A DNA stretch of 64,000 bases from Sycon ciliatum. Its lineage: Eukaryota; Porifera; Calcarea; Leucosolenida; Sycettidae. Shown here one piece after another: positions 1-64,000 of the stretch. Numbering within the stretch: the stretch's first letter is position 1; every line of letters begins with the position of its first letter. Position numbers and translations under genes: made by a program. The notes beneath the pieces are model-generated. The model was given only the letters and a program-made list of their open reading frames with translations. It was not told where the DNA came from and did not search any database. The stretch covers positions 14,947,035 to 15,011,034 of the forward strand of contig NC_088643.1 in NCBI RefSeq assembly GCF_964019385.1, given 5' to 3'.

Positions 1-670
1 CCACCGAGTTGTGACGCAGGAAGCCCTTGCGGACCTCTACTATTGTTCGCCAAAACTGCGCGTTGGTAGAGAATAAAACGACAGTATAGTGAAGGTTCAA
101 ATACGCAATAATCATTGGTCTGCTCAATAGTTATTAACCAATAGGTCTGCAGGAAACTAGCCATGCATTCTCTGATACGAGGTTGATCTATCCCCGCGCA
201 TCGAACTATCGGTCCAAGCCCATTGTATTCTGTTTACCGCAAGGTACAAGGTGCCAAGAAGTGGAAGTCTGTGTGTGGCTGATGTGGGGTCCACATGCAC
301 TTGAACCATACACACTGTACTGAAAAACTAATTATCTCTTTGAGAGGTGGAATGGTTCACGGAAGTCAGTCACGCTATGTCGCGTAGGAGAGCGGAGAAG
401 CGTTTGTCTTTATAAAGCCATGTTGCTCATGAAAACCAGAATAACTTTCCTGGATTGACAGAGTAAGAAGCAGCTACAGACTCTCCCAAACTTTTCTTGC
501 TTTCCTTGGTCTTCTTGCGTTCGTTGCTCTTCTTGCTTTCCTTATAAAGTTTGTTGGCCTACAACCGTCCCACGCAGAAGTCACGGTCACCATGAGTGCA
601 GAAGAAGGTTTGATCTAGCAGCAGGAAAAGCCGGCTCTGAAACCGCGGGAAAACCTGAGTCATCTTCAGG
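1..670. other. no recognisable gene
   Basis: No long reading frame or familiar motif is visible. The stretch around 485-550 is rich in short CTTGCTTTCC-like pyrimidine runs. It may be intron or intergenic sequence upstream of the microsatellite. Confidence 0.4.
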
Positions 671-754
671 ACGATGAGCGAGATGAAAAAAGGTATTTCT
701 AAGAGCAAATTGGAACCATATCCAATTCTTCAATATAGCACAACTTTGCTGTCG

Positions 755-1121
755 TTGCTGTTGTTCCGGCTATTGCTGCTGCTGTTGTTGTTGTTGCTGC
801 TGTTGTTCCTGCTGTTGTTGTTGCTGTTGTTGCAGCTGTTGTTGTTGCTGGTGTTGTTGCTGCTGTTGCTGCTGTTGTTGCTGCTGCTGCTGTTACAGCT
901 GCTGCTGTTTTTGCTGCTGTTGTTGCTGCTGTTGAGGATGCTGCTGTTGCTGCTGCTGTTGTTGCTGCTGCTGCTGCTCTTATAGCTTCTGCTGTTGTTG
1001 CTGCTGTTGTTTATGCTGCTGTTGCTGCTGCTGTTGTTGCTGCCGTTCCTGCTGCTGTTGCTGCTGTTCCTGCTGCTGTTGTTGTTGCTGCTCTTGTTGT
1101 TGTTGTTGTTGTTGTTATTGC

Positions 1122-1182
<61 letters not shown>

Positions 1183-1245
1183 GCTGCTCTTGTAGCGGCT
1201 GTGTTTGTTGTTGCTGTTGCTGTTGTTGTTGTTGTTTGAAATCTT
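755..1245. repeat. CTG/TTG (CAG/CAA) trinucleotide microsatellite
   Basis: About 490 bp of nearly uninterrupted mixed CTG and TTG triplets, with a pure TTG run near 1124-1180. The reading frames through it are low-complexity poly-Leu (plus) or poly-Gln and poly-Thr (minus) and are not evidence of a protein. A minus-strand polyglutamine exon cannot be excluded, but no splice-compatible flanking exon was found. Confidence 0.9.
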
Positions 1246-2295
1246 TTATTCTCACGATGGCCTGTGGCCAATAAGAGATGTTGTTGTTGTTGTTATTGTT
1301 GATGAACAAAAACTTCGTGATGGATTTTTGAGGGGCTGGTTTGCGCACAAACTGCCGTGAAATGAGGCGCAATCACTTTCTTGGTCTTCCCTGGCGGGCC
1401 ATGAAAGAGGTACGATTCAAGGAAAGCGACCTTTCACAACAAGCCGAGCGGAATCGATGGTTGCGCTGTGGAAACATAGGTGATGACAGTTATGGCGAGC
1501 GAAACTGAAATACCACTTCTCCGAGGGGATATTGTGTTGCTAAGTCTCTCTACTACTCTAGCACTGAGTAAGTTGGAGAGTGATAAAGAGCGATCAAACG
1601 GAGCTGCGAGTCCACACAATGAGCGAGTGAACAAGGAGCTGCTCTGATTGCACGGCTCAATGAAAATAATTCTGAGCTCAAGTTCTTGTTCAACCTGCGC
1701 AAAGCCCAGATTCGAATGCTGATGACCATGTATTTTTTCTGAAGTCTGCAGTCCGATGCAAGTCTCGTGGCTAAAGAAAGTCGACTGGACTTGCTAGCCG
1801 CTGCCATTCAGTGCTGGCAGGGGTATCCATCAGAGAATATTGAATCGGTTTGGCTGTGCCTTTACTCCTCGTTTCGCGGAGTTCTGGAGAGCGAAGATGA
1901 AACCAGGGAGTCGTAAAATATTTTTACGACTCCCTGGTGGAAACGAGGAATCGCCATCGCGGCGGATCACGCAGCTTGAAAGCCAACTTACTTGAACGAC
2001 CGCGACATCAAGGCCAGCGGAGTGTGATCAAAGAAGCCGAGCCAAGACTGAAACGAGCTGAACAATGATTCGAGAGAGATGACGACTCGCGTGCAGCAGA
2101 TGACGACAACGACGCAGGGTCAAAAATGAGTCAAGCGAAAGCGACGCAAACTGAACTTACTGCTCATTCCTCCAACAGTTTCTCTTGAAAAGACGCTGTA
2201 CATAAGCTGAATCACCTTCGTCCAGTGATTTGCAGTCGAAACAAACTGTTCTTGACCTGTTCTAAGCGTTTTCATATCCATCAAAATCCATCACA
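1246..2295. other. unassigned region with short palindrome
   Basis: No intact gene is seen. Short broken plus-strand frames around 1560-1740 look mildly coiled-coil-like but are stop-interrupted. A near-perfect hairpin (ACCAGGGAGTCGTAAAA and its complement) occupies 1902-1938; related palindromes recur elsewhere in the window. Confidence 0.4.
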
Positions 2296-2629
2296 GTTTT
2301 TGTTACCGGAGAAAGTATGAAAAGTATGAATGCCGCAGACATCAACACACCAGGCGCTTGAAAAAACCTTTCTTTTTTAAATTTCGTCATTTCTCAACAT
2401 TTTTACGAAACCCAAAAGACATGTTTTAGCTGATCGCGGCCCATGTAGACGGTGAGTCAGTGACTTGTCCATTTGACCCCATGCCATGGGGCGGTGCCTG
2501 TACTGTAGTTCGGCTTTACATGTAGTCGCCGGCCAAGAAGCAATGATGGGTGCCTCCGTTAATTCTATTGCATCGATTCGCTATAGATTTTATTACTTTA
2601 CTAGGGGAGTCCCAAATAAAATAAATATA

Positions 2630-2694
2630 CCCAGTTGTTGACCACTCCAGCTTACCAGAGCGACCTTGGCGTTATGGATTTGGATACGCCAAAC
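2630..2694 (+). pseudogene. truncated remnant of bZIP second exon
   Basis: This matches the middle of the 150-nt zipper exon (codes from about TQLL to DLDTPN) but lacks the zipper start and the 3' splice donor. It joins directly to spacer sequence beginning TTGACACAAAAC. It marks a deleted unit at the 5' edge of the array. Confidence 0.75.
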
Positions 2695-3336
2695 TTGACA
2701 CAAAACTACTACTACATGTATATGTAAATAATCTACGTGGAGATAAAAGTTTAATAATAGCTATGAAAAGTATGAATGCCGCAGACATCACCACACCAAG
2801 CGCTCGAAAAAATCCTTTCTTTTTATTTCGTCATTTCTCAACATTTTTACGAAACTCCAAAGACATGTTTTAGCTGTTCGCGGCCCATGTATTCGGTGAG
2901 TCAGTGACTTGACCATTTGACCCCATGCCATGGGGCGGTGCCTGTACTGTAGTTCGGCTTTACATGTAGTCATCGGCCAAGAAACAATGATGAATGCCTC
3001 CGTTATTTCTATCGCAGCGAATCGCTAGTAGATTTTATTATTTTAATAGGGGAGTCCGAACAGGCGTTGCCCTTTTACTGGGAACCCTAGGTGAATTTTG
3101 ACCATGTTTACATAAAAGATGGGGCCTGACAGCTTTTCCCATGTTAAAATTTGCTGTCTTGGTCATATTTGAAAAGACAGCGACAACTATCTTGTGACAA
3201 CAATGTCGCTTGGGCTGGTTCTGTTTATTGCGGTGCTACATTGAAGAATTTCCTTCAGTCAATTAGTATTTTTGTTCAGTCTTTATTCCAGATTTCTTAT
3301 TGGTTATTCTGCTGTGCGATGCTCTTTTCGTGGGAG

Positions 3337-3430
3337 GGTAGCAAATGCAGCATCTGCTCGTACATCACAAGAAAGGGCGAAAGCCTATTTCAAGAAATTG
3401 GAATCGGAGGTGGAGAAATTGAGTCAGGAG
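3337..3430 (+). CDS. bZIP basic-region exon, unit 1 (type A)
   Basis: The exon follows a TTTTCGTGGGAG acceptor (intron phase 2) and ends phase 0 at GAG|GTGAGT. It codes GRVANAASARTSQERAK followed by the start of a leucine zipper. The bZIP signature Asn-x7-Arg is altered here: the Arg is Gln (CAA), unlike the other seven copies, so DNA binding by this copy may be impaired. A ~147-bp tandem duplication of the exon end and following intron sits at 3563-3698 and supplies a decoy GTGAGT donor. Confidence 0.7.
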
Positions 3431-3869
3431 GTGAGTCCTACTGGTCCTATTAACCATGTTTTATAATTATCATTATACACAAGAGAGATTGGAAGCTATC
3501 CATATCTCATAGCATGTCGTTGAGACTGCCAAGTAATTTAGAGATAAGGGTGATTGCCAACAATTGAGTCAGGAGGTGAGTCCTACTGGTCCTATTAACC
3601 ATGTTTTAGAATTATCATTATACACAAGAGAGATTGGAAGCTATCCATAATTATCTCATAGCATGTCGTTGAGACTGCCAAGTAATTTAGAGATAAGGGT
3701 TATTGCCAACAATGGCCTATAGGACGAAACAAGGGAAGCGACAAAGAGAGCGAGTCACAGATAAATCATTCTCGAGTTAATTTGTCAGCAGTGCCTACTT
3801 CTATTCGACCATCTGTCATTGTAAACACGAGATCAATACTTTCCCTTGTGCGTTTATTGTTGCATGCAG

Positions 3870-4019
3870 AATGTCCAATTGAAGGCGCGAGTCAATGTGT
3901 TGGAGACCCCGCAGAAAAATACGCAGTTGTTGACCACTCCAGCTTACCAGAGCGACCCTGGCGTTATGGATTTGGATATGCCAAACATAGGCATCAATCC
4001 GGCGTTGTTTGATGACCAT
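3870..4019 (+). CDS. bZIP zipper exon, unit 1
   Basis: A 150-nt, 50-codon exon in phase 0 at both ends, with acceptor TTGTTGCATGCAG and donor CAT|GTGAGT. Joined to the basic exon it gives LSQE-NVQLKARVNVLE, with leucines at exact seven-residue spacing and an Asn at the start of the exon. The C-terminal part ends PNIGINPALFDDH and contains DLDM, the type A variant. Confidence 0.75.
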
Positions 4020-4886
4020 GTGAGTTTTCATAGTTTTCTTTGTCATGTTTTACTATGAGCTGCTGAGCATGAATCACTAGTCACGTTTTTTGACACAAAA
4101 ACTACTACTACATGTATATGTAAATATTCTACGTGGAGATAAAAGTTTAATAATAGCTATGAAAAGTATGAATGCCGCAGACATCACCACACCAAGCGCT
4201 TGAAAAAAACCGTTCTTTTAATTTCGTCATTTCTCAACATTTTAACGAAACCCCAAAGACATGTTTTAGCAAATTCCGGCCCATGTAGTCGATGAGTCAG
4301 TGACTTGACCATTTGACCCCATGCCATGGGGCGGTGCCTGTACTGTAGTTCGGCTTTACATGTATTCGCCGGCCAAGAAGCAATGATGGGTGCCTCCGTT
4401 AATTCTATCGCATCGATTCGCTATAGATTTTATTACTTTACTAGGGAAGTCCCAACAGGCGTTGCCTTTTTACTGGGAGCCCTAGTTGTATTTTTACCAT
4501 GTTTACATAAGAGAGGGGCCTGACGGCTTTGCTGATGTTATAATTTGCTGTCTTGGTCATATTTGAAAAGGCGGCAACAACAGTCATGTGACAACAATGT
4601 CGCTTCAGCTGGTTCTGTTTATTGCAATCCCTACACTGTCTTACTAAGTACTCAAATACATATAAACTATCTTAGTCATTTTTCCTGTATTCCCTATAAG
4701 AGCCTATGAAGAGAAGGGAACGAAAATGTTCAGTTTTTAAATTCCCTATTGTTGATTTGGACTGGTGTGGATTACGCAGATGCATGTGCTACATTGAAGA
4801 ATTTCCTTCAATCAATTAGTATTTTAGTTCAATCTTTATTCCAGATTTCTTATTGGTTATTCTTCTGTGTGATGCTTTTTTGGTAG

Positions 4887-4983
4887 GAGGGTAGCAAATG
4901 CAGCATCTGCTCGTACATCACGAGAAAGGGCGAAAGCCTATTTGAAGAAATTGGAATCGGAGGTGGAGAAATTGAGTCAGGAG
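4887..4983 (+). CDS. bZIP basic-region exon, unit 2 (type B)
   Basis: Follows a GCTTTTTTGGTAG acceptor and begins GAGGGTAGC, one codon longer than type A. The signature NAASARTSRERAK is intact and is followed by AYLKKLESEVEKLSQE. It ends at GAG|GTGAGT. Confidence 0.75.
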
Positions 4984-5273
4984 GTGAGTCCTGCTGGTCC
5001 TATTATCCATGTTTTATTATTATCATTATACAAAAGAGAGATTTGAATCTATTAATATCTCACAGCATGTCGTTGAGACTGCCAAGTAATTTAGAGATAT
5101 GGGTGATTGCCAACAATGGCCTATAGGACGAAAAAAGGGAAACGACAAAGAGAGCGAGTCACAGATATCTCATTCTCGAGTTATCATGTCAGCAGTGCCT
5201 ACTTCTATTCGACCATCTGTCATTGTAAACACGAGACCAATACTCTCCCGTGTGCGTTTATTGCTGCATGCAG

Positions 5274-5423
5274 AATGTCCAATTGAAGGTGCGAGTCAAT
5301 GTTTTAGAGACCCCGCAGAAATATACCCAGTTGTCGACCACACCAGCGTACCAGAGCGTCCCTGGCGTTATGGATTTGGATACGCCAAACATAGGCATCA
5401 ACCCGGCGTTGTTTGATGACCAT
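5274..5423 (+). CDS. bZIP zipper exon, unit 2
   Basis: A 150-nt phase 0-0 exon. It differs from the commonest version by NVQLKVRV, QKYTQLS, YQSVPG and the type B residue in DLDTPN. The frame is open throughout. Confidence 0.72.
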
Positions 5424-6133
5424 GTGAGTTTTCATAGTTTTCTTTGTCATGTTTTACTATGAGCTGCTGAGAATGAATCACTAGTCACGTTTTTTGACAC
5501 AAAACTACTACTACATGTATATGTAAATAATCTACGTGGAGATAAAAGTTTAATAATAGCTATGAAAAGTATGAATGCCGCAGACATCACCACACCAAGC
5601 GCTCGAAAAAAATCCTTTTTTATTTCGTCATTTCTCACCATTTTTACGAAACTCCAAAGACATGTTTTAGCTGTTCGCGGCCCATGTATTCGGTGAGTCA
5701 GTGACTTGACCATTTGACCCCATGCCATGGGGCGGTGCCTGTACTGTAGTTCGGCTTTACATGTAGTCATCGGCCAAGAAACAATGATGAATGCCTCCGT
5801 TATTTCTATCGCAGCGAATCGCTAGTAGATTTTATTATTTTAATAGGGGAGTCCGAACAGGCGTTGCCCTTTTACTGGGAACCCTAGGTGAATTTCGACC
5901 ATGTTTACATAAAAGATGGGGTCTGACAGCTTTTCCCATGTTAAAATTTGCTGTCTTGGTCATATTTGAAAAGACAGCGACAACTATCTTGTGACAACAA
6001 TGTCGCTTGGGCTGGTTCTGTTTATTGCGGTGCTACATTGAAGAATTTCCTTCAGTCAATTAGTATTTTTGTTCAGTCTTTATTCCAGATTTCTTATTGG
6101 TTATTCTGCTGTGCGATGCTCTTTTCGTGGGAG

Positions 6134-6227
6134 GGTAGCAAATGGAGCATCTGCTCGTACATCACGAGAAAGGGCGAAAGCCTATTTCAAGAAATTGGAA
6201 TCGGAGGTGGAGAAATTGAGTCAGGAG
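6134..6227 (+). CDS. bZIP basic-region exon, unit 3 (type A)
   Basis: 94 nt with a type A acceptor. The residue after the signature Asn is Gly (NGASARTSR). Asn and Arg of the signature are kept. A duplicated exon-end/intron segment follows at about 6357-6480. Confidence 0.72.
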
Positions 6228-6662
6228 GTGAGTCCTACTGGTCCTATTAACCATGTTTTATAATTATCATTATACACAAGAGAGATTGGAAGGTATCCAT
6301 ATCTCATAGCATGTCGTTGAGACTGCCAAGTAATTTAGAGATAAGTGTGATTGCCAACAATTGAGTCAGGAGGTGAGTCCTACTGGTCCTATTAACCATG
6401 TTTTATAATTATTATTATACACAAGAGAGATTGGAAGCTATCCATATCTCATAGCATGTCGTTGAGACTACCAAGTAATTTAGAGATATGGGTGATTGCC
6501 AACAATGGCCTATAGGACGAAACAAGGGAAGCGACAAAGAGAGCGAGTCACAGATAAATCATTCTCGAGTTATCGTGTCAGCAGTGCCTACTTCTATTCG
6601 ACCATCTGTCATTGTAAACACGAGATCAATACTCTCCCTTGTGCGTTTATTGTTGCATGCAG

Positions 6663-6812
6663 AATGTCCAATTGAAGGCGCGAGTCAATGTTTTGGAGAC
6701 CCCGCAGAAACATACGCAGTTGTTGACCACTCCAGCTTACCAGAGCGACCCTGGCGTTATGGATTTGGATATGCCAAACATAGGCATCAATCCGGCGTTG
6801 TTTGATGACCAT
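6663..6812 (+). CDS. bZIP zipper exon, unit 3
   Basis: A 150-nt phase 0-0 exon with QKHTQLL and type A DLDM. All heptad leucines are kept. Confidence 0.73.
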
Positions 6813-7681
6813 GTGAGTTTTCATAGTTTTCTTTGTCATGTTTTACTATGAGCTGCTGAGCATGAATCACTAGTCACGTTTATTGACACAAAAACTACTA
6901 CTACATGTATATGTAAATATTCTACGTGGAGATAAAAGTTTAATAATAGCTATGAAAAGTATGAATGTCGCAGACATCACCACACCAAGCGCTTGAAAAA
7001 AAACCGTTCTTTTTATTTCGTCATTTCTCAACATTTTTGCGAAACCCAAAAGACATAATTTAGCAAATCGCGGCCCATGTAGTCGATGAGTCAGTGACTT
7101 GACCATTTGACCCCATGCCATGGGGCGGTGCCTGTACTGTAGTTCGACTTTACATGTATTCTCCGGCCAAGAAGCAATGATGGGTGCCTCCGTTAATTCT
7201 ATCGCATTGATTCGCTATAGATTTTATTACTTTACTAGGGGAGTCCCAACAGGCGTTGCCTTTTTACTGGGAACCCTAGTTGTACTTTTACCATGTTTAC
7301 ATTAGAGACGGGGCCTGACGGCTTTTCCCATGTTATAATTTGCTGTCTTGGTCATATTTGAAAAGGCGGCAACAACAGTCATGTGACAACAATGTCGCTT
7401 CAGCTGGTTCTGTTTATTGCAATCCCTACACTGTCTTACTAAGTACTCAAATACATATAAACTATCTTAGTCATTTTTGCTGTATGCCCTATAAGAGCCT
7501 ATGAAGAGAAGGGAACAAAAATGTTCAGTTTTTAAATTCCCTATTGTTGATTTGGACTGGTGTGGATTACGCAGATGCATGTGCTACATTGAATAATTTC
7601 CTTCAATCAATTAGTATTTTAGTTCAGTCTTTATTCCAGATTTCTTATTGGTTATTCTGCTGTGCGATGCTTTTTTGGTAG

Positions 7682-7778
7682 GAGGGTAGCAAATGCAGCA
7701 TCTGCTCGTACATCACGAGAAAGGGCGAAAGCCTATTTGAAGAAATTGGAATCGGAGGTGGAGAAATTGAGTCAGGAG
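7682..7778 (+). CDS. bZIP basic-region exon, unit 4 (type B)
   Basis: 97 nt, intact NAASARTSRERAK and AYLKK. The intron after it is expanded by the tyrosine-recombinase element at 7824-9439; its partner zipper exon is at 9692. Confidence 0.73.
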
Positions 7779-7974
7779 GTGAGTCCTGCTGGTCCTATTA
7801 TCCATGTTTTCTAATTATCATTAGCATTCCGCGCACGCAGACGGCATGCAGGCAGGCATACATCATTAGCATTCCGCGCACACAGACGGTATGCAGACAG
7901 GCATACACCACACGAATAAGGCTAGGTTGTGTTGGGTAAGTACTGGTGACGAGGAATTGGTTGGTCTTTGCCGC

Positions 7975-8125
7975 AAGGCAGGCACAAGCCCGTGAGGCTG
8001 CGAGTGCCGCAGAAAGGCAGAAGCCCGGAGGCTGTGATTGCCGCAGGAAGGCAGAAGCCCGGAGGCTGTGATTGCCGCAATGGAAAGGCAGGACCATAAG
8101 GCCATAATGCCGCAATAGAAAGGCA
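7975..8125. repeat. ~32-bp degenerate tandem repeat
   Basis: Five imperfect copies of a GCCGCAGGAAGGCAGAAGCC-type unit, downstream of the recombinase stop codon inside the element. It could be a structural terminus or a recombination site. Confidence 0.6.
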
Positions 8126-8240
8126 GACCAGTTATGAGTGACTCGCCATACCGCCAGTACATACCCATACACAACAGTATTGCAGTGCAGCATAGCATAG
8201 TTCATTATGAGGGAATTGTGTGAATCGAGAAACATCGGTG

Positions 8241-9344
8241 TCAGGGAGATGATCTTACTGAGGATAGTTTGCTGGCCAGCGTTCGGGCCGATGATGGTGG
8301 TGTCCAGATGTAGCGTAGGCATGCATCACTGCGCCACCGCCCCGCGGAGCGGATCTGGTGGTCGGGGACGCCAGCAAGGGCAGCAGTGGTAGCGGTCCCG
8401 ATACGGAAGCTGTGGCCTGCATAGTCCTGCCAGTTTGCCACGCCGCTGGTGCTAAGCAGCGTGCGTACGTGGGCTGTAAAAGTGCTGCGGTTGAGGCGTT
8501 GCCCGTTGGCCAGGATGAACACAGCACTGCCTGGACGAGCAGAGGCGGTTGCAATGAGGTAGGTGAGCATGGCTCTCACAGCGCAGTATGGCGGCACCGC
8601 TGGCCCGATCAGCACCGTTGTACCTTCCCCGGACGGGTCTGTCTTCGAGCGTGGTAGGTGCACATGGAGCATCCCTGACTCGAATGTCAAACAGCCGCGC
8701 GTGGTAGGTGCTTCTAGCAGTTCACCGCATCTGAAGAAACCAAAGAACACGGCAAGCATAGCGGCATGCAGGCAGCGCTTGTCGTGAGGGCACATGGTTG
8801 GAGCAGCTAGGCAGGTGTCAACCAGACTGCAGAGAATAGGAAACGTGATTGGCAGCCTGGGGCGGACAGCGGCTACTCCATGGCAACGGCAAATACCGCG
8901 TACCACTCGCTTGAGGAAGTGCGCGCCCTCGGTCGGGTCGACATAACCGAGCTCCAGGTGCAGGTTCTTGATAGCACTGAGGTAAACCTTAATAGTCACT
9001 GGTCTGACCGACTGGGTTAGGGAGGCAGCAAAACTACTCAGCATTAGGTCTGAAGCGGGAAACGGGGACCATCTTTGAAGTTGGCAGAACTTGAGATACT
9101 TAGATTCGCCGGCGGAATACGTTCGTCTGGTGTTGTCGGATAGAGCAAAAGACAAAGGCAGCAGGATGCAAGTCGGGCATGAGCCAAAGCAGAGAAGACT
9201 CAAAACTGAGAATGGCAAGGAGATGTGCCACGTTGCGGACTCGGACCCGATCAAAACTGAATTAATTATTGTGATGGCGTACGCATAAATTAATGTGATG
9301 CACAGCAGGCGGTCTTGCCGGTCGCGGCAAGGCGCGCTAAACAA
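8241..9344 (-). CDS. tyrosine recombinase/integrase
   Basis: 367 codons. An N-terminal core-binding-like segment (NTRRTYSAGESKYLKFC, about residues 72-88) is followed by a catalytic domain. Candidate active-site residues are Arg in FFRCGELL, Lys in PRSKTD, the His-x-x-Arg pair in GHSFRIG, Trp in GRW and the nucleophile Tyr in CLRYI. That order matches the tyrosine recombinase fold. It should cut and rejoin DNA through a 3'-phosphotyrosine. The first ~70 residues are hydrophobic and unlike the family, so the true start may lie nearer the RRTY segment. It sits alone in its element. Confidence 0.75.
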   Translation of the reverse strand: MFSAPCRDRQDRLLCITLIYAYAITIINSVLIGSESATWHISLPFSVLSLLCFGSCPTCILLPLSFALSDNTRRTYSAGESKYLKFCQLQRWSPFPASDLMLSSFAASLTQSVRPVTIKVYLSAIKNLHLELGYVDPTEGAHFLKRVVRGICRCHGVAAVRPRLPITFPILCSLVDTCLAAPTMCPHDKRCLHAAMLAVFFGFFRCGELLEAPTTRGCLTFESGMLHVHLPRSKTDPSGEGTTVLIGPAVPPYCAVRAMLTYLIATASARPGSAVFILANGQRLNRSTFTAHVRTLLSTSGVANWQDYAGHSFRIGTATTAALAGVPDHQIRSAGRWRSDACLRYIWTPPSSARTLASKLSSVRSSP

Positions 9345-9691
9345 GTGCCGCGGCCAGAACCGTAGAGGGCGCTGTTGCGCAGCAGATACGTAGTTGCGAG
9401 ATGTGCGCCTACGCTAAACTGAATTCATTACATGAATACATCATTATACAAAAGAGAGATTTGAATCTATTAATATCTCACAGCATGTCGTTGAGACTGC
9501 CAAGTAATTTAGAGATATGGGTGATTGCCAACAATGGCCTATAGGACGAAACAAGGGAAACGACAAAGAGAGGGAGTCACAGATATCTCATTCTCGAGTT
9601 ATCATGTCAGCAGTGCCTACTTCTATTCGACCATCTGTCATTGTAAACACGAGACCAATACTCTCCCGTGTGCGTTTATTGCTGCATGCAG

Positions 9692-9841
9692 AATGTCCAA
9701 TTGAAGGCGCGAGTCAATGTTTTGGAGACCCCGCAGAAATATACCCAGTTGTTGACCACTCCAGCTTACCAGAGCGACCCTGGCGTTCTGGATTTGGATA
9801 CGCCAAACATAGGCATCAATCCGGAATTGTTTGAGGACCAT
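9692..9841 (+). CDS. bZIP zipper exon, unit 4
   Basis: A 150-nt phase 0-0 exon, the most divergent C-terminal end of the array: GVLDLDT and NPELFEDH replace GVMDLDT and NPALFDDH. The zipper leucines are intact. Confidence 0.72.
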
Positions 9842-10554
9842 GTGAGTTTTCATAGTTTCTTTGTCATGTTTTACTATGAGCTGCTGAGCATGAATCACTA
9901 GTCACGTTTTTTGACACAAAACTACTACTACATGTATATGTTAATAATCTACGTGGAGATAAAAGTTTAATAATAGCTATGAAAAGTATGAATGCCGCAG
10001 ACATTACCACACCAAGCGCTCGAAAAAAAATCCTTTCTTTTTATTTCGTCATTTCTCAACATTTTTACGAAACTCCAAAGACATGTTTTAGCTGATCGCG
10101 GCCCATGTATTCGGTGAGTCAGTGACTTGACCATTTGACCCCATGCCATGGGGCGGTGCCTGTACTGTAGTTCGGCTTTACATGTAGTCATCGGCCAAGA
10201 AACAATGATGGATGCCTCCCTTATTTCTATCGCAGCGAATCGCTAGTAGATTTTATTATTTTAATAGGGGAGTCCGAACAGGCGTTGCCCTTTTACTGGG
10301 AACCCTAGGTGAATTTTGACCATTTTTACATAAAAGATGGGGCCTGACAGCTTTTCCCATGTTAAAATTTCTGTCTTGGTCATATTGGAGAAGTCAGCGA
10401 CAACTATCATGTGACAACAATGTCGCTTGGGCTGGTTCTGTTTTTTTGCTGTGCTACATTGAAGAATTTCCTTCAGTCAATTAGTAATTTTGTTCAGTCT
10501 TTATTCCAGATTTCTTATTGGTTATTCTGCTGTGCGATGCTCTTTTCGTGGGAG

Positions 10555-10648
10555 GGTAGCAAATGCAGCATCTGCTCGTACATCACGAGAAAGGGCGAAA
10601 GCCTATTTCAAGAAATTGGAATCGGATGTGGAGAAATTGAGTCAGGAG
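10555..10648 (+). CDS. bZIP basic-region exon, unit 5 (type A)
   Basis: 94 nt with intact Asn-x7-Arg. LESDVEK replaces LESEVEK. The Gypsy element begins in the following intron, so the partner exon is 5.5 kb away at 16204. Confidence 0.72.
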
Positions 10649-10809
10649 GTGAGTCCTACTGGTCCTATTAACCATGTTTTATAATTATCATTATACACAA
10701 GAGAGATTGGAAGCTAACTATATCTCATGGCATGTCGTTGAGACTGCCAAGTAATTTAGAGATAAGGGTGATAACAATTGAGTCAGGAGGTGAGTCCTAC
10801 TGGTCCTAT

Positions 10810-11053
10810 TGTTAGCTGCTCCCGGCTAATGATGCCCCCTCACACCGGAACACAAGGGGTTTATATGATTGGATAATTTATAGAAGTATTCGAGAAGAGT
10901 GTAGACAAGGAGAACAGGACAACGACAACTCAAGACTAGACTACAACAGAACTGGAGCATGCGCTCTTCTATGTGAGTGCTCATTGCCAAGGGGAACGAG
11001 CGGGAAATACAAATAGTGAGTATTCAGGTCGTAGCATACATACACCTATTACA
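10810..11053 (-). repeat. 3' LTR of the Gypsy element
   Basis: 244 bp, TG...CA ends, indistinguishable by eye from the copy at 15686-15929. Confidence 0.92.
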
Positions 11054-11139
11054 CTGTGCCCCCCTAGCTAAAATTCACGTCCACGGGAATGAACGAAATA
11101 CCTAGGAAACAACAAAAGAAAACAAACCAAATAATAAAC

Positions 11140-14100
11140 TCAGTCCAGGACATAGTCAGCTAGTCGAGCAGGTGCAGTGCGGACACGGCCAGAACGACGA
11201 GAAACAGGAGAAGAAGTACGGACCGGATCAGACGACGGTGGCTGTAGCGGCGGAACGCAGCGCGGCAAATCATCATCAGGCAGCGTAATCGGGTCAGGAC
11301 GAGAAGCAGTAACGGCAGGCGGTTGACAGTCGGGAGGACGGGAAACGGCTTCAGGCGGACGAACAAACTTGCCACTGGCAGCATCATATCGGGTGAAACA
11401 CTCAGACAGAGCAGGATCAGCATACGGAGCAAGAAGACTCTGAGGCTTGTAACAATCCGGCAACGGTCCAGCAGCAGAGGAACCAGGAGGACGAACAAAA
11501 ACGGCCGGAGGAATAATCTCAGCAGCCGGAGGAACATCAACAGCAAGTGGCACTTCATCAGCAGCTGACAACGGAACATCACGGGCAAGAGGCGGCGGAC
11601 TCGGCGGAGGAGACGGCACATCGGTCACCACGCGGGACATAGCATCGGCATTCAGATGTTGGCGACCTGGACGGTGGACGACTCGGAATTCATATTCGGA
11701 TAAACAGTCAAGCCAACGTGCTTTCCGTCCGCGGGGTTCCTTCAGGTTCCGGAGTGCAGTCAACGCAGTATTGTCCGTCCTGGCAACAAATGGTCGTGCC
11801 AACAAGTAGTGCCTGAAATACTCCGCAAAATAGACCAGAGCAAGGGCCTCACGATCGCTAGCATCGTAGTTGCGCTCAGCTTTCGTCAGTACACGACTGC
11901 CGTACCCAATTGGTCGCTCAGTTCCATCCTGGATCTGACTGAGGACTGCACCAATCGACACATTGCTCGCATCGGTGTCCAGAATGAATGCACCTGCTGA
12001 ATCTTCAAACTGGGGGTACGCCATCACCGGCGCACTGGCAAGCGAACGCTTCAGAGCCTGGAACGCCGCTTCGCAAGCTTTCGACCATGCAAAGCGAGCA
12101 TTCTTGCCTGTCAGAGCAGTCAGCGGAGCAGCACGCTGGGCGAACCCACGGATGAAGCGGCGATAATATCCAGCGAAGCCAAGGAACTCGCGGACAGCTG
12201 TGACAGATTTCGGAGTCTTCCAGTTCCTGACCGCGACGAGTTTGGCTTCATTCGGGGAGATGCCCTCCGCTGACACGCGGTGTCCTAAGAAAGTGACCTC
12301 CTCCTGGAAGAAGGAGCATTTCTTCAGATTGAACCGCAGTCCAGCGGACCGAACTCGCGCGAACACGGGCAGCAGAATCTGGAGTTGGCCAGACAGCGTT
12401 TCGCTGGCATTCAGGACATCATCAAAGAACACACGGCAGAATGGCTGGACCGGTGTGTTACATAAGCCACTCAGGACTGCTTCCATTACGCGCTGAAATG
12501 TCGCTGGGCCATTCCTGCAGCCCATCGGCAGAACATTAAACTCAAACAAGCCCAGTGGCGTGGTAAATGCCGTCTTAGCCTTGTCGCTTCCTTCCATTGC
12601 TATTTGCCAGTATCCTGACGCTAAGTCAAGGGACGTGAAATACCGACAGCCAGACAGGGAATCAAGCATGTCATCCGCCCGGGGAATCGGGTAAGCATCA
12701 GGCTCGGTGACAGAGTTCAACTTCCTGTAGTCGATACAGAGTCGAAGAGAGCCATCCTTCTTTGGCACCAATACTATGGGTGATGCCCACGGACTAATCG
12801 ATTCTTGTATTATGCCTTGCTTTAACAGCGTATTCAGTAGATCTTGCAGAGCCTTCCGGCGGTGATATGGAATCCGCCTGGTAGGTTGTTTTATAGGGTT
12901 ATTTTGTCCTGTGTTAATTTTATGAGGGAATATGTCACAGTAGCCATAGTCATCATCATGCAAGATAAATAAATCGTGGTTATCATGAAGTAGTTCAGTG
13001 AGCGTGCGAGACTGTTCTGTGGAGAGATGATTTTGTGCGTTGATATATTCATCGATGACTTTCTTGCGTTGCTCAGTTAGCGGGATCGGGTCGGGTGAAA
13101 CTGAGGAAACCATAGCTTCAGTGTCGTCAATATGTTCACAATCTGTAGGAATTTGATGAAGTTCGGCAACATTGGTATTTTTATGAATGAGTATAGGATG
13201 ATTTGCATGATTTTCAACAGCCACAACCACACGTGTTTGGTTAGGGCCAACAGTTACAAGACTAGGAGTCACTGCCACATCTGGATGCTTCGCCATAAAG
13301 GACTCCAATGGATCTGCCACGCAATCCATCGCAACCGTGCACACATCAACAGCTGCACAAGGCACCAAGACAACATGTCCTGCAGGTACCGACAACTCCA
13401 TCTCAAACACCACACGAGATGAGTATACCACAGGGTCAGCCACACTCCCGGGCGCACACGCCGGGACAACGCCAGGTTGAGCCATGGGTTCAACAACCCG
13501 TGCAGACAATGAATCGTCAAGGGCAACACGAGAAGAATACGACGAAACAGGTACATCGTCGGAGCATGCATCAGAATGAGGAGTATGAGTATTACATGAG
13601 GGGGAAGTATTACGCGGAACAATACGATCATAGGGCGTACGTGACGGAGGACACCCGGAACCAGAAACATGCAACGGAACAGACACATCGCCAAACATCA
13701 CAACACCACGAGCAATATCTAATACACCACCATGCTGCAACAAAAAATCGGAACCAAGAATCATGTCACAGTGAATACCAGGAGACACAACAACCGTGTG
13801 CTGGAAAGACAGATTTCCTAGCGACATACACAGATCCATGGATCCAACGACAGGAAGTTGTGCGCCATTGACTGCACACAACCGCGGAGCAGACTCTAGA
13901 GGAGGTCGCTCTGTCAAATTAGGCAACAATTTAGAATGCACTAACGACACACTTGAACCAGAATCAACAAGAGCAACAACAGGAGACGAAGACGAAGACG
14001 AAAGACAAACATCAACGTGCACAATAATGGGTGAGATCGCACCACATACCTCCTCGAGGGGCTCCACTCGGACGACTGACGGCGGCCCCGTGTCACCAGT

Positions 14101-15159
14101 CCAACCTAGTTTTTTTGCGTGCGGGCAAGATGCAATGAAGTGGCCCTCTTCACCACATCCATGGCACACTCCACGGACAGGCCTCGCAAAACTCTGGCCA
14201 CGACCACGACTAGGCGCACCAGCACCAGCACCACGAGCAACAAAACGTACATGGTCTTGCTGGGGTCGGGTGGGGCGATACAGACTCACGCTCTCCATTT
14301 TCGCCTCCAAAGCAGAGAGACGCGAATCAAAACTCGACAAAAGCGAAGCCAACTGGTCTCGCTCAGATTCCGACTTCAGTGGACCGACTGCTGTGTAGGG
14401 GTCACGACCATGACGGGGCTTCACTTCCGGAGCAGCAGCAAATACGGGCTGTGCGTACTGGTGAGGTACGGTGCGGGCCTGCTCGCGAGCATAAATAGCA
14501 CCTACCTCGATGGCCTTTTGGACCGCCGCATCCAAATCAGTGGGCCGAGGTGACGCCAACGCCAAGCGCAAATCCTTCGATGCCTGGCCATCAATAAAAA
14601 GTTGCAAAAGCATTGAATCAAGCAGTGCACCTTGTTGTCCTGGGTAGGCTCGACGAGCGAGCCGACGAAGTTCCGTGGCGTACCCGTGCTGAGTTTCACT
14701 CGCCAGCTTCACTCGCTGGCGAAGACTGGCCTCGTGCATCAATGCTTGCTGGGGCGGCTCAAGACGGACATGCAGAGCCTCGACTGCGTCGGAAAAGTTT
14801 ATGTCACGCGTGTGAGTTAGAATTTCGGTGAACATCTCATGAGCTGTACCAACAAGGCGAGCAGGTAGTAGCCGTAGCTTTTGTTCGTCGTCGTACCCAC
14901 TCAACTCGCATGTGTGGACGAAATGCCTCATGTACGTGGTGAAATCTTGGCCTGGCTGATTTCCGAATGTCTCAGGAAGCAAGACTGGCTTCGGCAGTGG
15001 ACGTGCATGTGGTGTGTCTGTGTCCGGCAAACGAAAACGATGGGACAACCCTTGTACCGGCGAACTCTCGCGCTCTTCAGCAATGTTCATGTCACAGCCA
15101 GCTTCAGCGAAGCTACGCTCTAGCTTTTCTTGTCTCTTGGATTTCGCTGAACGGCCCAT
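11140..15159 (-). CDS. Gag-Pol polyprotein of Gypsy element, integrase missing
   Basis: 1339 codons without a stop or frameshift. Gag includes a CCHC zinc knuckle (CHGCGEEGHFIASC, about residues 332-345). An aspartic protease follows (VALVDSGSSVSLV, about 395-407). Reverse transcriptase shows RLCIDYRKLN, FTSLDLASGYWQ and the catalytic FFDDVL, where YxDD is usual. RNase H begins LDTDAS and ends NADAMSR. After that, about residue 1179, the frame passes straight into a proline-rich tail ending RRSGRVRTAPARLADYVL, which resembles the extreme C-terminus of Gypsy integrases. The zinc-binding HHCC module and the DDE core are absent, so an in-frame deletion of integrase is the simplest reading. The start is the first Met after the leader. 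Confidence 0.92.
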   Translation of the reverse strand: MGRSAKSKRQEKLERSFAEAGCDMNIAEERESSPVQGLSHRFRLPDTDTPHARPLPKPVLLPETFGNQPGQDFTTYMRHFVHTCELSGYDDEQKLRLLPARLVGTAHEMFTEILTHTRDINFSDAVEALHVRLEPPQQALMHEASLRQRVKLASETQHGYATELRRLARRAYPGQQGALLDSMLLQLFIDGQASKDLRLALASPRPTDLDAAVQKAIEVGAIYAREQARTVPHQYAQPVFAAAPEVKPRHGRDPYTAVGPLKSESERDQLASLLSSFDSRLSALEAKMESVSLYRPTRPQQDHVRFVARGAGAGAPSRGRGQSFARPVRGVCHGCGEEGHFIASCPHAKKLGWTGDTGPPSVVRVEPLEEVCGAISPIIVHVDVCLSSSSSSPVVALVDSGSSVSLVHSKLLPNLTERPPLESAPRLCAVNGAQLPVVGSMDLCMSLGNLSFQHTVVVSPGIHCDMILGSDFLLQHGGVLDIARGVVMFGDVSVPLHVSGSGCPPSRTPYDRIVPRNTSPSCNTHTPHSDACSDDVPVSSYSSRVALDDSLSARVVEPMAQPGVVPACAPGSVADPVVYSSRVVFEMELSVPAGHVVLVPCAAVDVCTVAMDCVADPLESFMAKHPDVAVTPSLVTVGPNQTRVVVAVENHANHPILIHKNTNVAELHQIPTDCEHIDDTEAMVSSVSPDPIPLTEQRKKVIDEYINAQNHLSTEQSRTLTELLHDNHDLFILHDDDYGYCDIFPHKINTGQNNPIKQPTRRIPYHRRKALQDLLNTLLKQGIIQESISPWASPIVLVPKKDGSLRLCIDYRKLNSVTEPDAYPIPRADDMLDSLSGCRYFTSLDLASGYWQIAMEGSDKAKTAFTTPLGLFEFNVLPMGCRNGPATFQRVMEAVLSGLCNTPVQPFCRVFFDDVLNASETLSGQLQILLPVFARVRSAGLRFNLKKCSFFQEEVTFLGHRVSAEGISPNEAKLVAVRNWKTPKSVTAVREFLGFAGYYRRFIRGFAQRAAPLTALTGKNARFAWSKACEAAFQALKRSLASAPVMAYPQFEDSAGAFILDTDASNVSIGAVLSQIQDGTERPIGYGSRVLTKAERNYDASDREALALVYFAEYFRHYLLARPFVARTDNTALTALRNLKEPRGRKARWLDCLSEYEFRVVHRPGRQHLNADAMSRVVTDVPSPPPSPPPLARDVPLSAADEVPLAVDVPPAAEIIPPAVFVRPPGSSAAGPLPDCYKPQSLLAPYADPALSECFTRYDAASGKFVRPPEAVSRPPDCQPPAVTASRPDPITLPDDDLPRCVPPLQPPSSDPVRTSSPVSRRSGRVRTAPARLADYVLD

Positions 15160-15685
15160 TGTGAAAAAAAAATTGTTTTTGTATTTTTGAATTTTCGAAA
15201 AAAAAATTTATCTGCAAAAATTTCCCGTGGACTCGATCGACTATCGATCTCAATCTATTACGTAACCTATCGTGCGTAGCGGCAAACAACTAAATTTGGC
15301 AGAGACAATTCCAAATAGGCAACTACTCTACGGACACAGTGTAGCTAGACTCTACTACCCAGCTAGCAGATATCCTAACAAGACACTAGACAGCAGCCAG
15401 TATGCACAAAACACGGACACAGAAAATGTTCCGAAAATGTTTGGCCAGACAGGTTGGCGCCAATGCTTGACCTATGGACTGTAAACCATGGTAAACAATG
15501 CATGCAACAAGAAAACGACGAGCAGAAAGAAACACAATGCAGATAGGAAAATATTGACGAAGAGAGTGGATGAGGATATGGTTTCCGACTTGCGTGGGCC
15601 TTCGTGGTACTTCATAGTCGGCGATCTCCGAAGGCGTACATACTCCGCCAGCGATGGAGTGGTGGACGTTTTCCGCTGCCACCAG
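15160..15685 (-). other. 5' leader of the Gypsy element
   Basis: 526 bp between the 5' LTR and the Gag start with no credible ORF. It contains the putative primer-binding site at its right edge and presumably the packaging signal. Confidence 0.6.
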
Positions 15686-15929
15686 TGTTAGCTGCTCCCG
15701 GCTAATGATGCCCCCTCACACCGGAACACAAGGGGTTTATATGATTGGATAATTTATAGAAGTATTCGAGAAGAGTGTAGACAAGGAGAACAGGACAACG
15801 ACAACTCAAGACTAGACTACAACAGAACTGGAGCATGCGCTCTTCTATGTGAGTGCTCATTGCCAAGGGGAACGAGCGGGAAATACAAATAGTGAGTATT
15901 CAGGTCGTAGCATACATACACCTATTACA
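15686..15929 (-). repeat. 5' LTR of the Gypsy element
   Basis: 244 bp, identical by eye to the left LTR. It is followed by the CTAT duplication and then the resumed bZIP intron sequence. Confidence 0.92.
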
Positions 15930-16203
15930 CTATTAACCATGTTTTATAATTATCATTATACACAAGAGAGATTGGAAGCGATCCATATCTCATAGCATGT
16001 CGTTGAGACTGCCAAGTAATTTAGAGATAAGGGTGGAAGCCAACATTGGCCTATAGGACGAAACAAGGGAAGCGACAAAGAGAGCGAGTCACAGATAAAT
16101 CATTCTCGAGTTATCGTGTCAGCAGTGCCTACTTCTATTCGACCATCTGTCATTGTAAACGTGAGATCAATATTCTCCCTTGTGCGTTTATTGTTGCATG
16201 CAG

Positions 16204-16353
16204 AATGTCCAATTGAAGGCGCGAGTCAATGTTTTGGAGACCCCGCAGAAAAATACGCAGTTGTTGACCATTCCAGCTTACCAGAGCGACCCTGGCGTTA
16301 TGGATTTGGATATGCCAAACATAGGCATCAATCCGGCGTTGTTTGATGACCAT
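16204..16353 (+). CDS. bZIP zipper exon, unit 5
   Basis: A 150-nt phase 0-0 exon, type A (DLDM), with one difference, LLTIPAY in place of LLTTPAY. Confidence 0.73.
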
Positions 16354-17064
16354 GTGAGTTTTCATAGTTTTCTTTGTCATGTTTTACTATGAGCTGCTGA
16401 GCATGAATCACTAGTCCCGTTTTCTGACACAAAAACTACTACTACATGTATATGTAAATAATCTACGTGGAGATAAAAGTTTAATAATAGCTATGAAAAG
16501 TATGAATGCCGCAGACATCACCACACCAAGCGCTCGAAAAAAAACCTTTTTTATTTCGTCATTTCTCAACATTTTTACGAAACTCCAAAGACATGTTTTA
16601 GCTGTTCGCGGCCCATGTATTCGGTGAGTCAGTGACTTGACCATTTGACCCCATGCCATGGGGCGGTGCCTGTACTGTAGTTCGGCTTTACATGTAGTTA
16701 TCGGCCAAGAAACAATGATGGATGCCTCCCTTATTTCTATCGCAGCGAATCGCTAGTAGATTTTATTATTTTAATAGGGGAGTCCGAACAGGCGTTGCCC
16801 TTTTACTGGGAACCCTAGGTGAATTATGACCATGTTTACATAAAAGATGGGGCCTGACAGCTTTTCCCATGTTAAAATTTCTGTCTTGGTCATATTTGAA
16901 AAGGCAGGGACAACTATCATGTGACAACAATGTCGCTTGGGCTGGTTCTGTTTTTTTGCTGTGCTACATTGAAGAATTTCCTTCAGTCAATTAGTATTTT
17001 TGTTCAGTCTTTATTCCAGATTTCTTATTGGTTATTCTGCTGTGCGATGCTCTTTTCGTGGGAG

Positions 17065-17158
17065 GGTAGCAAATGCAGCATCTGCTCGTACATCACGAGA
17101 AAGGGCGAAAGCCTATTTCAAGAAATTGGAATCGGAGGTGGAGAAATTGAGTCAGGAG
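17065..17158 (+). CDS. bZIP basic-region exon, unit 6 (type A)
   Basis: 94 nt, consensus type A coding sequence with all signature residues. A duplicated exon-end segment with a second donor-like GGAGGTGAGT lies at about 17293-17311. Confidence 0.74.
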
Positions 17159-17597
17159 GTGAGTCCTACTGGTCCTATTGACCATGTTTTATAATTATCA
17201 TTATACACAAGAGAGATTGGAAGCTATCCATATCTCATAGCATGTCGTTGAGACTGCCAAGTAATTTAGAGATAAGGGTGATTGCCAACAATTGAGTCAG
17301 GAGGTGAGTCACTCCTACTGGTCCTATTAACCATGTTGTATAATTATCATTATACACAAGAGAGATTGGAAGCTATCCATATCTCATAGCATGTCGTTGA
17401 GACTGCCAAGTAATTTAGAGATAAGGGTGATTGCCAACAATGGCCTATAGGACGAAACAAGGGAAGCGACAAAGAGAGCGAGTCACAGATAAATCATTCT
17501 CGAGTAATCGTGTCAGCAGTGCCTACTTCTATTCGACCATCTGTCATTGTAAACACGAGATCAATACTCTCCCTTGTGCGTGTATTGTTGCATGCAG

Positions 17598-17747
17598 AAT
17601 GTCCAATTGAAGGCGCGAGTCTATGTTTTGGAGACCCCGCAGCAAAATACGCAGTTGTTGACCACTCCAGCTTACCAGAGCGACCCTGGCGTTATGGATT
17701 TGGATATGCCAAACATAGGCATCAATCCGGCGTTGTTTGATGACCAT
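17598..17747 (+). CDS. bZIP zipper exon, unit 6
   Basis: A 150-nt phase 0-0 exon. The zipper reads LKARVYVLETPQQN, with Asn to Tyr and Lys to Gln changes between heptad leucines. Type A DLDM. Confidence 0.72.
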
Positions 17748-18608
17748 GTGAGTTTTCATAGTTTTCTTTGTCATGTTTTACTATAAGCTGCTGAGCATGA
17801 ATAACTAGTCACGTTTTTTGACACAAATAATACTACATGTATATGTAAATATTCTACGTGGAGATAAAAGTTTAATGATAGCTATGAAAAGTATGAATGC
17901 CGCAGACATCACCACACCAAGCGCTCGAAAAAAAACTTTTTTATTTCGTCATTTCTCAACATTTTTACGAAACCCCAAAGACATGTTTTAGCTGATCGCG
18001 GCCCATGTGGTCGGTGAGTCAGTGACTTGACCATTTGACCCCATGCCATGGGGCGGTGCCTGTCCTGTAGTTCGGCTTTACATGTAGTCGCCGGCCAAGA
18101 AGCAATGATGGGTGCCTCCGTTATTTCTATCGCAGCGAATCGCTAATAGATTTTATTATTTTAATAGGGGAGTCCCAACAGGCGTTGCCTTTTTACTGGG
18201 AACTCTAGGTGAATTTTTACCATGTTTACATAAGAGACGGGGCCTGACGGCTTTGCCCATGTTATAATTTGCTGTCTTAGTCATATTTGAAAAGGCAGCG
18301 ACAACAGTCATGTGACAACAATGTCGCTTCAGCTAGTTCTGTTTATTGCAATCCTTACACTGTCTTACTAAGTACTCAAATATATAAACTATCTTAGTCA
18401 TTTTTCCTGTATTCCCTATAAGAGCCTATGAAGAGAAGGGAACGAAAATGTCCGGTTTTTAAATTCCCTATTGTTGATTTGGACTGGTGTGGATTACGCA
18501 GATGCATGTGCTACATTGAAGAATTTCCTTCAATCAATTAGTATTTTAGTTCAGTCTTTATTCCAGATTTCTTATTGGTTATTCTGGTGTGCGATGCCTT
18601 TTTGGTAG

Positions 18609-18705
18609 GAGGGTAGCAGATGCAGCATCTGCTCGTACATCACGAGAAAGGGCGAAAGCCTATTTGAAGAAATTGGAATCGGAGGTGGAGAAATTGAGTC
18701 AGGAG
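18609..18705 (+). CDS. bZIP basic-region exon, unit 7 (type B)
   Basis: 97 nt. The invariant Asn of the basic region is Asp (VADAASARTSR), an A-to-G change predicted to weaken base contacts. The rest is type B consensus. Confidence 0.7.
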
Positions 18706-18995
18706 GTGAGTCCTACTGGTCCTATTATCTATGGTTTATAATTATCATGATACACAAGAGAGATTGGAAGCTATCAATATCTCATAGCATGTCGTTGAGA
18801 CTGCCAAGTAATTTAGAGATATGGGTGATTGCCAACAATGGCCTATAGGACGAAACAAGGGAAACGATAAAGAGAGCGAGTCACAGATATCTCATTATCG
18901 AGTTATCGTGTCAGCAGTGCCTACTTCTATTCGACCATCTGTCATTGTAAACACGAGACCAATACTCTCCCTTGTGCGTTTATTGTTGCATGCAG

Positions 18996-19145
18996 AATGT
19001 CCAATTGAAGGCGCGAGTCAATGTTTTGGAGACCCCGCAGAAAAATACCCAATTGTTGACCACTCCAGCTTACCAGAGCGACCCTGGCGTTATGGATTTA
19101 GATACGCCAAACATAGGCATCAATCCGGCGTTGTTTGATGACCAT
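18996..19145 (+). CDS. bZIP zipper exon, unit 7
   Basis: A 150-nt phase 0-0 exon, type B (DLDT), otherwise consensus. Confidence 0.73.
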
Positions 19146-19691
19146 GTGAGTTTTCATAGTTTTCTTTGTCATGTTATACTATGAGCTGCTGAGCATGAAT
19201 CACTAGTCACGTTTTTTGACACAAATACTACGACTACATGTAAAATTAGGTAAATAATCTACGTGGAGATAAAAGTTCAATAATAGCTATGAAAAGTATG
19301 AATGCCGCAGACATCACCACACCAAGCGCTCTAAAACTGTAGTTCGGCTTTACATGTAGTCGCCGGCCAAGAAGCAAGGATGGGTGCCTTCGTTATTTCT
19401 ATCGCAGCGAATCGCTAGTTGATTTTATTATTTTACTAGTGGAGTCCCAACAGGCGTTGCCTTTTTACTGGGAACCCTAGGTGAATTTTTACCATGTTTA
19501 CATAAGAGACGGGGCCTGATGGCTTTGCCCATGTTATAATTTGCTGTCTTTAGTCATTTGACAAGGCCGCGACAACAGTCATGTGACAACAATGTCGCTT
19601 CAGCTGGTTCTGTTTATTGCAATCCTTACACTGTCTTACTAAGTACTCAAATATATCAATTATCTCAGTAATTTTTGCTGTATTCCCTATA

Positions 19692-20434
19692 AAGCCTAGT
19701 TCACATTCGACGGGGCGCGACGGGACGCCACGTAAGGATCGACGGGAAGCGACGGGACTGTCTGACTGCGTCCAATGTGAACACCAGGAACGGGAACGCA
19801 ACCGTACTACCGTACAGATCGGGAAGCGACGGGATGAGTTGGATCGATCCAACTTTTCATACCGTAGACGGGCGTAGACGGGGACGCAAGCGTACAAAAC
19901 GGCTGCAATTCGAGTGTGAACAGGAGACGGCGTCGTGCGCCGACTGCTCCCGATTCGTACTTGGAAATTTTTAGCATTTCGAACACTGCGCTTCCCATGA
20001 TAACTCACAGAATGGCTAGCACGACTTGAGTTGAATTTTAGCAACATAAGATCTCATGTCACTTATTGTATTTAGGGATAGTTCAGAAGCGTGACAGACG
20101 AACTATTCTATCATTTCCTGGGGCTATTATTTGAATGCCACAACTTTCAGGGCTAATTTTTTGGTCTTCACGAAAACCTGGTATTGTGAACTTGATTCCG
20201 CTTCTTTCAAGGAGAAATAATTGAAAAGAAGTCCCGAAAAACGAGAAATTAGGTCCAAAAGTCACCCCGTCACGGACCGTGCCTTATGACTCGCGCCGTT
20301 CGACGGTGAACGTCGCAACGACTGCTGCATGTCGTGTCCTACGAATCGTACAGGATTTTACAGCTCACCCCAGCCCTCCCGACAAGCCCTTACGTCCCGT
20401 ACCGTCGGCGTTGCATCGAATGTGAACTAGGCTT
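19692..20434. mobile_element. non-autonomous TIR element (MITE)
   Basis: A 743-bp insert in the unit 7/8 spacer with 19-bp perfect inverted ends, AAGCCTAGTTCACATTCGA. The left interior is full of GACGGG-type motifs. There is no coding capacity for a transposase. Sister units show CCCTATAAGAGCC at the site, so the insertion is clear, although I could not define a clean target duplication. Confidence 0.72.
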
Positions 20435-21295
20435 CAGAGCCTATGAAGAGAAGGGAACGAATATGAATAAAACTAATTCTTGTTGATTTCACCGCGCCTA
20501 CCACTCGGCTACCCATTACACCTGGGTCATGCTCAGCGATCGTCTGGCTCTGCGAGCTGCTCTAGTGTCACTAGATACGAACATTCTCAGTCTTTGCTTG
20601 CCAACTACTTGAACTGGACCGCCAAACAAGTGTTTGAACAAAATTTGAGAAGATGATCGCCACATCATGACTGAGGCGCAAAGTGAAAGCGCTCGAAAAA
20701 AACACTTCTTTTAATTTCGTCATTTCTCAATATTGTTACGAAACCCAAAGACATGTTTTAGCAGATCGCGGCCCATGTAGTCGGTGAGTCAGTGACTTGA
20801 CCATTTGACCCCATGCCATGGGGCGTTGCCTGTACTGTAGTTCGGCTTTACATGTAGTCGCCGGCCAAGAAGCAATGGAGGGTGCCTCCGTTATCGCTAG
20901 TAGATTTTATTATTTAACTAGGGGAGTCCCAACAAGCATTGCCTTTTTACTGGGAACCCTAGGTGAATTTTTACCATGTTTAGATAAAAGACGGGGCTTG
21001 ACGGCTTTGCCCATGTTATAATTTGCTGTCTTAGTCATAATATTTTGAAAAGGCAGCGACAACAGTCATGTGACAACAATGTCGCTTCAGCTGGTTCTGT
21101 TTATTGCAATCCTTACACTGTCTTACTAAGTACACAAATATATTAACTATCTTAGTCATTTTTGCTGTATTCACTATAAGAGCCTATGAAGAGAAGGGAA
21201 CGAAAATGTCCGGTTTTTAAATTCGCTTTTGTTCATTTGGACTGTTGTGGATTACGCAGATGCATGTGCTACATTGAAGAACTTCCTTCAATCAA

Positions 21296-22139
21296 AAAGG
21301 CGACGAGGAGACAATAACTTTAATAATGCGATTAATAGTATAAGTGAAGCGGACATTACAAAATGATGAATGAGAATACATGTATCTAAAATGCTTGTTC
21401 CTAATCAATATCATCAGGGAAAAATTCGTCTCACATTTGAGGCTATACGGAGAAACAAACTACTTATAGGTTATCGGATGGTGGGAAGTATACAAGGTGA
21501 GGTGTGAAAAAAATAACTAAAGTGGGAGAGAGGACGAAAGAATATAGAAATTAGGTGAGACCACAACGAAAGGGTCAGCAATTAAGAAACACCTCTTGTC
21601 TAGTAGCCAATGCCGCTCAGTTTATGATGATTCATGCTTCACTGTTTTGTGCCGTGCTCGTAGGTTTCGTGAACTTAAGGTATTAGAAGCTGTTTTCATC
21701 CGTAAACACAATCCTAATCTATGCATTCAGAAAGAAAATGTCACAGAATTGAGACTCTTCACCTAGCATTCACACACGTATTCATTCGCATACACCTACA
21801 CCTCACAGTTCCTCACTCTATCACATTCACCTGCTTCCACGCCTTCATTTCACTCACCTTTTGTAGTAGCTCACACCGTCAGAACACTCTCACATCTTTT
21901 CGTCTAATTTCTTTCGTCTTCTCTCCCACTTTAGTTAGTTTTTTTTTCACACCTCACCTTGTATACTTCCCACTATCCGATAACCTATAAGTAGTTTGTT
22001 TCTCCGTATAGCCTCTATTGTGAGAGGAATTTATCCCTGATGATAGTCTCAAGAAAATCGATTAGGAACAAGCATTTTAGATACATGTATTCTCATTCAT
22101 CATTTTGTAATGTCCGCTTCACTTATACTATTAATCGCA
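21296..22139 (+). mobile_element. short Penelope-like element with inverted terminal repeats
   Basis: 844 bp inserted in the spacer before unit 8, flanked by a 13-bp duplication TTCCTTCAATCAA (21283-21295 and 22140-22152). The ends form long imperfect inverted repeats (about 21327-21545 and 21895-22138). The middle encodes the C-terminal tail of a Penelope-like protein. The terminal sequence GGAGACAATAACTTTAATAA is related to ends at 23.4, 53.9 and 60.2 kb. Confidence 0.8.
21605..21785 (+). pseudogene. Penelope-like ORF C-terminal remnant
   Basis: Translating from about 21622 gives VYDDSCFTVLCRARRFRE and then LKVLEAVFIRKHNPNLCIQK. This is the conserved tail after the GIY-YIG endonuclease in Penelope-like elements. 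The RT and catalytic GIY-YIG parts are missing, so the copy is non-autonomous. Confidence 0.75.
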
Positions 22140-22234
22140 TTCCTTCAATCAATTAGTATTTTAGACTTTTTTAGTTCAGTCTTTATTCCGGATTTCTTAT
22201 TGGGGTATTCTGCTGTGCGATGCTTTTTTGGTAG

Positions 22235-22331
22235 GAAACTAGCAAACGCAGCATCTGCTCGTACATCACGAGAAAGGGCGAAAGTCTATTTGAAGAAACT
22301 GGAATCGGAGGTGGAGAAATTGAGTCAGGAG
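22235..22331 (+). CDS. bZIP basic-region exon, unit 8 (type B, divergent)
   Basis: 97 nt following TTTTTTGGTAG. It codes KLANAASARTSRERAKVYL, where other units have RVANAAS and AKAY. Signature residues are intact. It is the last copy and the most distinct, so it may be closest to the ancestral cassette. Confidence 0.74.
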
Positions 22332-22621
22332 GTGAGTCCTACTGGTCCTATTAACCATGTTTTATAATTATCATTATACACAAGAGAGATTGGAAGCTAT
22401 CAATATCTCATAGCATGTCGTTGAGACTGCCAAGTAATTTAGAGATATGGGTGATTGCCAACAATGGCCTATAGGACGAAACAAGGGAAACGACAAGGAG
22501 AGCGAGTCACAGATATCTCATTCTCGAGTTATCGTGTCAGCAGTGACTACGTCTATTCGACCATCTGTCTATGTAAACACGAGACCAATACTCTCCCTTG
22601 TGCGTTTATTGTTGCATGCAG

Positions 22622-22771
22622 AATGTCCAATTGAAGACGCGAGTCATTGTTTTGGAGACCCCGCAGAAAAATACACAGTTGTTGACCACTCCAGCTTACC
22701 AGAGCGACCCTGGCGTTATGGATTTGAATACGCCAAACATAGGCATCAATCCGGCGTTGTTTGATGACCAT
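22622..22771 (+). CDS. bZIP zipper exon, unit 8
   Basis: A 150-nt phase 0-0 exon. The zipper reads NVQLKTRVIVLE (Asn to Ile in the last heptad) and later DLNTPN. The donor is CAT|GTGAGT. The next phase-compatible downstream exon I can find is at 26125. Confidence 0.73.
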
Positions 22772-22860
22772 GTGAGTTTTCATAGTTTTCTTTGTCATAT
22801 TTTACTATGAGCTGCTGAGCATGAATCACTAGTCAAGTTTTTTGACACAAATACTACGTT

Positions 22861-23379
22861 GTATTTCTCGCGAAAATTAATATTTTCAGTTGCACATATG
22901 GCATCTGGTGTGTTCTTTGTTGTCGCTTATTTTCCTGACTTCTTCAGTCAGTTTTGAGTCTCACCAGTGTCCCTGCCCTCCCACCCTATATTTCTGTGCA
23001 TATTATCAATGCTTTTTATCACGGTTTGCCGTGATGTGCTTGCCATGCCTACATGATGCCTAATCGCCATTGGGGATATACACCCGGTTTTTTCCCTCAC
23101 AAATGCGTCCGTCGGCGCGAGGGTTTTTTCCCGGCTGGCTCGGTCCAGGAAAATTAATCTGACGGTCCCAAGTGGTTCTGCATCATGGCCTATTTCTGCT
23201 ATCCACTGGCACGCCTATTCTATCTGAGACACTCTGTTCTCAGTCCTTGCTTGCTTCCATACCTCACTCGTTATCCGGTTCACATCTGGCCGCAGCCAAC
23301 TACCCTTCACTTTGTGTGTTGTTGCTATTGCTGTCTATGTCTCTGTGTATGCCAGTATATGTGGAGCGAGATACAACAT
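22861..23379. other. unassigned spacer
   Basis: No coding region or repeat structure is recognised between the last array unit and the Penelope-like element. Confidence 0.4.
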
Positions 23380-23779
23380 GCATATGTAAATAATCTACGT
23401 GGAGATAAAAGTTTAATAATAGCTATGAAAAGTATGAATGCCGCAGACATCACCACGCAACATGACACTTTGTTCATGGTTTGGTTTTGTGTGCTTCCAA
23501 AATCGATTTTCACGCTCCGATCATCAGTGGATATACGGAACTAACGTGATCAAGGGGAAAACAAAGGTTAAAAATCCAAAGAAGTGTGACACATGACGCG
23601 TATGTATTATAAAAAGTGAGAACTAAGATAAAGATTAAGTGTGACAAATGGGCATGAACATTGCAGAAACAACTCGTGAACACGGGGTGCAAACTCACGA
23701 AAATAACCTAAGTGCTACAACATGTTCTTTTTGCTTTCACAAATCTTATGCGTACGAATACCAACAGCTTCAAGGACCT

Positions 23780-24838
23780 TCAACTGCTGGCCATACCGGC
23801 ACGACACAGTACAGAGAAGTGGGAATCATCATACACACCCAAACAATCGGGACGAGATAACAAATGCAAGTACACAGCTGACTTCTTACGAATTTCACCT
23901 TCATCAGCTCCATCACCTTCCCTGCCACCTGACTCCTCCTCGTCCGTTTTATCACCATCACCACCAGCCGTCTCATCGTCATCCGCCTCGTCATCATCCG
24001 CCTCGTCGTCATCCGTCGCCTCGTCATCACCCGCTTCGTCGTCATCTGTATCCTCGTCATCCGCCGCATCATCACCCAGCTCATATTCACCACCAGTCCG
24101 TCGTCTGATACCATCCGTGTTCTCCTTCCTACGTCTGTCTCGTGCCACTGTCCTTAGCTCATCTACGTCTCGAGATTGTGTTCCGTTTTGCTTCTGGTTT
24201 CTGTTCTCCTTCGATGCTCCGCGTGGGCCTTGGCTATTCCTAGCATATATTTCGGTTGAATAATTGGTAGTCGACCTCCGTGGTCTCTGGACCCACGGAT
24301 CAAGCGCCGGAGGGTGCTGCGGTGTCCGCACAGCCGGATACTGTGTCAAAGAAATGGGATCCATTTCTGTGATTGGCGGTACTGTCGTTGTTGCCGACTC
24401 CAACCCAACCCCAGCCACCAACAGCACTGGTGGTGGCTCCGGTGGCGGCAAGGGCAACGGTGGAGAAGGCACATTCAGTTGGCTTAGTGATTCACCACTC
24501 TTCCTCTGCACCGTGTGTTCGACTTGCTCTGGCTGTGTCGGTGGTAGAGGGAGCAGGTTCTTGTGTGGTCTTCCCCGCTTCGGGCGCTTCGCTTTTGCTG
24601 CGTCCGGCAGCATGTGAAGTGGTAGGTGCTGTTTGATACGTGCGCTCAGGTATTGAAGGGTCCTACCAACGTACCGGCTATCACATTTCCGGCACTCAAA
24701 TTGGTAGACCAAGTGGCTCAATAGGTGGGATGGTAGGACATCCTTCCTCACCGTGAACGCACGTATCGTAGTGAACACAGGGATGAAGTACGCCACAAAG
24801 TATGTTTGTGTAACTAGCGTTTTGATCGTGCGGCACAA
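23780..24838 (-). CDS. Penelope-like GIY-YIG endonuclease with acidic linker
   Basis: 352 codons. LVYQFECRKCDSRYVGRTLQ (about residues 48-67) followed by SARIKQHLP is the GIY-YIG nuclease core with its Cys pair. An AT-hook-like KRGRPHK and Pro-rich segment follow, then a long Asp/Glu-rich tract (about 270-325) encoded by imperfect GTCATCCGCCTC repeats. The last part, FSVLCRAG, begins the conserved C-terminal block, which continues in another frame as QQLKVLEAVGIRTHKIC. The ORF is therefore frameshifted at both ends relative to a complete element. The RT lies upstream in a different frame. Confidence 0.78.
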   Translation of the reverse strand: MCRTIKTLVTQTYFVAYFIPVFTTIRAFTVRKDVLPSHLLSHLVYQFECRKCDSRYVGRTLQYLSARIKQHLPLHMLPDAAKAKRPKRGRPHKNLLPLPPTQPEQVEHTVQRKSGESLSQLNVPSPPLPLPPPEPPPVLLVAGVGLESATTTVPPITEMDPISLTQYPAVRTPQHPPALDPWVQRPRRSTTNYSTEIYARNSQGPRGASKENRNQKQNGTQSRDVDELRTVARDRRRKENTDGIRRRTGGEYELGDDAADDEDTDDDEAGDDEATDDDEADDDEADDDETAGGDGDKTDEEESGGREGDGADEGEIRKKSAVYLHLLSRPDCLGVYDDSHFSVLCRAGMASS

Positions 24839-25541
24839 TGTCTGTGATGCCTCTCCTTTCCAAGGTAAGGAAAGGTAGACTGGGCAACGACTTGGACCTA
24901 TGATGACGACCTTTGGTTTTGATGCTGATTTTAGTAGCTTGTTTAGCAGTTCCTACGGGTAACTCACCCTTGAGTCGAGAGGGGGAACAGATTCGTCGCG
25001 CTCTATCCACCAGATTCTTCACCAAGTTGACCTTATACAGGTACGAACAATACGAGTCAAACACGATATATTGTCCGGTAAATGTTGGTTTCCTGTATAT
25101 TGACGTTACAATTTCATCGTTTGACTTCTCCACACGCACATCTACAAAGGACAAGGTGTTGTTCTGTTCATGTTCAACCGTGAATTTCAGATAGGGATGT
25201 AAGTTATTCAATCGGTTCAAGAAGGCGTCACACTGTTGCACAGAATCAAAATATGTGAACAAGTCGTCGACAAACCGAACGTAAAACTCCGGCCACAGTG
25301 ACTGGTCCGCAAGAGATTCGCAGTAGCCAACAAATATATTTGCCAACACTGGACCTAATGGTGATCGCATGGCTACCCCATCCACCTGCCTATACATCAC
25401 GTTATCAAATGAAAACTCAACGCCCGTGGTAACAAGAGACATCAGTGTATGGAAGGAGGATTCAGGCAGCCATGGCGTGTCAACAGAGTTATTGTGATAG
25501 AGGACATCCGCACAAATATCTATGGTCTGTTCCAAAACCAA
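24696..25541 (-). CDS. Penelope-like reverse transcriptase, N-terminally truncated
   Basis: 281 codons. Diagnostic Penelope-type RT motifs are SPLGPVLANIFVGYCE and YVRFVDDLF (catalytic FVDD), then the thumb segment SFVDVRVEK and IYRKPTFTGQYI. Fingers and upstream RT motifs are missing because the element is cut off near 25550 by its inverted terminus. The frame overlaps the GIY-YIG frame and a shift near 24780 would join them. Confidence 0.82.
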   Translation of the reverse strand: MVLEQTIDICADVLYHNNSVDTPWLPESSFHTLMSLVTTGVEFSFDNVMYRQVDGVAMRSPLGPVLANIFVGYCESLADQSLWPEFYVRFVDDLFTYFDSVQQCDAFLNRLNNLHPYLKFTVEHEQNNTLSFVDVRVEKSNDEIVTSIYRKPTFTGQYIVFDSYCSYLYKVNLVKNLVDRARRICSPSRLKGELPVGTAKQATKISIKTKGRHHRSKSLPSLPFLTLERRGITDIVPHDQNASYTNILCGVLHPCVHYDTCVHGEEGCPTIPPIEPLGLPI

Positions 25542-25625
25542 ACCTTGAACAAATTGTCATGTTGCGTGGTGATTTCTGCGACCTTCATACTTTTCATAGC
25601 TATAACATGTATATGTAGTAGTACA

Positions 25626-26124
25626 TTAAGTACTAGCACATGTTTTTTTATCACATTGCACATACCTACGGAGGAAGGGGAAACAAAACGAAGACAAAGT
25701 AAAAAACAACAATATTCACCAAAATCTCGGGCATGGCGGATCATCAAGGTGAACACAGTTTTGACTTCAGTATACCTAGCCATGCTACTACCAGTAATAT
25801 AACTGTGGATGACTTTTCATAGCTTGAATTTGAGTGAATACCAGTAAGGTCAAAAAAGAGACTCAAGGGTCCTGCACGTTCAGGGAAATTCCCAGCTGGA
25901 TTGAGCAGAATCTGTAGATGGGTTCCAATGGGCACTTTAGCTAGGCATGTTTGAGTGCTTGGAATACTGGGCTTCAGTAGCAGAACTCTTGTGCAAGTGC
26001 AGTTCACTTCCCTTTTCGGGGTTCCTGAATCACTGTGCCCTTTTACCATGTCATTGACGAGGGCTGGTAATGTATTCTGTTATTTCTTTGCGATATTCCT
26101 GATGATGTGCTCTCGTCGAATCAG
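25626..26124 (+). other. putative intron before the polyglutamine exon
   Basis: No gene is seen. One arm of an inverted repeat (about 25844-25895) matches the reverse complement of 27312-27365 on the other side of the two exons. A pyrimidine-rich stretch leads to an AATCAG acceptor at 26124. Confidence 0.45.
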
Positions 26125-26526
26125 ACATATGCAATGTACAAATACTTGTTGGCATGGTTTGAGAGCCTACAGCAGCGTCAACAACAGCAGCAGCCGCAAC
26201 ACCAGCAGCAGCAGCCGCTACAACAGCAGCAGCCGCAGGAACAGCAGCAGCAGCTGAAACAACAGCAGCCGCAACAACAGCAGCAGACGCAACAACAGCA
26301 GCAGCCGCAAGACCCTCCCCTACCGCCAGCAACTACTGGCAGCAGTCTACACCAGTTACAGTATGGTAACACGCCAACGGCATCCTCCCTCAGTGGACCG
26401 AGTGGCAGAGCCGTATACGCTGATACGAGCTCTCCGTACTATCGCCCTAGCAACAGACCGGTGCAGCATGGTCACCCTACTTACTCTGGATATTCGGTGA
26501 AGGCACTGTCGGGCCACCAGCGCAGT
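26125..26526 (+). CDS. polyglutamine exon, candidate 3' exon of the bZIP gene
   Basis: 402 nt, 134 codons, phase 0 at both ends. It follows acceptor TCGAATCAG and begins TYAMYKYLLAWFESLQQR, then ~40 residues of Gln-rich repeats broken by Pro and His. A Ser/Tyr/Pro-rich stretch comes next, ending KALSGHQRS at donor CGCAGT|GTGAGT. The phase fits the end of the zipper exons, and no other exon is recognised between 22771 and here, so it may be the shared downstream exon of the array. That link is inference from phase and order. It could equally belong to a separate gene. Confidence 0.55.
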
Positions 26527-26910
26527 GTGAGTAAACAGACACACATAGTCACACACACACATACACACACACATCAATTATTTGCTTTGACTCAATAAAT
26601 ACCACTGCACTTTTCCATGTAGCACTGCACTGTTACCTAAAAAGGAGTATTATATAAACAGTATTTATTGGCCAATATGTGATTGTTGTGATACATGTAT
26701 GTCTGATAATAGTGATACGGTAAGTATGACCTAAATACCCACTAGTTGGCACCGTTTTGTGCTCCAGCTCTCTATGTGCAGGGTGAATTTGTTCTGAAAA
26801 TATCCTAATCCTGTTATTAACCTCCTGAAAAAGATAGGCATGATCAATGCGCAACTGGCTTTATTCATTGTGTTGAATCCTGTTATTGGTGATCTTTCCG
26901 TTCCTTGTAG

Positions 26911-26964
26911 AATCCTCCAGCGCAGTCTGGCGGTTCGCCACCGCAGTTGCAAGCATCACCTTAA
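26911..26964 (+). CDS. terminal exon after the polyglutamine exon
   Basis: The acceptor CCGTTCCTTGTAG is a strong pyrimidine-AG site. In phase 0 it codes NPPAQSGGSPPQLQASP and then TAA. The composition matches the Ser/Pro/Gln-rich end of the preceding exon. The intron between them (26527-26910) starts GTGAGT and includes a CA microsatellite at about 26551-26573. Confidence 0.55.
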   Translation, partial: NPPAQSGGSPPQLQASP

Positions 26965-27164
26965 TCCTGGGAGTAACCCCAGGAGCAGCCAGAGCCAACG
27001 CACGAGCAACACCATCAGCAAGAACATCAATTGCCTTCCTGGGCAGGCATGGTGGACCGCAGTGACGCACCAGTGAGTTTTGTGGCACGATGGGCCCACC
27101 AACCGCGGTGCGTGATCCCCGGTGTGTGATCCCCGTTGTGCGTGATCCCGGGTATGTGTGATCT

Positions 27165-27240
27165 ACGGTATCCTAGCCGGTAGGGCACTGTCCCGAAAAG
27201 ACAGGGGTGCTGGGTTCCAATCCCGCTCGTGGATCCTTCT
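27165..27240 (+). ncRNA. tRNA-Phe-like SINE head or tRNA pseudogene
   Basis: It folds as a decayed tRNA: a partial acceptor pairing (GTATCC with GGATCC, one mismatch), an anticodon arm CTGTC/GACAG with loop CCGAAAA whose centre is GAA (Phe), and a T arm with GGGTTCCAATCCC resembling a B box. The left part TAGCCGGTAGGGC resembles an A box. It is preceded by imperfect GTGTGATCCCCG repeats. A SINE head is likelier than a functional tRNA because the acceptor and D arms are poor. Confidence 0.5.
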
Positions 27241-27638
27241 TTTGCAACAGTTTCAACAATCCAATGCTGGATCAAGGTTGCTTGTTGAACTGACAAACAC
27301 TCGTCTAGACTAAAGCTTAGGGATTTTCCCTGAACGTTTGTGACCCTTGAGTCTCTTTTTGACCTTAGGATACCGTATTTCCACGATTATAAGTCGCACC
27401 CCCATTTTCAGGTTTGAGCAATATTGTTGTAATATATTCACTTCAGTAGTAGTGGTCAGCCCCACATGCTGCGCGAACAGCACGCCGAAACAGTGATTGC
27501 AATCTGTTCCTATCCTGAGCAGACAACTTCGTGAGGAAATAAGGGGAGCAATACAAAAGATCCGGGAAAATGACGGCAGGAACGGCGAGCAGGTATTGAC
27601 AAACATCTGAAAGACCCCTGGAGAGCGCCTATCTTCTT

Positions 27639-28340
27639 TTACACCTTGCGCGCAATGCCATCAATATGGGGTGTCCAGGTCAAGCGGCAGTCTATGTTTA
27701 CGCCTAGGATTCTGGTTGAGTCAACAACGGTCAGAGGGACATTATTTATGGAGATTAGTGGAGGCGGGATAGGAACTGGGGATGGGGAGAAGAACAAGAC
27801 AACAGGCGTGTCTACATTAACCGTTAGACCAAGGTCCGTTACAGCAGCAGAGAGTGACGAGAGCGCCAAGTTCAGTGTTTGTGCAGCAAGGCGAAGGGAT
27901 TTGTGGGATGAGTACAGAGTCATGTCATCGGCGAACATGGGGAGATGAAAACCATGCGCTTCTGCGGTCTTGGGGAGCTCACGGAAATATAAATTGAACA
28001 GCACAGGCCCCAGGACAGTGCCCTGAGGAACTCCACTTGAGACGACCAAGGTGCTGGAGCATCCACGTTGGGTTACAACCCGCAGTGTCCTTTCCGACAG
28101 ATACGAGGCAAACCAGTTCAGTGGTATTCCACCAATTCCTGCGCTGGAGAGGGACTCGAGGAGTATTTGGTGGCGGACTGTGTCAAACGCTTTCCGTAGA
28201 TTTATGCAGGCTAGAACTGCGGAAAGGCCTCCATCACGGGCATGGAGCCAGTCCTTCGTGACTTTCGCTAGCAGCTGCACGGTGGAACAATGTTTCCTGA
28301 AGCTTAACTGGTTTTCATCAAATGGGCGTTGCATGGTCAA
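27639..28340 (-). pseudogene. non-LTR reverse transcriptase fragment (CR1/Jockey-type)
   Basis: A 233-codon open frame covering RT palm motifs: LRKAFDTVRH, SSGVPQGTVLGPVLF and the catalytic FADDMTL, then a thumb motif (STRILGVNIDCRLTW). The N-terminal endonuclease and C-terminal tail are missing, so this is a truncated copy. Confidence 0.82.
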
Positions 28341-28510
28341 GTAACAAAAACAATACTTTGGTGCGAGAAAGGGGCGCTAATATTCCACCAAATAATATAA
28401 ATACGTTTAATAACTAAACCGGAAGGGAAAAAGAAAAAAGAAAACAATAATCATAGCAAGCAAAGTACTAGTAGAAAGATAAATGGGTGTCAATATCATC
28501 GTCACAGCTA

Positions 28511-28804
28511 CTAGTACTGTGTGCACCACAGCCATCTCTTTCCGATTAGATCCTTACATACGTTGACCTTGAAGGTTTGGAGGCGCCTTAAATGAGGTTC
28601 GTGAAGCAGGAGGTCCGCAGGCAGGTTGTTCCAGGGTGTGATGGCGAAGAAGGGGAAGGATCGCAGGAGGTAGTCAGGGGCTGTGCGAGGGGGTGTCAAC
28701 TTCAACTGGAAGCCATGGTGCGTCTGACGTTTTTGCCGTGTGCACATGCTAGCTACAGCTGGGGGCTTGGTTTGTATTTGTATTTGTATGTATGGATTCT
28801 CCAC
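28511..28804 (-). pseudogene. non-LTR element C-terminal fragment
   Basis: The frame ends with FPFFAITPWNNLPADLL and RLQTFKVNVCKDL, the typical end of non-LTR ORF2 proteins (a WN.LP motif followed by an F-K segment). It lies upstream of the neighbouring RT in minus orientation and so belongs to a different copy. Confidence 0.65.
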
Positions 28805-28997
28805 AGGCCTTAGCCTAAATCGAGGGAGTCTTCGTCAACAGCTTATGAAGAAGAAAAAAATAAATAAATAAATTCGACGGGTTCGCGTACCGGGCAGGTC
28901 AAGAACAAGGAGTCGTACAACTCCCTGGTCAAGAACCACCTTTCCGCTTCCGTGGGACGCCACCACCCCATGATCAGGCGTCAGATGCGGCTCCTAA

Positions 28998-30126
28998 GGC
29001 CGCGGTCACACATGAAAAGCTTGCACCGCTTTTGCGGAGGCGGAAAGCGGAACTACCGCAGCCGCTTTTGGCGGACCACACGATGCAGCGGTCACACATA
29101 CATGTAGACTACTGTGCTCCTCAACGCTCCGCTTTGGCGGAGAGAATGCAAATGCAGCACGTCCTATGAAATTTTAGATGTTCTTGTCCGAGTTGAAGCG
29201 GCCTTTGCTTGTACAAGTAGAGCTATCGTGGATCGCTGACAGGCTGCTGAATGTCTCCTGTCAAGTACACTCGTGGATTTGGAGCGCATTCACTGCGGCC
29301 CAGTACAGGTGTACTTGAATATTACTAGTTTGGTTTACATCAATATCAAATTCAAATAGTTGTATAGCAGGGTGTCGTGCCTCCTCAGTTCTTGTCCGAG
29401 TTGAAGCGACCTTCGCTTGTACAAGTAGAGCTATCGTGGATCGCTGACAGGCTGCTGAATGTCTCCTGTCAAGTACACTCGTGGATTTGGGGCACATTCA
29501 CTGCGGCCCAGCACGGGTGTATTTGAATATTAGTTTAGTTTACATCAATATCAAATTCAAATAGTTTTATAGCAGGGTGTCGTTGCCTCCTCCATGATCC
29601 ATCATCGACCCAGCGACTGCGTGGATGCCTGCAGTTGCAGTGAGGGTGTGGCAGAGTACTCTACTACTCCCTGGTTGCAGTCCTAGTGTTGCATACTCTG
29701 GTGGACGTATTGCTTGGAGAGAGAAAGAAAGAGTTGGAGATCGTCCGCGATCGGGACCAATGACTTGGGAGACGGATTCCCTCACCAATTATCCACTCAT
29801 AACGATGCAGTATTGTTTGCGAGATCTCCAGAACGTACAGTTCATTGGCAAAGAAGAACAATATGAAAACTGAATACCAAACGGCAACCAAACAACACCA
29901 GAACTCAGTGCAGAAGTACCACACCAAACTCCAAAGCCATCACCATGCAGGTTCCGCCAAAGCGGATCCGCGAAAGCGGAGGCTCCGCTCGCATTTTTTT
30001 GGCGTAGCGAAATCCAAATTTTCCGCCAAAGCGTAACTTACGCCTCCGCCGTTGCCGAGGCAACGGCGGAAGCGTAAGTTACGCTTTGGCGGAACCGCCA
30101 AAAAAAGTGCATGTGTGACCGGGGCC
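28998..30126. mobile_element. ~1.1-kb MITE with TAA target duplication (Harbinger-like?)
   Basis: Inverted ends GGCCGCGGTCACACATG and, reversed, GGCCCCGGTCACACATG are flanked by TAA on both sides. No transposase is encoded. A ~208-bp interior segment is tandemly duplicated (about 29184-29390 and 29392-29583). The right end contains a 36-bp-arm hairpin at 30021-30094. The 3-bp TAA duplication suggests PIF/Harbinger, without protein evidence. Confidence 0.72.
30021..30094. repeat. long perfect-type hairpin in MITE
   Basis: Two 36-bp arms with one mismatch around a 2-base centre. The arms start TTCCGCCAAAGCGTAAC and contain repeated TTTGGCGGA motifs shared with the element ends. Confidence 0.85.
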
Positions 30127-30310
30127 TAAACGGTGGGGGAGGATAGATCAGATCCACCAACCATAGGCCAAAGGCCTAAATCCCATTTGCCACATCCATG
30201 ATTTACTCATGCCAGGCCACGAGTTTTATGAAGAAGAAGCTGAGGAGAAAAATAAAAATTATATATAGGAAATAGAATGATGCGGGGTGGTAGTAATATA
30301 ACACAGTGCT

Positions 30311-30859
30311 CTATGACATCGCTACTCTACGTGGAATGAAGCCAGAGGGCTCATAACGGGTGATAGCAAAGTGTGTGCGGACAAGAGCGGTAAAACATTT
30401 TGGGCTGGATACAGTACGAATGGCAGCCGGGAGGGAGTTCCATGTGGCGGTGGTGACAAAGAGAAGGGTGGCACGGGTGTGTGTGCTGGCTCTAGCAGGT
30501 GGGAGTATATGTTGGGGGTGCCTGGCGCTGTTTGACACTGAGTAGCCTAGGTCCTCCAGGGTCGTCATCTGGCTATTGATAAGGTGGTGGAGCTCAAGAA
30601 GGCACTGAATGTGTCTTCGCCATGCGAGGCTGGGCCACTGGAGGTGCGCGAAAAGTGAGGCTTTCGGCTCCGTTTGAGGAGGGTACACGCCATACTTCCG
30701 CAGGATCACACGTGCCACTCTTGCCTGTAGCCGTTCAAGGGTAGTAGCCTGAGCACTGGAGAGTTGAAATTGCCAGAGGGATGAGGCGTATTCAACCACA
30801 GGTCGAACATATCCAGTGTACAAGCGGCTGGCTACGGCTGGGGTGATACGCTCGGTCAT
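30311..30859 (-). pseudogene. non-LTR element C-terminal fragment
   Basis: 182 codons ending a reverse transcriptase ORF: LYTGYVRPVVEYASSLWQ is the conserved post-thumb motif, LERLQARVARVIL follows, and ATWNSLPAAIRT with FTALVRTHF is the terminal block. The catalytic RT domain is absent. Confidence 0.8.
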
Positions 30860-31600
30860 GTGGATCAGTAGTAGTCCTGCGGCCCAAATCTAAAAGACGT
30901 TGTTTTGCAAGTCCCGTTTCAGTCTCAAGCAGACAACCTGAGCTTTGCATGGGTGAAAAGACCATGTCCTAGGGATGTCGAAACGGCTTGTTGTCATGTC
31001 CAGAACTAGGGCATAAGCTGGGGAGAACCAATTTTAGGTTTCGTTACGGAAGTCGTTATTTTACGTTATTTTACGACTCCTTGATTGAAATTGGCAGCAT
31101 GTGATACGATATTTTATTGAAAATTAGTGCAGTCGATGTGAATTTGTTCTTGTATTTGGATGATTCGTAGATCATGGTTGCCCTTTGCCGAGCGTTCATT
31201 TCCTATTGATGGTGATTAGAGATGGCACAGATTGATTTGTTGTAAAATTCGACCAAAATCACCCCCAAACATGGATCTTTCGTATGAGAGGATTTCATTT
31301 ATTGGGACACGATCTCGACAACACCAGCGGAAGAGAGCAAGCACGAGCGAAGCAAAGGACACCGGAAAATGGCAGAGTGATAGCGATCATAAGCTGATCT
31401 TAGCAAACGAGCGATATGGAAGATGTTGTAAATAATAGCGCAGTAGTGTATTTGTCATTTGCTGCAGAGTTGAAAAGTACAATTCAAATTCAAATCAATT
31501 CAAAAACTTCAATAGTGCGGTCCACTAGCCTTAGCTTTCAGACTCACTGTCCGATTCACAGTCGGACTTACAGTCCAATCCACTATCGAAACTGCCTTCA
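30860..31600. other. unassigned region
   Basis: No gene is recognised. About 30895-30950 is an inverted copy of sequence at 34144-34208 (AGGTTGTCTGCTTGAGACTG). A palindromic AGTCGTTATTTTACG...ACGACTCC motif is at about 31049-31081. Confidence 0.4.
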
Positions 31601-31617
31601 CCCTCATCATGGCATTG

Positions 31618-31792
31618 TGTGCATGCGCGCGCGCGCGCACACACACACGTACACACACCGCACAACACATGACATTGTGCGCGCGCGCTCGCACACACAC
31701 ATACACAAACCACACACGCACACACACACACACCGCACAACACATGGCATTGTGTGTGCGCGTCCGCGCGCGCACACACACTCACACACCAC
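31618..31792. repeat. alternating CA/GC purine-pyrimidine tract
   Basis: Three imperfect blocks of CACACA and GCGCGC, each introduced by a CATTGTG(T)GCGCGC-like unit. Such alternating tracts favour Z-DNA. Confidence 0.85.
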
Positions 31793-31800
31793 ATAGCACG

Positions 31801-32385
31801 CTAGAGATCAGCAAGAACCTGCTGCGACCGTGGTTGAGATGGCGCTGTAGAAGACACCGCAGCCGCCACTGGTTGCCTCGCACCCGAGGTTATAGTCAAA
31901 GCCGTACTAGACGACACATCTGTACTGGAGGCTGATGTAGTACCCAGAGATGAAACGGATCCACTGGTGTTCACCTGACGCGGCGGAGTAGCGGATCCTT
32001 TGAAGCCGAAATGAGTGGGCAACACGACATTGGCGGGGACAAGCCCAGTGGATATCGCAGCGGGCCTATCGTAACTCCTGGCAGTGAGCCTATCGTAATT
32101 CCTGGCAGTGGGCCCGTCGTAACTCCTGGCATTGGGCCCGTTCTCTTGCCGGACACTGGGGTGCGCAGTGGACGTGGATGCGGGCAGGAAATCTGCGGCG
32201 ACCGGCTGGACTGGGATGGTTGGAGCCGGGCCAGGTGCGTTACAAGTATGACTGTTCGGCAATGACTGGGTATTACCGGCCATCGGACCGTTTGCAGACG
32301 ACACAGACAAGTGGTTGCTCTGTGAAGAGTGCGCCTGTATACCCATGCCACTTACCATACATGTCAATTGCTGAAGGAAACACAC
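31801..32385 (-). CDS. Ser/Thr/Pro/Ala-rich ORF, possible terminal exon
   Basis: An open frame of 194 codons with no recognised domain. It includes three ~30-bp tandem repeats coding ARSYDGPTARNYDRLTARSY. The minus-strand sequence near its start (TTTCCTTCAG) looks like a splice acceptor, so it could be a terminal coding exon reading to the stop at 31801. Composition alone cannot separate this from chance. Confidence 0.3.
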   Translation of the reverse strand: MCFLQQLTCMVSGMGIQAHSSQSNHLSVSSANGPMAGNTQSLPNSHTCNAPGPAPTIPVQPVAADFLPASTSTAHPSVRQENGPNARSYDGPTARNYDRLTARSYDRPAAISTGLVPANVVLPTHFGFKGSATPPRQVNTSGSVSSLGTTSASSTDVSSSTALTITSGARQPVAAAVSSTAPSQPRSQQVLADL

Positions 32386-32389
32386 AGTT

Positions 32390-33060
32390 CAAACACAAAA
32401 CGCAAATGAAACACGCCAATGAAATTCGATCCTTAAACAAGTCAAGTTCGCATGTCCGCGTTATCACGGGCTATACAATTGTGTTTAGAAAACAACCAGT
32501 TTATAATTCTGTCTCTTCTTGCATAAAGTCAGCCTAGAATACTGACGTCAGCTTTGGACATTACTCTGACTCGGACCACAAGCCCTGATTTATTCTGACC
32601 TACATGTGTACCGTGTGAAGTAGCGCGAGAGCCAAGCTGGTCGTAATAATACGTGTAACAGCCACGAACGTAATTCAACCAAAGAAGACTACCACATTAC
32701 ATGAGCATGAACACTTGCATTCCATTTAATACATTCCTATGTTGTAGATGTCAGGCACTGTAGTGTTCACGTCTACATACACATTGTGGCATTCCTTGGC
32801 CACCCAGACATTCATGATAGTAGCGCATCGTGTTATGTTATGCATGCAGCATGTGCCGTTTCCCGAGCGCGCGTGTGAAATGAACTTAGCGGCTTTTAGT
32901 TGCTGTGCATGAGTTGAGTCTGGACTCATGATCTGGTGTGTACATGCAATCATGTGATCTTGTAGTTGAGCGTATGTGTTATTTGGATTTCCTTGGTCAT
33001 GACCAAACAATAAAACATGATCAAATTATTTCTACACATTCAACAATGCCAAGAACTCAC
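32390..33060. other. unassigned region
   Basis: No supported gene. It may be intron of the decayed gene to its right, whose exon ends at a GTGAGT donor here. Confidence 0.35.
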
Positions 33061-33790
33061 CTGGTCCCCAAGTAGCTCATTATCTTCTTTTTCAGCATGA
33101 AAGTTGGATACTAAGGCGGAGTGTGATGGTCGGCCAAGCTGGTGCCGTTTGCAGTTATTGTACTTATCCGTGAGAAGCTTCATGGGCAAGGCCCTTGCAG
33201 ACTTCAACTCGGACTGTATATACAGCACCAGGCTGTCAAATGTTTCGTAGGCCGACGGCTGGTCACTCCCTTTGCCACTTCGTTGCCGGTGCATAGTGGC
33301 CAGGTGGGTGAAGGCACTGTAGCATGCTCCGAAGTTGATAGTGGATTTCCGCTGCAACGCAATCTGGGCCATTCTGGAGCGAAAGCCAAAATTCTTGCGT
33401 TGTTCTCCAACTCTGCTAGATGCACATGTCATGAGGCACAAGTCTGCAGATGTGGATTCAATCATTGTACATCTCTCCTTGTTCTACGCTTTGCTGGTAC
33501 ATGGTGTCCCATCATCACATACATGTATCTCCTCCAATTCAGAATGGCTTGAAAAGTCATGGCCACGTCCAAGTGGCAGCCGACCCAGCAACGTTTTGTT
33601 AGTGTATGTACTGTAGCACTTGCGGTGGTACCATCCGCGGACGCTCTCGCACAAGAAGGTATAGCTCGTCCTGCCTGCATTTAGCAGCTTCAAACAAAGT
33701 TTCCCAACTCTGCAAAGTAAATCGGGTTTGCTTTTCCTGCGATGCATTGAACGCAATGGCACAAGCAAAATTCCCGCGATACAACGCCAT
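33061..33790 (-). pseudogene. frameshifted Cys/His-rich gene (GWYHRKCYSTYTNK family)
   Basis: The minus strand encodes, in one frame, SQEKQTRFTLQSWETLFEAA and, in another, LCESVRGWYHRKCYSTYTNK. It then continues through about 130 codons with MHRQRSGKGSDQPSAYETFD, ending DNELLGDQ at a GACCAG|GTGAGT donor. The H-x-x-C / Y-T-N-K segment resembles an N-terminal zinc-binding module of large uncharacterised proteins common in cnidarians and sponges (from memory). The frame changes mean a pseudogene or unrecognised introns. Confidence 0.5.
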
Positions 33791-34149
33791 TCCCAGGACG
33801 AGGCCTAAGAAGCTCCACGGCCTCTTCCTCCATCATGTCAAAAGGTGTCTACCATGCTGTGATCGGTGGGCAGGAGGCACTCAAACAGCGCGAAACGCAA
33901 CTACTATGCAACTACCAAACGAAAATGCAATTCTACATTTCAAAGAGTATCCTGTCGGTGTCGTCGTCATCTTCAAAAATTTGAAAAAGGCGCTCCTTTC
34001 CGTGAACTGTGCACCCCCAGATGGTGCGCAGTATCGCCGACGAGAGCGGAGAAATTGGCTTCTCCTGAGCTTCTGCCCTAACTCTGAAGATGACAACAAG
34101 CGGAATCCAGGTCAGGTATACATACTTTAGGCCGTAGTGAAGAACCCAG

Positions 34150-35185
34150 GTTGTCTGCTTGAGACTGAAACGGAATTTTTTTTGAAGTTTGGGCCGCTGG
34201 ACTATAGTACTTCTCGCTGGCGAAACGAAGACGGAAGGACCACACTACGACGCTATACTCAATCACAGGTCTAACATAGCACTTGTAGAGGAGCATCATG
34301 GCCTGCGGTGTAAGACGATGTGCCATGTGACAAAGTAGGCTTACTCTTTGCTTGAATTTGCGACTGATGTCAAGATAGTGTTGACGGAAGTTTAAGTCTG
34401 CACTGAAGCGAACTCCCAGATGTTTGAGGATGTCAATACTGGGAAGAGGTAGACCCTCCATAGTGTAGGTGGCAGATGTTGGTGCTGGTGACGATGCTGC
34501 CGCTGGCTTATAACGGAAGCTTAAAACAGAAGTTTTTGAGGGCGAAAACTCTCCGCCTCTTTCCCTGGCCCAGTTTTGATATGCATGAATGTCTGCTTGG
34601 ATACCAGGACTTGACAGCGAGCCTTTGTACGGCAAAATTAGAGTGACATCATCCGCAAACAAGAAGGTGTGCGAGTGATGTATGGCTTCTGGTAGGTCAT
34701 TAATGTAGATCACGAACAGTAGAGGTGACAGATGCGATCCCTGGGGAACACCACAGTTGGTGACTTTGGGCCCTGACATGCATGACTCAATCTTCACGGC
34801 TATGCTTCGATCCTGCAAATAGCTCTTAGTCCAGGCAGTGACTTTATGGTCCGAGAATTTACTGACTTGACGGAGGAGAGTTGAGTGGCTTACTCTGTCA
34901 AATGCCTTGCAGAAATCTAGGGAGACCAGGTCGAAGTTCAGACGCTCATCAATGTAGTCGGCCATTTGCTGGGTAAGTATAATAAGCTGGTCTGTCGCAG
35001 ACTTCTCCTTCACGTACGCGTATTGTTGACTGCATATCTTCTGTTTTATTGTTAGGTAAGCCTGGAGTTGTTTCGCTACTATTTTTTCATAGAGTTTTGC
35101 TATACAGGGGAGGAGGGATATTGGGCGGTAGTTCGTAGGGTGAGTTGGGCAACCTTTCTCCTTGTACACTGGGACATTATGTAAA
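34150..35185 (-). pseudogene. non-LTR reverse transcriptase, 5'-truncated
   Basis: One open frame of about 345 codons of RT sequence: NYRPISLLPCIAKLYEK, LVSLDFCKAFDRVSH, GVPQGSHLSPLLFVIYINDL, catalytic FADDVTL, thumb ILKHLGVRFSADLNF and YVRPVIEYSVVVW. The N-terminal endonuclease is missing; upstream of about 35185 the frame becomes unrelated, and the C-terminal end is degraded beyond VVVWSF. It is closely related to the element at 58.9-60.1 kb. Confidence 0.85.
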
Positions 35186-35299
35186 ACAAAATTTGAACTC
35201 GCGATCTTGCACCAGCGCGCCCCAGTCAAAGAAGTAATCCTGTGACCATTGGAAACACGACAAGCGCAGGTGACACGACTTTTGTTTGTCACCACTTGG

Positions 35300-36160
35300 C
35301 CTTGTAACTACGACTACAAGTTTTCAGGCAGCGTGACGTAGGCACTTCAATAGTTCGCGAAAATGATGAAAGTTGCGAAAGTTGCTTGCGACTTCTCTGC
35401 CGGGCGAGGAGTCACACACTGTTCCACATGCCGATCCTGTATCAGCTGCTTGTTGCAGTCCCGGATAGGGCCCCTCAACGTGGCCCTGAAATCTGTCACA
35501 ATGGTACGAGTGGGCGTTCTCTCACAGACTCGCACAGACCCAAGTCAATTTTTGAATTTTTTCAGGTTTAGGGCATGCTACGAGGTCATTTCCACAGCGC
35601 TGCAAACCAAATCCAGGATACCCTCCAAAATCGGCAAAGACTACCACTCACGTTCCACTACTGCCTAGTACTGAATCCTACCTGACTTCTTGACACGACT
35701 CAAACTTGCCAAAGTCACTAAATCAACGTCATACAATAATCAAGCCACATATCTGCAACGTCACGAGGGTGCTGGCAAAAGTCCTGCTGCACGGCGGCGG
35801 GCGAATCCCGCCGCCGTGCAGCCCAATACATGGCTAAAAAACGTGATGTTTTGGACTTGGAGCAAAATTCTGCAAACTTTCGCGCTTTTCCATGATACGA
35901 CAAGTTGCACACGGTCTGCTCACATTCAAATACATGTACAGTGCTACTAAAAAATGACAGGTTGCTACCCAAAAATCTTTCCTTGCAAGGGCACATTTCG
36001 GCCATAACTCTTGAACGGCTGGTCAGATCGAGACAAAACTTTCAGAGATTTTGCAGCTGTTCATGCTCTTTCAACTGATGTAGCACTCGATATGAATTTA
36101 CAAATTCGATTTTTCAGGGTTAAGACCAGGTGGTCGCTAAAACGAGAGGTCGCTTACACC
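35300..36160. other. unassigned region with GC palindrome
   Basis: No supported gene. A perfect inverted repeat (TGCACGGCGGCGGG, five-base loop) lies at about 35789-35821. Confidence 0.45.
35789..35821. repeat. GC-rich perfect hairpin
   Basis: 14-bp arms TGCACGGCGGCGGG with a CGAAT loop. It stands alone in AT-richer sequence. Confidence 0.85.
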
Positions 36161-36171
36161 AAGTTTTATAC

Positions 36172-36275
36172 TGTATCTGTCTCTGTCTGTCTGACTGTCT
36201 GTGTCCTTCTGTCTCTCTCTGTCTATCTATCTGTCTGTCTGTGTCTCACACTCTCCATTCTGTCTGTCTGGTCAG
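36172..36275. repeat. TGTC tetranucleotide microsatellite
   Basis: Imperfect run of (TGTC)/(CTGT) units. Confidence 0.85.
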
Positions 36276-37217
36276 GTGTGCCTCTTTTGAGTCCTTTTGG
36301 CCTTGGGCGATGGGCACGAACTATTTCCAGAATTGTACCGTATTTTCCGGAGTGCTGCCCCCGGGTCTGAAAGCACATTCGACGTGGCGCTGATGGTACG
36401 GACTTGAGTTTGCATATCATGCCGGCCTGTCGGATCGGGAAAGCTGGAGGTAGCTGTCCGATTCATACGACACGACAGGAAGTTGCTGTTGCGACGTTCA
36501 ACGTCGATCGGCGCAAGCAAGAGCACACAATATCAAGACTGTATATGATGCAGCCCCCATGCACACTTGATACTATGATACCCCATGTTTTCTTGGTGAA
36601 TGTTTGTTTGTTTGTCTGTGTAATCTATTTTATTTCGCAAATCCAAACGAGCACAAATGCTCAATGACAGCGACAAGGCAGCGAATGTTATTGTGTTACA
36701 AGGAAGGAGAGTTTGTGAGAAAATAATGAGAAAGAAGAGAGAATGGGAGCTATCTGATTGATTGATTGATTTTTATTTCACGGATCCTCCAGAGGCAAAT
36801 AGATGCCTATCGAAGGGAGTATGTCAATGAAGAGCTATGAGTTGTCAAAACTAGAAAAGCCAGCTAATGACAGTTCTGGGAAATCGCCTAGTTAGGGCAT
36901 CGGAGGTTTCCTTGGAAATCACGTACGGTGCGTACGCGTCTGCAAGCGTCATATTTTTTCCTGCACAAAGTGATCATGGATTTGAAAGCACCGTGCATCT
37001 AAAAAATAAGCAAATTTCTTTGCCTTGCATGTCCAATGCGGAAAAACCTGCTGAGTTGCGGAGATTCTGTGCATGCGGAGATGGGAGTAATAGGACTCCT
37101 TGAGATATCCAGTGAAAAAAAAATTCACTTTCATGTGCCGTTTTTTCAAAATGTGAAGAAAATAGATCGCTTGGAACGAATTTATCACAGTTTGTCGTGG
37201 TTTATTGAGCTGAGGCA

Positions 37218-40200
37218 ATGAAGAAGAGCGGTATCCAGACGCGGCGCTCTAAGCGTAGAGTTAGTGTTACTCCTGGACACTACTCTTGTCCTAACCCTTT
37301 CCATTCGGATTGGGAAAGCCCTTCCTCGTCCGCCAAGGACACGACAACGAGGAGGGCTGTTCTGGACGTCCTCTCCAGTATTGCTGGACGTCCTGTTTCC
37401 TCGATCTGCAGAGGGTGCAGAGCTGTGGCCGACTGCAAGCCGGAAGTCGTCCAGCACGAGCTGTATGCACCACCAAGGACGTCCGCAGACTCGCTCAAGG
37501 TTCCATCTCCAAGTGAGGTACCTGCCCCACCTAGCCCACTCCCAGAAAACAAACCTGTAGGGTGTGGGGACTGTGAGGAACTAAGGGATTTAGTGGAGAA
37601 GTTGCAGAGGGAGGTTGATGAGTTGCGGGAAGAGAACGTGTTGCTGAAGTCAAGGGAATGTTTAGATGAGCTTCTTGCGACAGAGCAGGGTAGGGTAAAG
37701 GTAGTTAATGAGATATGTAAGATAGAGAACAAGTTTCTGTTTGCGGAAACTCTAGACGCCATTAGCCACTCAAAGGAGAGTAGGAAAGTGGAGTCATTGC
37801 TGGGCATCCCCGCTGGGCGCATCACTTCCCGCTCCTATAATCCCGTAGTAGAGGCTTTTGTGTGTGGCATGACGGCGCCACTTTCAGTGCAGTCGTCCGT
37901 AGGGGCAGCAAAACGTAGCATGCGCCAACAGGAAGCTATCGAATCGGTTTACGCTGCTCGGAACCTGAACTATTGCTCCCAATTCCACATGGTGTTTCAG
38001 GCAGTCGTGTACGCTATCACGCAAAGTAAAACTGCTGTGGACATGATTGGCCACTTGGGTCCAGGGAGTAGCTATGCCCTGCTGAAAGATTGGCTTGGCA
38101 ATCTAGGAGGTGAGCCTGTTAAAGTGCCAAGGGGCTTTGTTACAGTGGGATTTGACAATGAGCAGCGGCAAATGCGCTCGTATTTATCACGGGGTGCGAA
38201 TCGGTCAACTTACGAGATTTTGACGAATGTGGTTTACGCGTTACATTCGGCACAGGACCTGCAATCCGTAGAAAACTATCACATGCGGCACTGGTCCTTT
38301 CCGAGTGAGGAACAGCTTTTAGAAGCACTCCGTGGCCCTGCTCCGACCTCTCCAGCATCGCCAATGCACAGCTATTTGGCCAGCTATGTTGGAAATAGAA
38401 TAGCTGGTCTGGCAATGGAGCACAACAATGGTTGTGACCCAGTAGTAAGATTCCGACAGGAGGAGGAAGCTAGCAGATCTTTCATAGTTTGCCCTGGGTG
38501 TCAAAAGCAGTACGAGAAAAGAAAAGTAAAATGTAGCAATTCGGAGTGTACTGTCACAAACATCAGGGCTGCTATCGCAGAAGCAGCCGGTCTTTCTCGA
38601 GTGTCCACTGAAGTTCTCCGTCTTCCGTCTTCCCCGGCAGTGGGAGCAGGATCGCACTTTGTGTATCGCAATGTAGCAGACAGTGGTGGGGTGAGTGTAG
38701 GGCGGGTTAGGGCAACACGCTCAGAGCAGTTAGATTCTCCTCCTGTCCCTCCGGCAAATGTAGGATTGCTCGAGCCTGTCTTTGTGAACCCCAATTCACA
38801 TGAGGCAGTGCGTGTTCTCCTGAGGGAAATTGGGACAAGTGCAGGTGTGAAGCAATGTGTTGGTGAGCAGGGCTGTAGAGAGTGGCTTACCATTGTCTGT
38901 GATGGCCTTCCGTATTCACTCATGCGTACTGTCATTGCTCAAAGTAGAGACGAGGCCAGGAAAGCAGCGTACCATGCCGCGGGCATTTTAGATGTAGGTA
39001 GCATGAGCAAGGAGTTGTTGGTGGGCTACTGTAGGCAGCACTCTTTGAATGTGTCTGGCAGCCTAGCATCATTGCGTAGCCGTGTAAGCACTCATGTACA
39101 GGGCAGGGTAGCGAGTGGAGATTTGAATGTGCCGGGTAGCATCCCTGCAGGTGAGTTCGACTGGGTTGTGTCGCAAAGTGGAGGCCTTCACTGGGAGATG
39201 AACTTGATCCAGGCCATTGTCAAGACTCTTTGGCCTTTTGTGTACAAAGAGTTTTGTTTCAGTCAAGGCTACAATTCGCCGCGTCAGCTAGACTGGGCCC
39301 ACAAGGCCAAGGACCACCACCGCACTTATGATGAACTTAGTCGCTTCACAGATGGATGCATGGATGAGCTGCTACGCCCCTATGTTGTGTCGTGTGCAAG
39401 TGATTGTGCCCCCACTGCAGAAGGTTTCTTTGAGTGGGCCAAGAAGTTCGAGAAGAACAAGGTGTTCTCTTGGCTCTTGGAACTGGTGACGACATACTGC
39501 TTCACCCTGTTTATGCTCCGCCGTGGTGCACGCCACTGCGATGTACCTTTGTTCCTGGCAGCACGCAGGACCATCAGCCCGCTGCTGTATGCACGTAACC
39601 ACACCACCTACCAACTCATTGACATGTTTGAGGAGCAGCAGCGACTTGCCATGCCTGAAGATCTGAGATGTGAACTTGACAAGCATATGTTCTTGTCACG
39701 ATCGGGCAGAGGCGACTCCCACCAAGCCCTGGACGCTATTGTGGAAGAGCTAAATGCCAACATTAAGGCCTGGATCTCGGGGGAGAAGGACTCCAACATG
39801 TGGCGCCGTGTAGTCCGCAACTACAACCAGTTAGTGAAGCTGCGCGGCAAGGTGTTTTGTACATTGGGGTTGACTGACCCCAAATCAGCCCCCAAGCCAC
39901 GGCCAGCTTACACCAAGGAGCTCGTGGTCTGGCGATCCCGTGTGCGCCAGTTCTTGTGCCCTGATGACTGCTTGGCCTTCCAGCGTCCACTGGAGTCCAT
40001 GTCTACTGAGTTTGTAATGGACAGTGCTGCTATGGAACTCACCGCTGAGGGGAAACGGCGCCGGCGGAAGATGTGCTGCACCTTTGCAGACGGCAAATCC
40101 ACGACAGCTCGTGCGACAGCAGCAATGCACTTTGTGACCGTTGAAGAAAGGGAGAAGTCGTCTGGAGATGCACGCCGCTCTGTCTCGTCTCTCAAGGCAG

Positions 40201-40370
40201 AATTCCAGCGGATGCTGCAGTCTCTACCCGAGCAGTCATTGGCGGGCGGCCTCAATGACAGCATGGCCAAGGCGACCTTGCAAACCGATGTCCTGTCCAT
40301 CGTCCGGGAAATGCGGAGTTTGGTGTCTGTCAGCTGTGCCCATGCGTGCTCGTCGGACGAGGACAACTAG
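37218..40370 (+). CDS. large uncharacterised ORF, candidate transposase
   Basis: 1050 codons, single exon, undamaged. The N-terminus has basic residues and Cys/His pairs. Residues 119-147 form a heptad coiled coil (LRDLVEKLQREVDELREENV). Cys 425, 428, 440 and 445 could bind zinc (CPGCQ...KCSNSEC). Residues 595-630 resemble a SAP DNA-binding motif (ELLVGYCRQHSLNVSGSLA). Acidic residues in conserved-looking contexts are Asp313 (VGFDNE), Asp562 (IVCDGLPY) and Glu660 (GLHWEMN), a possible DDE triad. The segment with DHHRTYDEL, LLRPYVVSC and YARNHTTYQLIDMFE resembles a large family I associate with cnidarians and sponges. Position between TIRs makes transposase the leading guess. No named family is asserted. 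Confidence 0.6.
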   Translation: MKKSGIQTRRSKRRVSVTPGHYSCPNPFHSDWESPSSSAKDTTTRRAVLDVLSSIAGRPVSSICRGCRAVADCKPEVVQHELYAPPRTSADSLKVPSPSEVPAPPSPLPENKPVGCGDCEELRDLVEKLQREVDELREENVLLKSRECLDELLATEQGRVKVVNEICKIENKFLFAETLDAISHSKESRKVESLLGIPAGRITSRSYNPVVEAFVCGMTAPLSVQSSVGAAKRSMRQQEAIESVYAARNLNYCSQFHMVFQAVVYAITQSKTAVDMIGHLGPGSSYALLKDWLGNLGGEPVKVPRGFVTVGFDNEQRQMRSYLSRGANRSTYEILTNVVYALHSAQDLQSVENYHMRHWSFPSEEQLLEALRGPAPTSPASPMHSYLASYVGNRIAGLAMEHNNGCDPVVRFRQEEEASRSFIVCPGCQKQYEKRKVKCSNSECTVTNIRAAIAEAAGLSRVSTEVLRLPSSPAVGAGSHFVYRNVADSGGVSVGRVRATRSEQLDSPPVPPANVGLLEPVFVNPNSHEAVRVLLREIGTSAGVKQCVGEQGCREWLTIVCDGLPYSLMRTVIAQSRDEARKAAYHAAGILDVGSMSKELLVGYCRQHSLNVSGSLASLRSRVSTHVQGRVASGDLNVPGSIPAGEFDWVVSQSGGLHWEMNLIQAIVKTLWPFVYKEFCFSQGYNSPRQLDWAHKAKDHHRTYDELSRFTDGCMDELLRPYVVSCASDCAPTAEGFFEWAKKFEKNKVFSWLLELVTTYCFTLFMLRRGARHCDVPLFLAARRTISPLLYARNHTTYQLIDMFEEQQRLAMPEDLRCELDKHMFLSRSGRGDSHQALDAIVEELNANIKAWISGEKDSNMWRRVVRNYNQLVKLRGKVFCTLGLTDPKSAPKPRPAYTKELVVWRSRVRQFLCPDDCLAFQRPLESMSTEFVMDSAAMELTAEGKRRRRKMCCTFADGKSTTARATAAMHFVTVEEREKSSGDARRSVSSLKAEFQRMLQSLPEQSLAGGLNDSMAKATLQTDVLSIVREMRSLVSVSCAHACSSDEDN

Positions 40371-41256
40371 ATTGTCTTCCTGGTGGTGATTGGTTTGGCT
40401 ATGTTGCTGACGCCTGTCCGGTGAGTACAGCCTCTTCTGTTGTAATTTTTTATATGTGTATCTGTTGATCAATAATTATTGGTCTATTGATTTATGATCA
40501 ATTTAGGTGCATGTGGATGAGGTAAGTGGCCTTGGATACTGTAAGTTTGTGGACCAGTATGAACTGGTAAGTGTCTTGGAAAGCACTGCTGAATGTAAAT
40601 TTAATATTGTTGATTTTTAAAACCCAAGTGCAAACCTGCATCTGAAAACTACCCTAAACATATCTCTAATTTATTTTATGTTCTGATCCTGATGTCAGTG
40701 ATTCATAGGATATTTATTTCAGTTCTTTTAAATACACCTACCTTCTAGGATGATAAATCACTCACATGATGAGAATGTTTTGGCTGATGAAGGGTGGTGT
40801 TGCGAATCGTGTTGTCATGTTTGCATCAGGCATCTACACCAGTGTTGTATGCATGTGTTCTTATCTACTCCATGCGCAGATACCAGTTCTTCCTGTAAGT
40901 TGCGAGTCCACACCGACTCAACGCGAAAGATGAAGATTGTTTTCTACTCAGACACAACGCCATCAGTGTATAGACTTTTTCAACACTTGCTTCTTGCAAT
41001 GCCGGTGATTTTGACATAACTTATGAGCACCTTCGTTTATTATCGTTTGTTATCTTCATCAACAATGATAAACTATGTTTTTTTACTTAGAATCCCTCGT
41101 TTCAACTCCAAATTTTTGCCTTTGATGATATGGCATAATGGTATTCTCACATGCTACATTCTAGAACAAAATCAGAATAATAGATATTAATATGTACATG
41201 GTGAATCAACTCGTAATAATATATTGTACATGATCATGATGATGGTGAATCAATTT
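40371..41256. other. intergenic space between the two convergent genes
   Basis: About 0.9 kb of AT-rich sequence inside the TIR element with no gene recognised. It presumably holds the 3' ends of both transcripts. Confidence 0.5.
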
Positions 41257-41760
41257 TTACTGGTAAGAGTTTGGGCGTGCTATGCATGCGACTGGAGTAA
41301 GGCTAGGCGTAGTGCATGGTAAGGTGGGAGTTGGTGAGGTGGGAGTTGGTGAGGTGGGAGTTGGTGAGGTGGGAGTTGGTGAGGTGGGAGTTGGTGGGGT
41401 GGGAGTTGTAGGGGCAGGAGGTGGGGAATTCGATTTTTTAAGGGCTGGGAAGAAGTCGTCTACCGGACTGCTGCTATAAAGGTGCTCAACACCTGATGGC
41501 GAGATCACCAGAACTAGCACCTTGGCGTGTGTAGCTTCATGAAGCTCCATGCCCTGCGTCAACACAAAGATGCAAACACAAGAAACTTTATATCAGGTGA
41601 AAATTCGCAATGTACAACAAGGTAGAGGATAGAGGAAACTTACCGCTCGAATCAAGCCATTTTTACGTTTGCTGAGGCAGCTCAGGCGCTTCACTTTGTC
41701 GGCGATATAACCTGTTATTTTTCTCTTACGAGTCGACGGGGATGAGGAGTTGAGTGACAT
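41257..41760 (-). CDS. SRF-type MADS-box protein, two exons
   Basis: Exon 1 is 41760-41644 (39 codons) and ends GCG|GTAAGT. A 90-bp intron (41643-41554) ends GACGCAG, and exon 2 is 41553-41257. Both junctions are phase 0. Exon 1 ends KRLSCLSKRKNGLIRA and exon 2 begins GMELHEATHAKVLVLVISPS. This aligns without gaps over about 50 positions to the metazoan SRF MADS core, including the basic SKRK, the x-G-[IL]-[IM] turn, the E-L pair and the hydrophobic beta strand VLVLV. A Pro/Ser/Thr tail of 15-bp repeats follows. Predicted product about 137 aa, with no SAM-like extension recognised. An upstream in-frame ATG near 41946 is an alternative start. It should bind CArG-like DNA as a dimer if expressed. 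Confidence 0.75.
41320..41412. repeat. 15-bp coding minisatellite
   Basis: Six near-perfect copies of GGTGGGAGTTGGTGA. On the minus strand they code repeated PTSPT in the tail of the MADS-box protein. Confidence 0.9.
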
Positions 41761-41967
41761 TGTACAAAAACGGAAGTAAAACAAAGACTGGACGAAAGGA
41801 AAGGAAAGGAGATTTTTTGAAAAAAAGTTCATTTTCCCTTTTGTTATGACCACCACGTGCTGTGAGACAGGGTCCAGCTCCGCCTTGGCGTTATATTTCT
41901 CCTTCTGACGTAATGTTTTCATCACGTGGGCACCGTACATACACATTGTCCTAACTAGGCGATTTCC

Positions 41968-42142
41968 AGGACTGGTATACGGTACGACGGCAGCTTTGAA
42001 GCTGCTGAGCGACGATACTCACGACGAAATGGCTCCAAAAGCAGAACGAGCAGTGCTAGCAGGTGGGACCACAAGCAAGTTACTTCGGCCTCCTCGAGTG
42101 CGGGTTGAGGGCATGACAGCGAAAAAGGACTGAAGTAGGGTG
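41968..42142 (+). repeat. partial copy of the 317-bp repeat
   Basis: Matches the right half of the units at 45543-46177, starting at GGTATACGGTACGACGGC and ending AGTAGGGTG. It contains the 34-codon frame beginning MAPKAERAVLAGG at 42029. It lies between two different transposons. Confidence 0.8.
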
Positions 42143-42445
42143 CTACCAGTCCGTGCGCCAAGTTCAAAAAAGTCGTCTAAAAGTTGCACTTTTATTTGCA
42201 ACCGCGGGAAATTTGAAGACGAATTTAGTGACATACCGAATTCTTCTCAATTTTCGACAATTGGTTACCTTGAGAATACAGGCTTATCCTCCTATATCGA
42301 TTGCTTTTGCGCCGTTATCGTGTTAGAAGGGTGAGCGATGAGCACATTTTTCGAAAGTGCACCACGATATTCGACATCTCACGTCGTTGCGGTGCCTTTT
42401 TGTTTCTCTTCTCAATTTCGAATTTCGTAGATACGTCGCAGGAGA

Positions 42446-44232
42446 TTGTGGGCCGTCTTATTTTGCAAGGCTCTATCTCTGATAAAACTACGCGAATGGG
42501 CGGACAGATGGTGTTTCTATAGGCCAGGAAGAAACCACGAGTGTCCGCACTGTGACCAAGTCCAAATGGGCCGCCAAAGCCAGGGCTCGAAATTGCATCC
42601 TGACAGGCAATGCGGACCATGTGTAGCCTGCCAAGATGTTCCCCTTGATGGCAGATATGCCCACCCCGAGACCACGCAATGCTGGGAATATGCACATCAT
42701 CCTACAATACCACGAAATGCATGTATCTGCAAGAAATGCATGAAAAGGCTCATAAATCATTCAGCAGAGCCAATGCCTGTCACCGACAACGTGCAGCCTA
42801 CAGAAGCAATGCCTGCACTTGCGGCAGCAGCAGCAGCACCACCAACACCTGTACCCGTACTCGCAACAACACCAGACTGCTCAGAGATGGTTGTGACTTG
42901 CCACGGCATGTCACAGTTTCATTACAAGCAGTAGAGCTGGCCGAGAAGCTTAACGTGAAAGTAAACTTAAACGATCAGCCAGCGGGTCTCTGCAACCGGC
43001 ATAACATGCAGCTCCATGACAGCAACAGGCCCACATGCACCATGTGCAGCGCACAAATAAGGGGTGTTAATTAAGCTTAAATGTCCGAACGTCGGAGCTG
43101 TTCAACGTCAGCTGCACGCTGAGCGTGGTCTTACGGTCACCGCGGATAGTGCTTTTTGCCTAGCCTGTTATAAAGGCCAACTGGATATGGTGGACAGTCA
43201 GACTACTGACTTCAAGCTGGAGAGCCTGATGCAGAGTAGAACAGACGAAATGCACCAGTGCACCTCACCCGAGGAGTCCGCATTGCTGGCAACAGCAAGA
43301 TTCGTCTGTCTTGCATTCCTCGAGAACCGTTCTCTTCTTCTGGCAACGGCTGCTGATTTCTTCACCTCTTCTTTACCATCCATCAACTGCAACAACCGGT
43401 GGCTACTGTCCAGCCTTATTTCGAAGCTTGGCGCTCATCTCAGCCATGGGTCATATGGTACCAGTAATAAACGAGGTACGCTCCTGTACCGTACAGGTGT
43501 GACACAGTTCTGTGCTTATACAATTCCCTCGCCGTTGCACGATCCCAGACCCTGAAACACAGAGCACAAAATAAAACCCAGCACACACAGCACACAAGCC
43601 AACCCAGTGGCCCATCATCCTTTGTGTCAGAGCTGTCGGCTGCAATGCGCTCACAAATCAAAAGTCAAGCACAAGAATTCAAACACAAAGAGCATAACGT
43701 TCTAACTCCACTGTCGGAAATGAAGCTGGACGCAATGGTGGATAGTGTGGACAGTGAGTTGTGGGGAAACATTTGGCTGATGGTGTACGGCCAATCAAAG
43801 TCAGAAAGAAGTCAAGCATCCAACCACCGTGCAAAGAGGATCAGGTGCTTGTTTGTGCTATCATGCATGATGCATGCAAGCACACCAGCATGCACTTACC
43901 CTTTCCAGCTTGTTCTTTCGGACTTTGTGGATGCACATAGCAATTCCAGCGAGCTCATGCGAGTACTAGCTCTCGGCGCAACAGCAGGTGTCGACTCCTA
44001 CAAACGATATCAAAAGACCATCATTGATAAGAAATCAGAGCTCGGAATGAACAGTGAGATACCTCACGCAAAGTTCTCCATTGCAACAGTGGATAATATC
44101 CACAAAACGAGCCAGGCGAGCGAATGTACTGCGGAGACCAATGAAGAGGCTTTCATGGTACATCTATTCAGAGCATCACACCAAAGCGGCCCATCAGTAG
44201 CAATATTGTTGCGTGAAACAACATACATGTAG
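42446..44232 (+). pseudogene. frameshifted Cys-rich gene of the 3.4-kb element
   Basis: The first block has Cys pairs CPHC, CGPCVAC and CICKKC typical of zinc-binding modules. A second block in another frame (LCNRHNMQLHDSN, CTMCSAQ) and a third (CLACYKGQLDMV, SPEESALLATARFVC) follow. A fourth, from 43624, encodes FSIATVDNIHKTSQ. The VDNI segment resembles a conserved motif of large cnidarian/sponge proteins like the decayed gene near 33 kb. Three or more frame changes mean a pseudogene or several short introns. Confidence 0.5.
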
Positions 44233-44604
44233 ACTGAGTGCCACATCAAGGATTCCACTGTGCATCACAGCCTGCCAACACGAGTGAGCCACAGGGTATG
44301 CGAGGCAGGCTGAGGTCCCGTGCAAGAACAATGATTGAAGGCAGAAGCCACAAGTCGACCATTAGAGCACGCAGAGACACTTACCTACACCCCAATTACA
44401 GCTGGATGATGCCGTTCAGCCTGATTGGCCCACTGGACCTACAGTAGTGTAGTGCTGTTGATGACGAGCGCACAAGACCATCTACAGAAAGCACAGAGAA
44501 TCCAGAAAATATGGCAAAAACCTGTGACACAACTATCACACATGATCAAGATAAGGTTGCAAGTACAGAATGTTCAGTATGCAACACCCAACCAGCGCCA
44601 GATG

Positions 44605-44672
44605 TGCGCGCGTGCGTGTGTGTGGTGTGTGTGTGTGCGCGCGCATGCGCGTGTGTGTGCATATGTGTGTGA
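44605..44672. repeat. GT/GC alternating tract
   Basis: Alternating GTGTGT and GCGCGC run, a second potential Z-DNA tract. Confidence 0.85.
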
Positions 44673-45542
44673 TGCAGCTGAATTCCAAGACACATGCTCT
44701 CACAATGCATTCGCATATGCTGCGGACGCTGAGTCTCCAGCTCTTGCTTTTCTTTCAGGCCCTGCACTTCTGTGCAGTTGTGCTAAACTACATAAAAAGT
44801 TTCTTTGACTATGAACTCCATCTATAATGTAATGAACGTCCTACCATGGTACATACAAAAGAAACTGTTCAACAGACTACCTTCAGCCAGAACTTTAGCA
44901 AACTAGATTAGCAGCCAGGAGTACTGCTGGATTTTGATTAAAATCTGGACCCCAACCACACGACTTACATAGAAATTCCGTTTAGATGTCGAAGACACAA
45001 CAGCAAGGGGACTAGTTTGCAATGTCGAGATGCCCAAGGAAAATAAGCAGCCAAAACGTCCTTGTTCAAGCACAATTACTTTAGTGCAAAATTCCACACA
45101 ATTCGACATACCTTCACGAAATTGTGGGCCGCTCCATTTTGCATAGCCTGATTGGGATGTGCTTTGGGAATCTAAACCCAAATATATCTGCCTTTCGCTT
45201 AGAGCATAAGCCGAGAGTGTCCGATTATGCTATCCACTCATGCACGACAAGCAAGTTGATGGTACGATTACGACGAAAAAATATGTAGTGCAAACACAGG
45301 TCTTCATGGTCTACAGTTGGGCGCAACGAACCTCAGCTAAAGTGCCATAGAGGACAAAGGGACATACCTCAGCAGCAAACCAAGTAATGGACAAGGATTC
45401 CTCCAGCACACGCCAGTTCAGGTCCAAATAAGGTTGCAAAATACCAACAAAACAATTGTGTCGTCGTCATCTTTTTGCACCTCGATTTTTCCCGCGGTTG
45501 CAAATAAAAAACAGGCTACTCAAGGGCTTGGCGCACGGACTG

Positions 45543-46177
45543 CTACATGCAATGAAGAGCTATGAGTTGTCAAAACTAGAAAAGCCAGCTAATGACAGTT
45601 CTGTAACCCGCCTAATAAGGTACTGCTAAGACGGTACTAACTGCAAACCAGAATACTCCTGCTTAGTAAATATCAGGGGGTCGGGGCCGGGTATACGGTA
45701 CGACGGCAGCTTTGAAGCTGCTGAGCGACGATACTCACGACGAAATGGCTCCAAAAGCAGAACGAGCAGTGCTAGCAGGTGGGACCACAAGCAAGTTACT
45801 TCGGCCTCCTCGAGTGCGGGTTGAGGGCATGACAGCGAAAAAGGACTGAAGTAGGGTGCTACATGCAATGAAGAGCTATGAGTTGTCAAAACTAGAAAAG
45901 CCAACTAATGACAGTTCTGTAACCCGCCTAATAAGGTACTGCTAAGACGGTACTAACTGCAAACCAGAATACTCCTGCTACTAAATATCAGGGGGGTCGG
46001 GGCCGGGTATACGGTACGACGGCAGCTTTGAAGCTGCTGAGCGACGACACTCACGACGAAATGGCTCCAAAAGCAGAACGAGCAGTGCTAGCAGGTGGGA
46101 CCACAAGCAAGTTACTTCGGCCTCCTCGAGTGCGGGTTGAGGGCATGACAGCGAAAAAGGACTGAAGTAGGGTGCTA
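45543..46177 (+). repeat. two tandem ~317-bp repeat units
   Basis: Units 45543-45859 and 45860-46177 are nearly identical. Each runs from CTACATGCAATGAAGAGC through GACAGTTCTG, a short TIR-like segment and GGTATACGGTACG to AGTAGGGTG. Each contains the 34-codon frame MAPKAERAVLAGG... at 45745 and 46061. They preserve the empty sites of the two flanking transposons. Confidence 0.85.
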
Positions 46178-46262
46178 CATGCGTCATGCAAACATCGCCA
46201 GAATGGGGCAGATAAAACAAAACAATCATATTCATGTGCACAGTAACCTGTAGATCACATAC

Positions 46263-47515
46263 ATGCATTCGCCGTCCGCAGCTGCAGCATACCAAATAGA
46301 TGGGGCTCCTCTCAACGGTACCGATGTGCTGAAACATCTGGGAATTCGCTTCACCGCTAATCTGAACTTCTACCAGCATTACATAGTTAGTACAGCTCAA
46401 GTCATATCCCCGCCTGATGTGTGTCCAGTTCCGTTCAGCGACCACTGTGCTATTGCAACCAAGATTTGTGTTAAACCAGTGCCGACAGCATTGCCTTCTC
46501 AGCGACTTTATCGAAACTTCAAGAGAATGGACTTGGTATCACTTCGTATGGATATTTCTTGCGCCAACCTCTGTGAACTTCGTGGGTCCTGCGACGACAT
46601 GTGGCAACAGTGGCTGACTAAGGTTGTGCCCATTCTTGATGCTCATGCTCCATTGCGCCACGCGTCTTCCCGACCAAGACAGCATTCACCATGGGTCAAT
46701 GAACATTTGTTCCTGTTCACAGTTGATACGACGACGTAACCACGCTCATCGGAAATGGCTGCAATCTAAGTGCCAGACTGATTACGATGCGTTTAAAGAA
46801 GCCAGGCGTATCTTGACGCGTATGAACCGTGAATTGAAGACGAATTTTTTCAGTCTAAGTTCACCAGTGTTCAAGGTAATCCCAGGAAAACGTGGAAGGT
46901 TTTGAACGAGTTATCCGGAAGACAACGTGTTCAATCCATTCCCAATGCTCTGCAAGCAACATTGGGTGTGTATTTGCTGATGTTGTCAGTGATCAACAAC
47001 GAGCACCTGAACTGTGTCTTCCACAGGGCCCAGTGGGACCTAAGGGTTTTACATCATTCAGTTCGGTGTCAATAGGTTGTGTGCGTAAACTGTTGGATTC
47101 CTTGGACACCAGCAAAGCGACAGGCAGTGATGGAATACCCGCATTTCTTCTGAAGTCCTGCGCTGATTTGCTAGCTCCCTCCTTAACATTGATATTTAAT
47201 GCATCTCTTGCTGTTGGTTCTGTGCCGGACGGCATGAAGTTGGCACATGTGACGCCGGTATTCAAGGCTGGAAATCCTCAAGATCCGGGAAATTATCGCC
47301 CTGTGTCTCTCCTGCCAATTGTGTCGAAGCTGTTAGAACGAATTGTCCATAGACAACTATCCTCATTTCTGGACAAGGAGAATTTGTACCCTCCCTGTCA
47401 GTTTGGCTTTAGACGTCAACATTCAACGGAAGACGCTCTAGTTTTCATCACGGACACGTTTGTTCGCGCTCGCGATGCCGGACAAATTACTGGTGCATTG
47501 ATAAAAAAGCATTGA
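46263..47515 (+). pseudogene. chimeric non-LTR element fragment
   Basis: The first ~40 codons (PLNGTDVLKHLGIRFTANLN) are RT thumb sequence. After about 46386 the protein becomes endonuclease C-terminus (PFSDHCAIATK). From about 47040 comes the start of an RT: ATGSDGIPAFLLKSCADLL, NYRPVSLLPIVSKLLERIV, FGFRRQHSTEDALV. It stops before the catalytic motif. Frames shift at least twice. The thumb-then-endonuclease order implies two copies fused head to tail. Confidence 0.7.
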
Positions 47516-47856
47516 TAAAAAGTAAAAAAAGGACCAAGAAACTACAAGTTCACTATAATGTCCACTAACATCAACAGTTGTAACAGGAAGCCGAGTGGTA
47601 GGCGCGGTGTAATCAACAAGAGTTAGTTTTATTCTTCTCTTCTCTCAGGTACACACCTGGGATATAGTTATTAGTGAAAGAAGAAGCGGCAAATAAATAA
47701 CTTTCTCTCCGGTGCACACCTAGAGGTTGACTACTTCTTCTTCGAGTTAGCTTTGTCGTTGCTATCTAATCTCATCAAAACAGAAATGCGCAACAGCCTT
47801 TATGCTACAGACGCCATACGCTTACATACGGAGATACGGTGCGAATTACTTTCCTT

Positions 47857-48121
47857 CGTCTTCTTCTTCTTCTTCTTCTTCTTCTTCTTCTTCTTCTTCT
47901 TCTTCTTCTTCTTCTTCTTCTTCTTCTTCTTCTTCTTCTTCTTCTTCTTCTTCTTCTTCTTCTTCTTCTTCTTCTTCTTCTTCTTCTTCTTCTTCTTCTT
48001 CTTCTTCTTCTTCTTCTTCTTCTTCTTCTTCTTCTTCTTCTTCTTCTTCTTCTTCTTCTTCTTCTTCTTCTTCTTCTTCTTCTTCTTCTTCTTCTTCTTC
48101 TTCTTCTTCTTCTTCTTCTTC
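47857..48121. repeat. (TTC)n microsatellite, ~265 bp
   Basis: About 88 uninterrupted TTC triplets. All reading frames through it are homopolymeric and meaningless. It is preceded by GGTGCGAATTACTTTCC, also found at the 3' ends of the R2-like copies. Confidence 0.97.
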
Positions 48122-49388
48122 TCCTCTTTGTCAGCGGACATCAACACTGAGGCACATTCTCACCGCCTGCCCTTCCTCACTCCATCAAGGAAGGTACACG
48201 TGGCGCCATGACAACGTCCTGAAACAGATCAGTAAATTCATGACAGAAGTAGTATCAGCAAAGCAAAAGTCGCCACTAATGGTACATACATTACCTTCTG
48301 TAAACCGGGTCAAAACATCCCCCATGGCCAGTTACCTCAGCGGAAAGGTCTGAGCGATGGTTTTTTGTCAGGATCACATGATTGGCAGCTTCTTTCAGAT
48401 CTGGACGAGAGGCTAGTATTCCCACACTTTATTGCACCTACCACGTGTCGTCCAGACATAGTTCTCTTCTCGAAGAAATTGAGAAGGGTTCTTTGGCTGG
48501 AACTCACGGTGTGTAGCGAAGACCGCATCATCCAGTCCAGGGAGAAGAAGCTGTCACGGTATCGCCACCTCAAACAGGAGTGTATGAAGAATGGCTGGGA
48601 AGTCGAGGCCCTCACAGCGGAGGTGGGAGCTAGAGGAGCCATTTCCAGCAGCCTGGACGGTTTGGCACGGGCATTGGGCGGTTGTAAGGAAAAACAGCGC
48701 CAATTAAGAAGGAACTGCAGAAACGCAGCACTAAATTCCAGCTACGTTATCTGGCTGAGGCGACGTGAGAAGGCTTGGCGCGACTGGCCACTGTTTTAAA
48801 GGTCCCCGAGAGGCAGTTTGTTGGCACTTGGTTGGCGGACAGCCACCCAGCGAGGATAGTTGGGTACCCTTCAAATCTTGGTTTTAACTCGCCACACCGG
48901 CTTCTAAAGGGCCGGGGGTGGGTGTTCGCCAACCAAGTCGAGCTTTCGTTCGTTTTTTTCTTCGTTTTTCTAGTCTACTTGCTTGTGCTGCGCCGCGCTG
49001 GAGCGAGTCTATCAGTAGATGCTTTCGCCGCTTAGAGCTACTATTGCACAAAGCCACAACACTGCGCGCTGCCATTCGCTGTATGCTTTCGCTGCACCAA
49101 GCTGCTGTTAAGCTGCACGACGCCACAACACAAATTCACTACAACAGTCTCGTCCACAACTTCACTACAACAGTCTCGTCCATATTGCACTACGCTGAGC
49201 ACTGGCCTGCTCCCGCTCTGAAGAGCTTTTTAGCCTTCACCGCTTTTGCTCAACCCCAGGCATTGGCCCACAGTGGCATCCGCTTCCTTTTTCTTTTTCT
49301 TTTCTCCTTTTACTTTCTCCGTCACTGCCTAAAAAACAGTCGAGACGGTTTTTTACCCACCAGTTTTTATTGGTGCGAATTGCTTTCC
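48122..49388 (+). mobile_element. R2-like retrotransposon copy A (5'-truncated)
   Basis: Begins abruptly after (TTC)n within the CCHC zinc finger (LCQRTSTLRHILTACP) and runs through the restriction-like endonuclease to a stop at 48799. A ~590-bp 3' tail ending GGTGCGAATTGCTTTCC follows, then a short TTC run. A deletion of ~20 bp near 48270 relative to copy C shifts the frame, so it is a pseudogene. Confidence 0.82.
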
Positions 49389-49408
49389 TTCTTCTTCTTC
49401 TTCTTCTT

Positions 49409-51394
49409 GTTTCAAAATACCCTAAGAAAATGCAGGAACAAGTCAGCTCCTGGTTCAAACGGTATTCCGTACATAATCTGGAAACGATGCAAATGCCTGC
49501 TTTTCAGCATCTTCGAAACAGTTTGGAAGACTGGTGTCATCCCGCGATCTTGGCAGTGCGCCTCCGTTACACTAATTGCTAAAAGTGACAGTGTGTCAGA
49601 TCCAGCAAAGTTCCGACCAATCGCTCTCTCCAACTGCGATGGTAAGATCTTCTTTGCCATGCTGTCCAAGATACTAACTCGCCATATGTTGGTGAATGAG
49701 TATTTTGATGGCATGACACAGAAAGGTTTCCTGCAGGGAATGTCAGGCTGTGTGGAGCATGCTACTTTGTGTAGCGAAGCCATGAAAGACTCGAAGAGGA
49801 ACAAGCGCTCCATAGCCATTGTGTGGATAGACCTAAAGAACGCGTTCGGATCAGTAAAGCACAATTTAATTCAAGCGGCATTGCATCGGTACCATATCCC
49901 ACTGAAAATCCCACTGAAAATCAGAAGACTTGTATTTTCTTACTACGAACATCTCACTGCTTCCGTACGAAAGCCCCAGACCCGGACGTTCCGGTACAGT
50001 ATCGGTGTGTTTCAGGGATGCCCACTGTCCCCAGTACTGTTCAATATTACCTTCCAAGTCCTCCTCGATGCCCTCCAGGCAAAACCCCTACAGGCACTTT
50101 CATACAATTTCAAGCAGACGGATATCACTGCTTCTAACACTGGTTTCGCAGATGATTTAGCCGTTTTTAGTAACAGAACCCATGGCGCACAAAAGAAACT
50201 AGATGTTGTGGACAAGTTTTTGTCCTGGTCTCCAATGAAAGCTGCCCCGCATAAATGCAGGACCTACGCGGCGAAACTAATCAACAAGTACACCTGTTTC
50301 GACCCCGGCCTTACAATATCCGGCAAGGATGTACCGCCGCTAAATGGTCGGCAATTCAAATTTCTCGGGAGAAATTTGACGGACAATATGAAAGAGGAGG
50401 AACAACGCAAAGATCTCGTTGACCTTACTAGATACCTCTTAAAACTGGTGCATGAAACCCACCTTGTCGGTCACCAGCAACTCTGGCTCTATCAACATCT
50501 GATCATCCCGAAAAAATCATGGCACCGAGAGATACTTGACCTGCGTTACAGTTTTGCCAAAATGCTTCATCACATCAGCCTCTCCTTTATTAAAAAGTGG
50601 GCAGGCCTACCCAAGGCTGCAAACACCGGGTGGGAGCTAGAGGAGCCATTTCCAGCAGCCTGGACGGTTTGGCACGGGCATTGGGCTGTTGTAAGGAAAA
50701 GCAGCGCCAATTAAGAAGGAACTGCAGAAACGCAGCACTAAATTCCAGCTACGTTATCTGGCTGAGGCGACGTGAGAAGGCTTGGCGCGACTGGCCACTG
50801 TTTTAAAAGTCCCCGAGAGGCAGTTTGTTGGCACTTGGTTGGCGGACAGCCACCCAGCGAGGATAGTTGGGTACCCTTCAAATCTTGGTTTTAACTCGCC
50901 ACACCGGCTTCTAAAGGGCCGGGGGTGGGTGTTCGCCAACCAAGTCGAGCTTTCGTTAGTGTTTTTTTTTCGTTTTTCTAGTTTACTTGCTTGTGCTGCG
51001 CCGCGCTGGAGCGAGTCTATCAGTAGATGCTTTCGCCGCATAGAGCTACTATTGCACAAAGCCACAACACTGCGCGCTGCCATTCGCTGTATGCTTTCGC
51101 TGCACCAAGCTGCTGTTTAGCTGCACGACGCCACAACACAACTTCACTACAACAGTCTCGTCCACAACTTCACTACAAGAGTCTCGTCCATATTGCACTA
51201 CGCTGAGCACTGGCCTGCTCCCGCTCTGAAGAGCTTTTTAGCCTTCACCGTTTTTGCTCAACCTCAGGCATTGGCCCACAGTGGCATCCGCTTCCTTTTT
51301 CTTTTTCTTTTCTCCTTTTACTTTCTCCGTCACTGCCTAAAAAACAGTCGAGACGGTTTTTTACCCACCAGTTTTTATTGGTGCGAATTACTTT
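49409..51394 (+). mobile_element. R2-like retrotransposon copy B (5'-truncated, internal deletion)
   Basis: Starts directly after (TTC)7 within the RT and ends with the shared 3' tail and a second TTC tract (to about 51456). Compared with copy C, about 1 kb encoding the zinc finger and endonuclease core is deleted at about 50630, joining AACACCG to GTGGGAGCTAG. Confidence 0.82.
49412..50714 (+). pseudogene. R2-like reverse transcriptase domain (copy B)
   Basis: 434 codons with RT motifs: SAPGSNGIPYIIWKR, KFRPIALSNCDGKIF, VWIDLKNAFGSV, GVFQGCPLSPVLFN (PQG is usual), catalytic FADDLAVF and the thumb FKFLGRNLTD. The end, after KAANTG, is out of frame because of the deletion, which replaces the endonuclease with an unrelated short tail. 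Confidence 0.82.
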
Positions 51395-51456
51395 CCTTCT
51401 TCTTCTTCTTCTTCTTCTTCTTCTTCTTCTTCTTCTTCTTCTTCTTCTTCTTCTTC
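51395..51456. repeat. (TTC)n tract between copies B and C
   Basis: About 20 TTC triplets directly joining the 3' end of copy B to the truncated 5' end of copy C. Confidence 0.95.
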
Positions 51457-53400
51457 TGATCATCCCGAAAATATCATGGCACCTAGAGATACTTGACCTG
51501 TGTTACAGTTTTGCCAAAATGCTTCATCACATCAGCCTCTCCTTTATTAAAAAGTGGGCAGGCCTACCCAAGGCTGCAAACACCGCCATCCTCTTCACCG
51601 GAAATCGAGAAAGGCCAGGCCTCCGGCTCATGTGTATCACAACACTATGGAAGCAGCAGCAAACTATTAAATGGCACATTATCAAGCACAGCAAAGACCA
51701 CAACATCGCTCAACTGTATTGCCATCACAGAAAACAAGAACAAACGTTCACCCGTAGGTTCTCGCCGGTTGTGGAATTGGAATGTGCCGAAGCGGCCGTA
51801 TGGGACACGCCTGCTTCGCGACCGCCCAGAGCCGGACTGGGTTTCGTGACACCAAAAGCACGCGTGGTAAAACCAAGGAAACAAATCCTCAATACAATCA
51901 GAGAAGGCGACTGCCAGGAGCAGCTCCGGCACCTAAAGGGCCTACAAATGCAAGGGGCCTGGTCCAAATGGGCAGACACAATGTTCGAGGACATGACATG
52001 GCGGGAACTCCTATACGAGGGCTATGGAAGGACGATATCGTTCCAAATGAACGCGATACTTAATACTCTGCCTTCGCCTGACAATCTAAGACGATGGGGC
52101 AACTCTGTTGTGGACCAGAATTGCCCTCTTTGTCAGCGGACATCAACACTGAGGCACATTCTCACCGCCTGCCCTTCCTCACTCCATCAAGGAAGGTACA
52201 CGTGGCGCCATGACAACGTCCTGAAACAAATCAGTAAATTCATGACAGAAGTAGTATCAGCAAAGCAAAAGTCTTCAAATACCAAGCAAACTCCCACTAA
52301 TGGTACATACATTACCTTCTGTAAACCGGGTCAAAACATCCCCCATGGCGAGTTACCTCAGCGGAAAGGTCTGAGTGATGGTTTTTTGTCAGGATCACAT
52401 GATTGGCAGCTTCTTTCAGATCTGGACGAGAGGCTAGTATTCCCACACTTTATTGCACCTACAACGTGTCGTCCAGACATAGTTCTCTTCTCGAAGAAAT
52501 TGAGAATGGTTCTTTGGCTGGAACTCACGGTGTTTAGCGAAGACCGCATCATCCAGTCCAGGGAGAAGAAGCTGTCACGGTATCGCCACCTCAAACAGGA
52601 GTGTATGAAGAATGGCTGGGAAGTTGAGGCCCTCACAGCGGAGGTGGGAGCTAGAGGAGCCATTTCCAGCAGCCTGGACGGTTTGGCACGAGCAATGGGC
52701 TGTTGTAAGGAAAAGCAGCGCCAATTAAGAAGGAACTGCAGAAACGGAGCACTAAATTCCAGCTACGTTATCTGGCTGAGGCGACGTGAGAAGGCTTGGC
52801 GCGACTGGCCACTGTTTTAAACGTCCCCGAGAGGCAGTTTGTTTGCACTTGGTTGGCGGACAGCCACCCAGCGAGGATAGTTGGGTACCCTTCAAATCTT
52901 GGTTTTAACTCGCCACACCGGCTTCTAAAGGGCCGGGGGTGGGTGTTCGCCAACCAAGTCGAGCTTTCGTTAGTTTTTTTTTCGTTTTTCTAGTTTACTT
53001 GCTTGTGCTGCGCCGCGCTGGAGCGAGTCTATCAGTAGATGCTTTCGCCGCATAGAGCTACTATTGCAAAAAGCCACAACACTGCGCGCTGCCATTCGCT
53101 GTATGCTTTCGCTGCACCTAGCTGCTGTTTAGCTGCACGACGCCACAACACAACTTCACTACAACAGTCTCGTCCACAACTTCACTACAAGAGTCTCGTC
53201 CATATTGCACTACGCTGAGCACTGGCCTGCTCCCGCTCTGAAGAGCTTTTTAGCCTTCACCATTTTTGCTCAACCTCAGGCATTGGCCCACAGTGGCATC
53301 CGCTTCCTTTTTTCTTTTTCTTTTCTCCTTTTACTTTCTCCGTCACTGCCTAAAAAACAGTCGAGACGGTTTTTTACCCACCAGTTTTTATTGGTGCGAA
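51457..53400 (+). mobile_element. R2-like retrotransposon copy C (5'-truncated)
   Basis: Begins after (TTC)n at CTGATCATCCCG within the post-RT region, carries a full endonuclease frame to 52820 and a ~580-bp 3' tail, and ends with GGTGCGAA followed by six TTC triplets. Confidence 0.85.
51458..52820 (+). CDS. R2-like post-RT region and restriction-like endonuclease (copy C)
   Basis: About 453 codons open to the stop. After the RT thumb end (SFIKKWAGLPKAAN) comes a CCHC finger, CPLCQRTSTLRHILTAC (C-x2-C-x7-H-x4-C). It is followed by the PD-(D/E)xK-type endonuclease: RPD at TTCRPDIVLF, then 14 residues, then Glu in WLELTV. That spacing fits the R2-clade restriction-like endonuclease (R/KPD-x12-14-D/E). 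This enzyme nicks target DNA for target-primed reverse transcription. The copy is 5' truncated and cannot be autonomous. Confidence 0.85.
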
Positions 53401-53417
53401 TCTTCTTCTTCTTCTTC

Positions 53418-53900
53418 GACAAGTCATAATAGATATGAAAATGACTGTGAAATTACAGTGTACATGTAATGGAAACTTAGATCAATTTCTCCAGTTCCAA
53501 GAACTGGATAGCTCCTGATGGTTGTGTGAGAATTGCCTCCCTGAATGACGTGAAGGTACATAGCTTAGACGTGTAGCTACTCGACTGCTGTGTCTGGCAG
53601 AGCAAGCTAGCAGGAGGTGGGCGGCATCGTCAACTTACTGTTCCAGGACGGTGAGTGCAATTGGGTGAAGGTGCTGCCACAATCTGGAACAAGCACTTGG
53701 TCAGCAGGCTGCAGTGACCAGTGAGGAGCTGATTGGGGATGGTGGTCTCATGCCGGGCTAGTGTTTAGCAAATGCTGCAATGGCCGGAGGTATGCGGTTG
53801 CAGACCAAATCGAACTTCTGATACCGATAGAGGTCCTACTACTCTCGGCCAATGTCACAGCGATCTACCAGAACAATCCTTTTAGTATTTAGTTGAACAA
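53418..53900. other. unassigned region
   Basis: No gene or repeat is recognised between the last TTC run and the Penelope-like terminus. Confidence 0.4.
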
Positions 53901-54363
53901 ACGGCGAGGAGACAACAATTTGATAACCGCAATCAATAATACAAGCTGAATCGACATTGGTGTACACTTTATTCATGCAATGTAAAACTGTGGAGACAAT
54001 GTGAAATAAAACGATGAAAATGTGAAGAAATGGTGTAGAGAAAATAAGGATTCAAACAAGTTTTCGTACAACACTCATCAGGAATCTTCGTTGTACTAAA
54101 GGACACTGAAAACAAAAATTGAACTATTATAGAAAATCTAAGTTAGATAAATAACACTAAGAACACTAAGAACAACAGCAGTGAAATTTACAAGCGTGAA
54201 TTTTAACAATGAAAGCGAGAGCAATAACGAATGCGTGTACTAACAATAAACTTGCACCTGAAAAATGAACAAAGAAGAGAAAGAAAGAAGGAAGGACAAA
54301 GTGATAACAAAAAACAGCAGTACATTACACCTAGAACATTAATGGCCAAGCTTGGCCGCACCA
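53901..54363 (-). mobile_element. Penelope-like terminal repeat with hammerhead ribozyme
   Basis: Nearly identical to 60245-60640 and homologous to other Penelope-like termini in the window (GGAGACAACAATTTGATAAC start). No ORF. It carries a predicted hammerhead at 54049-54090. It ends where the hAT element's target begins. Confidence 0.7.
54049..54090 (-). ncRNA. type I hammerhead ribozyme (predicted)
   Basis: On the minus strand the core CUGAUGA and GAAA are both present. Stem I pairs GAUUC with GAAUC. Stem II GUG/UAC closes a UUG loop. Stem III is AAC/GUU with UU, a CUUG-type tetraloop. Cleavage is expected after the U of a UUU triplet. Very short stem III is the form reported for hammerheads in Penelope-like elements. 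Confidence 0.65.
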
Positions 54364-54371
54364 AACATGAC

Positions 54372-55905
54372 TAGGGTCCAGCGGATATTGCTCCGAAAAT
54401 GTTTATATAATGCTAACCATAATGCTCCAAAACGGCCTTATAATGCTGATTATAATGCTTCGGCAAGGGATATAATGCTCTTCGTTTGGTACAAAAATGG
54501 AAGAAAGTCTGCACATTGTCAAACTTCCAGGAAATTATGCATATCGTCGATCTGCATCTGAAGCTGCCACCTTATCTCTCACGAGCTACACCACTTTTTA
54601 GCACTATAAGACATGATCGCTTCTCCATTGATTGCTCTCCATTCCAACTTTGATGCAAGGTTGTGGCAGAATAGTCGGTGTATCAAATATTTCCCCTAAT
54701 TATCCATGTAGTGAGAGATGAAACCATTATTGCAGGCAGTCATTCATTGTTGGGATGAAGTTAATCTTGGCAAATAGTATTCCTGCCTGCAGACAAGCTG
54801 TCACTGCGTCCACTCTGTGAATAATGTCTTCATCTGAAACACCAGACGTGAGGCCAGCTCCTGAGATCCGATCTCAGATGGAGAGCCCTCCCATTTGCGG
54901 AAATCCTGAAAACACGTGGTCAGAAGTTATTTTGCCACTCTACATCCTTTGCTTGTGCTCTCATCTTCTTCTTGAGATGGTGTGTAGACGTATGGCTTGC
55001 CACTATACTCCTCCTTTCTGATAGCATTTGACTGTAGGCCTGGCATTACTACCGTCAACAACTAACTGTACGTGCTTCATCAGGAAAGTAAGACAGGCGC
55101 TGCAGAGCAATCGACTTGGTACTGAGTCCATGAGAAATTCTAGTTCTTTTCGAGCCTCCTGAGCTGAACTCGGCAAAGGCAGCCTGAGTTCTTTTGGAAC
55201 GAGCTATTTCTGTTTATAGCCGCTTCTTCATCCTGGTCCAAATTTAGCAATGCATCAGTGTCTACGTCAGTATTGCTAGAGATGCTATCGCCAGAGCCTC
55301 TGGCACGACTAGAAAACTCTTCTTCGTCTTTTTGATATTCACTTCGCGTATGTCTCCTCCATAGCTCTCCATTGTTCTAAAAGTAAAAGAAACCTCGTAA
55401 ATAATTCCTCCGGATTTGTGTCACTTGAACTGCCTCGGCCTCGGTTGGGCATGCTTCACAAATGGCTTGTATACATTTACCTGACCACATCGCTACAATC
55501 ATAACGTTTTTATGTAGCAATAGTTATGTAGCGTTAGTGCTAAAGGTGTTACGTGTCTACACAATCACAAAGTCATGCACCGGTACAATGCATAGTGCTC
55601 AAATGCCCGGAAAGGGCGGAGCGTAGTACGCAATGGGTACACAAAAGGAGTAAAATAGGGCTGTTTCGTTGTTACTCAGAGTTTCATGGCAAAAACCAAC
55701 CATCAGACAACATCTCATGATCATGATTGTAGCCGATTGTTGCCAAAAACCTGGGATTTCCCTATATTATCCACTATGAAACTCGTTATGCCGCTCAAAC
55801 CTCACATAATGCTCGTTTTGTTCCTTTCTAATGCTCCATAATGCTCTGATGCTCGGATAGTCGTATAATGCCGAATATAATGCCGGCATTATCCGCTGGA
55901 CCCTA
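54372..55905. mobile_element. non-autonomous hAT-like element
   Basis: Ends TAGGGTCCAGCGGATA in inverted orientation with 8-bp target duplication AACATGAC (54364-54371 and 55906-55913). Both ends are crowded with ATAATGCT/ATAATGCC subterminal repeats, probably transposase-binding sites. The 1.5-kb interior has no intact transposase; only decayed short frames remain. Confidence 0.82.
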
Positions 55906-56079
55906 AACATGACACGTTACTTGAACAATTTCAACCCAATTATACTATCTTTCTGTACACACAAATTAGGCTTATACAGACGCTAATAGATGGCTTCCAA
56001 GACTTTTAACTGTAGTCCATAACCACGACGACCACGGCACAATAAAGTGAAAGAAGAGTCGGAATACGAATTGCAACAA

Positions 56080-56345
56080 TCAGCACTAGCCAGCAGATGA
56101 TTGTACACTGAAGACTTGCTACCACGAAACCTTCGCAAAACCCTAACATTCTCACCGGCACTCTCACGATCACTACCATCGTCGCTCTCCGACTCATTGC
56201 TCCCTTCAGTCTCTTTTCAGTTTCTTTCATCGGTTCCGACCGTTGGAATGCACTCCCCGCTGCAGTCCGCTTATGCTCTTCACTGCACCTATTCCGTATT
56301 TCAGTACTTTCATTTCATGATTATTATGAAATGACCCAAAGGCAA
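56080..56345 (+). pseudogene. non-LTR element C-terminal fragment
   Basis: One plus-strand frame reads SFIGSDRWNALPAAVRLCSS then LHLFRI, the terminal block of non-LTR ORF2 proteins. Upstream sequence is degraded. Confidence 0.6.
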
Positions 56346-56459
56346 TGTGCCTATCTAGGGGTTCATTTGATTGAAAGAACAGTAGATGTAGATGTATGTA
56401 CGAAGACAAGTAGGGATTGATGAGGAGAGAAATGGGGAAAATCAACTGCAAGGTGGCGG

Positions 56460-56816
56460 AATTCCGTTGATTGCATAAGCATGGTCAGCTGTAAATTTCC
56501 TGAGGGCAGCTTTGAACTTATAGAGCGAGGCTTCCGATGTTAGACTGGGGGGTAAACAGTTCCATAGAATAGCAGTTCGGAAAATGAAGAGAGACTTGAT
56601 TTTATTTGGTCGTCGGCGCGTCGCTCACTATTCGTAATCTTGAAATGGAAATCAGCAAGGTAATCACGATGATGGAAAACATATCTGTGAAAAGTAGTGA
56701 GACTGATGATTTGACGACGATAGGCTAGTGACTCAAGGGAGCATTTAGAATTTAAGACAGATTTGGAAGAAGTGTAATCAAATGCAATTTTTTCCTTTTT
56801 CAGTAGAGCTCTGGTA
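56460..56816 (-). pseudogene. C-terminal part of interrupted non-LTR reverse transcriptase
   Basis: Continues the protein cut at 58858. On the minus strand it reads ARFTRALLKKEKIAFDY..., then LESLAYRRQIISLTTFHRY and, after a frameshift, ILWNCLPPSLTSEASLYKFK. The hAT element 56825-58849 separates it from the RT domain. Confidence 0.7.
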
Positions 56817-57398
56817 AACCTTGCTAGGCCTTGACAGATTATGCTAATATTTTCGTGAAATTATGCTTTTTGCATTGCTGAAAAAATTGCAGAATTATGC
56901 TATTTTTATGCTATAAGTTATCATATTATGCCGCATTATGCTCACATATGCTGCTAATGTATTATTATTATTTTTTTTTTAAAGAGGTCGGAGGCGGATA
57001 ATACTTTAAAACGAAGGTAAGTTATGGGTCGCAAATATCCACGCAAACACACATCCAGTCATAATAAGGCACTTGTCATAAGTATCCGAACGTTTTCGGT
57101 CCCTTCTCATCAAGGATTATACAGGGAATGGCTCAAGCTGGAAAGACTAAAACTTATATAGCGTAAAGATAATTAGATAACAACACTCGTGACAAGGTGG
57201 AAAATTATCAAGTTTAGCACGACACAAAACTCGAAGGAAAATAATAATAGTGACAACAACATAGTGAGCAAATTAAGTTACATTGTTACCACCTCGACGA
57301 GGAGTAACACCAAACAATTGTAGCGACAACACATTTTCTTTCTGTACGCAAAGTTCAGGATCGTACAGGAAGTTCAGGAAGTTCAGGATCGTCAACAT

Positions 57399-58115
57399 GT
57401 GCCGTTAAGTTGTGTTCCGCTTGATGCGCGCGATTGTCGTCCTCGCCGTGGTCGTCCTCCAAAATGTGCTGTCCAGTCCATCGGTGGATCTTCCTCTTCC
57501 CGTGAAGATGTGACTGCATGCCCGTCCTCCTCTGCGTGTGTAGGACACGGGCCAGCTGAGAACAGCATAAAAGATGGTGAAAGACCCACACGTAAACCAC
57601 CGAAACTGACAAAGGATCTGTCGGCGTCGGAAAGGGTGACGAGAAGCCAAGTGAAAATACGGACTGATGAGGACGAACGTACAACGACAACGGAAGTGAC
57701 AACAACAGTCAATATTCGAAAACGTGGTAGACCGCGAAAACTAACCTCAATATCGGACACCGGACAAGTTGGAGTAAGAAGCTCAATAGAAATCCGCAAT
57801 GGAGGAGACGTAACGGAAAGGACACCGGGTATCGCGCACCCAACGGTTAGTGTCAAGAAACGTGGAAGGCCGCGGAAACGCGAAGAGACAGATAGTGGTG
57901 ATGCCACGAAGAGGCGAGATGACGGGACATTGGAGGAGACAACACCCAATGGAGCTAAGAATCGCACTTCGTCAATCAAGCAACATCTGTCAGCCCGTAC
58001 CAATTGTCGTGAGTTGTACAGTGATAATGTTTTCTCAATATTGTCACGTGGTAGATGTGCGTTACATTTGGCTGTGTTAGAAGCTTTGTATATCCGTAAG
58101 AAAATTATTATTATT
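57399..58115 (+). pseudogene. Penelope-like ORF C-terminal fragment with AT-hooks
   Basis: About 235 codons. Three AT-hook-like motifs (RRGRPPK near residue 15, KRGRPRK twice at about 107 and 153) are followed by a C-terminal block SVFSILSRGRCALHLAVLEA-like (FSILSRGRCALHLAVLEALY). This matches the tail of GIY-YIG Penelope-like proteins; the RT and nuclease core are gone. An ATT microsatellite follows at once, a common junction for this class. Confidence 0.65.
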
Positions 58116-58160
58116 ATTATTATTTATTCGGAACGACGCTTCACGCAGCTTCATTATAGC

Positions 58161-58393
58161 AACTTGTATTGTGGCAACACTGGCCAACACTCAGATGCAC
58201 TGCTTCTTCACACAGCTGAACAATTCTTCTTTCTTCTCAACGTTTCGGTCACTCTGACCATCTTCAGGATGAAGATCCTGAAGATCCTGAAGATGGTCAG
58301 AGTGACCGAAACGTTGAGAAGAAAGAAGAATTGTTCAGCTGTGTGAAGAAGCAGTGCATCTGAGTGTTGGCCAGTGTTGCCACAATACAAGTT
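58161..58393. repeat. large palindrome with 109-bp arms
   Basis: Arms 58161-58269 and 58285-58393 are essentially perfect inverted copies around a GAAGATCCT-repeat centre. ATT microsatellites flank it. It looks like two Penelope-like termini head to head. Confidence 0.88.
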
Positions 58394-58857
58394 ATTATTA
58401 TTATTATTAACTTGTATTTTACTAGGGTGTTTCCCACAGACCTATGGTCTTCTTACGGGAGCCCCTAGGAAGGTTATGCATGAGCAAATAAATGAGCGGT
58501 AATCGTATAATGGTTCTGTGCAAAATAACAGGGGAATTTTTTTGTAGAGGGTGTTGTACTGTAGTAGCACAAGTTCAACGGGGTCAACGCACCATCCAAC
58601 CTAGCTACGACCGTCATTGATTGTAGTGGACTGGACATGTTATCAAGGGAGTCGTAAACCTACGACTTCCTGGTGCATCTACATGTACTTGTACTTGTAG
58701 AACATGTACAACTGTGTGGAATTTGATGCGAACAGGCAAATTATTCCAATTTTATGCGATTAGTATGCAATTTGCCTCGAATTATGCGATTATTCGATTT
58801 TGGTAGGAATTATGCGAAAAATTATGCTAGCACAATCTGTCAAGGCCTAAACCTTGC

Positions 58858-60074
58858 CTGTAATTGATCAAGAGTGGTCATGGGTTTCTTATTAGATCCA
58901 AACGACCACACCGTACAGCTATATTCGATCACAGGTCTTACGAACCCTTTGTACAGTATGATCATTGCCGAAGGCGTAAGTTGCTGGGACATTATTGACA
59001 GTAGGTGCACTCGATATCTGAACTTCGAAGTTATTGAGGCGACATGTTTGCGGAAATCCAGGTTGTCGGTCAAGGTGATGCCAAGATGTTGCAGTTCAGA
59101 AACCACCGTTAATGGCTCATTGTACATTTGGTATTGGATTCCTGCAGTAGGTGTATCATTGATAGCTCTATGGCACAGCACGGATGTCTTGCTTGCTGAG
59201 AATTCACCTCCATTGTTCCTGCCCCATGTTTGACATGCATCGAGATCAGACTGCATGTTCGCTCTACCGGCGAGGGTGTCTTCAGGTTTGTAAGCCAGTA
59301 GGAGGGTGACATCATCTGCAAATAGATATTCTGTGCAATGTTGCATAGCGTGGGGCAGGTCATTTATATAGAGTAGGAATAGGAGTGGTGAAAGGTGGGA
59401 ACCTTGAGGCACTCCGCAGTTGATGTTCCGCTTCTTCGATTTAGTGCTATGTACCTTCACTTCAATTTGTCGATCCCCTAAGAAGCTCTTCAGCCATTTT
59501 ACTGACGAAGCTGTAGCAATCTTACCGAATTTCTTTAGGAGTATAGAGTGGTCGACCCGGTCGAATGCTTTCCTGAAATCTAGAGATATCAGGTCAAAAT
59601 TAGTGCCATTATCAATATTTACAGCCATTGATTGGGTTAGCAAGATAAGTTGGTCCGTTACAGACTTGTTGCGTACATATGCGAATTGACCTTTAAACAT
59701 TACACCATGGGTCATCAAGTATCGAAGTAGACGTTCCGAGAGAATCTTTTCCATTAGTTTTCTATGCATGGGAGAAGGGATATAGGCCTGTAATTGGTAG
59801 GCTCTTTGGCGCAACCTCTATTCTTGTACACCGGTATTACGGTGGATGATTTCCAGGAGGACGGGAACACACCATCATCAAGGCTGTAGTTGAACAATAC
59901 TGATAGTGATTGGGAAAGGATGTCTGCGAATTGCTTTAGTACACGGTTTGTCAGGTTGATGTCTGATGATGATTTATGTTGTTGCAGCCTCCTTGCTGCA
60001 TCGAAGACGTCAATAGGGCGTATGTTTCCGAATCCAAATTTGTTTCCATCGACGTCGGCTTCATTGATTGTCAT
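58858..60074 (-). pseudogene. non-LTR reverse transcriptase interrupted by hAT
   Basis: Two overlapping frames (shift near 59770) give LNYSLDDGVFPSSWKSST-like finger sequence, NYRPISLLPCI, LISLDFRKAFDRVDH, GVPQGSHLSPLLFLLYINDL, catalytic FADDVTLL and YKGFVRPVIEYSCTVWSF, ending DQLQARF exactly at the hAT target duplication. It is related to the 34-kb copy. The N-terminal endonuclease is absent. Confidence 0.85.
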
Positions 60075-60244
60075 ACTAGTTGCTACAGTATTCGGCGGCG
60101 TTCACTGAGTGGTGCATTGGCGGGCAAAGAAGGTACACAGCGTTTCGGCCTTCGCTTGATCTGTTTTGTGAATTTCATTGCCGTTCTGCAGGTCTCTAGG
60201 GTACCCTGTAAGAAGGCCTTAGGCCTGTGGGGATTGCCCTATCA

Positions 60245-60640
60245 AAATTTTGATAATAATAATTTGATAACCGCAATCAGTAATACAAGCTGGATCGACA
60301 TATGTGTACACTTTATTCATGTTAAATGTACAACTGTGCCTGTGGAGACAATGTGCAATAAAACGATGAAAATGTGAAGAAATGGTGTAGAGAAAATGAG
60401 GATTCAAACAAGTTTTCGTACAACACTCATCAGGAATCTTCGTTGTACTAAAGGACAATGAAAACAAAATTGAACTATTAAATACTAGTCTATTATAGAA
60501 AATCTAAGTTAGATAGAGAAATAACACTAAGAACACTAAGAACAACAGCAGTGAAATTTACAAGTGTGAATTTTATCAATGAAAGCAAGAGCAATAACGA
60601 ATGCGTGTACTAACACTAAATATTGCCTATGCTGTTGGCA
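60245..60640 (-). mobile_element. Penelope-like terminal repeat, second hammerhead copy
   Basis: Starts AATTTGATAACCGCAATC and parallels 53901-54363 over almost its full length. It abuts the 5'-truncated end of the neighbouring reverse transcriptase. Confidence 0.7.
60401..60442 (-). ncRNA. type I hammerhead ribozyme (predicted), second copy
   Basis: The core and all three stems are identical to the copy at 54049-54090 although flanking bases differ. Confidence 0.65.
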
Positions 60641-60869
60641 GCCTGTTGCTCATTAGGATTTTGGCAAATTCTATCCTTCGCTTTCATATAACTGGGCCAG
60701 GAACCCGTTTGAACTTGCGAAGTAAAATAAAATCAATCATCAATCAACTTGCAACTGAAAAATGAACAAAGAAGAGAAAAGGGACAAAGGAAACACCCTA
60801 GTAAAATAAAAGTTAATAATAATAATAATAATAAATAATAATAAAGTGATATACTGATAACAAATAACA

Positions 60870-60942
60870 GCAGTACAGTACACCTAGAAAATTAACGGCC
60901 AAGCTTGGCCGTTAATTTTCTACATGTAGGTGTAATGTACTG
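60870..60942. repeat. imperfect palindrome centred on AAGCTT
   Basis: About 34-bp arms meet at GGCCAAGCTTGGCC. The left arm matches the end of the Penelope-like terminal repeat near 54330-54355, so this is an inverted duplication of that end. Confidence 0.8.
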
Positions 60943-61038
60943 CGTTTTTTGAGTTTTTTTAGCTGAAAAAGTGCTAAAATCTGTTTGCTCATGCATGTTT
61001 CATCACAGTTTCATTCAGAGTGCTCGATGGGCCTTGGC

Positions 61039-61478
61039 TAGGCCCAGACAGATCCTGCCGGCAATTCTTTCGGCAAAATATCGAAGAATTGAAAGAGCGG
61101 AAATTGCCGGCAAAATCGGAGCAAAATATCGAGATGTTGGGTCAAATCGATGCCTGATACTTGGATTTCCTTGGTTCAGCAGGATACACTGCCCAGGACG
61201 AGATCATGTCACCGAAATATCACTGGGATTCACTGTGGATTCACATAATTTTGGAAGAACTCAGGACACGTGCGTGGAAATCCGTGTTAAGAAACTGACC
61301 CTGCGATTTTATGAAACGTTGTACGGGATTGTACGGGAATTGGATAAAATACACGTTTTTCCGGAGCAAAATGGAGCAAAATATCGAGATTCTTGTGCCA
61401 GGCTCGGCAAAATATCGAAGATTTCGCAGCAACATTTTGCGGCAAAATATCGAGGCGAGCGGAGCAGAATCTGTCTGG
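61039..61478. mobile_element. 440-bp hAT-like MITE
   Basis: Ends TAGGCCCAGACAGATCCTGC and, reversed, CCAGACAGATTCTGC. The 8-bp sequence GCCTTGGC flanks it on both sides (61031-61038 and 61479-61486). GGCAAAATATCGA motifs recur near both ends. The terminus is related to that of the 56825-58849 element. Confidence 0.68.
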
Positions 61479-61841
61479 GCCTTGGCACGCCGCTCTTTCG
61501 GGGGGGGGGCAACAAGTTGGTGAAGCTTGTACCCGGTGTACACAATACTGTAAAAGTGGTTTTTTTGAATTTTACTTCCTGTTTTGCCTTTCGAGGACCC
61601 ATAAATGGAAGAGTGCGTGTTCATTTCTCAGCTTGGGTTCATATCTGAACATGTATCATGGCTTATACTTCACTGAAAAAGAGCACTTTTTGCCTGTTTT
61701 CACTGAAAAAGAGCACTTTTTCAGCATATTTTGAGGGACGCGAAAAGCACTAAGTGCGAATTAAAAGAGCACCTTTGGGGAAGGGCTATTCGTAGTTCAA
61801 CGTAGACGGCATGGAAAATACTAGAAAATCATGATAATAAT

Positions 61842-62312
61842 ACGAAGTAGTGGTTGCGACTTCGGCGATGATTTGTAAGAAAGTGTTTGCTCCCCACACA
61901 GGAGCTCGCGCTATTCCGCCGACTTTACTTGACACTTGACTGACTCACGACTGCCATCCAGAGCACACGAGAAGTCCATCGAACCTTCGACTCGGCAAAC
62001 CTTCCAGAAAGCACCACTCCCTGCTCAATACACAGTGTTTCGGGGAATTCACCCCTCATCAGTTGAGCTTGAGTAGGCTGAGGAAGATTGTGCCTGAAGA
62101 GCACCACTTATATAGTGCTCTCCAGGCACAAACATCACCAGGGATACAAACTTACAGAGACGCTCCGTTTCCAGCGCGACAAACACCTCGTGAACACCAA
62201 ATAGCAGCGTGAGTCAGTGTCGCTCGTGGACGGTGAGACATCGTGAGTCAGTCAAGTGTCAAGTAAAGTCGGCGGAATAGCGGCTCCGGTGTGGGGAGCA
62301 AACCCTTTCTTT
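61842..62312 (-). mobile_element. TIR element carrying a hammerhead ribozyme
   Basis: Inverted arms at 61877-61950 and 62241-62311 share AAGAAAG(T/G)GTTTGCTCCCC and continue for ~70 bp with a 2-base indel. The whole is bracketed by direct CATGATAATAAT repeats (61830-61841 and 62313-62324). No ORF. The interior holds a complete hammerhead on the minus strand. Confidence 0.72.
62023..62068 (-). ncRNA. type I hammerhead ribozyme (predicted, best copy)
   Basis: On the minus strand: stem I GCUCAA with UUGAGC (6 bp), core CUGAUGA, stem II GGGG/CCCC closing UGAAUU, core GAAA, and stem III ACA/UGU closing CUG. The predicted cleavage is after the A of a GUA triplet, at 62029. Every invariant core base is present. 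Confidence 0.78.
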
Positions 62313-62329
62313 CATGATAATAATGCTAA

Positions 62330-63400
62330 TTTTATTCTGCTATTGCTCCATAATGCCAGCAAAACCGCAATACGGGCCCGTACGCCGGCCGTGTGTTGTG
62401 AATTTTACCTTACAATTATGCCCTATTAAAAATGTAATAACTAATAATAATAATCTCATAGTTTGGACGCACTCCCGCCTCAATGCACTAATGCTACATG
62501 ACTGGACAAACATCAGCTGCTCCCACCCCACATTTGACGTGTAGTAGCCAAAACTTCCATATTTGGGTATAATGCCACTTTTGTGGAAATGTAGTGTTAT
62601 AATGCTAGCATAATGCTCCTTGCAAATCGCACACTATAATGCTACTTATAAATCTAGCTTTATCCGCCTGCAGGCCTACTCATCGCCAAACTTGCCCCCC
62701 AAGGACCTTAGGTCTCTGCCTTCCGCGACTTCGAGCCCGAAGCCTATCGCCTCCGACCCCAGACATTTGACTCAGGAGTCGGGACTCCTTATATTTTTAG
62801 TCACAAACCACTCTCGGTTGCCGAGGCCTGTGTGTTGTGAATTTTGCCTTACAATAATCTCATAACACTAGCAATATTCCATCTGACATCGGAAATGACA
62901 TTACAAGGTCTTTATTGTATATCCGACACTGCTGCCTGCCTGACGTCAGTGACGATCGATTTTGAGTGTAAGTCACGACCCAAGTGCCTCCTGACTCTGA
63001 TCTCTTTGGCGAGTAGCTGGTCCAGAAGTAAGAACCTCGTGCAAAGCATCTGGGCAGCATTCTGGGCACTCGAATCGAGGTGCTGATCGCACAAACACAC
63101 TCACACGGATGATTTGTTTTTGTTTTTCATCCGATGTATCCAACACTTCATAATTCAGACTACTTCTTATGAGTACTAATAATTAGGTTGGGCTAATTTT
63201 GGCCATGGTCGTTCCCAACATGCCGATATCATCGTTCATGTCGTCAAAGTGGGTCCGTGCGTGGGGCTGAATGGATAGTTGGATCAACTATGTAACTACT
63301 TTGGTGCTTTGAGTCGGTGCTTTGCTGTTCACCGTCGCTCTACTTCGTTGTGATCGGTTCGGCCAGTAGCTCTGACTGAGCTCCGCTGCTACCACTAGAT
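62330..63400. other. unassigned repeat-rich region
   Basis: No supported gene. A ~36-bp segment (TGTGTTGTGAATTTT and following) occurs at about 62391 and 62822. ATAATGC-type motifs cluster at 62325-62360 and 62566-62645, resembling subterminal repeats of the hAT element at 54.4-55.9 kb, but no TIR pair could be defined. Confidence 0.45.
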
Positions 63401-63404
63401 ATGG

Positions 63405-63552
63405 CATGTTCTGTATTTCTTTCCTTGGCGCTGATAGGTGGAATTCTCTGCCTGTCTCGTGTCGTCAGGTTGAGCATCTATCCGTTTTTGTTCCGCTCTG
63501 TAAAGAGCACTTAGGGTTCCCTGTAACAAGACGGCAACGTATGTAGGGACTT
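63405..63552 (+). pseudogene. non-LTR element C-terminal fragment
   Basis: The plus strand reads SFLGADRWNSLPVSCRQVEH and then LCKEHLGFPVTRRQRM before a stop, the typical ORF2 end. A tail GGTTCCCTGTAACAAG...TTCCCTATCAA resembles that at 60191-60246. Confidence 0.6.
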
Positions 63553-63613
63553 CCCTATCAAGATAATAAATTCTACTACTAATATTCTACTAGGAAACCT
63601 AACAATTAATTAT

Positions 63614-63653
<40 letters not shown>

Positions 63654-63685
63654 CGTTGTTGTTGTTGCTGCTGCTGCTGCTTTTG
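63614..63685. repeat. TTG/CTG microsatellite
   Basis: About 24 TTG and CTG triplets, similar in composition to 755-1245. Confidence 0.93.
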
Positions 63686-63689
63686 CTGT

Positions 63690-64000
63690 GGATTTACTTT
63701 ACTGTCTTGGCAATTCCAAACGGGTGATTTTCCCACTTATGTGGAAGCGAAAGAACCAGTCATCCTCGAAGAAGCCACTTCGTGGAACAAACTAGCCATA
63801 TTAAAGACCACGCGAGTTCACGGGTTCTAGACTGATATTTGATGACGGTTGTCAATTTTGGGCCACTCATTCGCGAATTCGGTATCCGAAGTTAATTATG
63901 CCCTGCTAACTGGGGGGCTTTGTCCGAGAAGAAGGGCTGCGCAGACGACATCAATTTTGGTTCCAAGGTTACAATGGTCATCCAGTTTGGGATTTGGCAG
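63690..64000. other. no recognisable gene
   Basis: Short stop-interrupted frames only. Confidence 0.4.

Follow-up and report, generated by a model that had tools for sequence, protein, structure and literature searches.

A two-gene DNA transposon of the sponge Sycon ciliatum that pairs a transposase-like gene with a convergent SRF-type MADS gene

Transposon-encoded accessory proteins are exemplified by PIF/Harbinger elements, in which a Myb-like ORF1 protein is reported to bind the terminal inverted repeats (TIRs) and to interact with the transposase (excerpt of PMC2836001). The Sycon ciliatum elements described here resemble this system, as outlined in that excerpt, in carrying two independent genes, the accessory one encoding a transcription-factor-type DNA-binding domain. 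However, this domain is of the MADS type, Pfam scans of the Sycon element proteins matched neither Myb nor a Harbinger transposase, target duplications comprise 5 bp rather than 3 bp, and the transposase, at about 1050-1170 aa, contains SAP- and DUF6589-like stretches. Ginger2/TDD elements generate target duplications of 4 or 5 bp, a length compatible with the 5 bp seen here, but they possess TGTNR termini instead of CAG and a Gypsy-integrase-like transposase (excerpt of PMC2836005); no integrase match was obtained in the Pfam scans of the Sycon element proteins. In fungi, DNA transposons such as KDZ and Plavaka likewise place a host-type gene (TET/JBP) beside the transposase (excerpt of PMC12730594), but their cargo is an enzyme and not a DNA-binding dimer. 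The same excerpt gives duplications of 7 bp for Kyakuja, which lacks TIRs, and of 8 bp for Zisupton, both KDZ elements, as compared to 5 bp in Sycon. Among the matches listed from open-licence PMC papers, no title or beginning of an abstract named a MADS-encoding DNA transposon.

Organization and genomic copies of the element

The locus was analyzed within a window of 64,000 nucleotides of S. ciliatum DNA, for which a sequence-only reading had proposed a DNA transposon with an intact 1050-codon ORF and a convergent two-exon MADS gene between 21-bp TIRs. The ORF as well as the 90-bp phase-0 intron of the MADS gene were confirmed (Table 1). Both genes of this element, designated A, face inward from the TIRs, the ATG codons of the transposase and MADS genes being located ~0.34 kb and ~0.2 kb inside the element ends, respectively. 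The arms at 36879-36899 and 41947-41967 are complementary at 20 of 21 positions and other genomic copies start and stop there, which rules out a chance match. As outer boundaries, however, these arms had been called too short: the true ends, with termini CAG...CTG, lie 7-8 bp further out. In the window copy the right end is complete (to 41974), while the left end is damaged and runs into a host repeat; no target duplication was found at this copy.

Table 1. Features of element A and its flanks (positions refer to the window of Sycon ciliatum DNA)
Feature	Position	Strand	Remark
Left host flank	36821..36878		matches 316-bp repeat unit at 45547-45603
CAGTTCTG	36871-36878		last 8 bases of left flank; resembles element end, yet also present in the 316-bp repeat
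Left TIR	36879..36899	+	outermost ~8 bp apparently missing in window copy
CArG-like box CCTAGTTAGG	36887..36896		within left TIR
Transposase-like ORF	37218..40370	+	1050 aa, intact
SAP-like stretch	39009..39107	+	transposase aa 598-630; below Pfam cut-off in A
DUF6589-like stretch	39441..39821	+	transposase aa 742-868; 25.5 bits vs cut-off 27
MADS gene exon 2 with stop	41257..41553	-	15-bp repeats giving a Pro/Thr stretch; C-terminal motif xPVACxARxxS
MADS gene intron	41554..41643	-	90 bp, GTAAGT...GCAG (GT-AG), phase 0
MADS gene exon 1	41644..41760	-	39 codons
Right TIR including true end	41947..41974	-	ends ...CAGGACTG at 41974
CArG-like box CCTAACTAGG	41950..41959		within right TIR
Right host flank	41975..42146		matches 45691-45862 of the same 316-bp repeat unit as left flank

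A genome search for further copies yielded a second full copy of A, which is 98% identical, has both genes open and is flanked by a 6-bp target duplication. Moreover, a convergent MADS gene with the intron at the identical codon was present in three further families, B, C and E. The large proteins of B and C are 53% and 60% identical to that of A, respectively; B, of which 12 copies were found, has the most near-identical copies, and E is decayed. TIRs were detected at both ends of dispersed copies in families A and B and in a C-type copy at C10. Inspection of 18 insertions, which exclude the window copy, revealed perfect 5-bp target duplications in 14 cases with the consensus RTNAY; 6 bp fitted two insertions and two had none. 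Taken together, the sequence comparisons show a two-gene TIR DNA transposon of S. ciliatum and at least four related families in which a transposase-like gene is paired with a convergent, intron-bearing SRF-type MADS gene. The second full copy, the sharp ends, the target duplications and the three additional families thus bear out the earlier proposal of a DNA transposon encoding a MADS protein.

Copies devoid of the MADS gene would have argued against this proposal, but of the eight copies of A and B found to have a transposase ORF of full length (two and six, respectively), none was without an intact MADS gene, and MADS is also intact in the one C copy whose transposase gene is open. In family B, MADS was intact in 10 of the 11 copies whose MADS end was covered, and it was broken in all ten aligned A copies with an incomplete transposase gene. 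The C-type copy at C10, a deleted element of 2.85 kb, retains an intact MADS gene in the absence of the transposase, and MADS integrity therefore does not always track the transposase. A candidate for a solo TE-like MADS gene at C1:41626371 was dismissed, as a decayed transposase gene adjoins it. The SRF-TF search of the genome returned 54 stretches, and 44 of 135 candidates were scored in the transposase search. The copy counts omit several SRF-TF stretches (among them C2:26783005, C3:23692537, C7:12205492, C9:14745620, C12:21244808, C12:26603898, C14:20773928 and C14:21220448) as well as weaker matches to the transposase at C4:3232979, C10:10173401 and C11:11072663, among which a transposase family lacking MADS could hide.

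The two encoded proteins and their divergence

The spliced MADS product of A matched the Pfam SRF-TF family with an E-value of 2.8e-9 and 36.7 bits (cut-off 26); the C, B and E proteins scored 48.5, 47.3 and 47.4 bits, respectively. Its gapless alignment with the SRF core, claimed from the sequence alone, was reproduced with an 87-aa query, for which MCM1 (E 2.8e-6) and SRF (7.6e-5) are the best solved relatives. The intron position, by codon, is shared by all four families and three Sycon host SRF genes. Unlike SRF and MCM1, the products of A (137 aa) and B (111 aa) are short, with little outside the MADS core, and the tail xPVACxARxxS, common to the families with changes, takes the place of the SRF C-terminus. 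The TE-MADS proteins form a separate clade (support 100/100) on a long stem, indicating a sequence far removed from host SRF; the tree (71 columns, long stem, unsettled bootstrap) singled out no closest host relative for this clade. In family C, the MADS protein additionally contains Gln-rich stretches and cysteines in a PHD-like spacing, for which no significant Pfam PHD match was obtained. EukProt protein P0005 is identical to the spliced B product (111/111 residues) and, among the 120 listed of 2,874 matches in a MADS search of a large protein database, was the only protein whose score marked it as transposon-type.

The large gene probably moves the element. Its A product contains D313, D562 and E660, which are invariant across four sequences and represent candidate catalytic residues of a putative DDE/D transposase with an RNase H fold. 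The family B protein and P0003 gave SAP matches that exceeded the Pfam cut-off, whereas the stretch in A did not reach it. In addition, the A and C proteins resemble Pfam DUF6589 (PF20231), a family of unknown function, with scores just below the curated cut-off of 27 bits (A 25.5, E 6.6e-6; C 26.5, E 3.2e-6; B 22.5 bits); precomputed database annotation assigns DUF6589 to P0002. The term 'DUF6589' did not occur in open-licence PMC papers. When the transposase was searched twice against the large protein database, with 8,000 candidates scored each time, the one relative obtained besides Sycon proteins was P0003 (45%). Pattern scans for prokaryotic or viral transposase relatives matched 49 viral-contig and 55 genome-contig stretches, none of which was confirmed by tblastn. 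Resemblance of the SAP stretch to the SRF cofactor MKL1 was not significant (E 0.29).

Comparison of A, B and C gave pS values of 0.815-0.934 and pN values of 0.22-0.40 for MADS, and of 0.77-0.80 and 0.30-0.37, respectively, for the transposase. A and C are the closest pair for both proteins, and two trees produced compatible splits (A,C versus B,E and A,C versus B,P0004), where we infer that E corresponds to P0004. These comparisons show, at the level of sequence, parallel divergence of MADS and transposase, in which silent sites are saturated and the protein is constrained. As MADS was kept and changed together with the element, this suggests that the element makes use of its MADS protein.

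Possible roles of the MADS protein

In element A and in the C-type copy at C10, CArG-like sites are confined to the TIRs, the chance of a box in one 30-bp arm being 0.009 and 0.006, respectively. Hence, we propose that a MADS dimer marks the element ends. Of the roles raised by the sequence-only reading, regulation of the element is favoured by these boxes, as is recognition of its own ends. The best explanation overall, to which we give about an even chance, is that the element encodes its own DNA-binding subunit, the MADS protein, for end recognition beside the transposase; by analogy, this protein may be a transposase partner like the Myb-like protein of Harbinger. The dimer would recognise the dyad CArG-like box within each TIR and the conserved tail would bring the SAP-bearing transposase to the ends; the transposase would then excise the element and insert it at RTNAY sites, giving rise to the 5-bp duplications. 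Since the same boxes sit just upstream of both genes, the MADS protein may also control their transcription. The ends of family B do not fit this model: they carry no canonical CArG-like box, but an 11-bp CCTTGTTYAGG instead, and three 10-bp CArG-like sites (about 2.1 expected) all lie outside the TIRs. The SAP-carrying transposase might bind DNA alone, and the boxes of A and C lie in stretches possibly required by the transposase itself, a requirement that would account for the conservation of the boxes.

Alternatively, the MADS protein could act outside the transposition machinery and regulate transcription, either of the element or, in the cells in which it jumps, of host genes, the TIR boxes acting in the promoters of the two inward-facing genes. 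SRF/MADS proteins are known as transcription factors, each TIR box precedes one of the genes and family C contributes Gln-rich stretches and the PHD-like pattern, whereas the shortness of the A and B proteins speaks against this role, which we consider unlikely but a serious contender. It may coexist with end recognition; protein shortness does not separate the two. A function directed against the host, e.g. competition with host SRF or alteration of chromatin to escape silencing, seems improbable: the PHD-like pattern, lacking Pfam confirmation, and the precedent of TET/JBP dioxygenases in fungal elements (excerpt of PMC12730594) are countered by the long stem that sets the TE-MADS clade far from host SRF.

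We give very little credence to an SRF-type host gene that was captured once and is carried as a passenger. The intron at the host SRF position would be expected from capture of genomic DNA, and the broken MADS genes of transposase-incomplete A copies agree with it. However, a passenger gene would be expected to decay, whereas four families carry MADS, it is intact in all eight A and B copies found with full-length transposase, and constraint persists across A, B and C despite saturated silent sites, which disfavours a recent passive form of the host-gene capture suggested earlier. Just as far-fetched appears the earlier suggestion that MADS steers insertion toward host CArG sites. CArG boxes are bound by MADS proteins, but the flanks of 18 insertions, a small sample, gave no signal, with one CArG-like site in 5,263 bases versus 1.9 expected from the window's rate, and the duplicated target is RTNAY; CArG-site targeting is not supported. 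Returning to end recognition, CAG termini, 5-bp RTNAY duplications and a SAP-bearing transposase could define a previously undescribed superfamily of two-gene DNA transposons whose transposition complex would have taken up an SRF-type MADS dimer, once captured, as its end-recognition subunit, a view we rate slightly short of evenly balanced.

MADS-box genes are textbook developmental regulators, and the Sycon elements are a warning that some predicted sponge 'MADS-box genes' are transposon genes. They may also help to place unexplained DUF6589 proteins as transposases. A MADS lineage that lives in transposons, is under selection and retains the ancestral intron place shows recruitment of host-type DNA-binding domains, and the TE-MADS elements provide a testable case for the evolution of end recognition.

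Related transposon families combining a transposase-like and a MADS gene

The sequence-only reading had proposed a DNA transposon whose TIRs enclose a 1050-codon ORF and a convergent two-exon MADS gene, and this architecture was borne out. In the window copy, which represents family A, the TIR arms are complementary at 20 of 21 positions, the large ORF encodes 1050 aa and the spliced product of the convergent gene comprises 137 aa. HMM searching confirmed the MADS identity of this product, which matched Pfam SRF-TF with 36.7 bits (cut-off 26) and whose closest solved proteins are MCM1 and SRF. A further genomic copy with both genes was found on contig C12. This full copy is 98% identical to the window copy and carries an open transposase frame of 1060 codons as well as an open MADS gene (spliced product 122 aa).

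At least 69 matches to A were detected in the 538-Mb genome of the calcareous sponge Sycon ciliatum, in which the window occupies C1:14947035-15011034; only the best candidates were scored and counts are therefore lower bounds. As judged from alignment of the MADS ends, both copies with full-length transposase (2/2) possess an intact MADS gene, and the gene is broken in all ten aligned copies with incomplete transposase. Six of the latter have a 2-bp deletion in exon 1 in common; exon 2 carries a common 2-bp insertion in three and is interrupted in one. In shorter copies (about 2.8 kb) most of the transposase is absent; two other copies are listed in the table.

A, B and C-type elements have a CAG start and an ATC...CC...GG...ACA block at their ends in common. 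Among 18 insertions examined at both ends, which do not include the window copy, 14 are flanked by perfect 5-bp target duplications, two fit 6 bp and two are without duplication. The 14 perfect cases yield the consensus RTNAY, in which the T (position 2) and the A (position 4) are each seen in 13. The window copy has no target duplication. Its two flanks correspond to a single 316-bp repeat unit, which is seen again further downstream. At the left junction 87 bp of this unit are missing, and the element itself seems to have lost its terminal ~8 bp there, most likely through a small deletion that followed insertion. The 316-bp unit itself contains the canonical CArG sequence CCTAATAAGG.

Three related families and the large protein

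Family B (element size about 5.36 kb) is represented by at least 12 copies, as revealed by a transposase search in which 44 of 135 candidates were scored. Aligned stretches of the other copies are 98.7-99.9% identical to one reference copy. The 1097-aa transposase is complete, start and stop codons included, in six copies, and the MADS gene is intact in 10 of the 11 copies whose MADS end was read, exon 1 being shifted in the remaining one. The spliced MADS product is identical at 111/111 residues to the EukProt protein scpid21981, an identifier type that we take to derive from Sycon transcript models.

The family C transposase, annotated as Sycon ciliatum LOC135811302, is present in one copy on contig C3. 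The family C MADS protein (319 aa) continues after the MADS domain with Gln/Pro-rich stretches and a PHD-like cysteine pattern, for which a Pfam scan gave no confirmation. One deleted C-type copy was established (2.85 kb, contig C10, perfect target duplication ATGAC). It retains only the first 64 or so transposase residues and an intact MADS/PHD-like gene, which is its longest intact gene. Three more C-type MADS ends were read over 3 kb each. In family E the MADS gene is open (99 aa), whereas the transposase, which is again convergent with it, is decayed and matches A at 33-45% in short pieces.

The large protein is named transposase on the grounds of element anatomy. It includes a DUF6589-like stretch scoring just below cut-off and SAP-like stretches, which are above cut-off in the B protein and in P0003, a transposase relative. 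D313, D562 and E660 are invariant across four sequences and are candidate catalytic residues. A solved-structure search returned no significant match (best E 0.16). P0003 has 785 aa, comprises 13 member sequences and is encoded on a 4.2-kb contig; transposase-like proteins of this kind thus exist elsewhere too.

In all four families the MADS intron is in phase 0 and at the same codon as in three host SRF genes, its length being 90 bp in A, 75 bp in B, 282 bp in C and 672 bp in E. Among A, B and C, pS is saturated both in the MADS region (0.815-0.934; pN 0.22-0.40) and in the transposase (0.77-0.80; pN 0.30-0.37). For both genes, divergence is smallest between A and C. The MADS tree unites the proteins from all four families in a single clade (100/100) and separates A,C from B,E within it (99/95). 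The transposase tree groups A with C (88/91) and B with P0004 (100/99), another relative, which we infer to belong to family E from a 16-residue stretch at 69%. The MADS tail motif xPVACxARxxS was found, with changes, in 4/4 families.

The Sycon genome has three SRF paralogues (C4, C11, C1), in each of which an intron interrupts the MADS box. Six further SRF-like MADS exons have long, mostly acidic N-termini, HKRK/RKRK cores and a splice site placed as in SRF, and are probably a sponge-specific host expansion.

Coordinates of window features, element copies and host MADS exons
Feature	Location	Strand	Remark
316-bp unit matching both element flanks	window 45541-45862
Two tandem 316-bp units	window 45541-46182
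Third 316-bp unit, occupied by the element	window 36821-36878, 41974-42146		in pieces
ORFs resembling pieces of reverse transcriptases	window 34081-35307, 58843-59817, 27642-28376 (minus)		by eye
1355-codon open frame	window 11143-15207	minus
Partial A copy	C8:20400664		element positions 912-4219 only, short of MADS gene
A copy	C1:75.69 Mb		stops within transposase
Deleted C-type element	C10:9979000-9987094
C-type MADS end	C7		intact
C-type MADS end	C1:83.28 Mb		start of exon 2 absent
C-type MADS end	C2		frameshift
Family E	C1:41.62 Mb
SRF-like MADS exons	C3:23788566, C3:25559063, C13:1390485, C3:23752062, C10:17148917, C10:16329815		six loci, first exons only

CArG-like boxes in the TIRs and the possible role of the MADS protein

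When at least 5 of 6 A/T were demanded, the 5.1-kb A element contains only two CArG-like sites, CCTAGTTAGG, one per TIR, with about 2.0 expected by chance anywhere in the element. The 2.85-kb C-type copy likewise has such sites only in its two TIRs, and in the stretch read of the full C element the sole site sits in the right end. The chance of a site in one 30-bp arm is 0.009 or 0.006, the two arms, and also A and C, being non-independent. We favour the idea that the MADS protein would bind as a dimer to these boxes and thereby recognise the ends of its own element. The working analogue is PIF/Harbinger, whose ORF1 protein has a Myb-like domain instead of a MADS domain and is reported both to bind the TIRs and to interact with the transposase (PMC2836001). 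Family B counts against end recognition, since its ends carry CCTTGTTYAGG, one base longer than the 10-bp CArG-like site, and its three 10-bp sites (about 2.1 expected) fall outside the ends. As the main alternative, the MADS protein may regulate the two inward-facing element genes via the same TIR boxes, which would be compatible with end recognition. Steering of insertion to host CArG sites, also considered in the sequence-only reading, found no support among the 18 insertions.

Among the open-licence PMC matches listed, a DNA transposon encoding a MADS protein is mentioned neither in a title nor in the opening of an abstract, and the term DUF6589 is absent from open-licence PMC papers. Transposons with two genes have precedents, as has the capture of host genes; the elements described here possibly constitute a new superfamily.
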